Shown: positions 1 to 64,000 of the stretch, one piece after another
Layout of the letters: every line of letters begins with the position of its first letter
Position numbering within the stretch: position 1 is the first letter of the stretch
From: Halomonas sp. LR3S48
Lineage (GTDB): Bacteria; Pseudomonadota; Gammaproteobacteria; Pseudomonadales; Halomonadaceae
Direction: 5' to 3'
NCBI RefSeq assembly: GCF_025725665.1
Contig: NZ_CP107009.1
Span: forward strand, 806,001 to 870,000
Length of the DNA stretch: 64,000 bases
Made by a program: the position numbers and the translations under genes
Notes under the pieces: model-generated
Told to the model about the DNA's origin: nothing
Seen by the model: only the letters and a program-made list of their open reading frames with translations
The model's database searches: none

Positions 1-2
1 GC

Positions 3-554
3 GGTCGCGGCGACTTCCGCTACCGCGGGCGCTCCATGCATGAGGTCATGGCCGGGCTCGATGGCGAGCTGGAGCTGGCCATGTCCCAGGGCTGGCTGGA
101 CATCATTGCCGCCGAGCTGCTGCCGCTCAACGTGGCCAATGCCCTGGTGGCGGCGCTCGCCGGGGAGGGGCAGGTAGAGCTGGAGTGCAGCTACGTGCGC
201 TTCGTGGCCGATGATGGCCTGGCCGATCTGGATGAGTTCTTCATGGCCACGGAGATCGCCCACTTCGAGGGGGCCGGGGCCATCAACCTGGCCACCGAAA
301 GGATGGACATGGCCTTCCAGGGACACAATGTGAATCCCACTCTGTTCACCGGGAATTCGCCGGTGGAGCTGAAGGGCTCGCTGCGCGACCCGGAGGTGAA
401 CGTCATCACCGAGGAACTGGTAGCGCGTGGTGCCCTGTCGCTACTGGGCGCCATCGTCGCGCCGCCCCTGGCGATTCTACCGTGGGTCGATCCGGGTGGT
501 GGCGAGCAGGTCGGCATGGGCTGCGAGCGGGCACTTTCGGAATACCAGGAGTGA
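3..554 (+). CDS. AsmA-family protein, C-terminal fragment
   Basis: The reading frame is open from the window edge, so the gene starts outside and only its last ~183 residues are seen. The visible part has the look of an AsmA-type C-terminal region: a glycine-rich stretch (GRGDFRYRGRS), a leader into a helical LDIIAAELLPLN segment, a beta-rich part ending in ELKGSLRDPEV, and a terminal hydrophobic stretch (LSLLGAIVAPPLAILPWV). AsmA-like proteins are inner-membrane-anchored periplasmic proteins implicated in outer-membrane lipid or protein homeostasis. The 3' end is intact, followed by about 160 bp of non-coding DNA before the next gene. The family call rests on pattern resemblance of the C-terminal domain alone. 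Confidence 0.7.
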   Translation, partial: GRGDFRYRGRSMHEVMAGLDGELELAMSQGWLDIIAAELLPLNVANALVAALAGEGQVELECSYVRFVADDGLADLDEFFMATEIAHFEGAGAINLATERMDMAFQGHNVNPTLFTGNSPVELKGSLRDPEVNVITEELVARGALSLLGAIVAPPLAILPWVDPGGGEQVGMGCERALSEYQE

Positions 555-711
555 GCCCACTCTGCCTCGTTAGGCCTTGTGACCGGTGCGTCAGTAGGGC
601 ACGACTCTGCCTCAGTAGAATTAATCTTTAAACGCAACGGTACGATACCCTGTGCTCGGTCTCGGCTGCTGGAGCGTAGGCTGTATGGGCATCGCTAAGG
701 GTGAGGTGTGA

Positions 712-1890
712 ATGAACAAGCCAGAGCAGATCCTGGTGGAGAAACATCTTCTCCCAGATGACGATGATCGTCCCAAGGGTGCCCTTTATCGATTCTGGCG
801 CGACCTAATGACGTCGGCCGGGCGTACAACCGAGAGCTGCCCCGACTACTTGCGCATCACTCTGCTCAACTTGGTGCAGAGTACTGGCGTGCTGATCTGG
901 GCCCTGTTCCTGTTGCTCATCCTGTTGGGTGTGCTGGAGCCAAGCCCGGGTCGCCTGGTCATTGATGCGACAGGGCTGGTGATATCCTTGGCGGTCATCG
1001 TCGGCCTGCGCCGTGGCGTTGCTGTCAACTTGGCAGCACAGGTGACCCATGCCTTCCTTTTCTTGGGCCTGCTGGGGTTGTCGTTCACTCGGGGGGAGAA
1101 TCCTCTGATGATGACCCTGCCGTTGATCTATCCGGCCCTGGCCTTCCTGCTGCTCGACGATATCCGCCGCGGGCTCGCCGGGACTCTGCTGATGACGGCA
1201 GGGCTCAACATCCTGCTCTCCTCGGGCTTCGGCCCCAACCTGCGCGACAGCGACATGCTGCTCGACGGCGCGCTTACCATCACCGTGGTCATGCTGTTCC
1301 AGGCCGCTGTCATGGCACTCTACGTGTATCATCGCAAGCAGGCGAACACCATGATGCAGGCCGTCAGCGTGCGGCTCAATGAGCTGGCTAGTCACGACCC
1401 GCTGACGGGGCTCTACAATCGCCGTACCTTCATCGAGGTGCTCGAGCGTGAACTGGCGCGGCGTGACGACGACGATCGCCAATTGGCTTTCCTGCTGTTC
1501 GATGTCGATCGCTTCAAGGCCTATAACGATGTCCATGGACATCCCCGGGGCGACGAGTTGCTCAAGCGGCTCGCCGCTACCGCCACACACGTCTTTTCAC
1601 GCGGTGAAGATGTCGTGTTTCGCCTCGGCGGCGAGGAATTTGGCGTGGTGTTCCATACGGAAACCCCAGAACAGGCCGAGGAGATGGCTGACCGGCTGCT
1701 GGCAGCAGTGGAGGCCATGGGCGAGCCGGCTCCCGCTGGACCTCACGCATGCGTCTCGGTCTCTGCCGGACTCTATCTGGTGGCCAAGGGGCGAGACACC
1801 AGTGCCAACCAGATCTACAGCCGTGCCGATCAGGCCCTCTACCGGGCCAAGGAGGCGGGCCGGGCACGCTGGCTGCACGCCTCGCCATGA
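712..1890 (+). CDS. Membrane-anchored diguanylate cyclase (GGEEF)
   Basis: Makes cyclic di-GMP from two GTP. Residues ~45-210 form about six hydrophobic membrane segments acting as an N-terminal sensor; a short linker leads to a GGDEF domain (about 225-390). The active-site motif is GGEEF at 306-310, a functional variant. An RxxD inhibitory site (R297-D300) lies exactly five residues upstream, so product feedback inhibition is expected. The linker motif HDPLTGLYNRRTF and FDVDRFKAYND are intact. The start ATG follows a GGTGAGGTG sequence. It stands alone, convergent with the flavoprotein gene that ends six bases downstream. The signal sensed cannot be read from sequence. Confidence 0.93.
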   Translation: MNKPEQILVEKHLLPDDDDRPKGALYRFWRDLMTSAGRTTESCPDYLRITLLNLVQSTGVLIWALFLLLILLGVLEPSPGRLVIDATGLVISLAVIVGLRRGVAVNLAAQVTHAFLFLGLLGLSFTRGENPLMMTLPLIYPALAFLLLDDIRRGLAGTLLMTAGLNILLSSGFGPNLRDSDMLLDGALTITVVMLFQAAVMALYVYHRKQANTMMQAVSVRLNELASHDPLTGLYNRRTFIEVLERELARRDDDDRQLAFLLFDVDRFKAYNDVHGHPRGDELLKRLAATATHVFSRGEDVVFRLGGEEFGVVFHTETPEQAEEMADRLLAAVEAMGEPAPAGPHACVSVSAGLYLVAKGRDTSANQIYSRADQALYRAKEAGRARWLHASP

Positions 1891-1896
1891 GCCGGC

Positions 1897-3366
1897 CTAG
1901 CCCCCCGGGCCATACTCGAGGCAGCGTTCGGTCATGGCCGGGCCCTGAAGCAGCGCGCTATTGAGGTCGCGTAGAGCGCTGCGCAGGCCCTCCTCCAGTA
2001 CCGGGTGGTAGAAGGGCATCTCCAGCATGCGCTCGACGCCCATCTTCTGCTCAAGCGCCCAGGCAAGCAGGTGGGCGATATGCTCCACGCGAGGGCCGAA
2101 CAGCTCGGCGCCGAGAAACAGGCCGGAACCGTGCTCGGCGTACAGACGCATCAGGCCGCAGTTCTGGCGCATCACCACCGCGCGACCCTGATCCTCGAAG
2201 GTGGCTTCGCCCTCGGCGACAACGTCGCAACCGAAGCGCTTTGCCGCTTCGTCGCGGCTCAGCCCCACCGTGGCCATCTGCGGGTCGGTGAAAGCGATCG
2301 CGAGCCGTGTACTGCGATGGCCAGCGCGACGCTCGGGGTAGCGCCCGGCGTTCTGCCCGGCGATGCGCCCCTGCTGGTTCGCTTCATGCAGTAGCGGCAG
2401 CTCCTGGTTGGCGTCCCCGGCGATGAAGACATGACTGCCGGCACCCTCGTCGTCGCCCTGGCGACACTGCATGGTGAAGCGGTTGTAGTCGGGAACGCCC
2501 TTGTCATCCAGCCGCAGGCCGGCGTTCTGCAGGTCGAGGCGGTCGAGGTTGGGGCGGCGTCCGGTGGCGGCCAGCAGGTAGTCGAAGCGTTCGGTCAGGC
2601 GACGGCCGCTGTCGCGCTCGAGGAAACGGATCGCCACCTGATTCCCGTCGCGCTCGATGGCCTCGACCTGAGCCGCCGGGTCGAGGTAGAACTCGCCGTT
2701 GAAGGTGCGCTCGGCATAGTCGCGCAGCGCCGGGTCCTGAAAGGGGCCCAGCGAGCCGCTTTTGCCGAACATGCGAATACGCACGCCCAGGCGTCCGAGT
2801 GCCTGGCCGAGTTCCAATCCGACGACGCCGGGGCCGAATACGGCCACCGATTCGGGCAGCTCTTCCCATTCGAAGAGGGCGTCGCTATCGACCAGTCGGT
2901 CGCCAGTCGGAGCGAGGGCCTTGGGGCAGTGGGGACGTGAGCCGGTCGCGAGGACGATGGTCCTGGCGCGCAGGCGCAGATCGTCGCCGACGCGCAGCGT
3001 ATGGGGATCCTCGAAGCGGGCGTGGCCGAGGATGCGATTGTCGGGCGCGATGCGCTGCATGGAGTCGAGCACGCTCGCGACGAAGGCATCGCGCTGACGT
3101 CTGACACGGGCCATGACGTCCTGGCCGTTGACCTTGATGCTCCCGACCTCGATGCCGAAACCGGCGGCTTCGCGGGCCTGGTGGGCCGATTCGGCAGCAG
3201 CGATCAGGAGCTTGGAAGGCATGCAACCCACCCGCGCGCAGGTGGTGCCGGGCTCGCCGCCTTCGATGAGTACTACCCGGTCACGGTACTGCCTGGCCGC
3301 GTGCCAGGCACTCAGGCCGGCCGTGCCGGCCCCGATCACGGCAACATCCACGTCACGTTCCTGCAT
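1897..3366 (-). CDS. Dihydrolipoamide dehydrogenase-like flavoprotein
   Basis: FAD-dependent pyridine nucleotide-disulfide oxidoreductase, 489 residues, the usual length for the family. An FAD-binding GAGTAG lies at 12-17 and the redox-active disulfide is Cys43/Cys48 in GTTCARVGCMPSK. The NAD(P)H domain has the glycine motif VFGPGVVGLELGQAL, and a second FAD motif ends in FIAGDA. The C-terminal dimer-interface base region is HPVLEE (His near 454, Glu near 459). No 2-oxo-acid dehydrogenase E1/E2 genes are nearby, so this is probably an accessory disulfide reductase rather than the housekeeping Lpd. The ATG at 3366 is chosen because GGGAGG lies seven bases upstream; a longer in-frame start at 3393 has no such site. 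Confidence 0.9.
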   Translation of the reverse strand: MQERDVDVAVIGAGTAGLSAWHAARQYRDRVVLIEGGEPGTTCARVGCMPSKLLIAAAESAHQAREAAGFGIEVGSIKVNGQDVMARVRRQRDAFVASVLDSMQRIAPDNRILGHARFEDPHTLRVGDDLRLRARTIVLATGSRPHCPKALAPTGDRLVDSDALFEWEELPESVAVFGPGVVGLELGQALGRLGVRIRMFGKSGSLGPFQDPALRDYAERTFNGEFYLDPAAQVEAIERDGNQVAIRFLERDSGRRLTERFDYLLAATGRRPNLDRLDLQNAGLRLDDKGVPDYNRFTMQCRQGDDEGAGSHVFIAGDANQELPLLHEANQQGRIAGQNAGRYPERRAGHRSTRLAIAFTDPQMATVGLSRDEAAKRFGCDVVAEGEATFEDQGRAVVMRQNCGLMRLYAEHGSGLFLGAELFGPRVEHIAHLLAWALEQKMGVERMLEMPFYHPVLEEGLRSALRDLNSALLQGPAMTERCLEYGPGG

Positions 3367-3465
3367 CACTCGCCTCCCTTGACCCATTAGCATGGGTTCG
3401 AATGGCTCGACATGGTTAAAGCCTAGACGCCATTTGCCGAGAGCGATCGGTGCAGGACGGCGTAC

Positions 3466-3654
3466 TCATGACTTGCGGTTGTGGGTAGGCTTGTCCTTCT
3501 GACTGGTGGAAGCCATTTTCTCGAGTTCCTTCTCGTCCATCGATTCATACATCTGCTTCGAGGCACCTTCGAGTTCGCTGACCTTTTTCTCACCACGCTT
3601 GGCGGCTAGGGCGGCTCCGGCTGCCATTTGCTGGGCTTCTGATTTGGCTGGCAT
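3466..3654 (-). CDS. DUF3008-family small protein
   Basis: 62 residues, highly charged and without Cys or membrane segments. The opening MPAKSEAQQMAAGAALAAKRGEKK pattern (MPAKS, AAGAALAAKRG) is the hallmark of DUF3008 proteins, which are small and of unknown function in proteobacteria. A short helix rich in Glu/Lys (KELEKM) and a polar basic tail follow. The ribosome-binding site AAGGAGA is well placed before the ATG. It is probably transcribed alone; the upstream region on its strand is an AT-rich gap shared with the GGDEF-EAL gene. Confidence 0.75.
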   Translation of the reverse strand: MPAKSEAQQMAAGAALAAKRGEKKVSELEGASKQMYESMDEKELEKMASTSQKDKPTHNRKS

Positions 3655-4008
3655 GGACTGTCTCCTTCTTTCGACACAAAGAGGCTTTACCGATATTCCG
3701 TCCTCCTGTCGTAGAAGCTAGCCTGTGGTTAATAGGGCTTCCGTTTCAGTGTGTTACAGGGAGCGTGGTTAGGTAATGGCAGAAACGCTGTTCTGAAATA
3801 CAGGTGGTTGAGAGCGTTGCAGAAATAACTGAAATACGTTCTAAAGGCACTTACAAAATCCCTTTTGACTGTAAGCGTTCTGCATGATATTTGGGACAAG
3901 GCAAGATGAATAACGACAACGATCTGGCGTGAGTTCAGTGAGTTAATCGGGATCACTTGATTCAATCTTTACGAATAAATACGTTGTATTCGCGGGGAAG
4001 GGAGTCTC
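3655..4008. other. AT-rich divergent intergenic region, no gene seen
   Basis: About 350 bases between two divergent genes, clearly lower in GC than the flanking coding DNA. The only reading frame of any length (78 codons on the minus strand, 3729-3965) has no ribosome-binding site and no coding look. Promoters for the DUF3008 gene and the GGDEF-EAL gene must lie here, but I could not place convincing -35/-10 pairs. Confidence 0.6.
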
Positions 4009-5319
4009 ATGCGCCAGCTTGCCATCCAGAGCCGATCTCAGGATCCGGCCAGTCAATCCCGTCATGATGACGTTACCGGCCTGGCGACACGTCGCCACGC
4101 CGAGCATCAGTTGGCGTCCTTGCTGGCAAGTGCCGCCGAGCAGGGCACGAAGGTTGCCGTGCTGCACGTCGACATCGACCGCTTGAAGGAGATCAATCAT
4201 TCGCTGGGCAGGTCCGTAGGCGATGCTTGCCTGCGCCTGGTGGCACAGCGGATTGTCGACGTCATCGATCTCAAGGGCAGCGCCAGCCGGCTCGACAGCG
4301 ATGAAATCATGGCGGTACTGCCCGACGTTACAACCCTGGAGGGCGTCCTTCCCATCGTCGAACGGCTGCTGGAGCGTACTCGTCAGCCCATCGACCTCTC
4401 CGGGCGAACCTTGTTCGCCAGCTGTTGCATCGGGCTTGCGCTGTATCCCGATCATGGCAGTACGGTTACCGAGTTGATGCGTCACGCCAACTTGGCTCGG
4501 CGCCGGGCACAGGCCCGGGGGAGCATGCAGTATTGGGCCTTCTCGCCCGAGCTGCTCGACGATGGCCCCGACCGCATCGCGTTGCGCTGTGAGCTGCGCG
4601 ATGCCTTTGCGCGCGGTGAAATGGAGCTGCGCTATCGCCCCGTGCTGTGCGCACGCAGCGGCCAGGTCGTGGCGGTGTCGGCCCAGCCGCGCTGGTGCTC
4701 GCCGCGTTTCGGTGTGCTGGAGACGGCACAGTGGTTGCCTGCTGCTCGCGACAACGACCAGTTGCATGAAATCTGCCCTTGGGTTCTGGCGAGCGCTTGC
4801 CGGCATGCCCGGTCCTGGTACGAGGCCGGTTCGGGGCTACGGGTGGTGGTCGGCGTACCGTCGGAAGGGCTGGTGGACAATGTGCTGGTTGAATGCGTTC
4901 GCTTCGCTCTCGAGGAGAGCGGCCTGCCGGCGGGACTGCTCGAGATCGAGTTGACCGAAGGTGGGTTGATGCAGGATCCCGAGCATGTCTGTGCGCTGCT
5001 CGAGCGGCTCAAGGCGACCGGCGTGGGGCTCTCCATCGATGGGTTCGGCAAAGGCCACTCCAGCCTTGGCCATCTGAGCCTGTTCCCCATCGACACGCTT
5101 AAGCTCGATGCGCTGTTCATCGATGACTGTCTCGACAATCCGCGTCGTCAGGCGATCATCCGCTCGGTCATCGGCATGGCACACGAGTTGGGTGTGCGCG
5201 TGGCGGCAAGCGGGGTCGGTTCGCGCCAGCTGGCCGACTTCCTACGCGAACAGGGCTGCGACCTGTTGCAGGGCAGCCTGTGGTCGCGCATGGAATACAG
5301 CGATTCCTCCTCGGAGTAA
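4009..5319 (+). CDS. Degenerate GGDEF-EAL protein
   Basis: 436 residues with a GGDEF-like domain (about 15-170) directly followed by an EAL-like domain (about 185-430) and no membrane or sensor domain, so cytoplasmic. Both active sites are eroded. The GGDEF loop reads DSDEI. The EAL motif reads AQPRW, losing the first metal-binding Glu. The DDFGTGYSSL loop has become DGFGKGHSSL, and AEGVE has become ASGVG. Retained are ELTEGG and KLDALFID. It is therefore most likely a non-enzymatic c-di-GMP or GTP receptor, or a protein-protein regulator. GGGAAGGGAG provides a good ribosome-binding site. Domain identity is firm; loss of catalysis is inferred from the substitutions. Confidence 0.88.
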   Translation: MRQLAIQSRSQDPASQSRHDDVTGLATRRHAEHQLASLLASAAEQGTKVAVLHVDIDRLKEINHSLGRSVGDACLRLVAQRIVDVIDLKGSASRLDSDEIMAVLPDVTTLEGVLPIVERLLERTRQPIDLSGRTLFASCCIGLALYPDHGSTVTELMRHANLARRRAQARGSMQYWAFSPELLDDGPDRIALRCELRDAFARGEMELRYRPVLCARSGQVVAVSAQPRWCSPRFGVLETAQWLPAARDNDQLHEICPWVLASACRHARSWYEAGSGLRVVVGVPSEGLVDNVLVECVRFALEESGLPAGLLEIELTEGGLMQDPEHVCALLERLKATGVGLSIDGFGKGHSSLGHLSLFPIDTLKLDALFIDDCLDNPRRQAIIRSVIGMAHELGVRVAASGVGSRQLADFLREQGCDLLQGSLWSRMEYSDSSSE

Positions 5320-5413
5320 CGATCGTACTGGCTACTGGCAGGCATGAGGTTGCGGGAAAGTTTCTTTGGGTCGACCATGAAGCCTTTCCAGAACCGCCAT
5401 GACAGGAGCCGAC

Positions 5414-5611
5414 ATGCCCATCGTGACCATTCAGCAGTTCCCGCGTGAGTTGGCGCAGAAGCGCGAGCTGGCACGCCGTATCACCGATGCCTTCATCGAG
5501 GTCTACGGCGTCCCCGAGCAGAGCGTGCAGGTCTTCTTCAGCGAAGTGGACGGCGAGAACTGGGCCAAGGCCGGGATGATGGGTTGCGACCGCAGCGCCG
5601 GGCAAGGCTGA
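5414..5611 (+). CDS. 4-oxalocrotonate tautomerase-like protein
   Basis: 65 residues starting MPIVTIQQF. After methionine removal the N-terminal proline is the catalytic base typical of the 4-OT superfamily. Length and pattern (beta strand, helix ELARRITDAFIEVYG, strand VQVFFSEV) fit the one-domain tautomerases that assemble as hexamers. The ATG at 5414 is preferred over an upstream in-frame ATG at 5399 because only it exposes Pro at position 2 and has AGGAG before it. It is probably co-transcribed with the creatininase-family gene, whose start is 15 bases downstream, suggesting a shared small catabolic unit. The substrate is unknown. Confidence 0.85.
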   Translation: MPIVTIQQFPRELAQKRELARRITDAFIEVYGVPEQSVQVFFSEVDGENWAKAGMMGCDRSAGQG

Positions 5612-5626
5612 TCTCGAGGAGGCAAC

Positions 5627-6379
5627 ATGCGGCTACAGCACGCTACCTGGCAGGAGGTCGAGACATACCTGCAGCGCGAAACCGGCATCATCGTGCCGAT
5701 CGGCTCCACCGAGCAGCACGGTCCCAACGGCCTGGTGGGTACCGACGCCATCTGTCCAGAGACGGTCGCCTGGGAAATCGGTGAGCGTCATGGGGTGCTG
5801 GTGGCTCCCACCCAGAACCTGGGCATGGCCCAGCACCATCTGGGGTTTCCCGGCACCATCAGCCTGCGCCCCAGCACGTTGATCGCCGTGCTGCGCGACA
5901 CTGTGACTTCGCTGTCGGGTCACGGCTTCACCCATGTGTTCTTCCTCAACGGCCATGGCGGCAACATCGCTAGCCTGAGCGCGGCTTTCGCCGAAATCTA
6001 TACAGAGCGCAGTATGGGCTTGGGACCGCGGCCCGCTGCCGAACTTTACCTGGCCACCAACAACTGGTTTGCCGGCCCCCGGGTACGTGAGCTGGCCGAG
6101 TCTCTCTATGGCGATGCCGAGGGCACCCACGCCACCGCTTCGGAAGTATCGCTCTCCTGGTTTGCGCGGCCGGAGGCTCAAAAGCAAGTACACATGTCGC
6201 CGCGTATCGCTCCTCGCGGCAGTGCCCAGTGCGATGCCGGCGAGTTCCGCCGTCGCTTCCCCGATGGCCGCATGGGCTCGGACCCGAGTCTTGCCAGTGT
6301 GGAGCATGGCGAGCGCTTCTTCGAGGCAAGCGTGGCCGATGTGTGGGAGAGTTATCGCACTTTTGTCGGTCGCACCTAA
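5627..6379 (+). CDS. Creatininase-family amidohydrolase
   Basis: 250 residues with all metal-site motifs of the creatininase fold: GSTEQHGP (Glu29, His31), GTDA (Asp40), NGHGGN (His110) and EGTHA (Glu165, His168). The family opens cyclic amides or hydrolyses related bonds (creatinine, 3-dehydro-scyllo-inosose, mycofactocin precursor) with two divalent metals. A ribosome-binding site GAGGAGG sits before the ATG. It follows the 4-OT gene at once, so the two likely act together; this pairing does not reveal the substrate. Creatinine itself is not strongly suggested because no creatinase or sarcosine oxidase gene is adjacent. Confidence 0.87.
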   Translation: MRLQHATWQEVETYLQRETGIIVPIGSTEQHGPNGLVGTDAICPETVAWEIGERHGVLVAPTQNLGMAQHHLGFPGTISLRPSTLIAVLRDTVTSLSGHGFTHVFFLNGHGGNIASLSAAFAEIYTERSMGLGPRPAAELYLATNNWFAGPRVRELAESLYGDAEGTHATASEVSLSWFARPEAQKQVHMSPRIAPRGSAQCDAGEFRRRFPDGRMGSDPSLASVEHGERFFEASVADVWESYRTFVGRT

Positions 6380-6623
6380 TTCAGAGATCGTACGCGCGGA
6401 TGCGTATCACTCTGTTAGTCGTCTTGAATATAACGTTACCTAATTTTTCTTTTTTTGCCTTGCCTTCGCCCATTTGGTCTCTTTTTTTCTCGCAATGTCC
6501 GGCATGCATTGACAGCGGGTATAGGGAGACTATTTTTCGAGTGTCAGTCGGAATTTCTCGAAAGGATAAACCACGCCGATTTGGAATGGCTTGGTGAGCA
6601 TGGCGAGACAAGGAGGTGGCGTA

Positions 6624-7103
6624 ATGAGCGATACCCATAGCCGTGACAATTCAGGAGCCGCTAGCGGTGCCAGCCCCGGTACCCGTAACGCTGGAGAACA
6701 CGAGCTTAGCCGCGAGGAGTTCAAGCAGAAGGCAACCGAAACCAAGGATGAGCTACGCGATGTCGCACGCGTGCAGGCTGAGAGTCTGCTTGACCGACAG
6801 AAGGCGGCGGCAGCCGATCAGGCGGAGAGGGTAACCACGGTGCTGCACAAGATGGCTGACGAGTTCGAGCGCCAGGAGCAGCCCTATTTTTCCGGTTGCA
6901 TCAATGAGCTGGCCAAGCGTTCCGATGCCTTTTCACGCAATTTGCGCGAACGCGACCTGGACGCGCTTATGGAGCAGACTCGCAACTACAGTCGCCAACA
7001 TCCGGCGCTGTTCATGGGCGGCGCAATCGCCGCCGGCTTCATGCTATCCCGCTTCATGCGTAGTTCCAGCCAGAGTGACGTACCGAACAGTCGCAGCATG
7101 TGA
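6624..7103 (+). CDS. Small membrane-anchored stress-type protein, unrecognised
   Basis: 159 residues. The first ~45 are polar and likely disordered (Ser/Gly/Asn rich). Residues ~40-125 are strongly helical and charged (EFKQKATETKDELRDVARVQAESLL), and one C-terminal hydrophobic segment follows (ALFMGGAIAAGFMLSRFM). This is a tail-anchored architecture reminiscent of ElaB/YqjD-like ribosome- or envelope-associated stress proteins, but I do not recognise a named family. It is the first gene of a three-gene unit with a holin-III/YqjE-like protein and a DUF3618 protein. The ATG at 6624 has AAGGAGG upstream; the preceding in-frame ATGs at 6591 and 6600 lack one. Confidence 0.7.
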   Translation: MSDTHSRDNSGAASGASPGTRNAGEHELSREEFKQKATETKDELRDVARVQAESLLDRQKAAAADQAERVTTVLHKMADEFERQEQPYFSGCINELAKRSDAFSRNLRERDLDALMEQTRNYSRQHPALFMGGAIAAGFMLSRFMRSSSQSDVPNSRSM

Positions 7104-7166
7104 GACGAAAGCGTTGGCTCTTGTCGAGCGATGCTTTGCCGATAGTTGCAATGGAGGCGACACCTC

Positions 7167-7604
7167 ATGGAAGCGGAAAACAAAGTTCGCACGGGAGAGT
7201 CCTCGATAGGGACTCTCTTCACCAATCTGGCACGGGAAGTCTCCTCGCTGGTGCGCAAGGAAACCGAGCTTGCCAAAGTCGAGATGGGCGAGAAAACCAG
7301 CCAGGCGATGGGTGCTCTGGCATCGATCGCCATTGCCGGCGCGATATTGATGTGCGGCTTTCTGGTGCTGCTTGCCGCAGCGGTCTTCGGCCTCAATACC
7401 GTACTTCCTCCCGAAACCACCCCTTGGCTTTCCGCCCTTATCGTCGGCGGCATCGTCGTTGTGATCGGTCTCATCATGCTGCAGGCGGGGCGCAAGAAGC
7501 TAAAGCAGGAAAACCTGATGCCGACGCGCACCATGGCTAGCCTGCGTCGTGACAAGGCATTGACCCGGGAGCATGAAGAGGCGGTCAAGGAGGAGTTGAG
7601 ATGA
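7167..7604 (+). CDS. Phage holin III / YqjE-like (DUF1469) membrane protein
   Basis: 145 residues: a short polar N-terminus, an amphipathic helix (LFTNLAREVSSLVRKETELAKVEM), two membrane segments (about 45-70 and 80-105) and a basic/charged C-terminal tail. The SLVRKETELAKVEM pattern followed by a two-TM hairpin is the signature of the family often labelled actinobacterial phage holin superfamily III, which in proteobacteria is a chromosomal envelope protein rather than a lysis gene. A GGAGG lies ten bases before the ATG. Its stop overlaps the start of the DUF3618 gene (ATGA), so the two are translationally coupled. Confidence 0.78.
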   Translation: MEAENKVRTGESSIGTLFTNLAREVSSLVRKETELAKVEMGEKTSQAMGALASIAIAGAILMCGFLVLLAAAVFGLNTVLPPETTPWLSALIVGGIVVVIGLIMLQAGRKKLKQENLMPTRTMASLRRDKALTREHEEAVKEELR

Positions 7605-8773
7605 GCCAGGATGGCCGGCGCACCTCGGATGAAATTGAACACGAGATTCATCAGACGCGGGCGCGTCTGGATGAGACCCTTCACGAAATCGAAGAGAGAT
7701 TCTCTCCCCAAAAGCTTATGAATACGACCTACGATTATCTCCGTCACGGCGGTGCAGAAAGCGCCGTCTCCTCGCTCGGTAGAGCGATCCGAGAGAACCC
7801 GTTGCCTGTCATGGTGACCGGTATCGGCCTGGGCTGGCTGTTGCTGGCACAGCGCCGCTCCAGTCATGACTACGACGACCAGGAGTATTACTCGGGGGGC
7901 TATCCCGGCTCCACGATGCATGTCACGCGAATGCCCGACGGCGACGATATGCCGGACAGCACGTTCAGCGGTGCCGGCACCACGACCATGGGGCACGATC
8001 CCGCTGCTCTGGGGGCCATGCCGCAACATGGCTCGGATGAGCATGGCCATGGAGGTGGCATGACGCGGAAGGCGCAGCAGATGGCCGGTAGCATGAAGGA
8101 GCGCGCCCAGCACATGGGCAGTGAGGTGCGAGGCCGCGCCCAACATGTCAGCGATCAGATGCGAGAGCGCGCGCAGCACATGAGCGGGCAGCTGCGAGAT
8201 CGCCAGCACTCGGCCATGCAGGCCGTTACCCATCGCGCACGCGATGCCGGCGCACAGACCAGCCACTTCATCCAGGATCACCCGCTGGTGGCCGGTGCCA
8301 TCGGAGTAGCGGTGGGTGCCGTGCTCGGTAGCCTGTTCTCACCGACTCGCACCGAGAATCGTCATCTGGGGGAATTGCGCGATCGGGCCATGCATCGTGC
8401 CGAGGAAGCGGGGCGGGAGCAGTTAGAGCGAGCCGAGGAGAAGATCCACGAAACCGCGGAGCGGTGGAAGGATGACGCCCGTTCGGCACGGCCGTCGAAC
8501 GCACCGGGCTATGTGGAGAACTCCTCGAGCGAGGAGCGTTTCGCCAAGGCCGGTTCAACTCCCACAGGGGCCGGCGCGAATACCGGACGAGAGTCGGCGG
8601 CAAACAAAGGCGGAACTGGCGCTAGCGGCTCCCCCACCTCGGGTAATACTTCGGGAACTAGTACACCAGGTACTACTACCCCGGGTACCAGTACTCCGGG
8701 TGCCAATGCCTCGGACTCATCGAGCACGAAGCCCGGCGGCAGCGGTACCACACCACCGACACGAGGTGCTTGA
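7601..8773 (+). CDS. DUF3618-domain protein with repeat regions
   Basis: 390 residues. The N-terminal ~50 residues form a DUF3618 helix (SDEIEHEIHQTRARLDETL) followed by one membrane segment (PLPVMVTGIGLGWLLLA). A Gly/Met/His-rich linker follows. Then come three perfect-length 11-residue repeats beginning RAQH, a second hydrophobic segment (HPLVAGAIGVAVGAVLGSLF), a charged helix (EEAGREQLERAEEKIHETAERW) and a low-complexity Gly/Ser/Thr/Pro tail. The hendecad repeat suggests an extended amphipathic helix that could lie on a membrane. It is the last gene of the operon that starts at 6624. The molecular function is unknown; comparable modules appear in envelope stress proteins. Confidence 0.75.
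   Translation: MSQDGRRTSDEIEHEIHQTRARLDETLHEIEERFSPQKLMNTTYDYLRHGGAESAVSSLGRAIRENPLPVMVTGIGLGWLLLAQRRSSHDYDDQEYYSGGYPGSTMHVTRMPDGDDMPDSTFSGAGTTTMGHDPAALGAMPQHGSDEHGHGGGMTRKAQQMAGSMKERAQHMGSEVRGRAQHVSDQMRERAQHMSGQLRDRQHSAMQAVTHRARDAGAQTSHFIQDHPLVAGAIGVAVGAVLGSLFSPTRTENRHLGELRDRAMHRAEEAGREQLERAEEKIHETAERWKDDARSARPSNAPGYVENSSSEERFAKAGSTPTGAGANTGRESAANKGGTGASGSPTSGNTSGTSTPGTTTPGTSTPGANASDSSSTKPGGSGTTPPTRGA
8102..8200 (+). repeat. Three tandem 33-bp coding repeats (hendecads)
   Basis: Three in-frame 33-bp units inside the DUF3618 gene encode RAQHMGSEVRG, RAQHVSDQMRE and RAQHMSGQLRD, followed by a broken fourth (RQHSAMQ). The eleven-residue period is that of right-handed coiled coils or membrane-lying helices. 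Confidence 0.9.
8654..8698 (+). repeat. Tandem 15-bp repeats coding GT(S/T)TP
   Basis: Three adjacent 15-bp units encode GTSTP, GTTTP, GTSTP in the low-complexity tail of the DUF3618 protein, flanked by looser copies (SGNTS, GANAS). A likely site of slippage length variation. Confidence 0.85.
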
Positions 8774-8805
8774 GTAAAGCCCATTTGGAGAAGCAGAAAA
8801 GTCGT

Positions 8806-8837
8806 GACAGCGCCGGCCCGATCGGGCCGGCGCTGTC
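8806..8837 (-). terminator. Perfect 32-base palindrome, terminator between convergent genes
   Basis: GACAGCGCCGGCCC, GATC, then its exact reverse complement. On the minus strand it is followed within four bases by TTTT, so it probably terminates the YebC-like gene, whose stop codon lies directly beside it. It also lies 32 bases after the DUF3618 stop and may block read-through from that side. Confidence 0.8.
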
Positions 8838-8840
8838 GTG

Positions 8841-9563
8841 CTAGGCGTCGATTTCAGCGTTATGGAAGACGTTCTGCACGTCGTCCAGGTCGTTGAGAGC
8901 GTCGAGTAGTTTCTCGAACATGGCGACATCGTCGCCCTCGAGCGTAGTCGTGGTCTGCGGCACGAACTGGATTTCGTCGACTTCGAATTCGATCTCGCCG
9001 AAGGCGTCGATCAGCGCCTGTTTGGCCTTCGCGTATTCGGTATGCGGCGCGAAGACGGTGATGTGCCCCTCTTCGTTCTCGATGTCGGTGACGTCGACAT
9101 CGGCCTCCATCAGTGCTTCCAGCACCGCTTCCTCGTCGCTGCCGACGAAGGAGAGAATGACGCAGTGATCGAACATGTGGCTGACGCTGCCCGGCGTGCC
9201 GAGCTTGCTCTTGGCCTTGTTGAAGCAGGCGCGCACGTCGCCGAAGGTGCGGTTGGGGTTGTCGGTCAGGCAGTCGACGATGACCATGCAGTTGCCCGGG
9301 CCGAAGCCCTCGTAGCGGGCAACTGAGTAGTCCTCGCCGCCGACGCCGCTGGCCTTGTCCAGCGCCTTCTCGATCACGTGGCTCGGTACCTGGTCCTTCT
9401 TGGCGCGTTCCATCAGGCCGCGCAGCGTCAGGTTGCCGTTGGGGTCGGTGCCGCCCTGCTTGGCGCAGACGTAGATCTCGCGCCCGTACTTGCTGTACAC
9501 CTTGGTCTTGGCGGCGGCCGTCTTGGCCATGGATTCCTTGCGGTTCTGAAAGGCCCTGCCCAT
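8841..9563 (-). CDS. YebC/PmpR-family (YeeN-type) regulatory protein
   Basis: 240 residues beginning [14 protein letters not shown], typical of the YeeN branch of the YebC/PmpR family. These proteins bind DNA as repressors in some bacteria and have been linked to relief of ribosome stalling in others. Family landmarks are [43 protein letters not shown] and the closing [13 protein letters not shown]. An AGGAC site precedes the ATG. It is a single gene convergent with the stress operon and separated from it by a strong hairpin. The family is firm; which mechanism applies here is open. Confidence 0.92.
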
Positions 9564-9710
9564 AACGTTGTCCTGTTGCTTCGGGTACGAGGCTGGATTC
9601 TACGAAACCGGCCTGTCCTGGAACAGTCCTATTTCTCCTCGGTGGTAGCGGACCTGATGCGGGTCATGACTACACTGCTCTGAGATTCCCGCGATTGACG
9701 GAGCCGCGCC

Positions 9711-10913
9711 ATGGATCATCACCAGTACCGCCACGCCCTGGCGGCACAGCTCGAGGCCAGCGAACTGGCCTTTCCCGAGAGCGAGTTCGATACCCGCCTG
9801 ACCCGAGTCCGCGGTGCCATGCAGGACGCGGGGCTGGATGCCCTGCTGCTGACAGACCCTTCCGACATCTACTATCTGACCGGCTACAACACTTTCGAGG
9901 TGTCGGTGCATACCTGCCTCGTCTGCTCGGCCGGGCGACTGTTTCTTCAGGTGCCTTCCATCGAGACCGGACCGGCGGTGGTCACTGCACGAGTCGATGA
10001 GTTGCTGGGCTATCGCTGGGAGGGCGTCGACGAGGTGATCGAGCCCTTGGCCGACACCCTGGCTCCCTTTCGCGCGATTGGCCTGGACCTCTATGGAGCC
10101 GGTCTGCGTCATGGCGTGCTGCGAGAGCTGCAGGCGCGCCTGGGGAGCGAGCGGTTTCGCGACGATGGCGGCGAGCTGCTCGATCGCATCCGCATCGTCA
10201 AGAGCGAGGCGGAGCTCGCCTGCCTGCGCGAGAGTGCCCGGATCACTTCGCTGGGGCTCAAGGCCGCCACGCGCGTCATCGCGGCGGGCATGAGCGACGG
10301 CGACGTGGCCGCCGAAGGCGCACGGGCGATGCTGGCCGCCGGCAGCGAATTCATGAGCATGCAGCCCATCGTCACCAGCGGCCGGCGCATCAGCGTGATC
10401 CACCTGAACCATCAGCGGCATCGCATCGCACCCGATGAGCCGGTATTCCTGGAGTTCGGCTCCGCCTACCGGCGTTACACCGCACCGATGATGAAGACCG
10501 TCGTAGCGGGCCGGGCCAGCCGCGAGATGCTGGTACTGCGCGACGTATGCCACGATCTGTTCGAGGCCATCCGTATCACCATGCGACCCGGCAACACCTT
10601 CGAGGATGCCGCCCGGGCCGCCGAGGCCGTGCTCGAACCCCATGCCGAGCGGGTGTTTTTCTCGGGCGTGTTCGGCTACGCCGTGGGCGCCCAGTTTCCG
10701 CCCAGTTGGGTCGAGGGCAGCGGCTACATCGCCCGCGGGCAGCAGCGCCGATTCGAAGCCGACATGGTCTTCCACCTCCCGCTCTGCCTGCGTGTGCCGG
10801 GCGTTTGGGGCATAGGGCTCAGCGATACCGTACGGGTCACGCCCAAGGGTGCTGAGCCGCTCACCGACAATGACTGGCAGCTTCACGAAAGCGCCGTTTC
10901 CCGAGCGAAATGA
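9711..10913 (+). CDS. M24 creatinase-fold hydrolase, ectoine-hydrolase-like
   Basis: 400 residues: an N-terminal creatinase domain (about 25-160, with ALLLTDPSDIYYLTGYNT) and a C-terminal pita-bread domain (about 165-395). The dinuclear metal ligands of aminopeptidase P are missing. The region usually carrying D-x10-D reads FLEFGSAYRRYTAPMMKT, and the HGxGH-like histidine position reads GYAVGAQFPPSW. This is the pattern of metal-independent members such as creatinase and the DoeA/EutD ectoine hydrolases, whose signature GY-(S/A)-(I/V)-G and PP-x-W it shares. A role in ectoine breakdown would suit a halophile, but no doeB-type deacetylase or ectoine genes are adjacent, so this stays a resemblance. 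ACGGAG precedes the ATG. Confidence 0.75.
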   Translation: MDHHQYRHALAAQLEASELAFPESEFDTRLTRVRGAMQDAGLDALLLTDPSDIYYLTGYNTFEVSVHTCLVCSAGRLFLQVPSIETGPAVVTARVDELLGYRWEGVDEVIEPLADTLAPFRAIGLDLYGAGLRHGVLRELQARLGSERFRDDGGELLDRIRIVKSEAELACLRESARITSLGLKAATRVIAAGMSDGDVAAEGARAMLAAGSEFMSMQPIVTSGRRISVIHLNHQRHRIAPDEPVFLEFGSAYRRYTAPMMKTVVAGRASREMLVLRDVCHDLFEAIRITMRPGNTFEDAARAAEAVLEPHAERVFFSGVFGYAVGAQFPPSWVEGSGYIARGQQRRFEADMVFHLPLCLRVPGVWGIGLSDTVRVTPKGAEPLTDNDWQLHESAVSRAK

Positions 10914-10946
10914 AGGAGGCGCGCTTTCACTATACTGAGAAAGGCA

Positions 10947-10974
10947 AAAGGATCTCCCTCATGGGAAATCCTTT
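10947..10974 (+). promoter_or_regulatory. Hairpin in the leader of a small gene
   Basis: AAAGGAT-C-TCCC, loop TCAT, GGGA-A-ATCCTTT: an 11-pair stem with one mismatch, 36 bases before the ATG of the 73-residue gene. A potential RNA stem-loop upstream of the ribosome-binding site, or a terminator of the preceding gene; no T-run follows. Confidence 0.45.
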
Positions 10975-11010
10975 GTGTTCAGAAGGGACAACCAAAGGAA
11001 GGAGGGCGCC

Positions 11011-11232
11011 ATGACCCTGACCGTAACGGCGACCTATCACGACCTGATGAAGGCCACCAACGCCTACGATGAGCTGATTTCGGAAGGCTTTCCGCGTGAA
11101 AAACTCCACTTCGACAAGGAGGCGTTCCAAGTCAAGGTGATTGTGCCGGACACTGCAAAGTCCGGAGCGGAAAAAATTCTCAGTCGGCATCAGCCGGACG
11201 ATCTCTGGGCCACGCCCTACGAGGCACATTGA
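11011..11232 (+). CDS. Small hypothetical protein (73 aa)
   Basis: MTLTVTATYHDLMKATNAYDEL start, acidic/basic mix, no Cys, no membrane segment. The layout is beta-alpha-beta (TVTATYHD, helix ATNAYDELISEGF, strand FQVKVIVPD, helix GAEKILSRH), like a compact ferredoxin-type or flexible regulatory fold, but I do not recognise a family. A very good ribosome-binding site (GGAAGGAGGG) precedes the ATG at 11011, supporting expression. It is preceded by a stem-loop and convergent with the GST gene downstream. Confidence 0.7.
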   Translation: MTLTVTATYHDLMKATNAYDELISEGFPREKLHFDKEAFQVKVIVPDTAKSGAEKILSRHQPDDLWATPYEAH

Positions 11233-11261
11233 TCGGCGTCGGGAGGGTTTGTGGAGGAAGC

Positions 11262-11873
11262 CTAGCTCATCGCCTGGTCGTCGAGTGAAGTGGCGCGCCG
11301 ATAGGCTTCGCGATCGCTGACCCGTGCCCAGTAATCGGCAAAGGCAGGGCAGGACTCCAGGCTGCCGAACTGCAGACCCCAGCCGATATGGGAGCCGAGG
11401 TAGACGTCGGCGGCGGTGAAGCGGGGGCCGGCAATGAACTCGTGAGCGCTGACGGCGATCTCGAGGGTTTCCAGCACCGCCTCGATGCTGCCGTAACCCA
11501 CTCTGCCCTGCTGGGTGATGTTGGGTTCCATACCCAGGTCGCGGTCCGTGATAGCAGCCTCCAACGGACCGGCGGCGAAGAACAGCCAGCGATAGTAGGC
11601 GCCGCGCTCGGCCAGTGGCGGGGCCAGGCCGGCTTCGGGAAAGGCATCGGCCAGGTAGGCGCAGATGGCGGCGCACTCGGTCACGATCGTCTCGCCGTGG
11701 CGTATTGCCGGCACCTTGCCCATCGGGTTGATGGCAAGATATTGCGCCGATTTCATGGCGGGGCCGAATGCGACGACCTCGGTGCGGTAAGACGCACCTG
11801 TTTCCTCCAGCATCCAGCGGGCGATGCGCCCGCGAGACACCGGGTGGGTATAGAGAACGAGTGAATCGTGCAT
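11262..11873 (-). CDS. Glutathione S-transferase family protein
   Basis: 203 residues. The N-terminal thioredoxin-like domain has LYTHPVSRGRIARWMLEE and the cis-proline/glutathione motif GKVPAI, followed by TECAAICAYLADAFP. A helical C-terminal domain contains FIAGPRFTAADVYLGSHI, the family's N-capping box and Asp. It conjugates glutathione to electrophiles or acts as a related lyase or reductase; substrate specificity is not readable. It runs divergently to nothing nearby and is separated by about 110 bases from the SoxR gene upstream on the same strand. Proximity to soxR and an exporter is consistent with a redox or xenobiotic theme but is not proof of co-regulation. Confidence 0.9.
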   Translation of the reverse strand: MHDSLVLYTHPVSRGRIARWMLEETGASYRTEVVAFGPAMKSAQYLAINPMGKVPAIRHGETIVTECAAICAYLADAFPEAGLAPPLAERGAYYRWLFFAAGPLEAAITDRDLGMEPNITQQGRVGYGSIEAVLETLEIAVSAHEFIAGPRFTAADVYLGSHIGWGLQFGSLESCPAFADYWARVSDREAYRRATSLDDQAMS

Positions 11874-11984
11874 GGCAGCTCTCTCCTTGGGCTCTCACCA
11901 AGATAGCAGCTCCCAATGAAAACGTATCCGAACGGTAAATGAACGGTTAAACGGTGCCGAGCCGGTGAGGTCTATGGCGACGCG

Positions 11985-12434
11985 TCAATCGGGGTCGAGC
12001 AAGCGCGGCCCCGAGCCCTCGGCGGCCAATTCGTCCTCGGGATTGCGCAGCGGGCAATCCCCCATCGACAGGCAGCCGCAGCCGATGCAGTGGTCCAGTT
12101 GGTCGCGCAACTGGACGAGGCGGGCGATCCGCTCGTCCAGGGTGTGTCGCCAGTTCGCCGAGAGGCGCTGCCAGTCGGCGGCGGTGGGAGCGCGAAAATC
12201 CGGCAAGGTATCGAAGGCGCTACGAATCTCGGCCAGGCTGATGCCGGTACGCTGGGCGACCTTGATGATCGCTACGCGACGCAGTACGTCGCGAGTGAAA
12301 CGGCGCTGATTGCCAGCGTTGCGGCGGCTCTTGATCAGCCCCTTGGCCTCGTAGAAGTGAATGGCGGAAACTGCCAGGCCGCTGCGCTTCGCGACTTCGC
12401 CGACGCTGAGGTCACGTTGGAGGTGAGCCGGCAT
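11985..12434 (-). CDS. soxR: Redox-sensing regulator SoxR
   Basis: 149-residue MerR-family activator. The N-terminal winged helix contains [24 protein letters not shown], then the [25 protein letters not shown] region and a coiled dimerisation helix. The [2Fe-2S] cluster ligands are Cys116, Cys119, Cys121 and Cys127 in [17 protein letters not shown]. Start at 12434 is chosen for the AAGGAGA seven bases upstream and because it matches the usual SoxR length; an in-frame extension to 12509 is improbable. Oxidation of the cluster by redox-cycling compounds activates target promoters with a 19-bp spacer. A matching box sits in the divergent promoter of the ABC exporter, and no soxS-like gene is seen here. 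Confidence 0.96.
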
Positions 12435-12640
12435 CTTGCGTCTCCTTGGCTTCGGCTGGGGAGACGTTTTTAGCGCTTCGCCGGACGTCTGACAAGACAT
12501 GATCATCAACTCCCTCTAGCTGGGGTTCATATATAAAACTTTTTGATGAATAGAATCACGAAGTTTGATTTTGCTTTCATCGGGAGGGCTCGTATGGTTT
12601 TCAGCTTCTTTTTTTCAAATTTTCCCACCGGCCTTCTTGA

Positions 12641-12658
12641 CCTCAATTTAAGTTTAGG
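12641..12658 (+). promoter_or_regulatory. SoxR box before the ABC exporter
   Basis: CCTCAATTTAAGTTTAGG matches the classical SoxR operator CCTCAAGTTAACTTGAGG at 15 of 18 positions and is an imperfect palindrome. It follows directly after TTGA, so the -35 TTGACC (12637-12642) overlaps its left edge, and a weak -10 (TAGCCT, 12662-12667) falls at the 19-bp spacing typical of MerR-family promoters. It reads towards the exporter start at 12748. Confidence 0.8.
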
Positions 12659-12747
12659 TTTTAGCCTGCACTCTGTCAGCAAATAGTGAGCACATACGGC
12701 AGTTCCCGATTTGCTGTTTCCTAAGTTTTCTTGACGATGGAGTTGTC

Positions 12748-14640
12748 ATGTTTCGTTACTTCGAGACGCTGGTGGACCCCTATCCCTCGGGGCAGACCGA
12801 AACACCGCCGCGGGGGCTCGCCGCTTTCATCCTGCATTTCTCGCGTCCACTGTTGCCGCTGCTGGCCGCGCTGGCGTTGCTGACGGCGCTGGTCTCGGCT
12901 GCCGAGGTGATGTTCTTCAGCTACATGGGCGACCTGGTGGACTGGCTCTCGGATGCCGAGCGCGAGGGTTTCTTCACCGAGTACGGCTGGCGCCTGGCCG
13001 GCATGGCGGCACTGGTGGCGGTCGGGTTGCCGCTGCTGACCCTGTTTCAGTCGCTGGTGATGCACCAGGGCATCTTCGGCAACTATCCCATGCTCGGCCG
13101 CTGGATGGCGCACCGCCACATGCTCAGCCAGAGCCTGGCGTTCTACCAGGACGAGTTTGCCGGGCGTGTTTCGCAGAAGGTGATGCAGACGGCCTTGGCG
13201 ATCCGCGAGACGGTCACCAAGATGCTCGACCTGATGGTCTACGTACTGGTCTATTTCGCCGGCGCCATGCTGCTGATGGGCCAGGCCGAACCCTGGCTGA
13301 TGCTGCCGCTGCTGGTGTGGCTGGCCGGCTACGTGGCGATACTGTGGTACTTCGTACCGCGCTTGCGGCGGGTTTCCATGGCCCAGGCCGATGCCCGTGC
13401 GGTGATGACCGGGCGGATCGTCGATAGCTACAGCAACATCCAGACCATCAAGCTGTTTGCCGATACCCGGCGCGAGCAGGCCTATGCCCGCGATGCCATG
13501 GAGCAGTTCATGGTCACCGTGCATCGCCAGATGCGTCTGGCCACCGGGCTCACCGTGAGCCTGACCCTGCTCAACTCGCTGCTGCTGGCCGGGGTGGCGG
13601 CGGTGGCCATCGGCGCCTGGTACCTCGGGGCCGTATCGCTCGGCATCATCGCCGTGGCCATCGCCCTGGTGATGCGCATTCGCTTCATGTCCAACTGGAT
13701 CCTGTGGGAGGTGGCGGGGCTGTTCGAGAACATCGGCACGGTGCAGGACGGCATCAACACCATTGCCCAGGAGCCGACGATCAAGGACGCGCCCGATGCC
13801 GCCGAGCTCACGGTTCCTCGCGGCGAGATCCGCTTCGAAGCACTGCGCTTCGGCTACGCCCGCCCGGACGGCGAGGCGATCCGGGTGTTCGATGGCCTCA
13901 CGCTGAACATCGCGCCGGGTGAGAAGGTCGGACTGATCGGACGTTCGGGGGCCGGCAAGTCGACCCTGGCCAACCTGCTGCTGCGCTTCTACGACCTCGA
14001 GGGCGGGCGCATCCTGATCGATGACCAGGATATCTCCCGTGTCACCCAGGAGTCGCTGCGCCGGAAGATCGGCATGGTGACCCAGGACACCTCGCTGCTG
14101 CATCGCTCGGTGCGCGAGAACATCCGCTACGGCAGCCCCGATGCCAGCGAAGAGGAGATCTGGGAAGCGGTTCGCCGTGCCCACGCCGATACCTTCATCG
14201 ACGAGTTGGTGGACCTCAAAGGCCGTCGCGGCCTGGATGCCCACGTCGGCGAGCGCGGCGTCAAGCTTTCCGGGGGGCAGCGCCAGCGTATCGCCATCGC
14301 CCGGGTGCTGCTCAAGAACGCGCCGATCCTGGTGCTCGACGAGGCCACCTCGGCGCTCGACTCCGAAGTCGAGGCCGCCATTCAGGAGCAGCTCGATACG
14401 CTGATGGTGGGCAAGACGGTGATCGCCATCGCGCACCGGCTGTCGACCATCGCCATGCTCGACCGTCTGGTAGTCATCGACGAGGGAGAAATCGTCGAGA
14501 GTGGTACCCACCGCGAATTGCTGGCGCGCGACGGGCTCTACGCTTCGCTGTGGCGCCGCCAGTCCGGTGGCTTCCTGGGGCTGGATACCGACGAGGCATC
14601 CGAGCCTCGGCAGGGAAAGCCGCTGGGCATTGAGCCCTGA
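12748..14640 (+). CDS. ABC exporter, fused permease-ATPase
   Basis: 630 residues: six-helix transmembrane domain (about 25-330) followed by a nucleotide-binding domain with Walker A GRSGAGKST (Lys404), signature LSGGQRQR, Walker B ILVLDEATSALD and switch AHRLST. The half-transporter would dimerise in the inner membrane and export drugs, lipids or peptides. It is divergent from soxR, and a SoxR box lies in the shared region, so it is likely induced by redox-active compounds and probably expels them. It resembles MsbA/multidrug half-transporters; the exact substrate is unknown. The RidA gene follows 35 bases later and may be co-transcribed. Confidence 0.93.
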   Translation: MFRYFETLVDPYPSGQTETPPRGLAAFILHFSRPLLPLLAALALLTALVSAAEVMFFSYMGDLVDWLSDAEREGFFTEYGWRLAGMAALVAVGLPLLTLFQSLVMHQGIFGNYPMLGRWMAHRHMLSQSLAFYQDEFAGRVSQKVMQTALAIRETVTKMLDLMVYVLVYFAGAMLLMGQAEPWLMLPLLVWLAGYVAILWYFVPRLRRVSMAQADARAVMTGRIVDSYSNIQTIKLFADTRREQAYARDAMEQFMVTVHRQMRLATGLTVSLTLLNSLLLAGVAAVAIGAWYLGAVSLGIIAVAIALVMRIRFMSNWILWEVAGLFENIGTVQDGINTIAQEPTIKDAPDAAELTVPRGEIRFEALRFGYARPDGEAIRVFDGLTLNIAPGEKVGLIGRSGAGKSTLANLLLRFYDLEGGRILIDDQDISRVTQESLRRKIGMVTQDTSLLHRSVRENIRYGSPDASEEEIWEAVRRAHADTFIDELVDLKGRRGLDAHVGERGVKLSGGQRQRIAIARVLLKNAPILVLDEATSALDSEVEAAIQEQLDTLMVGKTVIAIAHRLSTIAMLDRLVVIDEGEIVESGTHRELLARDGLYASLWRRQSGGFLGLDTDEASEPRQGKPLGIEP

Positions 14641-14675
14641 ATCGATCAGGAGCCTTGGCAAAAGGAGGGGGAGGC

Positions 14676-15092
14676 ATGAAAGGTGTGGAACGGGAAGCCA
14701 TCAATCCGCGTGGACTGCCGAATACGCTGCAGTACGGTTTCAGCCAGGCCGTGATGGTCAAGGGAGGCTATCGCGTGCATCTGTCGGGGCAGGTCGGCGT
14801 CGATGCCCACGAGTGCCTGGTCGGCCCCGACCTCGAGGGCCAGGCCTACACCGCGCTGGACAACATCGAAGCGATACTCGGCACGCTGGGAGGCGACCTG
14901 TCGCATGTGGTGATGATGCGCATCTATATCGCCGAGCCTGCCCGCTACGATCAGGAGGGAGTGGTGCAAGCGCTGCGCTCGCGCTTTCCCAAGTCGCCCC
15001 CGGCGACTTCCTGGGTGATCGTCAGTGGCCTTTCCGAGCCGGAATGGCTGATCGAGATCGAGGCCGAGGCGGTATTGCCTGACATCGGGTGA
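14676..15092 (+). CDS. RidA/YjgF-family protein
   Basis: 138 residues. Rid proteins are small trimers that hydrolyse reactive enamine/imine intermediates of pyridoxal-phosphate enzymes. Family features include LSGQVGVDAH, QAYTALDNIEAILGTLGGDLSHVVMMRIYI, and the closing EIEAEAVLP. The canonical arginine before the final conserved motif is not obvious, so it may belong to a non-archetypal Rid subgroup without imine deaminase activity. The ATG at 14676 follows AAGGAGGGGGAGG, an unusually long purine run. It probably shares transcription with the upstream exporter, and its 3' end is convergent with the LysR gene. Confidence 0.88.
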   Translation: MKGVEREAINPRGLPNTLQYGFSQAVMVKGGYRVHLSGQVGVDAHECLVGPDLEGQAYTALDNIEAILGTLGGDLSHVVMMRIYIAEPARYDQEGVVQALRSRFPKSPPATSWVIVSGLSEPEWLIEIEAEAVLPDIG

Positions 15093-15126
15093 TGAGGCAG
15101 CGGCATGCGGCGCCCCGGCAGCCGGC

Positions 15127-16104
15127 TCAAGCCGGCTCGTCGACGGCCTCGGCCGGGGTGCCGGTGTAAGTCGGGGGCTGCCACGGCTCGGGTGCCGACA
15201 GGCTCTCGATCCGCATGCTCTCGACGACGAAGTCGACGAAGGTGCGCACCTTGGGCGAGACCAGGCTGCCGCCGGGAAAGACGGCGTTCATTTCGACCTC
15301 GGGGCCCTCCCAGCCTTCCAGGATGCGCCGTGGACGCGTGGCTTCCGCGCTGAGACAGACGACGAACTCGTTGGCGAGCATGATGCCCTGCCCGTCCTCG
15401 AGCATGCCACGCAGGGCGAAGGGGTCGTTGGCAATGGCCACCGGATCGACTTCCACCTCGACGGTCTCCTGGCTCGCGCTGTTGCGCAGTTGCCAGACGT
15501 AGCGCTGGCCGCGTTGGTCCATGGCCTTGGCCAGCACCGCATGAGAGACCAGGTCCGATGGCGTTCGCGGTTCGCCATGTCGAGCAAGGTAGGTCTCGCT
15601 GGCATAGACGAACGAGCGGAAGCGCGCCAGCGGGCGTGCCACCAGGCTGGAGTCCGGCAGCGGGCCGACCCGCAGTGCCACGTCGATCTGATTGGCCACC
15701 AGGTCCAGGCGCTCGTTGGAGAGTACCAGTTCGATGCGTACCTGGGGGTGCAACTGGCGGAAATCCCGTATCAGGACCGAGGTGAACTCGGTGCACATGG
15801 TGAAGGGGGCGGTGACCCTGAGCCAGCCTCGGGGGCTCTCCTCGAGGTGGTGCACGGCTTTTTCCGCCTCGCTCAGGTCGCGGACGATGCGGTTGCAGTA
15901 GTCGAAGTAGATGGCGCCGGCCTCGGTCAGGCTCAGGTTGCGAGTGGTGCGGTGGAGCAACCGGGCACCCAGGCGCCGCTCCAGGTCCTGCACCTTGCGG
16001 CTGACCGTTGTCTTGCCGAGACGAAGTTGTTTGGCGGCGGCGCTGAAGCTGCCTTGTTCCACGACCTTGGCGAAGATCAGGGCGTCGTTGAGATCCTGCA
16101 GCAT
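15127..16104 (-). CDS. LysR-type regulator of the RND pump
   Basis: 325 residues: winged helix-turn-helix at 1-65 (FAKVVEQGSFSAAAKQLRLGKTTVSRKVQDLERRLGARLLHRTTR) and a periplasmic-binding-protein-like effector domain to the end. Start at 16104 (MLQDLNDALIF) has AGGACA upstream and fits the family; the longer in-frame start at 16209 is unlikely. Divergent from the adaptor-RND-outer-membrane operon, as MexT is from mexEF-oprN, so it is the likely activator of that operon. Repeated CAGGGAAA-type motifs and a perfect palindrome between them are candidate binding sites. Confidence 0.9.
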   Translation of the reverse strand: MLQDLNDALIFAKVVEQGSFSAAAKQLRLGKTTVSRKVQDLERRLGARLLHRTTRNLSLTEAGAIYFDYCNRIVRDLSEAEKAVHHLEESPRGWLRVTAPFTMCTEFTSVLIRDFRQLHPQVRIELVLSNERLDLVANQIDVALRVGPLPDSSLVARPLARFRSFVYASETYLARHGEPRTPSDLVSHAVLAKAMDQRGQRYVWQLRNSASQETVEVEVDPVAIANDPFALRGMLEDGQGIMLANEFVVCLSAEATRPRRILEGWEGPEVEMNAVFPGGSLVSPKVRTFVDFVVESMRIESLSAPEPWQPPTYTGTPAEAVDEPA

Positions 16105-16134
16105 GGTTATTGTCCTGTGCCGTGCATGCAATGT

Positions 16135-16227
16135 CAGGGAAAACACTGCGCCAGGGGAAAAATACTGCGAGATGAAGACGAGCAGGCTGCACGGTGACTG
16201 TCCCGCCAACGGGACAGTATTTCCCTG
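16135..16227. promoter_or_regulatory. Repeated operator-like motifs between LysR gene and RND operon
   Basis: Two direct copies, CAGGGAAAACACTG (16135-16148) and CAGGGGAAAAATACTG (16152-16167), and an inverted copy (16214-16227, reverse complement CAGGGAAATACTGT). The last overlaps a perfect palindrome ACTGTCCCG-CCAA-CGGGACAGT at 16197-16218. They lie closer to the LysR start (31-123 bases upstream) than to the pump operon start (172-264 bases), as expected for LysR control of divergent promoters. Confidence 0.55.
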
Positions 16228-16398
16228 TCGGCCCGACTAATCAAGTGCCCGGTAACACTATATGGTGGCCTTCGGCGAAGTTTGCTGTCGATTAATCACA
16301 CCAACAAACGACATTAATAAAGTTGCGGCAAATGAGTTGCCGGCCGGGATGAATAACGACACAGCGAACTGCTACTTGGTATTGGGAGAGAAGAAATA

Positions 16399-17616
16399 AT
16401 GAACGTCCACAAGATGTTCGTGAATCAAGGGAGTCGGCGAATCCTCATGGTCACCGCCATGGCTGCCGGACTCATCGTTCTGACGGGGTGCGATAGCCTG
16501 GCGGATGGAGGCCAGGAGGAAGGAGCCCAGCAGGGCCCGCCGCCGCCCCAGGTCAGTGTCGCGCAAGTGCTGGTCGAGGACGTCGAGCTGTGGGATGCCT
16601 TCACCGGTCGCATCGAGGCGGTGGAGACGGTGGACCTGCGTCCTCGCGTCTCGGGCTACATCGATAGCATTCACTACACCGAAGGCCAGGAGGTCGAGAA
16701 GGGCGACGTGCTGTTCACGATCGATCCGCGTCCCTATCGCGCCGAGCTGGAGCGTGCCGAGGCCGAGCTTCAGCGGGCCCAGGCCCGGGCCGAGCTGGCC
16801 CGCAGCGAGGCCGCCAGGGCCGAGGCGCTGGCCCAGAGCCGCTCGATCTCTCGCGAGGAACTGGACCAGCGGCGGTCTGCAGCGGCCACGGCCGAGGCCG
16901 ACATCCTGGCTGCCCGGGCCATCGCCGAGACGGCCCGGCTCAACATGGAGTTCACCGAGGTGCGCGCGCCCATCGCCGGACGCACCGGCCGCGCCCTGGT
17001 GACGCCGGGAAACCTGGTATCCGAAGCCACCCCGCTGACCCGTATCGTCGCCCTGGACCAGGTTCACGTGCATTTCCACAGCAATGAGCAGGCCTACCTG
17101 CACTACGACGCCATGGCGCGTAGCGGTAGCCAGGCCAGTTTTCGCGAGGGAGGCATACCGGTGCGGGTGGGGCTGGCGTCCGATGAGGGCTTTCCCTACC
17201 GCGGCGAGGTCGATTTCGTCGACAACCACCTGGATGCCGAGGCCGGCACCATCCTGACCCGCGCCGTGCTAGACAACAGCGAAGGCCGCTTCGCCCCGGG
17301 CATGTACGCCCGCGTGCAGCTGCTCGCGGGGGAGGCGGAGGGCTCCCTGCTGATCGACGACAAGGCGGTGCTCACCGATCAGGACCGCAAGTACGTCTAC
17401 GTGGTCGACGGGGAGGGCCGCGCCATGCGTCGCGACGTGCAGCTGGGGCGCATGGCCGATGGACTGCGTGTTGTCGCCGCCGGTCTCGAACCCGGTGATC
17501 AGGTGGTCGTGAATGGCGCCCAGCGGATCTTCTTCCCCGGCATGCCGGTGGCGGCGGAGAGCGTCGACATGCGCGGCCAGACCGAGGGCGGCAACGAACT
17601 GGCCGCCACACGCTGA
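16399..17616 (+). CDS. RND efflux periplasmic adaptor (MexE/AcrA-like)
   Basis: 405-residue membrane-fusion lipoprotein; lipobox VLTGC puts the lipidated Cys at 31. A barrel-sandwich hybrid (VDLRPRVSGYIDSIHYTEGQEVEKGDVLFTID), a long helical hairpin rich in Ala/Glu/Arg (about 95-165), and beta-barrel/membrane-proximal parts (VTPGNLVSEATPLTRIV, APGMYARVQL, VVNGAQRIFFPGMPV) follow in the standard order. It bridges the inner-membrane RND protein and the outer-membrane channel encoded downstream. First gene of the pump operon; the RND gene starts about 105 bases later. Closest in style to MexE-type adaptors. Confidence 0.95.
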   Translation: MNVHKMFVNQGSRRILMVTAMAAGLIVLTGCDSLADGGQEEGAQQGPPPPQVSVAQVLVEDVELWDAFTGRIEAVETVDLRPRVSGYIDSIHYTEGQEVEKGDVLFTIDPRPYRAELERAEAELQRAQARAELARSEAARAEALAQSRSISREELDQRRSAAATAEADILAARAIAETARLNMEFTEVRAPIAGRTGRALVTPGNLVSEATPLTRIVALDQVHVHFHSNEQAYLHYDAMARSGSQASFREGGIPVRVGLASDEGFPYRGEVDFVDNHLDAEAGTILTRAVLDNSEGRFAPGMYARVQLLAGEAEGSLLIDDKAVLTDQDRKYVYVVDGEGRAMRRDVQLGRMADGLRVVAAGLEPGDQVVVNGAQRIFFPGMPVAAESVDMRGQTEGGNELAATR

Positions 17617-17721
17617 CCGCACCAGGCTCCACATCACCGATGTGACATAACAAACGTCATAAACCCCTGAACGACATCTTCGGCGCGGACGTGGCTGTCC
17701 GCGCCGGGAGGGAGTCTTGTC

Positions 17722-20700
17722 ATGGATTTCGCCAAGTTCTTCGTCGACCGGCCGATCTTCGCCGCGGTGCTGTCGATCCTGATATTCATCGCCGGGGCGA
17801 TCACCATCCCGCTGCTGCCGGTCAGTGAATACCCCGACGTGGTGCCGCCGACTGTGCAGGTGCGCGCGGTCTATCCCGGTGCCAACCCCAAGGAGATCGC
17901 CGAGACGGTGGCCACGCCGCTCGAGGAGGCGATCACCGGGGTCGAGAACCTGATGTACATGAAGTCGGTGGCCGGTTCCGACGGGGTGTTGGCGATGACG
18001 CTGACCTTCCGCCCCGGTGCCGACCCGGACGAGGCCCAGGTCCAGGTGCAAAACCGGGTCAGCCAGGCGCTGGCGCGGTTGCCCGAGGCGGTGCGCCGCC
18101 AGGGCGTGACCACCGACAAGCAGTCGCCCGACCTGACCATGGTGCCGCAGTTGATCTCGCCCGACGGCCGCTACGACAGCACTTACCTGCGCAACTACGC
18201 GGCGCTGCACGTCCGTGACGAGCTGGCGCGGTTGCCCGGGGTGGGCCAGGCGATGCTGTTCGGCGCCGGCGACTACGCCATGCGGGTGTGGATCGACCCC
18301 GACCGTGCCGCCGCCCGGGGGCTGACGGCCGGCGACGTGATCGCGGCGATCCGTGAGCAGAACGTGCAGGTGTCGGCCGGCCAGCTCGGCGCGCCGCCGA
18401 CCCCGACCACATCGGACTTTCTCATCTCGATCAATGCCCAGGGGCGCCTGACCACCGAGGAGGAGTTCGGTGAAATCGTGGTCAAGGCCGGAGGCGACGG
18501 CCAGATCACCTATCTCTCCGACGTGGCGCGCATCGAACTCGGCGCCGCGGAGTACTCGCTGCGCTCGCTGCTGGACAATCAGCAGGCGGTGGCCATCGGC
18601 ATCTTCCAGGCGCCGGGCTCCAACGCCATCGCGCTGTCGGATGCGGTACGCGAGAAGATGGACGAGCTGGCCGAGCGCTTCCCCGACGGCGTGGAGCACA
18701 CCATCGTCTACGACCCCACCGTGTTCGTGCGCGACTCGATCAAGTCGGTGATCAAGACCCTGCTCGAGGCGGTGCTGCTGGTGGTGCTGGTGGTGACGCT
18801 GTTCCTGCAGACCTGGCGCGCCTCGGTGATCCCGCTGTTGGCGGTGCCGGTGTCGATCGTCGGTACCTTTGCCGTGCTCTACCTGCTGGGGTTCTCGATC
18901 AATACGCTGACCCTGTTCGGGCTGGTGCTGGCGATCGGTATCGTGGTCGACGACGCCATCGTGGTGGTGGAGAACGTCGAGCGCAACATCGAGGAGGGGC
19001 TCGCCCCGCTGGCGGCGGCCCACCAGGCCATGCGCGAGGTGAGCGGGCCGATCATCGCCATCTCGGTGGTGCTGTGCGCGGTGTTCGTGCCGATGGCTTT
19101 CCTCGAGGGCGTCACCGGACAATTCTACCGCCAGTTCGCGGTGACCATCGCCATCTCCACGGTGATCTCGGCGATCAATTCGCTGACGCTATCGCCGGCG
19201 CTGGCGGCGATGCTGCTCAAGCCCCACGACGCGCCGAAGGACCGCCTGTCGCGCCTGATCGATTTCCTCTTCGGCTGGCTGTTCCGGCCATTCAATCGCT
19301 TCTTCGGCGCCAGCTCCGAGCGTTACCAGCGCGGCGTGACGCGCAGCCTGCGTCGGCGCGGCGTGGTGTTCGCCGTCTATGCGCTGCTGCTGGTCGGTAC
19401 CGGGACGATGTTCCAACTGGTACCCGGCGGCTTCATTCCTACCCAGGACAAGATGTACCTGATCGGCGGTGCCAAGCTGCCGGAAGGGGCGTCGCTGGAC
19501 CGTACCGAGGCGGTGATCCGGCGCATGACCGACCTGGCGCTGGAAACCGACGGCGTCAGCTCGGCGGTGGCCTTCCCCGGGCTCAATCCGCTGCAGTTCA
19601 CCAACACGCCCAACACCGGCACGGTGTTCTTCGGCCTAGACCCGTTCGAAGCGCGCTCGCGCAGCGCCGAGGAGATCGTCGCCGAGCTGAACGGCAAGTT
19701 CGGCGGCCTGCAGGAGGCGTTCAGCTTCGCCTTCACCCCGCCGGCCATTCTCGGCATCGGCTCGGGGTCGGGTTTCTCGCTGTTCATCCAGGACCGCGCC
19801 GGGCTGGGCTACGGCGAACTGCAGCAGGCCGTCGACGGCTTCAGTGGCGCGCTGATGCAGGCGCCCGGCATGGGCTATCCGATCACCTCGTACCAGTCCA
19901 ACGTGCCGCAGCTCGACCTGCACGTCGACCGGGTCAAGGCCAAGACCCAGGGTGTGGCGTTGACCGATCTGTTCGAGACCCTGCAGGTCTACCTCGGCTC
20001 GGTCTACGTCAACGACTTCAACCGTTTCGGGCGCACCTGGCAGGTCATGGCCCAGGCCGACGGCGACTACCGCATGGACGTGGAGAACATCGATCGTCTG
20101 CGCACCCGCAACGCCTTCGGCGAGATGGTGCCGATCGGCAGCATGATCCGGGTCGACCAGACCTTCGGCCCCGACCCGGTGATTCGCTACAACGGCTACC
20201 CGGCGGCCGATCTGATGGGCGAGGCCGACCCGCGGGTGCTGTCGTCGAGCCAGGCGATCGAGGTGGTAGAGCAGCTCGCTCCGGCGGTGCTGCCCGCCGG
20301 CATGTCCTTCGAGTGGACCGACCTGAGCTACCAGCAGGTCAACCAGGGCGGGGCCGCGCTGGTGGTGTTCCCGCTCGCCATCCTGCTGGTGTTCCTGGCG
20401 CTCGCCGCGCTCTACGAAAGCTGGACGCTGCCGCTGGCGGTGATCCTGATCGTGCCGATGTGCATGCTCTCGGCATTGATCGGCGTGAAGCTCACCGGCG
20501 GCGACAACAACATCTTCGTCCAGGTGGGCCTGGTGGTGCTGATCGGCCTGGCGTGCAAGAACGCCATCCTGATCGTCGAGTTCGCCCGCGAGCTCGAGAT
20601 GCAGGGGCGGGGCATCGTCGAGGCGGCGCTGGAAGCGTGCCGCCTGCGCCTGCGCCCGATCATCATGACCTCGATCACCTTCACCGCGGCAGTGGTGCCG

Positions 20701-20898
20701 CTGATGCTGGCCGGCGGTGCCGGCGCCGAGGTGCGCCAGGCGCTGGGTACGGCAGTGTTCGCCGGCATGCTCGGCGTGACACTGTTCGGCCTGTTCCTGA
20801 CGCCGGTGTTCTACGTTGCATTGCGCAAGCTGGTCACCCGCGGGCAGCCCGAGCAGGCCGAACCCGCGCAGCCCATGGAGGGCTCCTATAATGCATAA
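17722..20898 (+). CDS. RND multidrug transporter (MexF/HAE1-like)
   Basis: 1058 residues, normal for HAE1 pumps. Begins MDFAKFFVDRPIFAAVLSILIFIAGAI (first membrane helix). Two large periplasmic loops and twelve membrane helices are evident. The proton-relay aspartates are in GIVVDDAIVVVENVERN of helix 4 (about 411-412), and the helix-10 lysine in VGLVVLIGLACKNAILIVEFARE. The trimer pumps drugs from periplasm and membrane using the proton gradient. The start follows a GGGAGG site. The last eight bases overlap the outer-membrane-factor gene, so translation is coupled. Confidence 0.97.
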   Translation: MDFAKFFVDRPIFAAVLSILIFIAGAITIPLLPVSEYPDVVPPTVQVRAVYPGANPKEIAETVATPLEEAITGVENLMYMKSVAGSDGVLAMTLTFRPGADPDEAQVQVQNRVSQALARLPEAVRRQGVTTDKQSPDLTMVPQLISPDGRYDSTYLRNYAALHVRDELARLPGVGQAMLFGAGDYAMRVWIDPDRAAARGLTAGDVIAAIREQNVQVSAGQLGAPPTPTTSDFLISINAQGRLTTEEEFGEIVVKAGGDGQITYLSDVARIELGAAEYSLRSLLDNQQAVAIGIFQAPGSNAIALSDAVREKMDELAERFPDGVEHTIVYDPTVFVRDSIKSVIKTLLEAVLLVVLVVTLFLQTWRASVIPLLAVPVSIVGTFAVLYLLGFSINTLTLFGLVLAIGIVVDDAIVVVENVERNIEEGLAPLAAAHQAMREVSGPIIAISVVLCAVFVPMAFLEGVTGQFYRQFAVTIAISTVISAINSLTLSPALAAMLLKPHDAPKDRLSRLIDFLFGWLFRPFNRFFGASSERYQRGVTRSLRRRGVVFAVYALLLVGTGTMFQLVPGGFIPTQDKMYLIGGAKLPEGASLDRTEAVIRRMTDLALETDGVSSAVAFPGLNPLQFTNTPNTGTVFFGLDPFEARSRSAEEIVAELNGKFGGLQEAFSFAFTPPAILGIGSGSGFSLFIQDRAGLGYGELQQAVDGFSGALMQAPGMGYPITSYQSNVPQLDLHVDRVKAKTQGVALTDLFETLQVYLGSVYVNDFNRFGRTWQVMAQADGDYRMDVENIDRLRTRNAFGEMVPIGSMIRVDQTFGPDPVIRYNGYPAADLMGEADPRVLSSSQAIEVVEQLAPAVLPAGMSFEWTDLSYQQVNQGGAALVVFPLAILLVFLALAALYESWTLPLAVILIVPMCMLSALIGVKLTGGDNNIFVQVGLVVLIGLACKNAILIVEFARELEMQGRGIVEAALEACRLRLRPIIMTSITFTAAVVPLMLAGGAGAEVRQALGTAVFAGMLGVTLFGLFLTPVFYVALRKLVTRGQPEQAEPAQPMEGSYNA

Positions 20899-22369
20899 GC
20901 TTGGCGTGCATAAACGTGGCATGCGTAACCTGCTGCTGTTGCCGTTGACCCTGGCGCTGGCTGCTTGCGCAGTGGGGCCCGACTACCGCACTCCGGCCCT
21001 GCCTGAGCCTGCCGGCTTGGTGCGTGCCGAGCCGGGGCTCGTGACGCCTGAGGCCGTCGAGCGCAACTTCTGGCGCAGCTTCGACGACCCGTTGTTGAGC
21101 GAACTGGTCGAGGAGGCCTTCGACGCCAACCACGACCTGCGCATCGCCCTGGCCCGCCATGACCGCAGCCTGGCACTGCTGCGCCAGTCGCGCCGCGACC
21201 TGGCGCCCAGCATCACCGCCGAGGCCGGCGCCGCCCACCAGCGCGCCAGCGCCGACCAGATGCCGCAGGCGACGCGCTCGCAGCGGGATTACGAAAGTTA
21301 TGACGCCGGCATCGCCGCGCTGTGGGAGCTCGATTTCTTCGGCCGCGTACGGCGCGCCGTAGAGGCCCAGCAGGCCGAAGCGGAGGCCTCGGCCGCCGAT
21401 CTGCGCGCCATGCAGGTGGTCGTGGTCGGCGAACTGGTCGACCAGTACGTACGCCTGCGCGGCCTGCAGGAGCAGCTGCGCGTGGCACGGGCCAACGCTG
21501 ACAACCAACGCGAGTCGCTGGCTTTGGTGGACGCGCGTCTGGAGGCGGGGCGTGGCACCGAGTTCGATAGCGTGCGTGCCCGGGCGCAATTGGAGAGCAC
21601 GCTCTCGCGCCTTCCGGCGTTGGAAGGCGAGATCGCCGCCATCATCCATCGCCTGGCAGTGCTGACTGGCCGTGAACCCGGCGCGCTGATTGCCCGACTG
21701 GAAGCGCCAGCGCCGTTGCCGGCACTGCACGAGCGGGTGGCGGTCGGGCTGCCCGGCGAGCTGCTGCGCCGACGACCCGACGTTGCCGCGGCGGAGCGGC
21801 GCCTGCATGCCGCTACCGCCAGCATCGGCGTGGCCACCGCCGACCTCTATCCGCGCTTCACCTTGACCGGCCTGCTGGGTACCCAGGCCGCCAGTACCGG
21901 CGATCTGTTCGGCCGCGACAGCGAGACGCGGTTGGTGGCGCTGGGCGTCGACTGGTCGTTCCTCGACAGTGGTCGGGTGCGCGCGCGCATGGCCGCCGCC
22001 GATGCCGACGCCGAGGCCAACCTGGCGCGTTACGAGCAGGCCGTGCTGCAGGCGCTGGAGGAGGCCGAGACGGCGCTCGCCCGCTACACCCAGTCGCTGC
22101 GCGAGCGCGAGCATCTGGAGGCGGCCGCCGAAGCCAGTGCCGAGGCGGCCCGCCAGGCGCGAGTGCGCTTCGAGGTCGGCGTGGTCGACTTCCTCGAGGT
22201 GATCGACGCCGAGCGTTCGCGGCTGGAGGCCGAGGACGGCCTGGCCCAGAGCAACGTGCGTGCCGCTACCGCCCTGGTGGCGCTCTACCGCGCGCTGGCC
22301 GGCGGCTGGGAGGAGCGCATGGAAGCGCCGCGGCAGGCGACGGCTGAGCCCGCCTTGTCATCAACCTAG
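20891..22369 (+). CDS. RND outer-membrane channel lipoprotein (OprM/OprN-like)
   Basis: 492 residues with lipobox LAAC (Cys26) followed by AVGPDYRTP, the usual beginning of NodT-type outer-membrane factors. Two repeated halves contain the long helical hairpins and strand pairs; GVDWSFLDSGRVRARM and FEVGVVDFLEVIDAE are typical landmarks. It forms the TolC-like exit duct of the tripartite pump. Start at 20891 is preceded by GGAGGG and overlaps the RND stop codon; the ATG at 20921 is an alternative that would still leave a signal peptide. A stem-loop lies shortly after the stop. Confidence 0.94.
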   Translation: MHKLGVHKRGMRNLLLLPLTLALAACAVGPDYRTPALPEPAGLVRAEPGLVTPEAVERNFWRSFDDPLLSELVEEAFDANHDLRIALARHDRSLALLRQSRRDLAPSITAEAGAAHQRASADQMPQATRSQRDYESYDAGIAALWELDFFGRVRRAVEAQQAEAEASAADLRAMQVVVVGELVDQYVRLRGLQEQLRVARANADNQRESLALVDARLEAGRGTEFDSVRARAQLESTLSRLPALEGEIAAIIHRLAVLTGREPGALIARLEAPAPLPALHERVAVGLPGELLRRRPDVAAAERRLHAATASIGVATADLYPRFTLTGLLGTQAASTGDLFGRDSETRLVALGVDWSFLDSGRVRARMAAADADAEANLARYEQAVLQALEEAETALARYTQSLREREHLEAAAEASAEAARQARVRFEVGVVDFLEVIDAERSRLEAEDGLAQSNVRAATALVALYRALAGGWEERMEAPRQATAEPALSST

Positions 22370-22405
22370 TCGAGCCTGGCAGGAGCCACTCTCGTTCGCC
22401 TCTTC

Positions 22406-22438
22406 GAGCCGGCATGGCGCCATGCGCGGTGCCGGCTC
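22406..22438 (+). terminator. Stem-loop after the RND operon
   Basis: GAGCCGGCA and TGCCGGCTC enclose a 15-base loop that itself contains TGGCGCCA. It is 37 bases past the operon's last stop. There is no T-run, so it may be an attenuating or RNA-protecting hairpin rather than a classical terminator. The rest of the 22370-22616 gap shows nothing else. Confidence 0.5.
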
Positions 22439-22616
22439 AACCTGCCGCTACGTCCCCCAGTGAGCACTTGCTGACCCCCGGCTGCCGATAGTGCGACATC
22501 GCCCGAATTTTTCTGCTATCCTGCCCGCCTTCCTTTACCCTCGGCTCGTGCCTTCCGCACTCCCGCTTCGCTTGCTTGCCGCCTCGGCACCGCTCAATTT
22601 CTCGCAGGTCCATTCC

Positions 22617-24017
22617 GTGTCCGATTCTCCCAACGACGGGGCCTTTGCCTCGCTGCCGCTGGCGCCAGAGTTGCTGGCCAATCTCGATTCGCTCGGGTAC
22701 CAGGCCATGACGCCTATCCAGGCCCGAAGCCTGCCACCGATGCTCGCGGGCCAGGACGTGATTGGTCAGGCGAAGACCGGCTCGGGCAAGACCGCGGCGT
22801 TCGGCCTGGGGCTGCTGTCGCGGCTTGTTGTCTCGCGCTTCCGGGTGCAGGCGCTGGTGCTCTGTCCCACCCGCGAACTGGCCGACCAGGTGGCCGGCGA
22901 GATTAGGCGGCTGGCGCGCACATTACCCAACGTCAAGGTCCTGACCCTGTGCGGTGGGGCTCCCATGGGCCCACAACTTTCCTCGCTGGCGCATGGTGCG
23001 CATGTGGTGGTGGGTACCCCCGGCCGGGTGGAGGATCACCTGCGCAAGGGCTCGCTCGACCTCGCTTCGCTGGAGATCCTGGTGCTGGACGAGGCCGACC
23101 GCATGCTCGACATGGGCTTCCAGGCCACCATGGAGGCGATCGTCGCCGAGACGCCCGTCGAGCGTCAGACCCTGCTGTTCAGCGCGACCTACAGTGACGA
23201 GATCCGGCGCATCGCCGAGAAACTGATGCGTGACCCGGCCGAGGTGGCGGTAACCGAGACCCATGACGAGAGCACCATTCGCCAGCGCGTCTACCGGGTG
23301 GCGGACGAAGCGGAGCGCTTTTCGGCCCTGCGTGGGCTCCTGTTGCAGCATCGGCCACGCGCAAGCGTGGTGTTCTGCAACACCCGGCGCGAGACCCAGC
23401 AGGTCGCCGATGCCCTCTGTGAAGCGGGCTTCAGTGCCTTGGCGCTGCATGGCGATCTGGAGCAACGCGACCGCGACCGCATCCTGGTGCTGTTCGCCAA
23501 CCACAGCGCTTCCATCCTGGTGGCGACCGACGTGGCGGCACGCGGACTGGATATCGAAGCACTGGATGCGGTATTCAACTACCAGATTGCGCGTGAACTC
23601 GAGGTGCATGTGCATCGCGTCGGACGTACCGGCCGCGCCGGCGGCTCGGGCATTGCCTGCACCCTGGTCGCCGAGCACGAGGCTTATCGCCTCGAGCGGT
23701 TGGCCGAGTTCCTCGGTGAACCGCTCGAGGAGGCGCCGCTGCCGCCACGCAACGTGTTGGCACAGGAGCCTTTCCTGCCGGAAATGGCGACGTTGCAACT
23801 CGATGGCGGCAAGAAACAGAAGGTGCGCCCCGGCGATATCCTCGGCGCCCTGACCGGCGATGGTGGCATCGACGGTGCCCAGGTGGGCAAGATCAAGGTG
23901 CTGGAGCGCAGCGCCTACGTGGCCGTGCAGCGCGAGGTCGCCAAGGCGGCGCTTGCCCAGCTTGGCGCAGGGAAACTCAAGGGGCGCTCGTTCCGCGCCC
24001 GGCGTGTCAGCCGCTGA
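22617..24017 (+). CDS. dbpA: DEAD-box RNA helicase DbpA
   Basis: 466 residues from a GTG start. Helicase motifs in order: Q motif (YQAMTPIQ), AKTGSGKT, PTRELADQ, TPGR, DEAD (LVLDEADRMLDMGF), SAT (LLFSATYS), ARGLDIEALD and HRVGRTGRAG. The C-terminal ~75 residues (KKQKVRPGDILGALTGDGGIDGAQVGKIKVLERSAYVAV) are the DbpA RNA-binding domain that targets 23S rRNA hairpin 92 during 50S assembly. The GTG at 22617 is chosen since the protein then begins VSDSPNDGAFASL as in DbpA; the sequence before it looks non-coding, but the ribosome-binding site is weak, so the start is the least certain part. It is followed 17 bases later by a RIO kinase gene. Confidence 0.93.
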   Translation: MSDSPNDGAFASLPLAPELLANLDSLGYQAMTPIQARSLPPMLAGQDVIGQAKTGSGKTAAFGLGLLSRLVVSRFRVQALVLCPTRELADQVAGEIRRLARTLPNVKVLTLCGGAPMGPQLSSLAHGAHVVVGTPGRVEDHLRKGSLDLASLEILVLDEADRMLDMGFQATMEAIVAETPVERQTLLFSATYSDEIRRIAEKLMRDPAEVAVTETHDESTIRQRVYRVADEAERFSALRGLLLQHRPRASVVFCNTRRETQQVADALCEAGFSALALHGDLEQRDRDRILVLFANHSASILVATDVAARGLDIEALDAVFNYQIARELEVHVHRVGRTGRAGGSGIACTLVAEHEAYRLERLAEFLGEPLEEAPLPPRNVLAQEPFLPEMATLQLDGGKKQKVRPGDILGALTGDGGIDGAQVGKIKVLERSAYVAVQREVAKAALAQLGAGKLKGRSFRARRVSR

Positions 24018-24034
24018 GAACAGAAGGGGGATAG

Positions 24035-24937
24035 GTGAAGGTACCCAAGCGATTGCAGCCATTGGTCGACGACGGTCTGATCGAGGCGGTCGAGAGTCAG
24101 TTGATGAGCGGGAAGGAGGCCCAGGTCTACGTGGTTCGCTCCCACGGAGAGCGTCGCTGCGCCAAGGTCTTCAAGGAGGCGAAGCAGCGCAGTTTCAAGC
24201 AGGCGGTGCAGTACCAGGAAGGGCGCCGCGAGCGCAACAGCCGCCGCTCCCGAGCCATGGCCAAGAAGACCCGCTATGGCCAGAAGGAGCAGGAGCAGGC
24301 CTGGCTCAACGCCGAGGTCGATGCCCTCTACCGGCTGGCGGCGGCGGATGTCCGGGTGCCGCAGCCCTACGGGTTCATCGACGGTGTGCTGCTGATGGAG
24401 ATGATCAGCGACGCCGAGGGCCTGACCGCCCCACGCCTGGACGACGTGACCCTGAGTCTCGAGCAGGCGCGTGAATACTACGCCAAGGTCATTCGCGACG
24501 TGGTGAAGATGCTGTGTGCAGGCCTGATCCACGGCGACCTTTCCGAATTCAACGTACTGCTCGCAGCCGATGGCCCGGTGATCATCGACCTGCCCCAGGC
24601 GGTGGACGCCGCCGGCAACAACAGCGCCGAGATGATGTTCGAGCGCGACGTCGACAACATGCGCCGCTATTTCGGTCGCTTCGCCCCCGAATTGTTGGCC
24701 ACCGACTACGGTAAGGAGATCTGGGCGCTCTATGAGGCCGGTGAGCTGCACCCGGAAAGCCAACTGACGGGTTGCTTCGAGCATGACACCAGCACCGTGG
24801 ACGTGGACGAACTGATGACCGTGATCGATGACGTACGCGAGGAGGAAGCCTACCGCCAGGGGGCGCGTAACCGCGGTGATGAACCCGGCGTGGAAGAGGC
24901 CGCCGAGGAGTGGCAGGAATCCCAGCGAGAGCGTTGA
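24035..24937 (+). CDS. RIO-type (RIO1-like) serine protein kinase
   Basis: 300 residues, GTG start after AGAAGGGGG. An atypical nucleotide loop (LMSGKEAQVYVVRS) is followed by the lysine in CAKVFKE. Catalytic loop HGDLSEFNVLL and metal-binding IDLPQAVD are the RIO1 signatures, and a glutamate-rich tail follows. RIO kinases act in ribosome maturation in archaea and eukaryotes; bacterial roles are poorly defined. Its position immediately downstream of dbpA, a 50S assembly helicase, suggests a ribosome-linked role, but that is inference from neighbourhood only. Confidence 0.9.
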   Translation: MKVPKRLQPLVDDGLIEAVESQLMSGKEAQVYVVRSHGERRCAKVFKEAKQRSFKQAVQYQEGRRERNSRRSRAMAKKTRYGQKEQEQAWLNAEVDALYRLAAADVRVPQPYGFIDGVLLMEMISDAEGLTAPRLDDVTLSLEQAREYYAKVIRDVVKMLCAGLIHGDLSEFNVLLAADGPVIIDLPQAVDAAGNNSAEMMFERDVDNMRRYFGRFAPELLATDYGKEIWALYEAGELHPESQLTGCFEHDTSTVDVDELMTVIDDVREEEAYRQGARNRGDEPGVEEAAEEWQESQRER

Positions 24938-25054
24938 TCCAAAGCGCAGCGGCCATGCGGTTGGGCCAAGTTGGGTTTTTCCTGCCACACTCTAGCTCGG
25001 ATTTCCCGACTATCGTCTTCAGCAGCCATCTTCAACAACCAGGTGAGGATCGTC

Positions 25055-25651
25055 ATGTCGTTGCGTAAGGTGCCCCTCCTTTACCCCGCACGCTTTCTCT
25101 TCATTGCCTTGGCTCTGCTACTGCTGGCAGGTTGCCAGATGCAGCCGCCTGAACCACCCGACGAGGACAAGGCGGCCATCGACCGTATGCTGGTGATGAT
25201 CGACGAGCGACTCGACGTGGCACCGCTGGTGGCCCAAGCCAAGTGGAACAGCGGCGCGCCCATCGAGGCCCCCGAGCGTGAGGCGCAGATTCTCGATCAG
25301 GTATCGGAGGATGCCGAAGCGGCCGGTGTCGACGAGGACTTCGCCCGGCGCTTCTTCGAGAAGCAGTTCGAGGCCAGCAAGCAGATCCAGCGGCGCCTGC
25401 ACCATCAATGGCTGCAAGAGGGACGCTCGACCTTTGCCGATCCGCCCGATCTCGCCGAGGAGGTGCGCCCGGTGCTCGACCGCCTGACTCCGCAACTGAT
25501 CGAATCACTGGCCGACATCGAGCGCATCGCCGGGGTCGAAGGCTCAGGTCGCTACCTCGAGCGACGCGCGGCGGAGCTGATCCAGGACGATTTCGACGGC
25601 GAGCCGCGTGATGTCTCCATTCAGCCTTTGGTGGAGCGCCTGGCGCGTTAG
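25055..25651 (+). CDS. Periplasmic chorismate mutase (AroQ-gamma type), lipoprotein
   Basis: 198 residues. A signal sequence with lipobox LLAGC puts the lipidated Cys at 27, followed by an all-helical chorismate mutase domain. Recognisable positions are the helix IDRMLVMIDERLDVAPLVAQAKW, PIEAPEREAQILDQV, FFEKQFEASKQIQ and the extended C-terminal helices of the secreted gamma subclass. It converts chorismate to prephenate outside the cytoplasm; the physiological reason is unclear. Most secreted mutases have a cleaved signal peptide, so membrane anchoring by a lipid is a small oddity. GTGAGGA precedes the ATG at 25055. The stop codon lies within the target duplication of a fold-back element. 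Confidence 0.88.
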   Translation: MSLRKVPLLYPARFLFIALALLLLAGCQMQPPEPPDEDKAAIDRMLVMIDERLDVAPLVAQAKWNSGAPIEAPEREAQILDQVSEDAEAAGVDEDFARRFFEKQFEASKQIQRRLHHQWLQEGRSTFADPPDLAEEVRPVLDRLTPQLIESLADIERIAGVEGSGRYLERRAAELIQDDFDGEPRDVSIQPLVERLAR

Positions 25652-25797
25652 GTAAACACTGAACAAATGTCTGCACGAGTGAATCGCTGCGTTGCGCGGT
25701 GCGCGGAATCCTCACCTATAACCCATAGGCTCCGGTTCCTGTGCTCCGTGCGCCTTGCGCTTCATCTCGCTCGTCGATTTGTTCAGCGTTTCCTTAG
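25648..25797. mobile_element. Fold-back MITE of IS5-like type
   Basis: Target duplication TTAG (25648-25651 and 25794-25797) flanks 142 bases. The ends are inverted repeats: GGTAAACACTGAACAAAT on the left and, read inward from the right, GGAAACGCTGAACAAAT. The interior is also largely self-complementary, and the exact centre is a small stem CCTAT-AACCC-ATAGG (25715-25729), so the whole element can fold as one long hairpin. There is no coding capacity. TTAG fits the YTAR targets of the IS5 group and the GGAAAC...TGAACAA end resembles that group, so it may be mobilised by a transposase elsewhere. The first TTAG includes the TAG stop of the chorismate mutase gene. Confidence 0.75.
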
Positions 25798-26072
25798 CGT
25801 TCGGGTGATGAAGGCGCAGGTTCTGCGCCATTCGAATGGGAGCCGAGTCTATCTCGGCTCTTTGCGTTCTGCATGTGGCGCTTCCGGCGGCTCGATGGCC
25901 AGGAGCAAGGTGAACGTCGCCACGTCTCCTAGACTGATATGTCAGTGTGGTTGAAACGAGGTTGAATCGAATGTCGGTGCCGACCAGTCCATCAAGCGTC
26001 AATAGCCGAACAGAACGATAGCATCCGAACCGGCGCTCCGGCGCCGTGCCGCGGGTGACAAGGGGGTCGACC
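25798..26072 (+). other. Upstream region of putA, non-coding
   Basis: No gene seen. It holds a short hairpin (GGCGCA-GGTTC-TGCGCC, 25813-25829) and then a terminator-like stem at 25840-25863, followed by unstructured sequence leading to the putA ribosome-binding site. An earlier terminator of the chorismate mutase gene would have been separated from it by the fold-back element. Confidence 0.55.
25840..25863 (+). terminator. Rho-independent terminator-like stem
   Basis: GAGCCGAG, loop TCTAT, CTCGGCTC, then TTTG. An eight-pair perfect stem with a short T-run, reading with the chorismate mutase gene; it probably ends that transcript before putA. Confidence 0.6.
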
Positions 26073-29000
26073 ATGAGTGAAGTCAGCATGCGCCACCAGA
26101 GCGCCGTGAGCGAGTCACGTTCGCGTGTGCGCGCCAACTATGCGGCCGACGAAGCAGAAGTGCTGCATGGGCTTGCCGAGCGCATCAGGCTGTCGGAGGA
26201 CGACCGCCGCAAGGTGGCCGCCGTCGGCGCCAACTATGTGGAACGTGTGCGCAAGGAGACGTCGCCCACGATGATGGAGGCGTTCCTGGCCGAATACGGG
26301 CTCTCGACCGCCGAGGGCGTGGGGCTCATGTGCCTGGCCGAGGCGCTGCTGCGCGTGCCCGACGCGGAGACCATCGACGACCTCATCCACGACAAGATCG
26401 AGCCGTCCGACTGGGGCGCGCACCTGGGCAAGTCCTCGTCGTCGCTGGTCAACGCCTCGACCTGGGCCTTGATGCTGACCGGCAAGGTGCTGGAGGACGA
26501 CCCCAAGGGCCCGGTGCGGGCGCTGCGCGGGCTGGTGCGGCGCATGGGCGAACCGGTGGTGCGCACCGCGGTCGGCCAGTCGATGAAGATCCTCGGACGC
26601 CAGTTCGTACTTGGCCAGACCATCGAGGAGGGCATGAAGAATGCCCGCGAACTCGAGAAGCAGGGCTACACCTACTCCTACGACATGCTGGGCGAGGCGG
26701 CGCGTACCGACGCCGATGCCGTGCGCTATCACCAGGCCTACGCCAGGGCGATTGCCGCCATTGCCGAGCAGGCCAAGGGCGACGTGCGTTCGAGCCCTGG
26801 CATCTCGGTGAAACTCTCGGCGCTGCACCCGCGCTATGAATACACCCACCGCGACACGGTGATGAATGAACTCGTGCCGCGCGCGCTGGAACTGGCCCGT
26901 CAGGCGGCCAAGGCCAATATCGGTTTCAACATCGATGCCGAGGAACAGGATCGTCTGGAGCTGTCGCTCGACGTGATCGAGGCGCTGTTGTCCGACCCCA
27001 GCCTCGCCGGCTGGGACGGCTTCGGGGTCGTGGTGCAGGCCTACGGGCGCCGCGCCGCGCCGGTGATCGAGACGCTCTACGACCTCGCCGAGCGGCTCGA
27101 CCGCAAGATCATGGTGCGACTGGTGAAGGGCGCCTACTGGGACACCGAGATCAAGCTGGCCCAGGAGATGGGCGTCGCGACCTTCCCGGTCTTCACCCGC
27201 AAGGTCAATACCGATGTCAGCTACATGGCCTGCGCCCAGCTGCTGCTCGACCGGCGCGACCGCATCTACCCGCAGTTCGCCACCCATAACGCCCACACCT
27301 GCGCCGCCGTCGTCGCCATGGCGGGCGACGACAAGGAGAGCTTCGAGTTCCAGCGCCTGCACGGCATGGGCGAGTCGCTGCACCACATCGTCAAGCAGAC
27401 CGAGGGCACACGCTGCCGTATCTACGCGCCGGTCGGCGCTCACCGCGACCTGCTGGCCTATCTGGTGCGCCGCCTGCTGGAGAACGGGGCGAACTCCTCG
27501 TTCGTCAACCAGGTGGTGGACAGCTCGATTCCCTCGAGCGAGGTCGCGCGCGACCCGGTCACGGAGATGCAGCGACTGGGCGACGCCATCGCCAGCCCGT
27601 CGATCGTCCCACCCGGCGAGCTCTTCGCGCCCGAGCGCAAGAACTCCCGAGGTTTCCGGATCAACGAGCCAGCCTCGATCCTGCCGCTGCTGGCGGCGCG
27701 CGAGGCATTCACCGACAAGACCTGGAGCGCAGGGCCCATGCTCGCTGGAAACCCGCCGCCGCAGGGGCCGGCACGTGATGCCGTGTCCCCGGCCGACGGC
27801 TCGCGCGTGGTCGGCCAGGTGCATGAGGCGACTGCGGCCGAGGTGGCCGCCGCGCTCGACGCCGCGCACGAGGGCTTCCGCGACTGGTCGGCACGGCCGG
27901 TGGCCGAGCGCGCCGAGGTGCTGCGCCGCACCGCCGACCTCTACGAGGAACATATCGCCGAGCTGACCGTGATCGCCACGCGCGAAGCCGGCAAGATGAT
28001 GTTCGACGGCATCGCCGAGGTGCGCGAGGCGGTGGATTTCCTGCGCTACTATGCCTGCGAGATAGAGCGGCTGGAGATGGAGGAGCCCGGCGACGCCCGC
28101 GGCATCTTCGTCTGCATCAGCCCGTGGAACTTCCCGCTCGCCATCTTCACCGGCCAGGTCGCCGCGGCGCTGGCGGCCGGCAACGCGGTCATTGCCAAGC
28201 CCGCCGAGCAGACGCCACTGATTGCCGCGCGTGCCGTGGAACTGATGCGCGAAGCCGGCCTGCCGGAGGCGGCGCTGCAATTGCTGCCCGGCGATGGGCC
28301 GACGGTGGGCGGGCCGCTGACCAGCGATCCGCGGATCGCCGGTGTCTGCTTCACCGGCTCGACCGAGGTGGCGCAGATCATCCACAAGGCCCTGGCGCAG
28401 AACGCGGGCCCGGATGCGGTGCTGATCGCCGAGACCGGCGGGCTGAATGCCATGATCGTGGACTCGACGGCACTGACCGAGCAGGCGGTGCGCGACATCC
28501 TGATCTCGTCCTTCCAGTCGGCCGGCCAGCGCTGTTCCGCGCTCAGGATGCTGTATGTCCAGGAGGAGGCGCGCGACCGGCTGCTGACGATGCTCGACGG
28601 GGCGATGGATGCGCTCGTCATCGGCGACCCGTGGAACACCGACACCGACGTCTCACCGGTAATCGACGCCGAGGCGCAGGAAGGCATCGGCGCCTACCTG
28701 GCGGCACAGGAGGAGGCCGGCACGGTACTGAAGAAGCTGCCCGCGCCGAATAGCGGTACCTTCGTCAGCCCGGCGGTGGTCGAGGTCGGCGGCATCGAGG
28801 ACCTCGAGCGCGAGATCTTCGGCCCGGTCCTGCACATGGCCACCTTCAAGGCGCGGGACATCGACAGGGTGGTCGACGCGATCAACGACAGGGGCTACGG
28901 GCTGACCTTCGGCCTGCACACCCGCATCGACGACCGCGTGCAGCAGATCGTCGAACGCATCCATGTCGGCAATATCTACGTCAACCGCAACCAGATCGGT

Positions 29001-29738
29001 GCCATCGTCGGCTCCCAGCCCTTCGGCGGCGAGGGCCTTTCGGGCACCGGGCCCAAGGCCGGCGGTCCCCTCTACGTCAATCGTTTTCGCCGCACCGCTG
29101 CCGCGGAGCGCCACGAAACGCCCCAGGGCGACGCCGTGGCGCTCGGCGAGCTGCAGTCGTCCATCGATGGCCTGGATGCACGCAACTGGGCGGCGCGACC
29201 CGATCGGGTCGAGGTGTTGCGCAAGGCGCTTTCCGGCAAGCGCGGGGTGATCCGCAAGGCGCTCGCCGAGACCGCGGCCCTGGACATGACGCCGCATACG
29301 CTGCCGGGACCGACGGGAGAGAGCAATCGGTTGTCGTTCTATCCCAAGGGCCCGGTGCTCTGCCTGGGGCCGACGCTCGAGATCGCCATCGCCCAGGCGG
29401 CGCAGGCGCTCGGTGCGGGCTGCCCGGCGGTGATCGTCGCACCTGGCGCGGCGCAGGCCGTGCGGCCGCTGGTCGATGCCGGCGCACCCGTCGCCGCGCT
29501 CAATGGCGGCGTCTCGGCCGAGACGCTGACCAAGGTCAGGGGCATCGCGGCGGTGGCCGCTGCCGGCGCCAGCGACTGGACCCGCGACCTGCGCCTCGCC
29601 CTCGCCCAGCGCGACGGCCCCATCGTCTCGCTCGAGACCCAGACCATCGCGCCGGAACGCTACGTAGTGGAGCGTCACCTCTGCATCGACACCACCGCCG
29701 CGGGCGGTAACGCCAGCCTGCTGGCGACGGCCGAGTAG
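26073..29738 (+). CDS. putA: Bifunctional proline utilisation protein PutA
   Basis: 1221 residues. Proline dehydrogenase barrel at roughly 120-470 (FAD site; RKIMVRLVKGAYWD, then RIYPQFATHNAHT). P5C dehydrogenase at roughly 550-1020, with catalytic Cys in FQSAGQRCSALRM, Glu in AETGGLNAM and the Rossmann motif GFTGS-like FTGSTEVAQ. A C-terminal ALDH-fold-like domain ends in ERHLCIDTTAAGGNASLLA. It oxidises proline to glutamate with channelling of the intermediate. There is no ribbon-helix-helix at the N-terminus, so this is a long PutA that cannot repress its own gene. GGGGG lies before the ATG at 26073. Proline is both nutrient and osmolyte in halophiles. No putP is in the window. Confidence 0.97.
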   Translation: MSEVSMRHQSAVSESRSRVRANYAADEAEVLHGLAERIRLSEDDRRKVAAVGANYVERVRKETSPTMMEAFLAEYGLSTAEGVGLMCLAEALLRVPDAETIDDLIHDKIEPSDWGAHLGKSSSSLVNASTWALMLTGKVLEDDPKGPVRALRGLVRRMGEPVVRTAVGQSMKILGRQFVLGQTIEEGMKNARELEKQGYTYSYDMLGEAARTDADAVRYHQAYARAIAAIAEQAKGDVRSSPGISVKLSALHPRYEYTHRDTVMNELVPRALELARQAAKANIGFNIDAEEQDRLELSLDVIEALLSDPSLAGWDGFGVVVQAYGRRAAPVIETLYDLAERLDRKIMVRLVKGAYWDTEIKLAQEMGVATFPVFTRKVNTDVSYMACAQLLLDRRDRIYPQFATHNAHTCAAVVAMAGDDKESFEFQRLHGMGESLHHIVKQTEGTRCRIYAPVGAHRDLLAYLVRRLLENGANSSFVNQVVDSSIPSSEVARDPVTEMQRLGDAIASPSIVPPGELFAPERKNSRGFRINEPASILPLLAAREAFTDKTWSAGPMLAGNPPPQGPARDAVSPADGSRVVGQVHEATAAEVAAALDAAHEGFRDWSARPVAERAEVLRRTADLYEEHIAELTVIATREAGKMMFDGIAEVREAVDFLRYYACEIERLEMEEPGDARGIFVCISPWNFPLAIFTGQVAAALAAGNAVIAKPAEQTPLIAARAVELMREAGLPEAALQLLPGDGPTVGGPLTSDPRIAGVCFTGSTEVAQIIHKALAQNAGPDAVLIAETGGLNAMIVDSTALTEQAVRDILISSFQSAGQRCSALRMLYVQEEARDRLLTMLDGAMDALVIGDPWNTDTDVSPVIDAEAQEGIGAYLAAQEEAGTVLKKLPAPNSGTFVSPAVVEVGGIEDLEREIFGPVLHMATFKARDIDRVVDAINDRGYGLTFGLHTRIDDRVQQIVERIHVGNIYVNRNQIGAIVGSQPFGGEGLSGTGPKAGGPLYVNRFRRTAAAERHETPQGDAVALGELQSSIDGLDARNWAARPDRVEVLRKALSGKRGVIRKALAETAALDMTPHTLPGPTGESNRLSFYPKGPVLCLGPTLEIAIAQAAQALGAGCPAVIVAPGAAQAVRPLVDAGAPVAALNGGVSAETLTKVRGIAAVAAAGASDWTRDLRLALAQRDGPIVSLETQTIAPERYVVERHLCIDTTAAGGNASLLATAE

Positions 29739-29751
29739 GCTCGCCGATGTT

Positions 29752-29781
29752 GCCGGGCGGCAAGGGGAACTGTCGCCCGGC
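29752..29781. terminator. Hairpin between convergent genes
   Basis: GCCGGGCG and CGCCCGGC with a 14-base loop, between the putA stop and the convergent molybdoenzyme stop. A likely bidirectional transcription barrier, though without a T-run. Confidence 0.5.
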
Positions 29782-29801
29782 TCCCAGGTTTCCTGCAGGG
29801 C

Positions 29802-30581
29802 TTAGATTCCCGCCCACCATTCATAGCCGCGATCTTCCCAATAGCCGCCCCGGCCGCGGCCGAGGTGAGCGAAGCTCTCCACCAGTTCGACGCGCATCAC
29901 GTACTTGGCCATCTTGTAGCCGAGCTGGCGCTCGGCTCGCAGCCGCAGAGGGGCGCCGTTGGCGATGGGCAGATCGCTGCCGTTCAGGTCATAGGCCATC
30001 AGCGTTTGTGGATGGTAGGCCTCGATCATGTCCAGGCTTTCGTAGTAGGCGTCCCCACCGCGGTAGTGATCGGCACAGTGGAAGACCACAAAGCGCGCCT
30101 CGTCACGCACACCGACCTGGTCCAGCAGGTCACCGAGTACCACCCCGGTCCATTGGCCGATGCAGCTCCATCCCTCGACGCAGTCGTGGCGGGTGATTTG
30201 GGTGCGCGCGGGCAGGGCCTTGATGTCGTCGAGCGAGAAGCTTTGCGGACGCTCTACCAGACCGTCGATCGTCAGGCGCCAGTCGCGGAAGCCGTTGGCC
30301 GCCAGGCGTCGGTAGGCTGCGTCCTGAGGGTTGGTGGTGCCGTTGGCGCGAAAGGTCGGCGCGATGTCCTCGGCTGAGTATTCACGGGCGAGGGACTCGC
30401 GCGAGGCCAGCAGGCGCTGGGTTTTCTGCGTCAGGGCACTGCTGGCATCGAACAGCCGTCCCATGGTGTCGCTACGCGACAGCCGGTCGCAGCCCGTCAG
30501 CAGGACGGCGGACGCGGCCAGCAGCGAGCGGGTCAGAAAACGCCGGCGCCTAGGATCGGTGGGGCTATCTGTCCTGTTCAT
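29802..30581 (-). CDS. Tat-exported molybdopterin oxidoreductase, sulfite oxidase family
   Basis: 259 residues. RRRRFLTRSLL is a twin-arginine-type signal (second Arg-Arg at 13-14, FL following), and LLTGC (Cys31) is a possible lipobox, so a periplasmic, perhaps lipid-anchored, enzyme. The molybdenum-coordinating cysteine is Cys134 in RHDCVEGWSCIGQWTGVVL. Further conserved parts are VFHCAD, HPQTLMAYDLNGSDLPIANGAPLRL and YKMAKYVMRVEL. It is shorter than MsrP (YedY) and may reduce sulfoxides or another small oxyanion. Its start overlaps the end of the cytochrome b gene by 17 bases, so the two form one unit, with electrons presumably passed from the cytochrome. Confidence 0.87.
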   Translation of the reverse strand: MNRTDSPTDPRRRRFLTRSLLAASAVLLTGCDRLSRSDTMGRLFDASSALTQKTQRLLASRESLAREYSAEDIAPTFRANGTTNPQDAAYRRLAANGFRDWRLTIDGLVERPQSFSLDDIKALPARTQITRHDCVEGWSCIGQWTGVVLGDLLDQVGVRDEARFVVFHCADHYRGGDAYYESLDMIEAYHPQTLMAYDLNGSDLPIANGAPLRLRAERQLGYKMAKYVMRVELVESFAHLGRGRGGYWEDRGYEWWAGI

Positions 30582-31446
30582 CGGGGTGAGCCTCCTCGTT
30601 CGAGGGCAGGGCCGGGGGTAAGCGATAGCGCCCGGTGATCATCGAGCGCAAGTTGTTGGCGACGCCGGAGACCAGCACCAGTGCGATATGGAGCAGGAAG
30701 AAACCCACCAGCGCCAGGGCGCAGAGGAAATGGATCGTGCGTGCGCTCTGGCGGCCGCCGAAGATATCCAGCAGCCAGGGCCAGGCGGCATCCATGGTCG
30801 GTGACATGGTCAAGCCGGTCAGCACGACCAGCGGCATGACGACGAACAGCACCAGCAGATAGGCGAGCTTCTGCAGCAGGTTGTAGTGGTGTGCTTCCTC
30901 ACCCCGCGGAAAGCGCAGCCGCAGGTGCTCGGTCACGACATGGCCGAAGGTTCGCCACTCCTGTCGGCGCGGCAGCAGGCGACGGCGCAATTGGCCACTG
31001 ATGACCAGATACATCAGGTAGGCAATCAGCATGGGAGCGAATAGCCAGCCGGCCAGGAAGTGCCACTGGCGACCTGCGGACAGCCAGCGCGGGCCGGGCA
31101 GGGTGATCCAGGCTGGAAAGGCGCGTCGCTCACGCGCATCAGGGGGACCGGAGACGCCCAGCACTCCGGTGGTATCGAGGCGGTAGGCGCCGATCTGGGT
31201 GATGCCGTGCCACTCGCCGTCGTTATCACTGACGGCGAGAATCGACAGTGCCGGGCTGTCGAAACTGGAATCCTTGCCCCAGTACAGGGCCGGATGGGCG
31301 TTGAAGATCTGCAGGCCACTCATCAACAACACCAACAGACAGGCGGCATTTATCCAATGCCAGATCCGGGTGAAGGCGCCGTGTCGATGGATGACCGTTG
31401 GGGGTCGGTCCCTGTTCGTGCCAAACATCGCGTCGAAGACACGCAT
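30565..31446 (-). CDS. Membrane cytochrome b (b561/formate dehydrogenase-gamma type)
   Basis: 293 residues with about four to five membrane helices. Haem-ligand histidines are expected in RIWHWINAACLLVLLMSGL, HFLAGWLFAPMLIAYLMYL, and HFLCALALVGFFLLHIALVL. A soluble loop with an ALYWGKDSSF segment faces the periplasm. It would pass quinol electrons to the molybdoenzyme encoded directly downstream with an overlapping start. Start 31446 is preceded by AGGAGGG, better than the in-frame upstream start at 31554. The methionine-rich peptide gene lies about 90 bases upstream on the same strand. Confidence 0.88.
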   Translation of the reverse strand: MRVFDAMFGTNRDRPPTVIHRHGAFTRIWHWINAACLLVLLMSGLQIFNAHPALYWGKDSSFDSPALSILAVSDNDGEWHGITQIGAYRLDTTGVLGVSGPPDARERRAFPAWITLPGPRWLSAGRQWHFLAGWLFAPMLIAYLMYLVISGQLRRRLLPRRQEWRTFGHVVTEHLRLRFPRGEEAHHYNLLQKLAYLLVLFVVMPLVVLTGLTMSPTMDAAWPWLLDIFGGRQSARTIHFLCALALVGFFLLHIALVLVSGVANNLRSMITGRYRLPPALPSNEEAHPDEQDR

Positions 31447-31537
31447 CGTGGACCCTCCTGAAAGTGAAGAGCGAGACAAGGTCGGCCGGTGACTGGAAAG
31501 TAAAGACGGGACACCGGCCGATGCCGCGAGCCGAACT

Positions 31538-31846
31538 TCACATGGCGTCGTCATCCGACATCATGTCGTCCTCTTCCTCCATCATGTGATCGTCCTCCTC
31601 CATCATTGGGTCTTCTTCCATCATCGCCCCATCGCCATGCATGGCATCTTCTTCCATCATCGTGCCTTTCTCTTTCATGGCGTCACTGTCCATGGCATCA
31701 CTGCCCATTTCATCGCCGGTCATGGTCTCGTGTTCCATGCTGTCGTTTTCCATGGGCTCGTCGGCCAGAGCGGCGGTCGGCAGCAGCAGTGCCGTGGCGA
31801 GCAGGGTGGCAAACAGCGCGGTCTTGGGACGGTTCGACACGTTCAT
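31538..31846 (-). CDS. Exported methionine-rich acidic peptide (MXKDX-like repeat protein)
   Basis: 102 residues. A clear signal peptide (NRPKTALFATLLATALLLPTAALA) precedes a mature part of about 74 residues composed almost only of Met, Asp, Glu, Ser, Gly and His: 18 methionines, nearly one in four, in repeats such as DAM, MMEED and MMEEDD. No fold is expected. Such Met-rich periplasmic peptides can act as sacrificial oxidant sinks or bind copper/silver; the acidic repeats would also bind cations. It resembles proteins annotated as pentapeptide MXKDX repeat. It is upstream of the cytochrome b and molybdoenzyme genes on the same strand, and divergent from the two-component genes. The start at 31846 is chosen because it begins the signal peptide. 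Confidence 0.8.
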   Translation of the reverse strand: MNVSNRPKTALFATLLATALLLPTAALADEPMENDSMEHETMTGDEMGSDAMDSDAMKEKGTMMEEDAMHGDGAMMEEDPMMEEDDHMMEEEDDMMSDDDAM

Positions 31847-31931
31847 TGGCTTGTACCTCTTCTTCGTGGATTGGCCGTCGACGAGATGCCGATGCGGCAA
31901 GAGCCACACTAGTCAGGCGACATCGGCGGTT

Positions 31932-31949
31932 CATCACGGAACCATCACG
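31932..31949. promoter_or_regulatory. Direct-repeat operator CATCACG, minus-side pair
   Basis: CATCACG at 31932-31938 and 31943-31949, spaced 11 bp start to start, one helical turn, as expected for an OmpR-family dimer. It lies 86 bases upstream of the methionine-rich peptide start. Confidence 0.65.
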
Positions 31950-31965
31950 GCGTGGTATCTTTTTC

Positions 31966-31983
31966 CGTGATGATTTCGTGATG
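31966..31983. promoter_or_regulatory. Direct-repeat operator CGTGATG, plus-side pair
   Basis: The same heptamer in the opposite orientation at 31966-31972 and 31977-31983, again 11 bp apart, 56 bases before the response regulator start. Together with the other pair it makes a mirror arrangement between divergent genes. Confidence 0.65.
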
Positions 31984-32038
31984 TAGGGGACCGAGTGCCG
32001 TTCTAGAGTGGGCGCAGGCAACGGGTGGGAGTCTGGCG

Positions 32039-32788
32039 ATGAGCTATCGAATCCTCTGTGTCGAGGACAATGCCGAGATCGGCAGGCTGCTCACCGAATC
32101 GTTGACGGCGGCGGGGTATGCCTGTGACTGGGTCCGTGACGGCGAGGCGGCGCTGGCGCTGCTGGGTGCCGAAGCCGCGGGAGTACGCTATGACCTGGTG
32201 ACCTTGGACCTGATGCTGCCCGGGATGGACGGCCTGGAGGTGTGCCGTCGATTGCGTCGTCTCGACAGCCTGACCCCGGTGCTGATGGTCACCGCCAAGG
32301 CGGCTATCCGTGACGTGGTGGTGGGGCTGGAGATCGGTGCCGACGACTACGTCACCAAACCCTTCGCCATGCCGATCCTGCTGGCCCGGATCCAGGCCCT
32401 GTTGCGCCGCGGCCTGCGCCAGGCGCCCAGCGACGACGGCATCGTCGCCACGCCGCCGCTGGTCTGCGGTCCCCTGGTCATCGATGCCGACCGGCATCGG
32501 GTACACCTCGATGGCAAGGCGCTCCAACTTACCGGCAAGGAGTTTGCGTTGCTCTCGCTCTTCGCTCGCCATCCCGGGCGCAGCTTCAGCCGCGGCGAGC
32601 TGCTCGACCATGTCTGGGGCGAGGAATTCGATGGCTATGACCACACCGTGAACACCCATATCAACCGGCTGCGCAACAAGATCGAGGCCGACCCGGCCAG
32701 GCCGCGCTTCATCCAGACCGTCTGGGGGGTGGGCTATCGCTTCGCCGAGACAGCAGCGCCGTCCGCGCCTGGCGTCGAGTGCCCATGA
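32039..32788 (+). CDS. OmpR-family response regulator
   Basis: 249 residues. Receiver domain 1-120 with acidic residues VEDN (9-11), phosphoacceptor Asp57 in VTLDLMLPG, Thr in MVTAKA and Lys in YVTKPF. A winged helix follows (about 150-240) with RSFSRGELLDHVWG and THINRLRNKIE-type recognition, closing with the family's VWGVGYRF. The first gene of a two-gene unit with the histidine kinase (ATGA overlap). The divergent CATCACG repeat pairs are its likely targets, controlling both itself and the methionine-rich peptide operon. Confidence 0.95.
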   Translation: MSYRILCVEDNAEIGRLLTESLTAAGYACDWVRDGEAALALLGAEAAGVRYDLVTLDLMLPGMDGLEVCRRLRRLDSLTPVLMVTAKAAIRDVVVGLEIGADDYVTKPFAMPILLARIQALLRRGLRQAPSDDGIVATPPLVCGPLVIDADRHRVHLDGKALQLTGKEFALLSLFARHPGRSFSRGELLDHVWGEEFDGYDHTVNTHINRLRNKIEADPARPRFIQTVWGVGYRFAETAAPSAPGVECP

Positions 32789-34260
32789 GGGGCCTGCTGC
32801 GCCGCTGCGGGCGGCTGGGTCGCAGTCTCTATGCGCGCATCGCGCTGGTCTACCTGACCAGCTTGTTATTGCTGTCGGTGGCCACCGCCTGGATCGCCAT
32901 CAGCCAGTTCAACCAGCTCACCCGGGAACTGCAGCAGAGAATGGAGATCGATCTCGCCAGGAACCTTGCCCAGGTCATGCAGCCGGCATTGGGGCAAGGC
33001 GCCGACAGCGACGCCGCACGTGACATGGCCCGTCATATCCTGTCGATCAACCCCTCGCTGTCATTGTATGTGCTCGACGCGCAGGGAAGGGTAGTTGCCG
33101 ACTACGCCGAGCCGGCTTGCGGGCTGGGGCGGCGGGTAGATGTCCTGGCGCTGGAGACCCTGCTGAGTGAAGAGCCGATGCTGCCGGTGCTGGCAACGGC
33201 GCCCTGCGGTAACGAACCGGGTATCTTTTCCGTCGCTCCCATCCAGCATGGCGAGTCGCGCAGCCTGGGCTTTCTTTACGTCGATCTCGACAATGCCGGT
33301 CAGGCGTCGATGTTCGCCATGCTGCGTACCAGTTCCATCACCCGCACCCTGGTGGCCGCCGGGCTGATGGCGCTGCTGGTATCCGGAATCTTCGGCCTGG
33401 TCTGGTTTGCGCTGTTGACCCGGCGCTTCTCGCGCTTGACCACGGCGGTGCAGCGATTCGCCGACGGCGACTACGGGCAACGCATCGCCACGCCCCGCGA
33501 CGATGAACTGGGGCGCCTGGCCCGGGCCTTCAACGACATGGCCGGGACCATCGAGGCACAGCTCGCGGCGCTGCGCGAGACCGATCGCCAGCGCCGTGAG
33601 CTGGTCGCCAATCTCTCGCATGACTTCCGCACACCGCTGACCTCACTGCGCGGTTATACCGAACAGCTACTGGCCACGGAAACCGCCGACGAGGGCCGCC
33701 GACGCATGTTGACAGCGATCCTCGACAATGCCGATCGTCTGACCCGTCTCGCCCAGCAGCTCTCGACCCTGGCACGGCTGGATGCCGATGACAGGCCGCT
33801 ACAGTGCGAGCCGTTCTCGCTGGCCGAGTTGGCCCATGACATCGTCGGCAAGTTCCAGCATCAGGCCCGCGAGGCTGGCATCTCGCTGACGGTGGCTTGC
33901 GATCCCGCGCTACCGCGGGTCGAGGCCGACTTGGGGCTGATCGACCGACTGCTATCCAATCTGATCGACAATGCGCTGCGCGCCACGCCCGCCGGGGGGT
34001 GGGTGCGTCTCGACGGCGAAGTGCTGCCGGAGGGGGTGCGGCTGACGGTCATCGACAATGGCATCGGTATCGCGACGGAGGAGTTACCGCTGGTGTCCCA
34101 GCGCTTCTACCGCACTCGGGCGAGCCTCGCCAGGGGAGAGGGCTCGGGGCTGGGATTGTCGATCGTACGCGAGATCTGCGAGCGCCACGGGGCGGCATGG
34201 AAGCTCGTCAGCTCGCCGGGAGAGGGCACCGAGGTGAGCGTCATCCTGCCCCGCGCGTGA
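32785..34260 (+). CDS. Sensor histidine kinase
   Basis: 491 residues. Membrane helix near 17-38, a periplasmic domain of about 150 residues containing two cysteines (EPACGLGRR, TAPCGNEPG) that could form or sense a disulfide, a second helix near 190-212, HAMP, HisKA with His279 in NLSHDFRTPLTSLRGY, and HATPase with NLIDNALRAT, IDNGIGI and GSGLGLSIV. The start ATG overlaps the response regulator stop; a GTG six bases earlier is an alternative. The periplasmic Cys pair and the neighbouring oxidoreductase genes suggest sensing of periplasmic oxidant or metal stress, an inference only. Confidence 0.94.
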   Translation: MRGLLRRCGRLGRSLYARIALVYLTSLLLLSVATAWIAISQFNQLTRELQQRMEIDLARNLAQVMQPALGQGADSDAARDMARHILSINPSLSLYVLDAQGRVVADYAEPACGLGRRVDVLALETLLSEEPMLPVLATAPCGNEPGIFSVAPIQHGESRSLGFLYVDLDNAGQASMFAMLRTSSITRTLVAAGLMALLVSGIFGLVWFALLTRRFSRLTTAVQRFADGDYGQRIATPRDDELGRLARAFNDMAGTIEAQLAALRETDRQRRELVANLSHDFRTPLTSLRGYTEQLLATETADEGRRRMLTAILDNADRLTRLAQQLSTLARLDADDRPLQCEPFSLAELAHDIVGKFQHQAREAGISLTVACDPALPRVEADLGLIDRLLSNLIDNALRATPAGGWVRLDGEVLPEGVRLTVIDNGIGIATEELPLVSQRFYRTRASLARGEGSGLGLSIVREICERHGAAWKLVSSPGEGTEVSVILPRA

Positions 34261-34276
34261 TGGCCCACCCAGGCAT

Positions 34277-35026
34277 TCACAGCCGCCAGGTCTCGGGGTG
34301 CCCCGCCTTGAGCATGCCCTGCTCGTCCCAGTCGTCCCAGCCGGCAAAAGGGATCGGCGCCTCATTGTCGAGACCTTCGAGCCGCTGTGCCCAAGTTCTC
34401 TTCTCGGCTTCCAGACGCTGGCGAAACGTCGCCTCGTCCTGGTAGCTCAGCCCACCGCCCTGCACACCGTAGGTGACCTGGGGCGGCAGCACGCTGACGC
34501 CTAGGTAGTAGAGCGAGTAGTGGATCGGCCATAGCAGCGCCACGATATGGCCGCTGCGGCCATGTCGGGTGAAGGTCGGCGCCGGGGCACCGGTTGTCAC
34601 CGAGAGCATTGCCCGCTTGCCAGGGAAGCGACCGCGGTCGTAGCGCATCCGGCCGGAGTAGAGCCCGCCGTAGACGAACACCCGGTCGAACCAGCCCTTG
34701 AGCATGGCCGGCTGGGCATGCCACCACAGCGGGAACTGCAGGATCACCAGGTCGGCGCGTTCGAGCCGTTCGATCTCGCGCTGCACGTCGCCGGGCAGCC
34801 TGCCTCGATCGAAGGCATGGCGCTGCTCGGTGAGCGGCAAGAAGGTATCGGGCTCGGCGCGCGCGGGATAGTGCACCGTGCCCTCCACCGGGTCGAAGCC
34901 CTCGGCATAGAGATCCGAGACTTCGACGCTGTAGCCTTGCTGCTGCAACGTCTCGACGGCGACGTCCTTCAGGGCGCCGTTGAACGAATGCGGTTCGGGG
35001 TGGCAGAACACGATCAGGGCATGCAT
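34277..35026 (-). CDS. NAD(P)H quinone oxidoreductase, NQO1/MdaB-like
   Basis: 249-residue flavodoxin-like protein: MHALIVFCHPEPHSFNGAL binds the flavin phosphate, and ADLVILQFPLWWHAQPAMLKGWFDRVFVYGG is the conserved core of the NQO/ MdaB/ KefF family. It performs two-electron reduction of quinones, preventing redox cycling. An extra C-terminal segment (GWDDWDEQGMLKAG) makes it slightly longer than usual. Its upstream region (35065-35133) carries a sequence that recurs near 45011 and ends in what looks like the first codons of a lost divergent gene. Confidence 0.9.
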   Translation of the reverse strand: MHALIVFCHPEPHSFNGALKDVAVETLQQQGYSVEVSDLYAEGFDPVEGTVHYPARAEPDTFLPLTEQRHAFDRGRLPGDVQREIERLERADLVILQFPLWWHAQPAMLKGWFDRVFVYGGLYSGRMRYDRGRFPGKRAMLSVTTGAPAPTFTRHGRSGHIVALLWPIHYSLYYLGVSVLPPQVTYGVQGGGLSYQDEATFRQRLEAEKRTWAQRLEGLDNEAPIPFAGWDDWDEQGMLKAGHPETWRL

Positions 35027-35064
35027 GGGGATCTCCGGTCGGAAAGCAAACGGTGCATGCCCCT

Positions 35065-35133
35065 AGGCTATGCTGTGCGTTTCCAAACCGAAATTACCTG
35101 ATCTTGACAACGGATATTGCATAAATGAACAGG
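35065..35133 (+). repeat. Left copy of a diverged ~69-bp flanking sequence
   Basis: Starts AGGCTATGCTGTGCG and ends TTGCATAAATGAACAGG. A similar block of nearly the same length, same orientation, lies at 45011-45078. The first 31 positions match at 22, the last 17 at 16; the middle is poorly conserved. In this copy the end reads ATG AAC AGG GAT GGC ATT GAC TGA, like the truncated beginning of a LysR-type gene divergent from the quinone reductase. Confidence 0.5.
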
Positions 35134-35174
35134 GATGGCATTGACTGAGAGAGCGTCTGGGTGCGTACCCAGGT

Positions 35175-35465
35175 TCATACGCCTTCCAGAATGATAATGT
35201 CCACTTCGGCAGCACCCTCCCGCGCAGACTTGGCCTTCCGATACTCCTCGGAGTGATAGCAATCGAGCGCCTGCTGGTAACTGGGAAACTCGATGATCAC
35301 GCTCCGCTGAGGAGTGTCGCGCCCCTCCATGGCGGTACATTGGCCCCCACGAGCAAGAAACCTGGCACCGAAGCGAGCGAAGGCCTCCGGGGCCAGGGCC
35401 TGGTAGTGGGCGTAATGGTGGGGATGAATCACGGTGACATTGGCGATCCAGTAGCCTTTGGGCAT
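35175..35465 (-). CDS. DUF1330 protein of the catabolic cluster
   Basis: 96 residues, a dimeric alpha+beta-barrel (ferredoxin-like) fold typical of DUF1330: MPKGYWIANVTVIHPHHYAHYQALAPEAF, ARFLARGGQ, IIEFPSYQQALDCYHSEEY. Such proteins resemble EthD/antibiotic-monooxygenase-type barrels and often accompany degradation genes; a catalytic role is not established. GGAGGA precedes the ATG at 35465. The palindromic GntR-type operator is 29 bases upstream and is shared with the divergent RibB-type gene. A second DUF1330 gene is at 51999. Confidence 0.85.
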   Translation of the reverse strand: MPKGYWIANVTVIHPHHYAHYQALAPEAFARFGARFLARGGQCTAMEGRDTPQRSVIIEFPSYQQALDCYHSEEYRKAKSAREGAAEVDIIILEGV

Positions 35466-35495
35466 GACGTCCTCCGCTGGGTAGTGACTGTTTGT

Positions 35496-35513
35496 ATTAT
35501 GGTATGCCAAAAT
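35496..35513. promoter_or_regulatory. GntR-type operator, copy 1
   Basis: ATTATGGTATGCCAAAAT, a palindrome around TGGYATRCCA, between the divergent DUF1330 gene and the RibB-type gene. Seventeen bases (GTATTATGGTATGCCAA) are identical to copy 2 at 41959-41975. Confidence 0.75.
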
Positions 35514-35581
35514 GATGACGAGTCCTATGCTCGCCACCTATGACCTACCAATCAATACCTACCAAGTGGACCGGAACCGTT

Positions 35582-36703
35582 ATGGCATTCGATCGAGTCG
35601 AAGACATCATCGAGGATATCCATCAGGGGCGCATGGTCATCCTGCTCGACGATGAGGATCGTGAGAACGAGGGGGATCTCGTCATGGCCGCCGGCCACGT
35701 CACCCCTGATGCCATCAATTTCATGGCGACGCATGCCCGCGGTCTGATCTGCCTGACGCTGAGTGGCGCACGCTGCGACCAGTTGGGGCTGGCGCCCATG
35801 GTCGAGAACAACGGTTCCGGTTTCGCCACTGCCTTTACGGTTTCCATCGAGGCACGCGAGGGTGTGACCACCGGCATCTCCGCGGCGGACCGGGCGACCA
35901 CGGTGAAGGCGGCGGTGGCACCGAGCGCCCAGCCCCGAGATCTGGTTCAACCCGGTCATGTCTTTCCGTTGCGTGCTCACGACGGTGGCGTGCTGAGCCG
36001 TGCCGGCCACACCGAGGCCGGATGCGATCTGGCGCGCCTGGCCGGGCTGGAACCGGCGGCAGTGATCGTCGAGATCATGAATGATGACGGCAGCATGGCG
36101 CGGCGTCCCGAACTGGAGGCCTTTGCGCGACGACACGGATTGCGCATCGGCACCATCGCCGACCTCATCCAGTATCGCCTGGCCACCGAGAAGACGGTGC
36201 TGCCGACGGGGCAGGAACCCCTGCAGACCGTACATGGTGAGTTCGCCCTGCATACCTACGAAGACACCATCAGCGGTGAGGCGCATCTGGCACTGACCAT
36301 GGGCGAGATGGAGGCCGACAGGCCGACATTGGTGCGGGTGCATGTGATGGATCCGCTACGCGACCTGGTGGGGGCCGAGTATCAGGGCCCCCGGGCGTGG
36401 TCGTTGTGGTCGTCCCTGGAAGCGGTGGCAGCGGAGCGCCATGGCGTGGTGGTGATACTTGCCAGCCACGAATCGCCGCAGAGCCTTTTGTCACGGGCCA
36501 CCCGGCTCAACAAGCCGCCGAGTGACAGCCCCTCTCCCCGGCACTACTCCTCCACGGGGACCGGCTCGCAGATTCTCGCCGATCTTGGTGTCGGCAAGCT
36601 GCGGCTCATGGGTGCTCCCTTGAACTACAAGGGCCTGGCGGGCTTCGAGTTGGAAGTGGTGGAGATCGTCTCGCCGCCCCTGTCGGGAGGCGCTAGCGCA
36701 TGA
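35582..36703 (+). CDS. RibB with degenerate GTP cyclohydrolase II-like domain (RibBX-type)
   Basis: 373 residues. The first ~200 are a complete 3,4-dihydroxy-2-butanone-4-phosphate synthase: DDEDRENEGDL acidic motif, GLICLTLSGARC, GVTTGISAADRATT, GHVFPLRAHDGGVLSRAGHTEA. The remaining ~170 have the outline of GTP cyclohydrolase II but lack the zinc cysteines (the region reads VRVHVMDPLRDLVGAEYQGPRAW), so only the first activity is expected. It provides the four-carbon unit of riboflavin. An extra copy inside a cluster with a flavin-dependent monooxygenase and flavin reductase fits an added flavin demand. Start at 35582 is by family alignment; 35540 is an in-frame alternative. The GntR-type operator lies ~70 bases upstream; no FMN riboswitch is present. 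Confidence 0.9.
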   Translation: MAFDRVEDIIEDIHQGRMVILLDDEDRENEGDLVMAAGHVTPDAINFMATHARGLICLTLSGARCDQLGLAPMVENNGSGFATAFTVSIEAREGVTTGISAADRATTVKAAVAPSAQPRDLVQPGHVFPLRAHDGGVLSRAGHTEAGCDLARLAGLEPAAVIVEIMNDDGSMARRPELEAFARRHGLRIGTIADLIQYRLATEKTVLPTGQEPLQTVHGEFALHTYEDTISGEAHLALTMGEMEADRPTLVRVHVMDPLRDLVGAEYQGPRAWSLWSSLEAVAAERHGVVVILASHESPQSLLSRATRLNKPPSDSPSPRHYSSTGTGSQILADLGVGKLRLMGAPLNYKGLAGFELEVVEIVSPPLSGGASA

Positions 36704-37250
36704 AGTGTATGGCGCCGCTTTCCATACTGCCGCTGTAGATACCGTAGACACCACCGGCTTGCTCGTCGATATAGCGCTCCAGGATCTGGCGAATGGCAGG
36801 GTAGAAGATCTCTTCCCAGGGAATCTCTTCCGGGTGGAACCACTTCACATCCAGTGTCTCGTGACCTGGAGAGGTACGCCATTCCTGCAGACGTGCCCGG
36901 TAGATGATATAGAGTTCGTTGGTTGTCGGAACGCTGAAGATCGAGTAGGGGGTCAGTATCTCGGCCTGGATCCCGGTTTCCTCCATCACTTCGCGTTGTG
37001 CAGCTTCCTCGACACTTTCCCCCCGCTCCATGAAGCCTGCCGGCAGGGTCCAGGTGCCCACACGCGGCGGGATGCCGCGCTGACATAGCAACAGGCGCCC
37101 TTCGCGTTCAATGATGGCTCCGGCAATCACCTTTGGATTGTCATAAGAGACAAAGCCACAGGCACCGCAGTAGAGACGTTCATGGGTATCGTCTTCGGGG
37201 ATACCGCGGGCAAGGGGATGGTGACCGCAACGGCAGCAATAGAGGTGCAT
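36693..37250 (-). CDS. NUDIX hydrolase with N-terminal zinc ribbon
   Basis: 185 residues. An N-terminal four-cysteine ribbon (CCRCGH, CGACGF) is followed by a NUDIX domain with the box GFMERGESVEEAAQREVMEETG, complete in its Glu residues. The family hydrolyses nucleoside diphosphate-linked compounds (ADP-ribose, NADH, FAD). Being the last gene of the minus-strand catabolic operon, nine bases after the GntR gene, it might act on a flavin or pyridine dinucleotide of the pathway; that is inference. Its last 11 bases overlap the 3' end of the convergent RibB-type gene. Confidence 0.88.
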   Translation of the reverse strand: MHLYCCRCGHHPLARGIPEDDTHERLYCGACGFVSYDNPKVIAGAIIEREGRLLLCQRGIPPRVGTWTLPAGFMERGESVEEAAQREVMEETGIQAEILTPYSIFSVPTTNELYIIYRARLQEWRTSPGHETLDVKWFHPEEIPWEEIFYPAIRQILERYIDEQAGGVYGIYSGSMESGAIHFMR

Positions 37251-37259
37251 GGTGCCTCG

Positions 37260-37997
37260 CTACAAATGAGGAGCTACGCGCAGAGGCGGTGTGATCGGTT
37301 CCGGTGACTGGCCACTCTTGGCCGCCAGAACCGCCAGGGCGACCTTGGCGGCCGCCTGGATGTGCGCTACGCATGCTTCGTGAGCGGCGACTGGATCCCG
37401 TGCTTTGATCGCTTCCACGATGCGTGTCATTTCACGGAAGCTGTCGAGGGAACGCTCCTTCTGGGATACCGAGGTCGCCCGCAGGTAGTTGACGCGTGCC
37501 TGCAGTTGGCTGAGGATCTGGCCGGCGATACGGTTGCCCGCACCTTCGTAGAGCACGCCATAGAAGTCGCTGACAGCCTCGACGATCTCGTTGGTATCGC
37601 CTTCGCGAAGCGTTTCCTTGAGGATCTCCCAGGCGTGCTCCAGTTCCGCCATCTGGCGACGAGTGGCCTTCTGGGTAAACAGCTGCACCACTGTGCTTTC
37701 CAGCATACAGCGCAGTTCGTAGATATCGCGAGCGTCCTCCAGCGTGATCACGGCGACGCGCGGCCCACGGGTACCAGAATGCTCCACCAGACCCTCGGCC
37801 TCGAGCTGGCGCAAGGCCTCGCGCACCGAGGTGCGACTGACTCCCAGGCGTTCGCATAGATCGCGTTCCACCAGACGGTCGCCAGGCAGCAACTGGAAGG
37901 TCATGATGGCCTGACGAAGCTTGTCGACCACGATCTCGCGGAGGGTGGGCTGATTTCGCGTGACCCTGAGGCTGTCATCCCGTAGCGCTCTTCGCAT
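37260..37997 (-). CDS. GntR-family (FadR/FCD) transcriptional regulator
   Basis: 245 residues. Winged helix at ~15-80 (KLRQAIMTFQLLPGDRLVERDLCERLGVSRTSVREALRQLEAEGLV) and an all-helical FCD ligand-binding domain, in which DIYELRCMLES, FYGVLYEGAGN and HEACVAHIQAA provide the usual Asp/His metal or acid-binding positions. It is inside the operon it likely controls. FCD regulators commonly bind palindromes of the TGGYATRCCA kind, and three such sites lie before the cluster's promoters; it is probably a repressor relieved by a pathway metabolite. AGGAGA precedes the ATG. Confidence 0.93.
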   Translation of the reverse strand: MRRALRDDSLRVTRNQPTLREIVVDKLRQAIMTFQLLPGDRLVERDLCERLGVSRTSVREALRQLEAEGLVEHSGTRGPRVAVITLEDARDIYELRCMLESTVVQLFTQKATRRQMAELEHAWEILKETLREGDTNEIVEAVSDFYGVLYEGAGNRIAGQILSQLQARVNYLRATSVSQKERSLDSFREMTRIVEAIKARDPVAAHEACVAHIQAAAKVALAVLAAKSGQSPEPITPPLRVAPHL

Positions 37998-38045
37998 CGT
38001 TACATCTCCTGTTCCAGAGAGTCGCGCTATTGCCGGACTCCCAGG

Positions 38046-38438
38046 CTATAGCTCGCCCATTTCGCTCAATACCTCACGAGCGTTACGGAAGGCATCGATG
38101 GCCGCCGGCACCCCGCAGTAGACCGCCGTTTGCAGCAGAATCTCGCGGATCTCTTCAACGCTGAGACCGTTGTTGATCGCTCCGCGGACGTGCAGGCGCA
38201 GTTCGTGAGGGCGGTTCAGGGCGGTGATCATGGCCAAGTTTATCACGCTACGATCGCGGTCACTGAGTCCTTGGCGCTGCCACACTTCACCCCAGCAGTA
38301 CTCGGTGACCAACTGCTGCAGTGGCCGAGTGAAATCGTCGGCATTGCGTATCGACTGGTCGACATACTCGGCGCCGAGTACACGGCGTCGTTTCTCCAGA
38401 CCCTTCTCGAAACGTTCTTGAGACTGTTCTTGAGACAT
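38046..38438 (-). CDS. Carboxymuconolactone decarboxylase-family protein
   Basis: 130 residues, all helical. LVTEYCWGEVWQRQGLSDRDRSVINLAMITALNRPHELRLHVRGAINNGLSVEEIREILLQ is the classical PcaC-like core, and YCGVPAAIDAFRNAREVL completes it. It lacks the CxxC of AhpD-type peroxidases (a single Cys at the WGEV motif), so it is likely a lactone/acid decarboxylase or a hydrolase on a ring-cleavage product. It sits between the GntR and flavin reductase genes of the minus operon. No other beta-ketoadipate genes are near, so its substrate is probably not carboxymuconolactone. Confidence 0.88.
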   Translation of the reverse strand: MSQEQSQERFEKGLEKRRRVLGAEYVDQSIRNADDFTRPLQQLVTEYCWGEVWQRQGLSDRDRSVINLAMITALNRPHELRLHVRGAINNGLSVEEIREILLQTAVYCGVPAAIDAFRNAREVLSEMGEL

Positions 38439-38461
38439 AGGGGAAATACCTCGCGATTGTT

Positions 38462-38968
38462 TCAGGCTGGCGCCGTTGTAAAGCGGAAGGTTTCGGGCAA
38501 CTTGTCCATCTTTCCCCGACAGTACAGGAGAGGGTCGAGATCCTCGTCACCGAGCCATAATGTCTGTACCTCTCCCACGACGATGGCGTGATCGCCACCT
38601 GGGTAATCTTGCCACAGCCGGCATTCCAGGTAGGCCGTGGCGCCGTCAAGAATGGCGTTGCCATGTTCGGAGCGATGCCAGGCGACTCCCTCGACCTTGT
38701 CCCGTCCCTTGCCGGCGAAACGGTAGGCGACGGCCTGCTGGTCATGGCCGAGAATGTGCACGGCAAAACGGCCAGTTCGCTTGATGACGGGATAGGAGTC
38801 GGATCCCAGACTGGGGCAGATCAGGATCAAGGGAGGGGCCATGGAAACCGCCGAGAAGGCGCTGGCGGTGAACCCTACCAAGCTGCCATCTTCGTCGAGG
38901 GCCGTAACGATGGTGACCCCGGTCGGGAAGGCGCCGAGAACTTGCTTGTAATGTTGGGTATCGATCAT
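38462..38968 (-). CDS. Flavin reductase of a two-component monooxygenase
   Basis: 168 residues of the HpaC/FRP-like flavin reductase family: AFPTGVTIVTA, GFTASAFSAVSMAPPLILICPS (flavin-binding), FAVHILGHDQQAVAYRFAGK, and the closing HAIVVGEVQ with PLLYCRGKMDKL. It reduces FMN or FAD with NAD(P)H and supplies it to the luciferase-like oxygenase encoded at 43864. Start 38968 has CGGAGC upstream and matches family length. Lies 14 bases after the aldehyde dehydrogenase gene in the operon. Confidence 0.9.
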   Translation of the reverse strand: MIDTQHYKQVLGAFPTGVTIVTALDEDGSLVGFTASAFSAVSMAPPLILICPSLGSDSYPVIKRTGRFAVHILGHDQQAVAYRFAGKGRDKVEGVAWHRSEHGNAILDGATAYLECRLWQDYPGGDHAIVVGEVQTLWLGDEDLDPLLYCRGKMDKLPETFRFTTAPA

Positions 38969-38982
38969 GGTTCGCTCCGTAC

Positions 38983-40461
38983 TCAACGCATGATAAAGGG
39001 ATCGGGCATGGGCTGGGTGGACAAGTTGATCCACAGGGTCTTGAGTTCGGTGTAATCGTGTACGGCATTGATACCGCCCTCGCGACCGTAGCCGCTGGCA
39101 CCGAAGCCGCCGATCGGTGCCATGGCGGAGACGGCGCGATAGGTGTTGACCCACAGGATGCCGGCGCGAATGTCGCGGCTCAGGCGATGAGCGCGTCCGA
39201 CATCCTGGGTCCAGATACCGGCGGCCAAACCGAACTGGCTGTCATTGGCCAATTTCAGCGCTTCGGCCTCGTCATCGAAGGGAATGGCCGCTACCACTGG
39301 ACCGAACACTTCTTCCTGCATGATGGGCATGTCGTGCGCCGTGCAGGCCAGGATCGTTGGGGTGTAATACCAACCTTCCGCAGTGTCGGGGCGCATGCCG
39401 CCGTAGATCAGTTGCGCGCCATCGGCTTGCGCCTGGGCGACCATGCGCTCGACGGTCTCGAGTTGGGCCTGAGTGGCCATGGGTCCCATTTCGGTCTCGG
39501 CATCCGAGGGGTCGCCGATGCGGATGGTTCGCGCCCGCTCGCGAAGGCGCTCGATCACCTCGTCATAGATGCTGCGCTGAACCAGCAGGCGCGATCCCGC
39601 CACACAACTCTGCCCGGAGGCGGCAAACACCCCGGCCACTACGCCATTGATGGCACTGTCCAGATCGGCATCTTCGAACAGGATATTGGGCGATTTGCCA
39701 CCCAACTCCAGCGACAGCTTGGCAAAGTTCTCGGCGCTACTGCGAACGACGTGGCGGGCTGCATTTGCGCCGCCGGTAAAGGCGATCTTGCGCACCAATG
39801 GGTGGCTGGTGAGCGCCGCTCCCGAGGTTGGACCGAAGCCGGTGACCAGATTAACCACGCCGGGGGGGAAGCCGGCCTGTTCGACCAGGCGCATCAGCAT
39901 GATCAGGCTAGCCGAGGCATGCTCCGAGGGCTTGATGACCACGGTGTTGCCGGCCGCCAGCGCCGGGGCGAGCTTGATGGCAGTCAGATACAGCGGACTG
40001 TTCCATGGCACGATAGCGGCCACCACGCCGAGCGGAACCCGCACGGTGGCACCGAACATGTCCGCCTTGTCCAGCGGCAGGGTTTCGCCGCCGACCTTGT
40101 CCGCCAGGCCGGCGTTGTAAAAGAAGAACTCGGGAAGGTAGCCGACCTGGCCGCGCGTTTCGCGAATCAGCTTGCCGTTATCGCGGCTCTCCAACTGGGC
40201 GAGTTCCTCGCCATGTTCGGCAATCAGCTCGCCGAGCCGGTACAGCAGCTTGCCACGCGTGGTGGCCGTCAGTCCGGCCCAGGGCGAGGTCTCGAAGGCA
40301 CGCTGTGCGGCCCGTACGGCGGCATCGACATCGTCGATGCCGGCATCCGGCACGCGACACCAGGCCTGGCCGGTCGCAGGGTTGTAACTGTCGAAGGTGG
40401 TGCCGGTACGAGCAGCGACCCATTCTCCATCGATGTACATGGATAGCGTATCAAGACTCAT
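38983..40461 (-). CDS. Aldehyde dehydrogenase
   Basis: 492 residues, NAD(P)-dependent. Catalytic Cys286 (FAASGQSCVAGSR) and Glu252 (LELGGKSPN) are intact, as are PWNSPLYL, GNTVVIKPSE and FTGGANAARHV in place of the usual GSTxxG motif. The sequence is of the broad betaine/aromatic/semialdehyde type. In the cluster it should oxidise the aldehyde released on ring opening (or succinate semialdehyde). AAGGAGG precedes the ATG; its start overlaps the alpha/beta hydrolase stop by four bases. Confidence 0.93.
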   Translation of the reverse strand: MSLDTLSMYIDGEWVAARTGTTFDSYNPATGQAWCRVPDAGIDDVDAAVRAAQRAFETSPWAGLTATTRGKLLYRLGELIAEHGEELAQLESRDNGKLIRETRGQVGYLPEFFFYNAGLADKVGGETLPLDKADMFGATVRVPLGVVAAIVPWNSPLYLTAIKLAPALAAGNTVVIKPSEHASASLIMLMRLVEQAGFPPGVVNLVTGFGPTSGAALTSHPLVRKIAFTGGANAARHVVRSSAENFAKLSLELGGKSPNILFEDADLDSAINGVVAGVFAASGQSCVAGSRLLVQRSIYDEVIERLRERARTIRIGDPSDAETEMGPMATQAQLETVERMVAQAQADGAQLIYGGMRPDTAEGWYYTPTILACTAHDMPIMQEEVFGPVVAAIPFDDEAEALKLANDSQFGLAAGIWTQDVGRAHRLSRDIRAGILWVNTYRAVSAMAPIGGFGASGYGREGGINAVHDYTELKTLWINLSTQPMPDPFIMR

Positions 40462-41288
40462 TGGAATGCCTCCTTGGATGGGGCGTGGGCCAATGCCTTG
40501 GCAAGAAAACGCAGCAGCACGGCGTTGACGGCTTCATGATCCTCCATCGGCACCATATGCCGCTGACCGGGGAAGATATGTACCTCGGCATTGGGGAGGT
40601 GTTCTGCCAGGGCGCGCGCCATGCGAGGCGTGGATCCCGGATCCAGCTCACCGGTGGCGACCAGGGCCGGCACACGGATCGTCTGCAGACGCTCGGTACC
40701 GAAGCGGTCCTCGCTACCGAACAGGGCATAGCTGCGGTAATACCCTTGGGGATGGTTGCGGCTGACGATCTCATGGATCTCGGCGATCCGTTCGGGATGG
40801 GCCCGATGGAAGGCCGGGCTGAACCAGCGCTTCAATGCCGCGCCGACATTGGCTGCGGGACCCCGTTCTCGGGTCTGGGCCAGGCGTTGACGGACCCCTG
40901 AGCGCTCGTTCGCGTCACGATCGAAGACGCTGGACAGTACCACCATTGCAGCCAGGCGTTCGGAGTGGCGCAGGGCAAAAGCACGCGCCACCAGTCCGCC
41001 CATCGAGAAGCCCACCACGGCAACACGCTCGAGTCCCAGGTGGTCGAGCAGTGTCGCCAATTGGTCCGCGTAGTCATTCAACTCGGCATTTTCCCGAGGC
41101 AGGGCACTGCCTCCATGTCCGAGCATGTCGTAGACGATGACCTCATGGCGTTGTGCCAATGCCTCGACTTGCCACTGCCACATGGTGGCATCGAGGCCCA
41201 CGCCATGGATGAGGATGACTGGTGAGCCCTGGCCCTGGCGCCAGAAACGGGTGCCATCGGGCGTCTTGCGCGCCTTGGTGAGCTCCAT
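40458..41288 (-). CDS. Alpha/beta-fold hydrolase
   Basis: 276 residues. Nucleophile Ser95 in VVGFSMGGLV, oxyanion HGVGLD, acid Asp in GELDPGSTP, and catalytic His244 in PGQRHMVP. It resembles PcaD/meta-cleavage-type hydrolases that act on esters, lactones or amides. In this cluster it may hydrolyse the amide, enamide or lactone formed after ring opening. GAGGAGG lies before the start at 41288; the longer in-frame opening is not coding in style. It overlaps the aldehyde dehydrogenase by four bases. Confidence 0.9.
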   Translation of the reverse strand: MELTKARKTPDGTRFWRQGQGSPVILIHGVGLDATMWQWQVEALAQRHEVIVYDMLGHGGSALPRENAELNDYADQLATLLDHLGLERVAVVGFSMGGLVARAFALRHSERLAAMVVLSSVFDRDANERSGVRQRLAQTRERGPAANVGAALKRWFSPAFHRAHPERIAEIHEIVSRNHPQGYYRSYALFGSEDRFGTERLQTIRVPALVATGELDPGSTPRMARALAEHLPNAEVHIFPGQRHMVPMEDHEAVNAVLLRFLAKALAHAPSKEAFQ

Positions 41289-41304
41289 GCTGCCTCCTCG
41301 ATGC

Positions 41305-41907
41305 TCAGTCGTTGGTGCCGGCCTGCTCGGCCTCGTCGGCCAGCTCTTGCAGGTCCTGATAGCGGTTGCCGATACGCGGGTGCAGGCGACCGCCATCGGC
41401 GGCAGCCAGGGCGACGACGATCTCGTCATGGCGTGGAGCGTCTTCGATGCGCATTTCCAGGGTGACGTAGTGCGAGCGGAAGCCCTCGTCATGCTTGTGC
41501 ATCATGGGGATCTGGATTGAGCTGCCCGGCCCGCCACGCTTGTTGGTGAAGCTCAGGTAGCTCTTGGCACCCACGGCATCGCGATAGTGGTTGCCGAAGC
41601 GCAGGGTGTGAATGATGGCCGAGGCGTGTTCGATCTCACCATCGGCGCCGACCACCGCTGCCTTGCCATACGCCTCAATGGAATCGCCATCGATCTCCTT
41701 CAGTACCCGCTCGACGAGCTGCTGGCCGAGCGCAGAGCAGCCACTGCGGATTTCCGGAGCCAAGTCTTCGACAAAGCCACGGCCATGCCAGGGGTTGGCG
41801 ATCACCGCTGCCACGCCAAGCATGGTCACGGGGCGCTCTCCTCGCTTGCCACCCTCGATGTAGGTCGTCTCGCGGTAGGTCGCTATCTTGCGAATCTCAA
41901 AGCCCAT
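41305..41907 (-). CDS. Amino_acid_synth (DUF1185) family protein
   Basis: 200 residues beginning MGFEIRKIATYRETTYIEGG. The layout (AVIANPWHGRGFVEDLAPEI, SIEAYGKAAVVGADGEIEHASAIIHTLRFGNHYRDAVGAKSYLSFTNKRGGPGSSIQIPMMHK) is that of the family labelled amino acid synthesis protein, whose biochemistry is unclear. Conserved polar patches (HGRGF, KRGGPGSS, HKHDEG) suggest an enzyme. It is the promoter-proximal gene of the minus operon, 51 bases from the operator, so it is probably important to the pathway. CGGAGA precedes the ATG. Confidence 0.8.
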   Translation of the reverse strand: MGFEIRKIATYRETTYIEGGKRGERPVTMLGVAAVIANPWHGRGFVEDLAPEIRSGCSALGQQLVERVLKEIDGDSIEAYGKAAVVGADGEIEHASAIIHTLRFGNHYRDAVGAKSYLSFTNKRGGPGSSIQIPMMHKHDEGFRSHYVTLEMRIEDAPRHDEIVVALAAADGGRLHPRIGNRYQDLQELADEAEQAGTND

Positions 41908-41956
41908 CGTCGTCTCCGTTGTTCTGCCCCGTTCAGGTGGCGCACTGCCTCAGGTA

Positions 41957-41974
41957 TCTTGGCATACCATAATA
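41957..41974. promoter_or_regulatory. GntR-type operator, copy 2
   Basis: On the minus strand ATTATGGTATGCCAAGAT, 50 bases upstream of the DUF1185 start, oriented like copy 3 towards its gene. It differs from copy 1 at a single position. Confidence 0.75.
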
Positions 41975-42132
41975 CGTAAATCAAAAACTGACAAACGAAT
42001 GCCCTGACGTAAAGCCATCAGGGCAATGGGGTTGCTTATGATGAATCTAGGTAGATTGCTGAAATATAAAGGTTATAGTGATTGTTTTGTGAAGGGTGAA
42101 GGATCGGTGTGGAATAAGTGCTTGCGAATTGT

Positions 42133-42150
42133 ATTATGGCATACCAAAAT
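42133..42150. promoter_or_regulatory. GntR-type operator, copy 3
   Basis: ATTATGGCATACCAAAAT, 110 bases upstream of the BCCT start. Compared with copy 1 the centre changes from GGTATGCC to GGCATACC, i.e. compensating Y/R swaps that keep the TGGYATRCCA symmetry. Confidence 0.75.
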
Positions 42151-42259
42151 ATTTCCGAGCCGTTGCAGCCCTTGGGTGCGTGGCTCGATGCGTCGCTAGG
42201 CTCATATGCCCTTCAGGCATGGCCACAACTACAAGACAACCTATAGGGAGAGACTCCCC

Positions 42260-43840
42260 ATGCCAGACTCTCGACAGGCCACCCCAAGGCGCGGTGTGTT
42301 TGCCGGCGTGGACAGGACCATGGCGATCGCTTCGACAGCGATGGTGGTCGCCTTCGTCCTCTTCACCGTGCTGCAGCCTGCGCTGGCCAACAGCATTTAT
42401 CAGGGCGTGAAGCAGTTCATCGAACAGGAGCTCGGCTGGTATTACATCCTGACGGTGAATGTGGTGCTGATCGTCACCATCGGGATCATTTTCAGCCCCT
42501 ATGGCAAGCTACGCCTGGGGAACGATGATGAGCGTCCCGAGTTCTCCAACTTCACCTGGTTCGCGATGTTGTTCAGCGCAGCAGTGGGGACAGGGCTGCT
42601 GTTCTGGAGCATCGCCGAGCCCCTGAGTCACTTGCAGGGAAACCCGTTCATCGCCATGAGCGGCGTAGAGCCCTACTCGATGGAAGCGGCCCAGACGGCC
42701 CTTAGCATCACTATCTTCCACTGGGGGCTGCACGGCTGGGCGATCTATATTTTGGTCGGCGCCATCCTGGCCTATTTCGCCTATCGCAAAGGGCTGCCGC
42801 TGACCATCCGCTCGGCGTTCTACCCTGTGCTTGGTGAGCGCATTCACGGGCCGATCGGCCATGCCATCGACCTGCTGGCGATCTTCGCCACCCTGTTCGG
42901 TACCGCCACCACCCTGGGGCTCGGGGTCTCGCAGATGAATGCGGGGCTGAATAGCCTGTTCGGCATGGAAATCAGCAGCACCAATCAGGTCCTGCTGGTG
43001 CTGGGCGTCACCGTGATGGCGACCGTATCGGCGGTGTCGGGGCTCAAGAAAGGCATTCGGCTGCTCAGTGAATGGAACATCTATCTCAGCATGATCCTCT
43101 TCGCTTTCTTCGTTCTGGCCGGACCGACCATTTTCCTGCTAGCTACCTTCACCACTAGCCTGGGAGATTACTTGAGCAATGTCGTCGCCATGGGCTTCTG
43201 GACGAATTCTGATCCCGAAAGCCAGTGGCAGGGCTGGTGGACGCTATTCTACTGGGGCTGGTGGCTCTCCTGGGGTCCGTATGTCGGTATTTTCATCGCT
43301 CGCATATCGCGTGGACGCACCCTTCGTGAAGTACTGCTCGGTGGCATGTTGGCCGCCACCCTGGGCGCCGGGGTCTGGATCGTCATCTTCGGTGGCACGG
43401 CGCTGCACCTGCAGCTGTTTGGTGGTGTCGACCTGGCTGCGGTAGCCAACACGGACGTGACGAAGGTGCTGTTCGAGACCATTGCCGCCTTGGACGTGCC
43501 GTGGGCCACCACCTTCATGATCGGCATGGCGACGGTGATGATCGTTACCTGGTTCGTGACGTCCGCCGACTCGGGCACGCTGGTCATCTGCACCATTCTG
43601 GCCAAGGGCAACCCGCATCCCCCGCAGCTCTACCGTGTGATCTGGGGCTTGGGCCTCGGGGCCACTTCCGCCGTACTGCTGCTGGCTGGTGGCCTGGAGG
43701 CACTGCAAACGGCTGCCATTGCTGCGGCGTTTCCCTTCTCGCTGGCCTTGCTGATCATGGCGTACTGCATGATCAAGGCGCTGAGCGAAGAGGGACGCGA
43801 AGGCGAGCTGGTCACAAGAAAACGGACCGAGGCGTCCTAA
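42260..43840 (+). CDS. BCCT-family betaine/choline/carnitine-type carrier
   Basis: 526 residues with twelve membrane helices. The family's tryptophan-rich segment is present (GWWTLFYWGWWLSWGPYVGIFIARISRGRT), as are GVEPYSMEAAQTALSITIFHWGLHGW and TSADSGTLV. BCCT carriers import quaternary ammonium compounds (betaines, choline, carnitine, DMSP) by sodium or proton symport, or act as antiporters. The short polar N- and C-termini give no sign of an osmosensory tail, so it looks like a catabolic rather than an osmoregulated carrier. AGGGAGAG precedes the ATG at 42260. It heads a unit with the monooxygenase gene 23 bases downstream. Confidence 0.94.
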   Translation: MPDSRQATPRRGVFAGVDRTMAIASTAMVVAFVLFTVLQPALANSIYQGVKQFIEQELGWYYILTVNVVLIVTIGIIFSPYGKLRLGNDDERPEFSNFTWFAMLFSAAVGTGLLFWSIAEPLSHLQGNPFIAMSGVEPYSMEAAQTALSITIFHWGLHGWAIYILVGAILAYFAYRKGLPLTIRSAFYPVLGERIHGPIGHAIDLLAIFATLFGTATTLGLGVSQMNAGLNSLFGMEISSTNQVLLVLGVTVMATVSAVSGLKKGIRLLSEWNIYLSMILFAFFVLAGPTIFLLATFTTSLGDYLSNVVAMGFWTNSDPESQWQGWWTLFYWGWWLSWGPYVGIFIARISRGRTLREVLLGGMLAATLGAGVWIVIFGGTALHLQLFGGVDLAAVANTDVTKVLFETIAALDVPWATTFMIGMATVMIVTWFVTSADSGTLVICTILAKGNPHPPQLYRVIWGLGLGATSAVLLLAGGLEALQTAAIAAAFPFSLALLIMAYCMIKALSEEGREGELVTRKRTEAS

Positions 43841-43863
43841 CGACATTCGTCAGGAGAATCGAG

Positions 43864-44907
43864 ATGCAGTTTTCCCTCTTTCTGCATATGGAACGCTACC
43901 ACGAGCATGAGAGTCACCGGCAGCTGTTCGCGGAACTCTGCGAGTTGGTGAGGATCGCCGAGGCAGGAGGCTTCCGCACTGCCTGGATCGGCGAGCACCA
44001 TGGCATGCAATTCACTTCGTCACCGAGCCCGACCGCTCAACTGGCGTATCTTGCCGCCAAGACCGAACGTATCCGCCTTGGGGCGGGTACCTTCGTGGCG
44101 CCGTTCTGGGATCCGATCCGACTGGCGGGTGAAGCCGCCATGCTCGATGTGATCAGTGACGGCCGGCTCGAGTTCGGCATCGCCCGCGGAGCCTACCAGT
44201 TTGAGTTCGACCGCCTTGCCGATGGCATGTCGGCGGCGGATGGTGGCCAGGCACTGCGCGAGATGGTGCCGGCAATTCGTAGCCTGTGGCAGGGCGACTA
44301 TGCTCACCAGGGCGATGTATATCGTTTCCCTGTCACGACCAGCGTCCCCAAGCCGCTCCAGGCCACATTGCCGCCGATATGGATCGCCGCTCGCGATCCT
44401 AACTCTCACGACTTTGCGGTCAAGAACGGCTGCAATGTCATGGTGACGGCCTTGATGAAAGGCGATGAGGAAGTGGCGGACCTGGCGCACAAGTTCGATG
44501 CCGCTTGTGCCAACCATCCCGATATGCCGCGCCCCGATTTGATGCTGCTGCGCCACACTTTCGTGCATGAAGAAAGCGACCCGGAGGGCTGGCGAAAAGG
44601 TGCCGAAGCTCTCAACCTCTTCTATCGCTACTTCCTGGCCTGGTTCAAGAACGACCAGCAGGCGGTCGATGGGTTCTTCGAGCCTGTGCCTGAGGAAGCC
44701 GTGGCTGATAATCCAGAGTTCGCGTTGGAAAGCTTGCGTCGCAACATGATGATCGGCACGCCTGGTGAGCTGGTCGATCGGCTCAAGAACTATGAGCGGC
44801 TGGGTATCACGGAGTATAGCTTCTGGACCGACAATACGTTGCCCTTCAACGAGAAGAAGCGTTCGCTCGAGCTGTTCATCAATGAGGTCATGCCGCACTT
44901 TCGTTGA
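43864..44907 (+). CDS. Luciferase-like (LLM class) flavin monooxygenase
   Basis: 347 residues with a TIM-barrel of the bacterial luciferase family: MQFSLFLHMERY, FRTAWIGEHHG, SPSPTAQLAYLAAKTERIRLGAGTFVAPFWDPIRLAGEAAMLDVISDGRLEFGIARG, PLPPIWIAA-type PPIWIAARDP. It inserts oxygen using reduced FMN supplied by the reductase encoded at 38462. In known pathways such pairs open N-heterocycles (for example pyridine or trigonelline) or cleave C-S/C-N bonds. Co-located with a BCCT carrier this favours a betaine-like substrate. AGGAG precedes the ATG. The natural substrate cannot be decided from sequence. Confidence 0.9.
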   Translation: MQFSLFLHMERYHEHESHRQLFAELCELVRIAEAGGFRTAWIGEHHGMQFTSSPSPTAQLAYLAAKTERIRLGAGTFVAPFWDPIRLAGEAAMLDVISDGRLEFGIARGAYQFEFDRLADGMSAADGGQALREMVPAIRSLWQGDYAHQGDVYRFPVTTSVPKPLQATLPPIWIAARDPNSHDFAVKNGCNVMVTALMKGDEEVADLAHKFDAACANHPDMPRPDLMLLRHTFVHEESDPEGWRKGAEALNLFYRYFLAWFKNDQQAVDGFFEPVPEEAVADNPEFALESLRRNMMIGTPGELVDRLKNYERLGITEYSFWTDNTLPFNEKKRSLELFINEVMPHFR

Positions 44908-45010
44908 TCGTGAGTGACGAAAACCTGACCATGGGACCGCTGGTCAGCGAGCGCGGCACGGGAGGTGGGCTCAGAGTGCCTGTTCGTTGGCCTGCATGAT
45001 GCGTGTGTTC

Positions 45011-45078
45011 AGGCTATGTTGTACGCTCGCGATCCGTTATTGAAAAAAACGGCAATGAGACTTGCGTAAATGAACAGG
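45011..45078 (+). repeat. Right copy of the diverged flanking sequence
   Basis: AGGCTATGTTGTACG to TTGCGTAAATGAACAGG, in the same orientation as the copy at 35065-35133 and of nearly equal length. Here the ATG AAC AGG is followed by CCG TAA, so it does not begin a gene. The two copies bracket the catabolic cluster. Confidence 0.5.
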
Positions 45079-45097
45079 CCGTAAGTGAGGGCATTTC

Positions 45098-46138
45098 ATG
45101 AAAGCCGTGGTGTATGAGGCCTTTTCCGCTCCGCCGCAAATCAGGCAGGTTCCCGACCCGACGCCGGAAGCGCATGGCGTCGTCGTCAAGGTGATGGCAA
45201 CGGGAGTGTGCCGCAGCGACTGGCACGGCTGGATGGGGCACGACCCCGACATTGCGCTTCCCCATGTCCCTGGACACGAACTGGCGGGAATCGTCGAGGC
45301 TGTCGGCAAGGACGTGCAGAAATGGCGCGTCGGGGATCGTGTCACGGTGCCGTTCGTCGGTGGCTGCGGCACCTGCCCCGAGTGCTACTCGGGGAATCAC
45401 CAGGTCTGCGATAGCCAATTCCAACCCGGCTTCACCCACTGGGGCTCCTTTGCCCAGTATGTGGCGATCCATCAGGCGGACATCAATCTGGTGGCCTTGC
45501 CGGAGACGCTGGACTTCGCCACGGCGGCCAGCCTGGGATGCCGTTTCGTGACGTCGTTTCGCGCCGTGGTCGACCAGGGCAAGACATCCGCGGGGCAGTG
45601 GGTGGCGGTCCACGGCTGTGGTGGCGTTGGCCTGTCCGCGATCATGATCGCCAATGCGGTGGGCGCCAATGTCGTGGCCATCGATATTTCCCAGGAAAAG
45701 CTCCGGTTGGCTCGCGAGCTGGGTGCTATTGCCACCGTAAACGCAGCCGAGGTGGCGAACGTCCCCGAGGCTGTCATCGAAGTGACGCGCGGTGGTGCCC
45801 ACGTGTCGCTGGATGCGTTGGGGCACCCCATCACCTGTTTCAACTCGATCAGCAATTTGCGCAAGCGCGGCAAGCACGTACAGGTCGGGCTCATGCTGGC
45901 CGAGAACAGTACGCCTGCCATTCCGATGAGCAAGGTCATTGCCCATGAACTCGAGATACTGGGCAGCCACGGCATGCAGGCCTATCGCTACGGCGCCATG
46001 CTCGACATGGTCCAGACCGGGAAGCTGACGCCCGAGAAGCTGGTTGGTCAGAGGATCAACCTGGAACAGTCGATCGAGGCGCTGATGGCCATGGATAGAT
46101 TCCAGGGCGTGGGCGTGACCGTGGTGACCGAATTCTGA
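45098..46138 (+). CDS. Zinc-dependent alcohol dehydrogenase
   Basis: 346 residues of the MDR superfamily. Catalytic zinc ligands Cys38 (TGVCRSDWH) and His60/Glu61 (VPGHELAG); structural zinc cysteines 90, 93, 96 and 104 ([17 protein letters not shown]). NAD site [13 protein letters not shown] near 172. It resembles alcohol dehydrogenases of the AdhP/YahK-like broad group. It lies just outside the operator-bounded cluster, without a GntR-type palindrome upstream, so it may or may not belong to the pathway. A LysR gene follows 39 bases later on the same strand. Confidence 0.92.
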
Positions 46139-46177
46139 GAGGCGAAAAGTGCCACGTCATGCGGATGGGGGCGGATC

Positions 46178-47032
46178 GTGAATGAACAATCGCTGCACTG
46201 GGACGACCTGCGCGTAGTGCAGGCCATCGCCGAGACGGGCTCGCTGTCCGGCGCCGGGCGACGGTTGGGTACCAGTCATGCCACGGTCTTTCGGCGGCTG
46301 AATGCCATCGAAGCCCGCCTTGGCGTGGCGCTGTTCGAGCGTTCGCGCACGGGCTACGCGCCGACGCCGGCGGGGGAGGACCTGGCCGCCGTCGCGGCGC
46401 GGGTCGAGGCCGAGGTGCTTGGCGCCGAGCGGCGTGTGGTGGGGCGGGATCTGAAGCTCTCCGGCAGCATCCGCGTGACCACCACCGATACGCTGCTGAT
46501 GGGGCTGCTGTCGCCGATCTTCGCCGATTTCCAGCGCACACATCCCGAGATCGTCCTCGAGGTGGCGGTCTCCAACCAGCTGTTCAACCTCTCCCAGCGC
46601 GACGCCGACGTGGCGGTGCGGCCTTCGCTGTCGCCACCCGAACACCTGGTGGGGCGGCGGGCCGGCCGCATCGCTCAGGCGGCCTATGCCCGCGCCGATA
46701 GCGCCGCCGATGCCTGGGTCGGGCCGGACCGTCACCTGGGCTATGCGGCTCTCGATGCTTGGATGGCCGCAAACGGCGCGAACGAGCGCTGCCGCTATCG
46801 CGTCGATACCATGCTCGGCATGCTGGCCGCCGCCCGTGACGGCCTCGGCTCTGCCGTGTTGCCCTGTTACCTGGCCGACGCCGAACCGGCGCTCACGCGA
46901 ATCGGCGAGCCGATCCCCGAACTCGCCACTGACCTGTGGCTGCTGACCCACCCCGACCTGCGCAGGGTGACGCGCATTCGCGCCTTCATGGCCTTCCTGG
47001 CCGAGGCGCTGGCCGATAGCGATCGGCTGTAG
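46178..47032 (+). CDS. LysR-type transcriptional regulator
   Basis: 284 residues from a GTG start. N-terminal helix-turn-helix (DDLRVVQAIAETGSLSGAGRRLGTSHATVFRRLNAIEARLGVALFER) and an effector domain shortened to about 190 residues (RVTTTDTLLMGLLSPIFADFQ, DADVAVRPS). It follows the alcohol dehydrogenase gene on the same strand and may control it or a gene elsewhere. Its last 47 bases are antisense to the end of the AraC gene. Confidence 0.9.
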   Translation: MNEQSLHWDDLRVVQAIAETGSLSGAGRRLGTSHATVFRRLNAIEARLGVALFERSRTGYAPTPAGEDLAAVAARVEAEVLGAERRVVGRDLKLSGSIRVTTTDTLLMGLLSPIFADFQRTHPEIVLEVAVSNQLFNLSQRDADVAVRPSLSPPEHLVGRRAGRIAQAAYARADSAADAWVGPDRHLGYAALDAWMAANGANERCRYRVDTMLGMLAAARDGLGSAVLPCYLADAEPALTRIGEPIPELATDLWLLTHPDLRRVTRIRAFMAFLAEALADSDRL

Positions 47033-47867
47033 ACCACTCCGACGAAGTGTCGATCTCAATCGCCGCTGGCCGGGGGGAAAAATAGCGCCCGGGGCTGCCC
47101 CCCAGGCTGCGGCGAAAGGCGGCGATGAAGGCGCTCGGCGACTCGTAACCGACCTCCTGGGATACGACCGTGACAGAGCGACCTGCGGCCAGCATGGGCA
47201 AGGCGGCTAGCAGGCGGGCCTGCTGTCGCCAGGCGGCGAAGCCCATCCCCGTCTGTGCCTGGAAGCGCCGTGCCAGGGTGCGTGGTGAGGCGCCGACGGC
47301 CTGGCCCCAGGCAGCCAGGTCGTCCCGGTTTGCCGGGTCGTCGCGCAGGGCGGTACAGATCCGCCGCAGCGCGGGATCGTCTGGCTCGGGGAGGTGCAGC
47401 GGCATCGTGCGCTCTTCGTGCAGCTCATCCAGCAGCACCGCGACCAATCGCGCTCCGGCACCGTAGGCGGTGGCCTCGGCCGGCAGTTCCATCAAGCGCA
47501 GTATCAGCTCGCGCAGCAGCGGCGAGACGTTCACCACCCGCGGCTCGGTCGGTAGCCTCGGCAGCCGTTCGTCGAGATAGAGCGTACGTAGCTTCACGGC
47601 CCGGTGCATCAGCAGGGCGTGCTCCAGGCGAGCCGGTATCCATACCGCTAGCTGGGGCGGCACTACCCACCATCCCGCCGGGGTGGATACCGTCATCACG
47701 CCGCGAGTGGCGAAGACGAGTTGAGTGCGAATGTGACGATGGCGGCCGGTGTCCCAGCCGGCAGGGTAGTCGCAGGCGTAAGGTTGCACGGGGCCCGGAG
47801 CGCTCTCGATGCGCCGTTGCAGCACTTCGCGTGGCAGGGGCCGGGTGTGAGCCAGAGTGTGGGGCAT
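46986..47867 (-). CDS. AraC-family regulator (NimR-like), divergent from MFS
   Basis: 293 residues. An N-terminal cupin-like sensor (GRHRHIRTQLVFATRGVMTVSTPAGWWVVPPQLAVWIPARLEH) is followed by two helix-turn-helices (SPRTLARRFQAQTGMGFAAWRQQARLLAALPMLAAGRSVTVVSQEVGYESPSAFIAAFRR). The sensor pattern matches the NimR (YeaM) group, which regulate adjacent efflux genes. Divergent from an MFS gene 94 bases away, so local control of that transporter is likely. Start at 47867 is by family fit; the ribosome-binding site is weak. The 3' end overlaps the LysR gene. Confidence 0.88.
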   Translation of the reverse strand: MPHTLAHTRPLPREVLQRRIESAPGPVQPYACDYPAGWDTGRHRHIRTQLVFATRGVMTVSTPAGWWVVPPQLAVWIPARLEHALLMHRAVKLRTLYLDERLPRLPTEPRVVNVSPLLRELILRLMELPAEATAYGAGARLVAVLLDELHEERTMPLHLPEPDDPALRRICTALRDDPANRDDLAAWGQAVGASPRTLARRFQAQTGMGFAAWRQQARLLAALPMLAAGRSVTVVSQEVGYESPSAFIAAFRRSLGGSPGRYFSPRPAAIEIDTSSEWSTADRYRPAPRPGRP

Positions 47868-47961
47868 GTTGTCCGTTTGGCGATATACCTTGTCAGAATG
47901 GCGAGAGAAGACGTGCCGGTTGCAGTTTAGCCTGAAAGACCGTCCATCCTGGAGTCTGGTC

Positions 47962-49161
47962 ATGAACGGCAATCGCGCTCGGCTACTGTTCCTCAATGTT
48001 GGGCACGCTTACGCCCACTATTTCATGCTGATTCATCCCACGGTGGCGGTGGTGCTCGAGCGTCGCGGCCAGGGTGATTACGGTGCGCTGCTGCTGCCGG
48101 CCACGGCGGGTTTCGTTGCCTTTGCCGCCTTTACGTTGCCGGCGGGCTGGCTGGGCGACCGCTGTAGCCGACACGGCATGATGGCCGTGATGTTCCTGGG
48201 GCTCGGTATGGCGTCCCTGCTGACCGGTTTGGCAAGCGGCCCCTACCAGATGGCGGCCGGCCTGTTTCTGATGGGAAGCTTTGCAGCGATTTACCATCCT
48301 GTCGGCATCGCCCTGGTGGCGGAGAGTGGCGCGAGCGTCGGCCAAGCGCTGGGCGTCAACGGCGTATGGGGCAACATGGGCGTCGCGGCGGCGCCACTGC
48401 TGACCGGTTTGTTCATCGGCATGCTCGGCTGGCAGGCGGCCTTCCTGGTTCCCGGTGCACTGTGCCTGGCGAGCGGGGTGGCCTATCTGGCGCTGGTACC
48501 GGCCGAACGCCATCAGCGTGAGGCGGCTCCTGTGACCGCCGATCCTATGCCGACGCCAGCCTCGACGGCATTGCCCGGCAGGATCCTCGCCTACCTGGCG
48601 ATCACGGCATTGATGGGCGGACTGGTTTTCGCGGTCATGACCGTGGTGCTGCCCAAGGTCATGGAGGACGCCTTCAGCAGTGGAGTGAGTGGTTTGGTCA
48701 GCGCCGCCAGCCTGGCCTCGGTGATCTTTGCACTCGCCTCCATGGCGCAGTTGGTAACCGGCAGGGCGGTGAATCGGGTCTCGCCACGTCAGTTGATGCT
48801 GTTACTGGCGCTGGTGCAGGTACCCCTGTTCCTGCTGATGGGGCAGGCCGAGCAATGGTGGCTCGTCGTGCTGTCGCTAGGACTGATGCTGACGGTGTTC
48901 GGTATCATTCCCGTGCAGGACGCCATCGTGGCGCGTCATGCCGCGAGCGGCTGGCGGGCGCGTGTCTATGCCGTGAAGTACGTGCTGTCGCTGGGTGTCG
49001 GTGCCTTGGCCGTGCCGATCGTGGCCTGGGGCTTCGACCCGGCCAGCGGCTTCGTCCGGCTCTATCTGCTGTTGGCCGCCTGCGCTGTCGGTGTGGCGGT
49101 GGCCGCACTGCTGTTGCCAAGCCAGCGCTATCGGCAGGCGGCGCTCAACGAGAGCCGCTAG
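47962..49161 (+). CDS. MFS transporter
   Basis: 399 residues with twelve predicted helices; LPAGWLGDRCSRHGMM is the loop 2-3 motif of the superfamily, and GIIPVQDAIVARHAASGWRARVYAVKYVLS is seen in helix 10-11. It resembles fosmidomycin-resistance-like/nitrate-type MFS exporters more than sugar porters. GGAG lies before the ATG at 47962. The divergent AraC gene is its probable regulator. The substrate is unknown. Confidence 0.88.
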   Translation: MNGNRARLLFLNVGHAYAHYFMLIHPTVAVVLERRGQGDYGALLLPATAGFVAFAAFTLPAGWLGDRCSRHGMMAVMFLGLGMASLLTGLASGPYQMAAGLFLMGSFAAIYHPVGIALVAESGASVGQALGVNGVWGNMGVAAAPLLTGLFIGMLGWQAAFLVPGALCLASGVAYLALVPAERHQREAAPVTADPMPTPASTALPGRILAYLAITALMGGLVFAVMTVVLPKVMEDAFSSGVSGLVSAASLASVIFALASMAQLVTGRAVNRVSPRQLMLLLALVQVPLFLLMGQAEQWWLVVLSLGLMLTVFGIIPVQDAIVARHAASGWRARVYAVKYVLSLGVGALAVPIVAWGFDPASGFVRLYLLLAACAVGVAVAALLLPSQRYRQAALNESR

Positions 49162-49210
49162 GTAGGTTCCGCCGGCCGGCTTCCGTGCGCCGACAACGTG
49201 GAGAAACGTG

Positions 49211-50014
49211 ATGAAGCACTCATTCCAAGCGACCGGACAGTCGCTACCCGAGGAAGCCAAGGCCGCTTGCGACATCATCGCCCGCGAGCTGGGCGAGAGC
49301 GTGGTCGGCGTCTATCTGTTCGGCTCGGCACTCCGGGGCGGTTTGCGTCCCAATAGCGACGTGGACGTGCTGGCGGTCATCAGCCAGCCGCCCGACGACC
49401 CGGTGCGCCGGCGCCTGGTCGAGGCGCTGATGGCGGTCTCCGGTAGCCCTGCGAACGACGGCTCGCCCAGGCCATTGGAAGTGACGCTGCTCTGCCGAGA
49501 GTCGCTGGTGCCGTGGCGCTACCCGCCGAGAAGCGAGCTGGTCTACGGCGAATGGTTGCGGGATGAGTTCGCGCAGGGCCGCGTTCCGCCTGGGGCCACC
49601 GATCCCGACCTGGCGCTGGTGCTGGCCACCGCCAGGCAGGCGAGCCTTGCCCTGTGTGGGCCAGAGCTCGCGGAGCTGGTCGCGCCGATTCCCGAGGCGG
49701 ACCTGCGGCGGGCGATCGTCGACTCGCTGCCTGGCCTGATCGATGGCCTGCATGGCGATGAGCGCAATGTGCTGCTGACCCTGGCGCGAATGTGGATGAC
49801 CGTCGAAACGGGAGAGATCGCGCCCAAGGACGTTGCCGCTGCCTGGGCCCTGGAGCGCCTGCCCGCAGAGCTTCAGACCGAAATGGCACTGGCGCGGCAC
49901 GCTTATCTTGATGGGGACGGTAACGACTGGCCACAGCGCATGCCTCAGGTGGAAGCGCTGGCAGGCTTCCTGCGGCGGGCCATTTCTTGCGCTTCCACCG
50001 GCGTGATGGACTAG
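49211..50014 (+). CDS. AadA-like aminoglycoside nucleotidyltransferase
   Basis: 267 residues. Nucleotidyltransferase motif LFGSALRGGLRPNSDVDVL (Gly38-Ser39, Asp50, Asp52), catalytic Glu90 in PLEVTLL, and an all-helical C-terminal domain with GDERNVLLTLARMWMTVETGEIAPKDVAAAWALERLP, the hallmark of ANT(3'')-(9) enzymes that adenylylate streptomycin and spectinomycin. It lies on the chromosome with an ordinary ribosome-binding site and no attC site or integron gene is seen, so it looks like a resident gene rather than a cassette. Activity against these drugs is likely but not proven. Confidence 0.9.
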   Translation: MKHSFQATGQSLPEEAKAACDIIARELGESVVGVYLFGSALRGGLRPNSDVDVLAVISQPPDDPVRRRLVEALMAVSGSPANDGSPRPLEVTLLCRESLVPWRYPPRSELVYGEWLRDEFAQGRVPPGATDPDLALVLATARQASLALCGPELAELVAPIPEADLRRAIVDSLPGLIDGLHGDERNVLLTLARMWMTVETGEIAPKDVAAAWALERLPAELQTEMALARHAYLDGDGNDWPQRMPQVEALAGFLRRAISCASTGVMD

Positions 50015-50069
50015 TCTCTTGGCACTCTCAATGAAAGCTGAAGGCAATGAAGGATAGAGGAGTGCCGTG

Positions 50070-51077
50070 ATGAAAGTCATTACCCTGAAGAGCCCTGGTG
50101 GGCTGGACCAGTTGCAAGTCGTCGAGCGAGAGGCGCCCGGCGAGCCGGGGCCGGGCGAGATCCGCGTACGCATTCATGCCAGCTCGCTCAACTTCCACGA
50201 CTACGGCGTGGTGTCCGGCAAGATGCCGACCGAGGACGGCCGCATTCCCATGTCCGATGGGGCGGGTGTGGTCGAGGCAGTGGGCAAGGGGGTCGAGGAG
50301 TTCGTCGTGGGCGATTCGGTGGTCTCTACCTTCTTCCCCTACTGGCTGGACGGCCCGGCGCGGGTCGGCGATTTCAAGACCACGCCTGGCGACGGTGTCG
50401 ACGGCTACGCTCGTGAGCAGGTCATTCGCCCGGCTACCTGGTTCACTCATGCGCCGAAGGGGTATAGCCACGAAGAGGCTGCGACCCTGACCACCGCGGG
50501 GCTGACCGCCTGGCGCGCGCTGGTGGTGGACGGCAACCTCAAGGCCGGCGACACCATTCTCACCTTGGGTACCGGCGGGGTTTCCATCTTCGCCTTGCAG
50601 TTTGCCAAGGCAATGGGCGCACGAGTGATTTCCACCTCGTCTTCGGATGAGAAGATCGAGCGCCTGCAGCAGCTCGGCGCCGACCACACCCTCAATTACA
50701 AGGCCGAGCCGGAATGGGGTAAGCGGGTGAAGTCGCTGACCGATGGCCAGGGCGTCGACCATGTCATCGAGGTCGGCGGCCCCGGCACCCTGCCGCAATC
50801 CATCGATGCCGTGCGCATCGGCGGCCACATCTCGCTGATCGGTGTGCTGACCGGTCGCGGCGGTGAGATTCCCACGGCCAAGCTGATGGCCAAGCAGGCG
50901 CGCCTGCAGGGCTTGATCGTCGGCAGTCGCATCCACCAGCAGGAGATGGTGCGTGGCATCGAGGCCAGCGGTGTACGCCCGATCATCGACAGCCGCTTTT
51001 CTCTGGAAGATATCGCCGACGCCTTCCGCCACGAGGAAGCGGGACGCCACTTCGGCAAGATCTGCCTGTCGTTCTAG
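50070..51077 (+). CDS. Zinc-independent MDR quinone/alcohol oxidoreductase
   Basis: 335 residues. MDR fold without the structural-zinc cysteines and with no GHE motif; the substrate loop reads LNFHDYGVVSGKMP. NAD(P) site LGTGGVSIFALQFAKAMGARVISTSSSDEK. Resembles NAD(P)-dependent alcohol dehydrogenase/quinone oxidoreductase-like enzymes that handle quinones or enals. AGAGGAG lies before the ATG. Its stop overlaps the convergent XRE regulator by four bases; the two may be unrelated. Confidence 0.9.
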   Translation: MKVITLKSPGGLDQLQVVEREAPGEPGPGEIRVRIHASSLNFHDYGVVSGKMPTEDGRIPMSDGAGVVEAVGKGVEEFVVGDSVVSTFFPYWLDGPARVGDFKTTPGDGVDGYAREQVIRPATWFTHAPKGYSHEEAATLTTAGLTAWRALVVDGNLKAGDTILTLGTGGVSIFALQFAKAMGARVISTSSSDEKIERLQQLGADHTLNYKAEPEWGKRVKSLTDGQGVDHVIEVGGPGTLPQSIDAVRIGGHISLIGVLTGRGGEIPTAKLMAKQARLQGLIVGSRIHQQEMVRGIEASGVRPIIDSRFSLEDIADAFRHEEAGRHFGKICLSF

Positions 51078-51889
51078 CCGGTCGGCGCAGACGCGGCCAA
51101 CTGCTGCAGCGCCTCCTGGGTGGCCGCGTCTGCTGGGAAGAACGATTCGATGGCGAGTTCTTCCAGGGTGATGTCGAGCGGAGTGCCGAACACCGTGGTG
51201 GTGCTCAGCAGCGATAGTACGCGGCCATCCGGCATGGCCAGCTCCAGCGGCACGACGATGCCGGCATGACTCGATTTCGAGGCCAGATGAGGACGAGCCC
51301 CGGCCGGCACCGGATAGCCCTTCAGTTCTTCGCTGAGCGAGGCAAGCGCCGGGTCGGCCGTCGTGTGGGCCTGGCGGGCCAGGCGTTCGAGAATGTGGGT
51401 GCGCCATTCGCGAAAGTTGCGAATGCGCGGTGCAAGCCCCTGGGGATGCAGGGTGAGCCGCAGCACGTTGACCGGAGGCCTCAGCAGTGCGGGCTCGATG
51501 CCGCCTAGCAGCCGCTCGAGCGGACGGTTGCCCATCAGCAGGTGCCAGTGGCGATCGACGGCCAGCGCCGGGTAGGGGGCGTGGCTGGCGAGCAGCCGCT
51601 CGATAACGCCGCGGACCGTCTCGAATTCGGGCGCGTCGATAGGGCGTTCTCCGTATGCCGGGGCGAAACCGGCGGCGAGCAACAGCTGGTTGCGCTCGCG
51701 CAGAGGAACGTCCAACTGTTCCGTCAGGCGTAGCAGCATTTCCCGGCTCGGCACGGCGCGTCCGGATTCGACGAAGCTAAGGTGGCGCTGGGAGACGTCG
51801 GCCTCGGTGGCGAGCGCGAGCTGGCTCAGCCGCCGCCGCTGGCGCCACATCTTCAACAGCTGCCCGGGGGTGTGGGTGGTCGTGGTCAT
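51074..51889 (-). CDS. XRE/MmyB-like helix-turn-helix regulator
   Basis: 271 residues. N-terminal Cro-type HTH (LLKMWRQRRRLSQLALATEADVSQRHLSFVESGRAVPSREMLLRLTEQLDVPLRERN) and a MmyB-like ligand-binding domain (PYPALAVDRHWHLLMGN, LRLTLHPQGLAPRIRNFREW, PLELAMPDGRVLSLLSTTTVFGTPLDITLEELAIESFFPAD). Typically controls a neighbouring gene; the divergent DUF1330 gene 109 bases away is the likely target. Confidence 0.9.
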   Translation of the reverse strand: MTTTTHTPGQLLKMWRQRRRLSQLALATEADVSQRHLSFVESGRAVPSREMLLRLTEQLDVPLRERNQLLLAAGFAPAYGERPIDAPEFETVRGVIERLLASHAPYPALAVDRHWHLLMGNRPLERLLGGIEPALLRPPVNVLRLTLHPQGLAPRIRNFREWRTHILERLARQAHTTADPALASLSEELKGYPVPAGARPHLASKSSHAGIVVPLELAMPDGRVLSLLSTTTVFGTPLDITLEELAIESFFPADAATQEALQQLAASAPTG

Positions 51890-51998
51890 GGCTCAAGATT
51901 AGCGCCAAGCGATATGACTGGCTATTACCTCGCAGGTAATCGCCAGGCTGTGCGCGGTGGGTGAAGCTGGTGGCGAAACCCACCACAGGAGCATTGCC

Positions 51999-52319
51999 AT
52001 GACCGCCTACGCCATCGCCCGCCTTCAGGACGTCACCATGGGCCCGGAGATCGTCGAATACCTGGAGAAGATCGATGCCACCCTGGCCCCCTATGGTGGC
52101 CGCTATCTGATCCACGGCGGTACCACCGAGGTGCTGGAAGGTGGCTGGCAGGGCGACACCATCATGCTCGGCTTTCCCAACCTGGAGCAGGCCCGCGCGT
52201 GGTATCGCTCCGAGGCCTACCGGCGCATCATGCCGCTGCGTACCGCCAATGCCGTTGGCGACGTCATCCTGGTGGAAGGCGTGCCGGAAGGGCATCGGGG
52301 CGTCGATATCCTTGGTTGA
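51999..52319 (+). CDS. DUF1330 protein
   Basis: 106 residues, MTAYAIARLQDVTMGPEIVEYLEKIDATLAPYGGRYLIHGGTTEVLEG, then LGFPNLEQARAWYRSEAYRRIMPLRT. The same dimeric ferredoxin-like fold as the protein at 35175. AGGAG precedes the ATG at 51999. Its role is unknown; a divergent XRE regulator is the nearest control gene. Confidence 0.85.
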   Translation: MTAYAIARLQDVTMGPEIVEYLEKIDATLAPYGGRYLIHGGTTEVLEGGWQGDTIMLGFPNLEQARAWYRSEAYRRIMPLRTANAVGDVILVEGVPEGHRGVDILG

Positions 52320-52320
52320 G

Positions 52321-53262
52321 CTACGGCCTTGCCGATGGCGTTGCCAATGGTAGCCGCCCCGTTGCGATGTGAGCTTTCAGAAACTCGAGAAACGTCTGGG
52401 TGGCGCTTGGCAGGGTGCGCTTGGCGAGCGTCTGTATCTCGATGAAGCGTGAATCCATACCCCGGTCGCGAATGGGAATGGCGACGACACGCCGCTGCTG
52501 TACGCGGTGGCGAATCGAGATCTCGCCGGCAAGGGCCACGCCTCCTCCCAGCATGGCGAAGTTGATCAGCGCCTCGGTGTAATGGCTGCTGAAGATCGAT
52601 TCAAAGGCCAGGTTCTGGCGACTGCTGCAGATATCGAACAGCTGGCGCAGGGTGGTATCGGGCGTGGGCAGGGCCAGGTCATAGCGCTGCAGCTGCGACA
52701 TGGATACCTGGTGCTTGCCGGCCAGTTCATGACTGGGTGCCACCACCGCCATGATCGGGGCCGGCTGGCGATATTCGATCTGCACATCGGGCTCGGGCTT
52801 CAGGCTGAAAGTGAGCCCGATGTCCGCTTCCCCCTCCCTTACGCGCCGAGTCGCCTCGGCCGGCGGGCCCACCGCGAGCTGAAAGTGAATGCCTTCGTAG
52901 CGCCTGCGGAACGCCGCCACGGCGCTGGGCAGAAAATCCACTGCAAAACCCTCCGAGCTGGCTAGCCGCACCTTGCCTCGCTGCAGGCCGCGCAGTGCCT
53001 GGATCTCGCTGCCGACCCGATCCGCCTCGAGCTGCATGCGGCGGGCATGAACGGCCAGCAACTCACCGGCGGCACTCGGTACCATGCCGCGGGCGCGGCG
53101 CTCGAAAAGCAGGGTATCGAGCTCGCTCTCCAGCCGGGCGATCTGGCGACTGATGGCCGAAGGCGCCACCTTGAGTCGCTCGGAGGCTTCACTGATGGAG
53201 CCGCAGCGCACCACTTCGAAGAAATAGCGCAGGGAGGTTTCCTGCAAGGCGCGGGTATTCAT
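52321..53262 (-). CDS. LysR-type regulator of the peptide operon
   Basis: 313 residues: HTH (LRYFFEVVRCGSISEASERLKVAPSAISRQIARLESELDTLLFER) and effector domain (KVRLASSEGFAVDFLPSAVAAFRRRYEGIHFQLAVGPP). It diverges from the dipeptide-type ABC operon, with two inverted repeats in the 200-base gap, so it probably controls peptide or oligoamine uptake. No further specificity visible. Confidence 0.9.
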   Translation of the reverse strand: MNTRALQETSLRYFFEVVRCGSISEASERLKVAPSAISRQIARLESELDTLLFERRARGMVPSAAGELLAVHARRMQLEADRVGSEIQALRGLQRGKVRLASSEGFAVDFLPSAVAAFRRRYEGIHFQLAVGPPAEATRRVREGEADIGLTFSLKPEPDVQIEYRQPAPIMAVVAPSHELAGKHQVSMSQLQRYDLALPTPDTTLRQLFDICSSRQNLAFESIFSSHYTEALINFAMLGGGVALAGEISIRHRVQQRRVVAIPIRDRGMDSRFIEIQTLAKRTLPSATQTFLEFLKAHIATGRLPLATPSARP

Positions 53263-53294
53263 GGCGCTGGCTCCAAGCTAGGTGTGGGCAAGGT

Positions 53295-53330
53295 TTGCCG
53301 AAAAGGCAACGATACATTCTAAACATTGTA
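53295..53330. promoter_or_regulatory. Inverted repeats before the peptide ABC operon
   Basis: TTGCC-GAAAA-GGCAA (53295-53309) and TACA-N10-TGTA (53313-53330). The second has the T-N11-A-like shape usual for LysR boxes. Both lie in the divergent promoter between the LysR gene (starting at 53262) and the binding-protein gene (starting at 53466). Confidence 0.5.
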
Positions 53331-53465
53331 CTTGTGGCATGTCTTGCCCGGACCTAGCTTGGAGGCGAGGTGAGGCGGCACCGGCATCGCAATGCCTCCT
53401 TGGTGCGCCCGAGGCTCCTATCCGCCTCAAGCCAATAAAAAACCAATAACAACCGAGGTATGACA

Positions 53466-54986
53466 ATGCCGCTGTATCGTCCACTCCGTTACGCGATTTC
53501 CGCAGCCCTGCTGGGCGGCCTGGCGTCTCCGGCGCTGGCCGGCAAGGCCAACGACACGCTGGTCTATGCCTCCGACAGCGAGCCGGAAAACGTCAGCCCC
53601 TACCACAACAATGTGCGCGAGGGGGTGATCCTCGCCCACCTGGCCTGGGACACTCTGATCTACCGCAACCCCGCCACCCAGGAGCACGAGCCCCGGCTGG
53701 CGACTCGCTGGGAATGGGTGGATGACACCACCCTGGAGCTCGAGCTGCGCCAGGGGGTGAATTTCCACAACGGCGAGGCGTTCGACGCCGACGACGTGGC
53801 GTTCACCTTCAACTACGCCGTCTCGCCCGAGTCTCGGGTGGTGACGCGGCAGAACGTCGACTGGATCGAGCGCGTCGAGAAGCTCGACGACCATCGGGTT
53901 CGTATCCATCTCAAAGAGCCGTTTCCGGCGGCACTGGAGTATCTCTCCGGCCCCATGCCGATCTACCCCTCCGACTATTTCCAGGAAGTCGGGCTAGAGG
54001 GGTTCAGCCGCCAGCCGGTAGGCACCGGCCCCTATCGCATTACCGCCGTGCGCCCGGGAGATGGCGTCAGCCTGACCCGCTTCGAGGAGTACTTCGAGGA
54101 GAGCCCCATCGGCCAGCCGCAGATCGCCAACATCGAGTTCAAGGCGATTGCCGATGAGGACTCGCGCATGGCGCAGTTGATGTTGGGGCAGGTCGACTGG
54201 ATCTGGCGGGTGCCGGCGGATCAGGCCGAGTCTCTGCAGCAGATGCCTCAGCTCACCGTATTGGGCGACGAGACCATGCGCGTCGGCTACGTTGGGCTGG
54301 ATGCGGCGAGCCGCGAAGACTCCCCGCTGAATGACCTGCGCGTGCGCCGGGCCATCAATCATGCCCTCAACCGGGAGGGCCTGGCCAACGACCTGGTGCG
54401 GGGTGGCAGCCAACCGCTCTATGCGCCCTGTTTCCCGACCCAGTTCGGCTGCGAGACACAGGACGTCATCGAGTACGACTACGATCCCGACAAGGCGCGC
54501 GCGCTGCTGGCCGAAGCGGGTTATGCCGATGGCTTCGAGATCGATCTTCACGCCTATCGCGAACGCGACTACGCCGAGGCGATGATCGGCGACCTGCGCG
54601 CGGTGGGCATCAACGCCAACCTGAGCTTCATGACCGCGCCGGCGCTGCTCGAGCTGCAGCGCAGCGGGCGTACCGACATGGCGTTCAAGGCCTGGGGCTC
54701 GTTCTCGATCAACGACGTCTCCGCCTTCACCGGCGTCTTCTTCAACGGTGGCGTCGACGACCTGTGGCAGGACCCCCAGGTGCAGGAGTGGTTGAGCGTC
54801 GCCGACAACTCCGTCGATCCCGACGTGCGCCTGGAGCACTACCGCCGGGCCCTGGCGCGCATCTCCGAGCAGGCCTACTGGGCACCGCTGTTCTCCTACT
54901 CGAGCTACTACGCGCATACCGCCGATCTCGACTTCACCGCCTATCCCGACGAGCTGCCGCGCTTCTACGAGGCCAGTTGGAAGTAA
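53466..54986 (+). CDS. Peptide ABC transporter substrate-binding protein
   Basis: 506 residues, SBP family 5 (DppA/OppA type). A signal peptide (PLRYAISAALLGGLASPALA) is followed by the family opening TLVYASDSEPENVSPYHNN and the RQGVNFHNGEAFDADDVAFTFNYA box. It binds dipeptides, oligopeptides or similar in the periplasm. The ATG at 53466 is preferred to one six bases earlier because GAGG is then seven bases away. First gene of a seven-gene operon through to the second peptidase. Confidence 0.92.
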   Translation: MPLYRPLRYAISAALLGGLASPALAGKANDTLVYASDSEPENVSPYHNNVREGVILAHLAWDTLIYRNPATQEHEPRLATRWEWVDDTTLELELRQGVNFHNGEAFDADDVAFTFNYAVSPESRVVTRQNVDWIERVEKLDDHRVRIHLKEPFPAALEYLSGPMPIYPSDYFQEVGLEGFSRQPVGTGPYRITAVRPGDGVSLTRFEEYFEESPIGQPQIANIEFKAIADEDSRMAQLMLGQVDWIWRVPADQAESLQQMPQLTVLGDETMRVGYVGLDAASREDSPLNDLRVRRAINHALNREGLANDLVRGGSQPLYAPCFPTQFGCETQDVIEYDYDPDKARALLAEAGYADGFEIDLHAYRERDYAEAMIGDLRAVGINANLSFMTAPALLELQRSGRTDMAFKAWGSFSINDVSAFTGVFFNGGVDDLWQDPQVQEWLSVADNSVDPDVRLEHYRRALARISEQAYWAPLFSYSSYYAHTADLDFTAYPDELPRFYEASWK

Positions 54987-55054
54987 GGGCGGTGACGGTT
55001 TCCCGCCATGACCAACGGGCCGCAGTGCCGCTGCGGCCCGGGGAGTGAGACCTC

Positions 55055-55972
55055 ATGTGGCCATTCATTTTCAAGCGCACCCTGGTGGCGCTCTGCGTGG
55101 CGCTGACCATTTCGGTGCTCAGCTTCGGCTTGCTGCAGCTCTCCGGCGACCTGGCGGCATCCATCGGCGGGCCGGAGGCCACCGCCGAGCAGGTCGAACG
55201 GATCCGCGTCGAGTATGGGCTCGACCGCCCCCTGGTCGAGCAGTTCGCCACCTGGTTGTGGGGGGCGATGCAGCTCGATTTCGGGCGCTCCTACTACTAC
55301 CAGAGCTCGGTGATGGAGTTGGTCGTCGAGCGCTTGCCCGTGACCATGACGCTCGGGGTCCTGTCGTTGGCCATCGCCATCGGCGTCTCGATTCCGCTGG
55401 GCGTGGCAGCGGCCCTCAGGCGGGGTAGCTGGGTCGACCGCCTGGCGATGGCCATCGCCGTGACCGGCCAGGCGATGCCGAACTTCTGGTTCGGCCTGAC
55501 CCTGATCATTCTCTTCGCGGTCAACCTGCAGTGGCTGCCGGCGGCCGGCAGCGAAAGCTGGCAAGGCTTCGTGCTGCCGGCCATTGCCCTGGGCTACTAC
55601 GCCACTCCGGCGATGATGCGTCTGACGCGCAGCGGCATGCTCGAGGTGCTGGCGTCGGATTACGTGCGCACGGCGCGGGCCAAGGGGCTGCGTACCGGCA
55701 AGGTGGTCTTCAAGCACGCGTTGCGCAACGCGGTGATTCCGGTGGTGGCCCTGGCGGCGGTGGAGCTGGGGTTCATGCTCGGCGGCTCGGTAGTGATCGA
55801 GACGGTGTTCTCGCTGCGGGGGCTCGGGCAACTGGCCTGGAACTCCATCTCGCGCAACGACTACCCGGTGGTACAGGCAGTGGTGCTGATCATCGCGCTG
55901 TTCTACATCGTGCTGATCCTGCTGGCGGACATCCTCAATGCCGTCCTGGATCCGCGGCTACGTGCCCGCTGA
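55055..55972 (+). CDS. Peptide ABC transporter permease (DppB-like)
   Basis: 305 residues, about six helices; begins [34 protein letters not shown]. The EAA loop is [27 protein letters not shown] and the [16 protein letters not shown] motif is typical of DppB-type permeases. Pairs with the next permease to form the channel. Intergenic distance to the following gene is ten bases. Confidence 0.94.
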
Positions 55973-55982
55973 GGAGAGCATC

Positions 55983-56882
55983 ATGAACGATTCCCTGATA
56001 TCGACGCCCGGCGCCACGACGGACGGCACATGGGCGCGCTGTTCGCGCGCCGTGCTGGGGCATCGAGGGCTGGCACTGGGTGCCGTCATCGTTGCGCTGC
56101 TGGTACTCGCCGCCTTGCTGGCGCCCTGGCTGGCCCCCCATGACCCCTATCTGCAGAACACAGCCAATCGCATGGTGCCACCGGTGTGGCACGAAGCGGG
56201 CCGTTGGGAACACCCCTTGGGGACCGACAGACTGGGGCGCGACTACCTCAGCCGCTTGATCCACGGCACCCGCATCTCGCTGTTCATCGGCCTGGTGGCC
56301 GCGCTGATCTCGGGGCTGATCGGCTCCACCCTGGGTGTGCTGGCGGGCTATTTCGGCGGCCGCGTCGATGCCGTGATCAGCTACCTGCTCACCACCCGCC
56401 TGGCCATGCCGGTGGTGCTGGTGGCGCTGGCCATGGCCTCGCTGATCGGCGGTTCCTTGATCACGGTGACCCTGCTGCTGGGGCTGCTGCTGTGGGACCG
56501 CTTCGCGGTGGTGGCGCGCTCCGCCACTCTCCAACTGCGCGACGCCGAGTACATCCAGGCGGCGCGAGCGCTGGGCTGCCCCCTGCACCACATCCTGCTG
56601 CGCGAGGTGCTGCCCAATATCGCCGCAGCACTGATCGTGGTCGCGACCCTGGAGGTGGCCAACGCCATCCTGCTCGAGGCGACCCTGTCGTTCCTGGGCA
56701 TGGGGGTGCAGCCGCCGCTGCCCTCCTGGGGGCTGATGATCGCCGAGGGCAAGTCCTACATGTTCTTCCAGCCCTGGGTAATCGCCATCCCGGGCAGTGC
56801 GCTGTTCGTGCTGGTACTGGCGATCAACCTGCTGGGCGATGGCCTGCGCGACATCAGCGCGCCGGGAGGCCGGAATGAGTGA
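55983..56882 (+). CDS. Peptide ABC transporter permease (DppC-like)
   Basis: 299 residues with an N-terminal helix and five more. DppC landmarks are [24 protein letters not shown] and [24 protein letters not shown] (EAA loop), then [28 protein letters not shown] before the ATG at 55983. Its last eight bases overlap the next gene. Confidence 0.94.
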
Positions 56883-57927
56883 GCCGAGCCTCGTTTCCCC
56901 CGCCACAGGAGAGCCCGCCATGCCACTGCTGACGGTCAAGGAGCTGCGCGTCGACCTGCCGGTCGATGCCGGGACGCTGCATGCCGTGCGCGGCATCGAC
57001 TTCCATGTCGAGCGCGGCGAGATGCTGTGCCTGGTCGGCGAATCGGGCTGCGGCAAGTCGATGACCTCGCTGGCGCTGATGGGGCTGCTGCCGCGTCGGG
57101 CGCGGGTCAGTGCTGCGAGCCTGCGCTTCGACGACATCGAGCTGTTGGGCCTGACGGAGCGTGCCCGCAGCGACCTGCGCGGCGCGCGCATGGCGATGAT
57201 CTTCCAGGAGCCGATGACCGCCCTCAACCCGGCGTATACGCTGGGCAACCAGCTCTGTGAAGCGCTGCGTCGCCATCGCCGGGTGAGCCGCCGCGAAGCC
57301 CGCGAGCGGGCCGTATATTTGCTGGAGCGGGTCGGCATCAGCGCCGCCGCCGAACGCATGGAACAGTACCCGCACCAGCTTTCGGGCGGCCTGCGCCAAC
57401 GGGTGATGATCGCCATGGCACTGATGTGCGAACCCGACCTGATCATTGCCGACGAACCGACCACGGCGCTGGATGTCACCATCCAGGCGCAGATCCTGCG
57501 GCTGCTGCGCGATCTGCAGCGCGAGTTCGGCACCGCGGTGATCTTCATCACTCACGACCTGGGGGTAGTGGCACGCATCGCCGACAGGGTGGCGGTGATG
57601 TATGCCGGCGAGGTGATCGAAACGGCGACCGCCGAGGCGCTCTTCGCGGCCCCGGGCCACCCCTACACCCAAGGGCTGTTGAACTGCATCCCGGCCCCTG
57701 GCAAGACGCCGCCGGGCAGCCGCCTGCAGGCGATACCCGGGGTAGTGCCGAGCCTGGTCGGCGCGGTCGAGGGCTGCGCCTTTCGCAATCGCTGCCCGCT
57801 GGCCGAGGCGGTATGCGAGACGCCTCCGCCGCCTACCCGCGTCGCCGCCGGGCATGTCGCACGCTGCCATTTCGCCGCGCGCCTAACCGATCCTTCCCGC
57901 CAGCCGCAGCGTGAGGTGATGCCATGA
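56875..57927 (+). CDS. Peptide ABC transporter ATPase (DppD-like)
   Basis: 350 residues. Walker [10 protein letters not shown]-loop [10 protein letters not shown], signature LSGGLRQR, Walker [13 protein letters not shown], and the C-terminal oligopeptide-type Cys-rich segment [19 protein letters not shown] that in DppD-type ATPases can bind an iron-sulfur cluster. Energises the importer together with the next ATPase. Confidence 0.94.
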
Positions 57928-58943
57928 TGGCCGCGGACGAGCCTATCCAGATACCCCCGGCAGAGCCGAGGGATCCCCATGCCTTGGAACCCTATGCCTT
58001 GGAGCTTCGGTCCCTGTCCAAGACCTTTACCTTGGGCAGCGGCTTGCTGCGCACGGGGCGTACGCTGCAGGCCGTCAGCGAGGTGTCGCTGCGCGTGCCC
58101 CGTGGCCAGATCATGGGCCTGGTGGGGGAGTCGGGGTGCGGCAAGAGCACGCTGGCCAAGATGCTGCTGGGGCTGGCGCCGCCCAGTGCCGGTGAGGTGT
58201 TGATCGACGGTCGGCCGATCGTGGGTGCCAACCAGAAGGCGTTGGCGCGCCACGTCCAGCCGATCTTCCAGGACCCTTATTCATCGCTCAACCCGCGCCA
58301 GCGGATCGCCCAGATCGTCGGCTTGCCGCTGCGCATCCATGGCATCGGCAGCCCCGGCGAGCAGGCCGCCAGGGTGGCCGAGATGCTCGACCTGGTCGGC
58401 CTGCCGGGACGCGCCGCGCGGCAGTATCCCGGGCAGCTCTCGGGTGGCCAACGGCAGCGGGTAGCCATCGCCAGGGCCTTGATCATGCGCCCCGCCCTGG
58501 TGATCTGCGACGAGCCCACCTCGGCGCTGGACGTCTCGGTACAGGCGCAGATCCTCAACCTGCTGCTCGACCTGAAGGAGGCGTTCGGCCTCACCTATCT
58601 GTTCATCAGCCACGACCTCGCGGTAGTCGAGCATCTCGCCGACCGGCTGGCCGTGATGTACCTCGGGCGTATTGTCGAGGAGGGCAGCCGTGAGCAGATC
58701 TTCAACGCCCCTCGTCATCCCTACACCCGGGCGCTGCTGGCCTCGGCGCTGACCCCCGAGCCCGGCCTCGGCGTGCCGGACATCGGCCTGGGAAGCGCAC
58801 AGCCCGACCCCAGCGCACCGCCGTCCGGCTGTGCCTTCCATCCACGCTGCCCGGTGGCCGAATCGCGCTGTGCCCGGCAGCGGCCGCTCTTGAATGACGC
58901 CGATGGCAATGGCGGTAGCCGCATCGCTTGCCACTTGGCGTAA
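57924..58943 (+). CDS. Peptide ABC transporter ATPase (DppF-like)
   Basis: 339 residues. Walker [24 protein letters not shown], signature LSGGQRQR, Walker B VICDEPTSALD, and the Cys-rich tail CAFHPRCPVAESRC. Starts within the stop of the preceding ATPase gene (ATGA), so translation is coupled. Confidence 0.94.
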   Translation: MMAADEPIQIPPAEPRDPHALEPYALELRSLSKTFTLGSGLLRTGRTLQAVSEVSLRVPRGQIMGLVGESGCGKSTLAKMLLGLAPPSAGEVLIDGRPIVGANQKALARHVQPIFQDPYSSLNPRQRIAQIVGLPLRIHGIGSPGEQAARVAEMLDLVGLPGRAARQYPGQLSGGQRQRVAIARALIMRPALVICDEPTSALDVSVQAQILNLLLDLKEAFGLTYLFISHDLAVVEHLADRLAVMYLGRIVEEGSREQIFNAPRHPYTRALLASALTPEPGLGVPDIGLGSAQPDPSAPPSGCAFHPRCPVAESRCARQRPLLNDADGNGGSRIACHLA

Positions 58944-58978
58944 GTGCGCCAATCTGACCGACAACGAGGAGCTTGCCC

Positions 58979-60400
58979 ATGACGCGCGAACGAGCGCTGG
59001 ATAACGCCCGCGACCACTTCGATAGCGGTGCGCTGTACCGACGGCTGGAGGCGCGGGTGGCGGTGCCCAGCGAGAGCCAGGCAACGGGACGTCTCGACGA
59101 ACTGCACCGTTACCTCGACGAGCAGATCGTGCCCGACATCGAGGCCCTCGGTTTCGGCTGGGAGGTCGCCGACAACCCGGTGGCCGGGTTCGGTCCCTTC
59201 CTGCTCGCCGAGCGCATCGAGCCAGATGCCACCCTGAGCGTGCTGACCTATGGTCATGGCGATGTGGTACGCGGTTACGACGACCGCTGGCGCGAGGGTC
59301 TGTCGCCATGGCGCATCGTCCAGGAGGGTGACCGCTGGTACGGCCGCGGCACGGCGGACAACAAGGGCCAGCACAGCATCAACCTGGCGGCGCTGGCATG
59401 CGCGCTTGAGGCGTGCGATGGGCGGCTCGGCTACAACGTCAAGCTGGTGATCGAGATGGGTGAAGAGACAGGCTCGCCAGGCCTGAAGGAAATCTGCCAG
59501 CGCCACCGCGAGCGGCTCGCCGCCGATCTCTTCATTGCCTCCGATGGGCCGCGGCTGAACGCCGAGTCGCCGACGCTGTTCCTGGGCTCGCGGGGCTCGT
59601 TCAATTTCGACCTGCGGCTGTGCGCCAGAGAGGGTGCCCACCACTCGGGCAACTGGGGCGGGGTGCTGAAGAATCCTGCCGTGCGCCTGGCCAACGCCCT
59701 GGCGACGCTGGTCGATGCCAATGGCGTGATCCAGGTGGCGGGGCTGCGACCGGGGCCCATCCCCAAGGCAGTAAGCGCGGCGCTCGCTTCACTTGAGGTT
59801 GGCATGGGCGAGAATGCCCCGGCCATCGACCCCGACTGGGGCGAGCCGGGGTTGTCGCCGGCGGAGCGGCTGTTTGCCTGGAACACGTTGGAGATCCTGG
59901 CGTTCGAGGCCGGCAATCCCGCCGCGCCGCTCAATGCCATACCAGAGCGTGCGCAAGCGCATTGCCAGTTGCGCTATGTCGTGGGCAGCGACCACACCCG
60001 TTTTCTCGAACATCTGCGCCAGCATCTCGACCGTAACGGCTTCGAGGATATAGAAGTGACCCCGGCGCGCGTATCGCAGATGGCGGCGACGCGCCTCGAC
60101 CCGGAGGACCCCTGGGTCGGCTGGGCACTGGCCTCGATGCAGGCGACCTGTGGCAAGGCACCGACCTTGTTGCCGAACCTGGGCGGGTCGCTACCCAACG
60201 ATGTCTTCGCCGAGACGCTGCAACTGCCCACGCTGTGGGTGCCGCACTCCTATCCGGCCTGTTCGCAGCACGCCCCGGATGAGCACCTGCTGGGCAGCGT
60301 CGCACGGGAGGGACTGATGCTCATGACGGGGCTTTGGTGGGATCTGGGCGCCCAGGGGCTAGAGATCGTCAAGGAGAGGTCGTCATGGCAGAGGCTCTGA
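58979..60400 (+). CDS. M20-family metallopeptidase (dipeptidase-like)
   Basis: 473 residues. All five metal ligands are visible: TYGHGDVV (His, Asp), RGTADNKG (Asp), EMGEETGSPG (Glu-Glu), ASDGPR (Asp) and CSQHAPDE (His). A dimerisation domain lies in the middle. Hydrolyses peptides or N-acyl amino acids in the cytoplasm. Part of the importer operon, thus probably degrades what the transporter takes up. GAGGAG precedes the ATG at 58979. No signal peptide. Confidence 0.9.
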   Translation: MTRERALDNARDHFDSGALYRRLEARVAVPSESQATGRLDELHRYLDEQIVPDIEALGFGWEVADNPVAGFGPFLLAERIEPDATLSVLTYGHGDVVRGYDDRWREGLSPWRIVQEGDRWYGRGTADNKGQHSINLAALACALEACDGRLGYNVKLVIEMGEETGSPGLKEICQRHRERLAADLFIASDGPRLNAESPTLFLGSRGSFNFDLRLCAREGAHHSGNWGGVLKNPAVRLANALATLVDANGVIQVAGLRPGPIPKAVSAALASLEVGMGENAPAIDPDWGEPGLSPAERLFAWNTLEILAFEAGNPAAPLNAIPERAQAHCQLRYVVGSDHTRFLEHLRQHLDRNGFEDIEVTPARVSQMAATRLDPEDPWVGWALASMQATCGKAPTLLPNLGGSLPNDVFAETLQLPTLWVPHSYPACSQHAPDEHLLGSVAREGLMLMTGLWWDLGAQGLEIVKERSSWQRL

Positions 60401-61572
60401 TGGAGCGGGCCTGCGGCTGGCTCGCCGATCAGCGCGAGGCCATGGTCGAGTGCCTGCAGACCCTGGTCGAGATCGATTCCCATAGCCACGACAAAGCCGG
60501 AAACGATGCCGTGGCCGATGCGATCGCCGGCTGGCTCGAGGCCGACGGCATCGCGCTGAAGCGAACGCCGCGTCCGCACTCCGGCGACATTCTCGAAGCG
60601 CGCCTGGAAGGTCGCGATGCTGCGCACGTGCTGCTGATGGGGCACCGCGATACGGTGTTTCCCACCGGTACCGTGGCCCGCCGCGGCTACACCCAGCGCG
60701 ACGATCTGGCTTTCGGCCCCGGCGTGGCCGACATGAAGGCCGGGCTGGTGCTGAACTGCTTCGTGCTGCGCGCCCTGTGCCGCCTGCCGTCGCTGCCGTA
60801 TCCCGTGCGTGCGCTGTTCACCGCCGACGAGGAGGTCGGCTCACCGGACGGCCGCGCCTTCATCGAAGCCGCGGTTCAGGGAGCACGAGCAGTCTTCAAT
60901 GCAGAGCCCGGGCGGGTCAGCGGCAACGTGGTCACCGCTCGCAAGGGTGGGGCGGGCTTTCTCATCGAGGTCGAGGGCCGGGCGGCGCACTCCGGGGTGA
61001 ATCACGCCGACGGCGCCAGCGCCATCGAGGTGCTGGCACGCAAGATCGTCAAGCTGCACGCCTTGACCGATCATGCCGCTGGCGTCACGACCAACGTCGG
61101 CGTGATCGAGGGCGGCATGTCACGCAATACCGTGGCGCCCTGGGCGCGCGCCCAGCTCGACGTGCGCTTCGTCAGCGGGGCGCAGCGCGACCGGCTCTAT
61201 GCCGACATCGAGGCCATCGTCGCCGAGCAGGAGTTGCCAGGCACGAGTGCTTCCCTGACCCTGTCCTCCGCCTTCCTGCCGCTGGAGGAGCGCATGAGCG
61301 AGGCACTGTTTACCCGCTACCAGGGCCATGCCGCCAGGCTGGGCTTTGCAGTGAAGGGGGAGTTCACCGGCGGCTGCTCGGATGCGGGCTTCACCGCCAG
61401 CCTGGGCGTGCCGACGCTGTGCGGCGTCGGGCCGGTGGGGGCCAAGATGCACTCCGAAGAGGAGGTCTGCCGCCTCGACACCTTGGTGCCCCGCGCCCAG
61501 GCGGTGGCGGCCACGCTGCTCGATCTCGACGATCTGGCAGGCGAGGGCGCGAAATCCCCGGTTTCTGCGTAA
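60385..61572 (+). CDS. M20-family peptidase (glutamate carboxypeptidase-like)
   Basis: 395 residues: GHRDTVFPTG, GPGVADMKAG, TADEEVGSPD, NAEPGR and GAKMHSEEE supply the dinuclear zinc site, with the lid/dimer domain between about 175 and 290. It resembles carboxypeptidase G2-type enzymes. The start overlaps the previous peptidase gene by 16 bases and has AAGGAGAGG before it, so it is in the same operon; two different M20 enzymes suggest sequential cleavage of the imported compound. Confidence 0.9.
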   Translation: MAEALMERACGWLADQREAMVECLQTLVEIDSHSHDKAGNDAVADAIAGWLEADGIALKRTPRPHSGDILEARLEGRDAAHVLLMGHRDTVFPTGTVARRGYTQRDDLAFGPGVADMKAGLVLNCFVLRALCRLPSLPYPVRALFTADEEVGSPDGRAFIEAAVQGARAVFNAEPGRVSGNVVTARKGGAGFLIEVEGRAAHSGVNHADGASAIEVLARKIVKLHALTDHAAGVTTNVGVIEGGMSRNTVAPWARAQLDVRFVSGAQRDRLYADIEAIVAEQELPGTSASLTLSSAFLPLEERMSEALFTRYQGHAARLGFAVKGEFTGGCSDAGFTASLGVPTLCGVGPVGAKMHSEEEVCRLDTLVPRAQAVAATLLDLDDLAGEGAKSPVSA

Positions 61573-61667
61573 TTGCGGCTGGCTATTCGCCATCGCTTCT
61601 CCGACAGTACGGCACAGGAAGCCCGCCGTGCTGGCGGGGGTCGAGACTGTTGGTCGAGGGAATGAGA

Positions 61668-62105
61668 ATGAAAAAGCGCTTTGCCATCTTGTTGGGATCG
61701 CTGGCCATCGTGCTGATGGGCTGTACCGGTATGGAGCGTCCGATGACCCACAGCGAGCCGCTGGAGAACACCTACTGGAAGCTGACCCGAGTCGGCGATG
61801 TCACGCCCGTCGCGGTGGACAACCAGCGCGAGGCGCATTTCGTGCTGCACACCGAGGAGAACCGCGTGGCGGGCTCCACTGGATGCAACCGCCTGGCAGG
61901 CAGCTACCGGCTGGAGAACGATGCCCTGAGCTTTGGCCCGCTGGTCACCACGCGCATGGCCTGCCTGGAGGGAGGCGATACCGAGCCGGCTTTTCTTGGC
62001 GCACTCGAAGCGACGGCCACCTGGCAGATCGACGGTCAGGCGCTGACCTTGCGCGATGAGTCAGGCGCAGTCGGGGCTCAGTTCGAGGCGGTGCATCTCT
62101 ATTGA
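61668..62105 (+). CDS. META-domain (HslJ-like) lipoprotein
   Basis: 145 residues; lipobox VLMGC follows a 19-residue leader. META/HslJ domain: LENTYWKLTRVGDV, FVLHTEENRVAGSTGCNRLAGSYRLENDALSFGPLVTTRMAC, FLGALEATATWQIDGQALTLRDE. Such proteins are outer-membrane lipoproteins associated with stress resistance (novobiocin in E. coli). Start ATG 61668 has GAGGG seven bases upstream. Convergent with, and overlapping by seven bases, the GrpB gene. Confidence 0.85.
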   Translation: MKKRFAILLGSLAIVLMGCTGMERPMTHSEPLENTYWKLTRVGDVTPVAVDNQREAHFVLHTEENRVAGSTGCNRLAGSYRLENDALSFGPLVTTRMACLEGGDTEPAFLGALEATATWQIDGQALTLRDESGAVGAQFEAVHLY

Positions 62106-62632
62106 GCGATGACTAAACGCACGAACTCCCCCTTGGCCTGGGTATAGGCCTCGCGGTCCGCTTGGTGGCGGGAAGCCAGCTCGCGCTTGAGCGCGGCGTA
62201 GCGAGTGGCCTGGATCGGATCGGCGCGCAAGGCATCACGAAAGGCCAGCCGCTGGTGCCACAGCTCGCCGTCGTGCACCACCACATGAAGGTGGTGGGTG
62301 CGTCGGCCATTGGCGTGGCGCATGAACCAGCGGCGGTCGGTCAGGCTGGCGTTGAACTCGACCGAGGTCACGTAGCCGTGATCGAGCATTGGCTCGAACA
62401 GGTCATCGGCCATGGCCATGGAAGCGACCCCCGCCATGACGTCGATGATGGGCTTGGCCGGCATGCCGGGAATGGCGGTGCTGCCGATGTGCTGCACGTC
62501 GATCAGCTCGGCGGAAAATCGCTTCAGCAGGCGGCCTCGCTCGGCCTCGAAACATGCCGGCCAGGCGGAATCGTAGTCTACCAGGCGCACCGGTTCCTCA
62601 ATGGCCCGCTGCAGCGACTGGGCGTCGTTCAT
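62099..62632 (-). CDS. GrpB-family (UPF0157) protein
   Basis: 177 residues with the GrpB pattern: VRLVDYDSAWPACFEAERGRLLKRF, VQHIGSTAIPGMPAKPIIDVMAGV, FMRHANGRRTHHLHVVVHDGELWHQRLAFRDALRADP, YAALKRELASRH. The fold is a nucleotidyltransferase of unknown substrate. GGAAG before the ATG. Its first 35 bases lie within the 3' end of the AraC gene, so expression may depend on it. Confidence 0.87.
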   Translation of the reverse strand: MNDAQSLQRAIEEPVRLVDYDSAWPACFEAERGRLLKRFSAELIDVQHIGSTAIPGMPAKPIIDVMAGVASMAMADDLFEPMLDHGYVTSVEFNASLTDRRWFMRHANGRRTHHLHVVVHDGELWHQRLAFRDALRADPIQATRYAALKRELASRHQADREAYTQAKGEFVRLVIAQ

Positions 62633-63626
62633 GGACACTTCCTGTAGCAGAGGTATGCGAGACGCTAGCCGTATCGGGCTCGCGCTGCTGGCGCAGTACC
62701 CCGGGCGGGTAGCCGTGGATGCGCTTGAAGGCGCGGCTGAAGGCGGCCGCACTGCCGTAGCCCAGGCGGTAGGCCACGGTTTCGATCGGCTGTCGTTCCC
62801 GGCCGATCCACTGGGCCGCCAGGCGCATGCGCAGCTCGGTCACGTAGCGGTGCGGTGTCATGCCCGTGACTGCCAGGAAGCGTTCGGCGAACACCGAGCG
62901 TGAGCTGCCCATCTCGGCGGCGAGTTCGGCCACCGTCCAGTTGTGCCCCGGCTCGCGATGCAGGGCGGCGATGACGCGCCCCAGGCGCGGGTCGCGCAGC
63001 GCCTCTATCCAGCCGCTGGCATCGCCGCAGCCGCACTCCACCCAGCCGCGCACGATGAAGGCGGCCATGACGTCGGCGAGCCGCGCCAGGATGGCGGCGT
63101 AGCCTGCCCGTTCGCTTCTCGCCTCGCGCTCCATGGCCTCAAGCATGGGCAGGATCTCGGGCTGACGTTCCAGCAGGGTGCCGACGTACATCACCTCGGG
63201 CATCAACGAGACCAGCGCATGCATGCTGCCCAGGTCGAATTCCATGCAGCCGCTGAAGGTCAGGGCACCCTCCTGGGTGCAGCCCTGCGGGCAGGCACGG
63301 ATCGCGCTGACCGCCTCGCACAGCGTGGCGCTCTCGAAAGCGGCAATGTCCTGGGCCGGCTGATCGGGGGAGGAGAGCAGGGCATGAGGGCCACCTCGCG
63401 GCAGCAACAGGGCATCCCCCGTCGAGAGGGTGTGTACGCTGCCGCTGGGGCTGCGCAGGTAGACGGGGCCGCGCGCCACGAAGTGGAACTGGGCCCAGCC
63501 CTCCACCTTGCCGAACTCGACGCCCAATGGGGGCGAGAGCTGAATGCGGCGGTAGGCGATACCGCGCAGCCGCATGCCGAGCAGCAGCTCGCTTACCAGG
63601 TCGCTGGGCAGTTCCGGCTTTGGCAT
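62598..63626 (-). CDS. AraC-family regulator with cupin sensor
   Basis: 342 residues. AraC-type cupin (cupin_6) domain (AQFHFVARGPVYLRSPSGSVHTLSTGDALLLPRGGPHALLSSP) then two HTHs (NWTVAELAAEMGSSRSVFAERFLAVTGMTPHRYVTELRMRLAAQWIGRERQPIETVAYRLGYGSAAAFSRAFKRIHGYPPGVLRQQ). Cupin_6 regulators usually control an adjacent MFS or oxidoreductase; here the divergent MFS gene 142 bases away is the obvious target. GGAG before the ATG at 63626. Confidence 0.92.
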   Translation of the reverse strand: MPKPELPSDLVSELLLGMRLRGIAYRRIQLSPPLGVEFGKVEGWAQFHFVARGPVYLRSPSGSVHTLSTGDALLLPRGGPHALLSSPDQPAQDIAAFESATLCEAVSAIRACPQGCTQEGALTFSGCMEFDLGSMHALVSLMPEVMYVGTLLERQPEILPMLEAMEREARSERAGYAAILARLADVMAAFIVRGWVECGCGDASGWIEALRDPRLGRVIAALHREPGHNWTVAELAAEMGSSRSVFAERFLAVTGMTPHRYVTELRMRLAAQWIGRERQPIETVAYRLGYGSAAAFSRAFKRIHGYPPGVLRQQREPDTASVSHTSATGSVHERRPVAAAGH

Positions 63627-63768
63627 CCTGTGCTCCTGTTCCTGTCGGTATTCATCAGTTTCGGATGAATGATCAAGCATTCGAGAGCTTCTAGCATAGA
63701 TCGTCCGGGCTGGTCGCTCTAGTCTTCTCGTTCTTGACGAACGCTTCTCTAGGAAAGGAGAACGAACG

Positions 63769-64000
63769 ATGAACGAGTTGTCACAGCGGGCCAAGCCCGC
63801 TTGGGGGGCGGTCATCTCGATGGCCCTCGGCGTGTTCGGGCTGGTAACGGCGGAATTCCTGCCTGCCAGCCTGCTCACGCCCATGGCGGCAGACCTGGGC
63901 GTGACCGAAGGCATGGCAGGCCAGGCGGTGACGGTTACCGCGGCGGTGGCGCTGCTGACCAGTCTGCTGATATCCACTGCCACGCGGCGCATCGACCGGC
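63769..64000 (+). CDS. MFS exporter, 5' part (runs off window)
   Basis: The first 77 residues: MNELSQRAKPAWGAVISMALGVFGLVTAEFLPASLLTPMAADLGVTEGMAGQAVTVTAAVALLTSLLISTATRRIDR, two helices and the beginning of the loop 2-3 motif. It resembles DHA1-type (AraJ/YdhP-like) sugar or drug exporters. AAAGGAG precedes the ATG. Likely regulated by the divergent AraC protein. Confidence 0.85.
   Translation, partial: MNELSQRAKPAWGAVISMALGVFGLVTAEFLPASLLTPMAADLGVTEGMAGQAVTVTAAVALLTSLLISTATRRIDR

Follow-up and report, generated by a model that had tools for sequence, protein, structure and literature searches.

The locus raises the question of which compound its genes serve to degrade and whether the route is a new one. 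It lies at positions 35175 to 44907 of the window, the 64,000-nucleotide stretch of Halomonas sp. LR3S48 DNA that was analyzed. Gene content, homology, co-conservation and a common operator-like site, all observed directly, make it probable that this widespread gene set is a trigonelline-type catabolic regulon with a BCCT carrier, following a known route. An Acinetobacter baumannii record (L120) was used as proxy for the tgn cluster of A. baylyi ADP1. Its gene set comprises DUF1330, GntR, DUF1185, hydrolase, reductase, LLM, ALDH, an NCS1 permease, an SSADH-like ALDH and CMD.

According to profile matches in the window, all eleven cluster genes are open frames of the families claimed. The plus strand carries the BCCT carrier (42206..43840; PF02028 1.8e-181), the proposed trigonelline importer, followed by an LLM flavin-dependent monooxygenase of the TgnB family (43864..44907; 54% to the Acinetobacter LLM of L120). 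The minus operon encodes a TgnF-like DUF1185 protein (41305..41907; PF06684 8e-67; 55.7% to L120 DUF1185), an alpha/beta hydrolase with a presumed amide/enol hydrolase role (40458..41291; PF00561), a TgnC-like aldehyde dehydrogenase (38983..40461; 54.7% to the L120 ALDH adjoining TgnB, 34% to the L120 SSADH-like ALDH), a short flavin reductase in the presumed TgnA role (38462..38971; PF01613 9.9e-46), a PcaC-like CMD protein, proposed as formylsuccinate decarboxylase (38046..38438; PF02627; 65.6% to L120 CMD), a TgnR-like GntR/FCD regulator (37260..37997; PF07729, PF00392; 37% to the GntR adjoining L120) and a NUDIX hydrolase with an N-terminal Zn-ribbon (36693..37250; PF00293 2.9e-23, PF14803). 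A 96-aa DUF1330 protein (35175..35465, minus strand; PF07045, E 1.5e-34; 47% to the DUF1330 of L120) and a RibBX-type protein for flavin supply, in which RibB is fused to a GTP-cyclohydrolase-II-like domain (35540..36703, plus strand; PF00926 1.5e-86, PF00925 1.5e-30), complete the set. Of the predicted eleven genes in three transcription units the gene number stands; strictly, there are four units with three promoter regions, because DUF1330 and RibBX are transcribed divergently.

Each of the three promoter regions contains one copy of an operator-like palindrome, to which no strand is assigned: at 35497..35512 between DUF1330 and RibBX (0 mismatches to TTATGGYATRCCAARA), at 41957..41972 ahead of the minus operon and at 42134..42149 ahead of BCCT-LLM, the latter two being zero-mismatch places in the genome search. 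The motif was derived from the window sites and afterwards applied to other loci, with slightly different patterns for the window (TTATGGYATRCCAARA), the genome (TWTGGYATRCCAWRA) and the loci (TTATGGYATRCCAWAA). A perfect GGTATACC palindrome, considered as the site, has 0 copies in the window; the real site is TGGYATRCCA. In the window, 6 rows were observed for the 3 places, against a mean of 0.64 and a maximum of 4 after dinucleotide-keeping shuffling. Zero-mismatch matches occur at 3 places in the 4.69-Mb genome, every one inside the cluster, and the control pattern at 0. With up to 2 mismatches the palindrome was found in 72/72 non-actinobacterial (proteobacterial) loci among the best 80 of 466 loci, compared to 0.014 per shuffled locus, a control with bases permuted in 200-base blocks and dinucleotides not preserved. 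It is absent from all 8 actinobacterial loci of these 80. L120 has sites at 9620 (1 mismatch) and at 18453 (0 mismatches), the latter ahead of its SSADH-CMD unit. The common regulator and operator-like site of a tgn cluster are apparently present in the window, and the GntR/FCD protein would control all units by binding to this one palindrome. Since RibBX shares the site, flavin supply is presumably part of the regulon, in agreement with the original prediction.

The locus comparison covered the best 80 of 466 loci and leans to close relatives for this reason. Eleven of these 80 are halophile loci (L040-L050, from Halomonas, Billgrantia, Litchfieldella, Modicisalibacter, Marinobacter and Salinicola), and LLM, reductase, ALDH, hydrolase, DUF1185, GntR, NUDIX and BCCT are present in 11/11, CMD and RibBX in 10/11 each and DUF1330 in 9/11, the stretches of L043 and L045 beginning within RibBX. 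Because the genes are kept together across the 11 halophile loci, their grouping is not due to chance.

Flavin-dependent opening of an N-methylpyridinium-type betaine, with trigonelline among the candidates, had been predicted and is supported. The LLM from the window, a putative TgnB-family oxygenase as in tgn clusters, is 63-65% identical to proteins named trigonelline monooxygenase (P0079, P0087, P0102). The L120 LLM is 93-94% identical to P0121-P0123, for which the NCBI name is flavin-dependent trigonelline monooxygenase oxygenase component. All 46 window-type genomes searched have one TgnB-family LLM each, and none of the 46 has both LLM types. Window-type and Acinetobacter-type LLMs share 49-56% identity. 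For the column comparison 2/121 window-type and 4/120 Acinetobacter-type sequences were dropped for length; among the invariant columns (97%) of the remaining 119 and 116 sequences, 104 have a residue common to the two types and 7 have a different one in each type, one of these 7 (M193 vs Q) being non-conservative. In a tree from which outgroup row L013 was removed for length, Acinetobacter-type LLMs form a separate branch (support 99/100, in a set that includes the long-branch row L011) and the window-type rows are unresolved and not recovered as a clade. On the basis of this topology a functional split between the types is possible. A partner flavin reductase also appears to be present; it is the sole genome match to the L120 reductase (35%) and is shorter than the Acinetobacter form (169 aa compared to 310).

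The chemical steps follow the trigonelline pathway of A. baylyi ADP1, reportedly described by Perchat in 2018; for the window we infer the substrate and every one of these steps. The BCCT carrier would take up the trigonelline zwitterion, and the LLM oxygenase, supplied with reduced flavin by its partner reductase, would open the N-methylpyridinium ring. The semialdehyde or hydroxylactone formed may then be oxidized by the aldehyde dehydrogenase, and the alpha/beta hydrolase may split N-methylformamido-methylene succinate into methylamine, formate and a formylsuccinate-type acid. The succeeding decarboxylation, for which catalysis by CMD is a newly proposed role, would yield succinate semialdehyde, and a dehydrogenase encoded outside the cluster would convert this to succinate. 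RibBX and perhaps NUDIX would provide flavin. A glutamine-synthetase-like partner for methylamine use was sought with TIGR03105 (glutamine synthetase type III); the genome has no match over the curated cut-off.

The hydrolase is the best genome match to that of L120 (32%, E 1.1e-32 vs 3.6e-14 for the next) and is placed between DUF1185 and ALDH, as it is in Pseudomonas and actinobacterial loci. It is predicted to act on the N-formyl intermediate. A TgnC-like aldehyde dehydrogenase, at 54.7% identity, is present as well. The original prediction regarded DUF1185 and CMD as foreign to known pathways and deduced a possibly new route. Both, however, occur in the trigonelline-type L120, and consequently the cluster is probably not an undescribed route. 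DUF1185 (PF06684) is single-copy in the genome and is taken as the TgnF gene of the window; in the part of PMC7913881 available, the homologue from the A. baylyi trigonelline pathway is named TgnF. The window CMD is the best genome match to the CMD of L120. It might be a dedicated 2-formylsuccinate decarboxylase, with a Pro1 tautomerase doing the same job in actinobacteria and BCCT acquired separately by halophiles and actinobacteria, although we regard this proposal as rather doubtful. We know of no such reaction in the PcaC family; for the Pro1 tautomerase, malonate semialdehyde decarboxylase serves as comparison. The lack of both CMD and Pro1 tautomerase in Leisingera L122 and Mesorhizobium L124 and of CMD in Salinicola L050 speaks against the proposal. 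If true, it would account for the step in trigonelline degradation that lacks an explanation, and would provide the first trigonelline-specific BCCT.

A homology-based alternative is that CMD is PcaC and the hydrolase PcaD, the cluster being a fragment of the protocatechuate branch. Automatic naming would indeed label the CMD protein PcaC, as it scores 157.1 bits against the TIGR02425 cut-off of 155.7, and the hydrolase reaches 181.2 against TIGR02427. The latter value falls short of the 255.85 required for PcaD, however, and the CMD of the window shares 65.6% identity with one in a trigonelline-type context. Furthermore, a second CMD exists elsewhere in the genome, and a CMD match at 4251229-4251564 and a hydrolase match at 4252207-4252377 are mutually in frame, each in a 412 aa open frame, which suggests a fused PcaDC. 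This origin is therefore highly improbable. Scarcely more credible is the breakdown of a neutral pyridine with an incidental betaine carrier. LLM with reductase, ALDH and amide hydrolase likewise constitute pyridine ring-opening clusters, but the BCCT gene lies immediately upstream of LLM beneath the common operator-like site in 11/11 halophile loci, and BCCT is present in 7/8 actinobacterial loci, both among the best 80 of 466.

Degradation of another N-methylpyridinium betaine (homarine, N-methylisonicotinate or similar) by the same gene kit is less improbable than these two, yet still unlikely. The separate supported LLM branch, the identity between types and the 7 type-specific columns are in favor of it, as are BCCT instead of NCS1 in all 11 halophile loci of the best 80 and a separate tree branch for the BCCTs of actinobacterial clusters (with long-branch warnings). 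Under the same warnings, the tree does not support halophile and actinobacterial BCCTs as one branch. Operator, regulator family, DUF1185 and CMD, on the other hand, are the same as in L120. In 52/61 Pseudomonas-type loci (among the best 80 of 466), whose LLMs are about 66% identical to that of the window, moreover, the NCS1 permease is 56-59% identical to that of L120; this combination of window-type LLM and L120-like permease ties window-type LLMs to the Acinetobacter substrate. Homarine, formerly a fair candidate and a conceivable first choice, is disfavored, because the accessible part of PMC8269262 argues that TgnA/TgnB are sterically hindered from opening it. The same part reports that Ruegeria pomeroyi grew more poorly with homarine than with trigonelline; according to the abstract of a correction, the homarine standard of that study was contaminated. 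No published gene set for homarine breakdown was found in those parts of the literature available to our search.

Several observations count against the trigonelline reading: the modest identity of hydrolase (32%) and reductase (35%) to the L120 proteins, the shorter reductase, the separate Acinetobacter-type LLM branch and the non-conservative M193 column, the different transporter, the absence of an SSADH gene from the cluster, the lack of CMD, NUDIX, RibBX and palindrome in 8/8 actinobacterial loci, and the missing TIGR03105 match. The reading also leaves one enzyme outside the cluster. An SSADH-like gene lies directly 3' of LLM in 7/11 halophile relatives and is absent in 4/11 (among the best 80 of 466 loci). 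In the window cluster none is left; the gene is deleted, and what remains is a scar about 52 bp long (44916..44967, plus strand) that aligns with 88.9% identity over 54 columns (E 1.2e-14) to L040 12077-12130, within the L040 SSADH-like gene (11084-12568). Elsewhere the genome does contain SSADH-like genes, at 57% identity to their L120 counterpart. Being absent in 4/11 halophile loci, an in-cluster copy was treated as a variable trait and not counted as defining a tgn cluster. The alcohol dehydrogenase (45098-46138) was rejected as a member of the system, being found after the LLM region at >90% identity in 2/11 halophile loci only.

The trigonelline-type regulon would thereby be extended to halophiles, with carrier, ring-opening enzymes and flavin supply joined through one operator-like site. 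This site is a direct handle to find such clusters and to test the unexplained DUF1185 and CMD proteins.

Compared to the Acinetobacter tgn cluster, represented by L120, the window shares LLM, flavin reductase, TgnC-like ALDH, alpha/beta hydrolase, DUF1185, CMD, DUF1330, GntR and the palindrome. It differs in BCCT for NCS1, the short 169-aa reductase, the missing in-cluster SSADH-like gene, the addition of RibBX and NUDIX, and an LLM of another branch (54% identical). In the best reading, BCCT takes the place of the NCS1 permease of Acinetobacter and Pseudomonas and is the main peculiarity of the cluster; its best relative of solved structure is a trimethylamine transporter (8zw8, E 3.2e-124). 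The remaining comparisons are among the best 80 of 466 loci. The halophile loci have the gene order of the window, with BCCT directly before LLM in 11/11, and differ by the SSADH-like gene of which the window retains the scar only. Pseudomonas-type loci (L053, L057, L062 and others) have LLMs 64-67% identical to that of the window, and the 42/61 with DUF1185 in the stretch also contain reductase (42), hydrolase (42), ALDH, CMD, GntR and NUDIX (40 each). Unlike the window, they have NCS1 permease in 52/61 and BCCT in 0/61, and many possess a second flavin reductase. CMD, NUDIX and RibBX are absent from 8/8 actinobacterial loci. Beyond these loci, the 7-hydroxycoumarin locus of Pseudomonas mandelii resembles the window in having a DUF1185 protein (HcdD) in an aromatic-catabolism operon, albeit of a different pathway; in the available part of PMC7913881 the authors were unable to demonstrate any stimulating effect of HcdD.

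The cluster is real, coherent and well conserved. Family and profile matches bear out all eleven genes of the original prediction, each in the family it had named, and the LLM gene starts at 43864. The window covers positions 806001-870000 of a single contig of 4,689,245 bases. The nearest named LLM relatives are those of Halomonas alkalisoli and Billgrantia pellis (95%, among the best 80 of 466 loci). Since no LLM closer than 31% was found in 36 genomes of the same genus, the cluster is patchily distributed. In an even sample of 369 genomes from the class, with the window's own included, 7 contain a single LLM match with an E value of 1e-90 or below. At 29802-31554 lie two minus-strand open frames; as read by eye, one resembles a molybdopterin oxidoreductase, the other a cytochrome b.

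Most likely the cluster is of the trigonelline type, a reading in which we place considerable confidence. Among the best 120 of 4684 matches to the window LLM, two carry the name flavin-dependent trigonelline monooxygenase, oxygenase component: P0087 (64%) and P0102 (63%). The truncated name of P0079 (65%) is likewise of this type; all three names were assigned by similarity. The best Acinetobacter match in plasmid records, H19 (54.3%), lies in a record listed as a 4.09 Mb plasmid that is unannotated across the Acinetobacter baumannii locus L120, so that genes were taken from open frames. The LLM of L120 is 93-94% identical to Acinetobacter proteins named by NCBI trigonelline monooxygenase oxygenase component. 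The frames read in this locus are DUF1330, GntR, DUF1185, hydrolase, reductase, LLM, ALDH, an NCS1 permease, a porin-like and an IS-like frame (both labelled by eye), an SSADH-like ALDH and CMD. Identities between L120 and the window are 65.6% for CMD, 55.7% for DUF1185, 54.7% for ALDH, 54.3% for LLM, about 46% for DUF1330, 37% for GntR, 35% for the reductase and 32% for the hydrolase. For the Acinetobacter hydrolase, CMD and reductase, the best match in the window's genome falls inside the cluster in each case.

In the LLM tree the Acinetobacter type forms a separate branch (support 99/100), into which the long-branch row L011 also falls, and the window-type rows form an unresolved fan. Hence, we claim two types and not two sister clades. 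Of 347 positions, 104 are fixed for one residue shared by the two types, and another 7 are fixed within each type for differing residues (F22Y, E33D, I70V, A74T, F115Y, D116E and M193Q in window numbering). Only one TgnB-family LLM was found in each of 46/46 window-type genomes, consistent with a single role that either type can take.

The neighbourhood set comprises 80 named loci, the best 80 of 466, to which the following counts are limited. Eleven are halophile loci and 61 are Pseudomonas-type, including one Pantoea and one Paucimonas bin. The latter contain LLM (61), reductase (59), NCS1 permease (52, with 56-59% identity to the Acinetobacter permease), NUDIX (47), GntR (46), DUF1185, ALDH, hydrolase and CMD (42 each), RibBX (13) and no BCCT; the stretch covered shows no DUF1185 in the other 19, several of which have contig-end cuts or other genes at the edge. 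All eight actinobacterial loci have DUF1185, ALDH, hydrolase, reductase and GntR, the last two at roughly 30% identity; seven have a BCCT (37-39%), and CMD, NUDIX and RibBX were found in none of the eight. Beside the actinobacterial-type cluster of the Arthrobacter plasmid L121 lie a riboflavin kinase and a NUDIX gene (3881-4830), which may be a second way of tying flavin supply to the cluster. The Mesorhizobium plasmid cluster L124 encodes an alpha/beta hydrolase fused to a flavin reductase (595 aa, 8208-9995).

Crystal structures of the DUF1185 proteins BB2672 and SPO0826 are described, in the accessible part of PMC2954203, as having a chorismate-mutase-like fold with no function assigned. 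According to PMC7913881, the DUF1185 homologue TgnF of A. baylyi enhances the oxidation of succinate semialdehyde by TgnE, an effect that its authors did not observe with their own HcdD. In the window's genome DUF1185 (PF06684) is single-copy. Perchat 2018 is reportedly the source behind the TgnF statement and the pathway chemistry. In this scheme, hydrolysis of N-methylformamido-methylene succinate would yield a formylsuccinate, which has to be decarboxylated to succinate semialdehyde; a PcaC-like decarboxylase, the role proposed for CMD, would fit this step. Between ALDH and LLM, all eight actinobacterial loci and L121 (L056, L083, L086, L095, L100, L103, L106, L112, L121) encode a small tautomerase in which proline follows the start; none was found in the remaining loci of 91 examined. 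Since malonate semialdehyde decarboxylase belongs to the tautomerase fold, this protein could stand in for CMD. The Leisingera locus L122 and L124 have neither within the stretch covered; hence, decarboxylation may be spontaneous, or be carried out by the hydrolase or DUF1185. Elsewhere in the genome, at G000:C1:4251229-4252377, CMD-like and hydrolase-like matches lie mutually in frame, each in a 412-aa open frame, perhaps the genome's real fused PcaDC.

A 16-base palindrome occurs once per promoter region of the cluster (35497, 41957 and 42134). A genome-wide search at up to 1 mismatch found these three as the only exact places and four others with 1 mismatch; the reversed control pattern gave none. 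At up to 3 mismatches it precedes DUF1185 and BCCT in 11/11 halophile loci each, and RibBX in 9/9 where that region is covered. With up to 2 mismatches allowed, every one of the 72 non-actinobacterial loci has one or more sites, 69 of them two or more and 52 three or more; the eight actinobacterial loci have none, and a shuffled control gives 0.014 per locus. The 202 sites are candidates by pattern match, not each necessarily in a promoter. In L120 an exact copy of the palindrome precedes the SSADH-CMD unit, and a copy with 1 mismatch precedes DUF1185; there is one site in L122, one in L124, and three at 2 mismatches in a further locus, L123. We infer that the GntR protein binds this putative operator. 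Two further sites with 2 mismatches (L067 2972, L093 5149; both Pseudomonas-type) lie near frames resembling ABC transporter genes, possible further members of the regulon.

Searched in open PubMed Central texts, with most subscription papers including the main trigonelline paper outside this range, no halophile version of the cluster, no trigonelline BCCT and no TgnR operator were found. The accessible parts of PMC10138511, PMC12093977, PMC12650772 and PMC12482172 do not deal with genes for trigonelline breakdown.

The window BCCT aligns best to the trimethylamine transporter 8zw8, then to other BCCT carriers. HWGLHGWAIY and YWGWWLSW, the tryptophan-rich stretches that line the ammonium box in BetP, are both conserved in it. 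In a tree of 21 rows, the branch closest to it, carriers of the halophile clusters apart, is that of a Leisingera BCCT annotated adjoining carnitine 3-dehydrogenase; the actinobacterial cluster BCCTs fall elsewhere, with long-branch warnings. Judged from this placement, the window carrier is possibly a carnitine-type carrier turned to trigonelline. The SSADH-like gene is present in 7/11 halophile loci; in the halophile loci L040 and L041 it lies between LLM and an alcohol dehydrogenase, with 55-56% identity to that of L120. Comparison of window 44908-45097 with L040 11051-12702 shows that most of this gene was deleted, leaving a scar of about 52 bp (44916-44967) that matches an inner piece of it; the far-flank match starts at 44970. 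Other SSADH-like genes lie elsewhere in the genome, two with 57% identity to that of L120, so the last pathway step need not be lost. The cluster is a variant by its carrier, its form of reductase and the lost SSADH-like gene.
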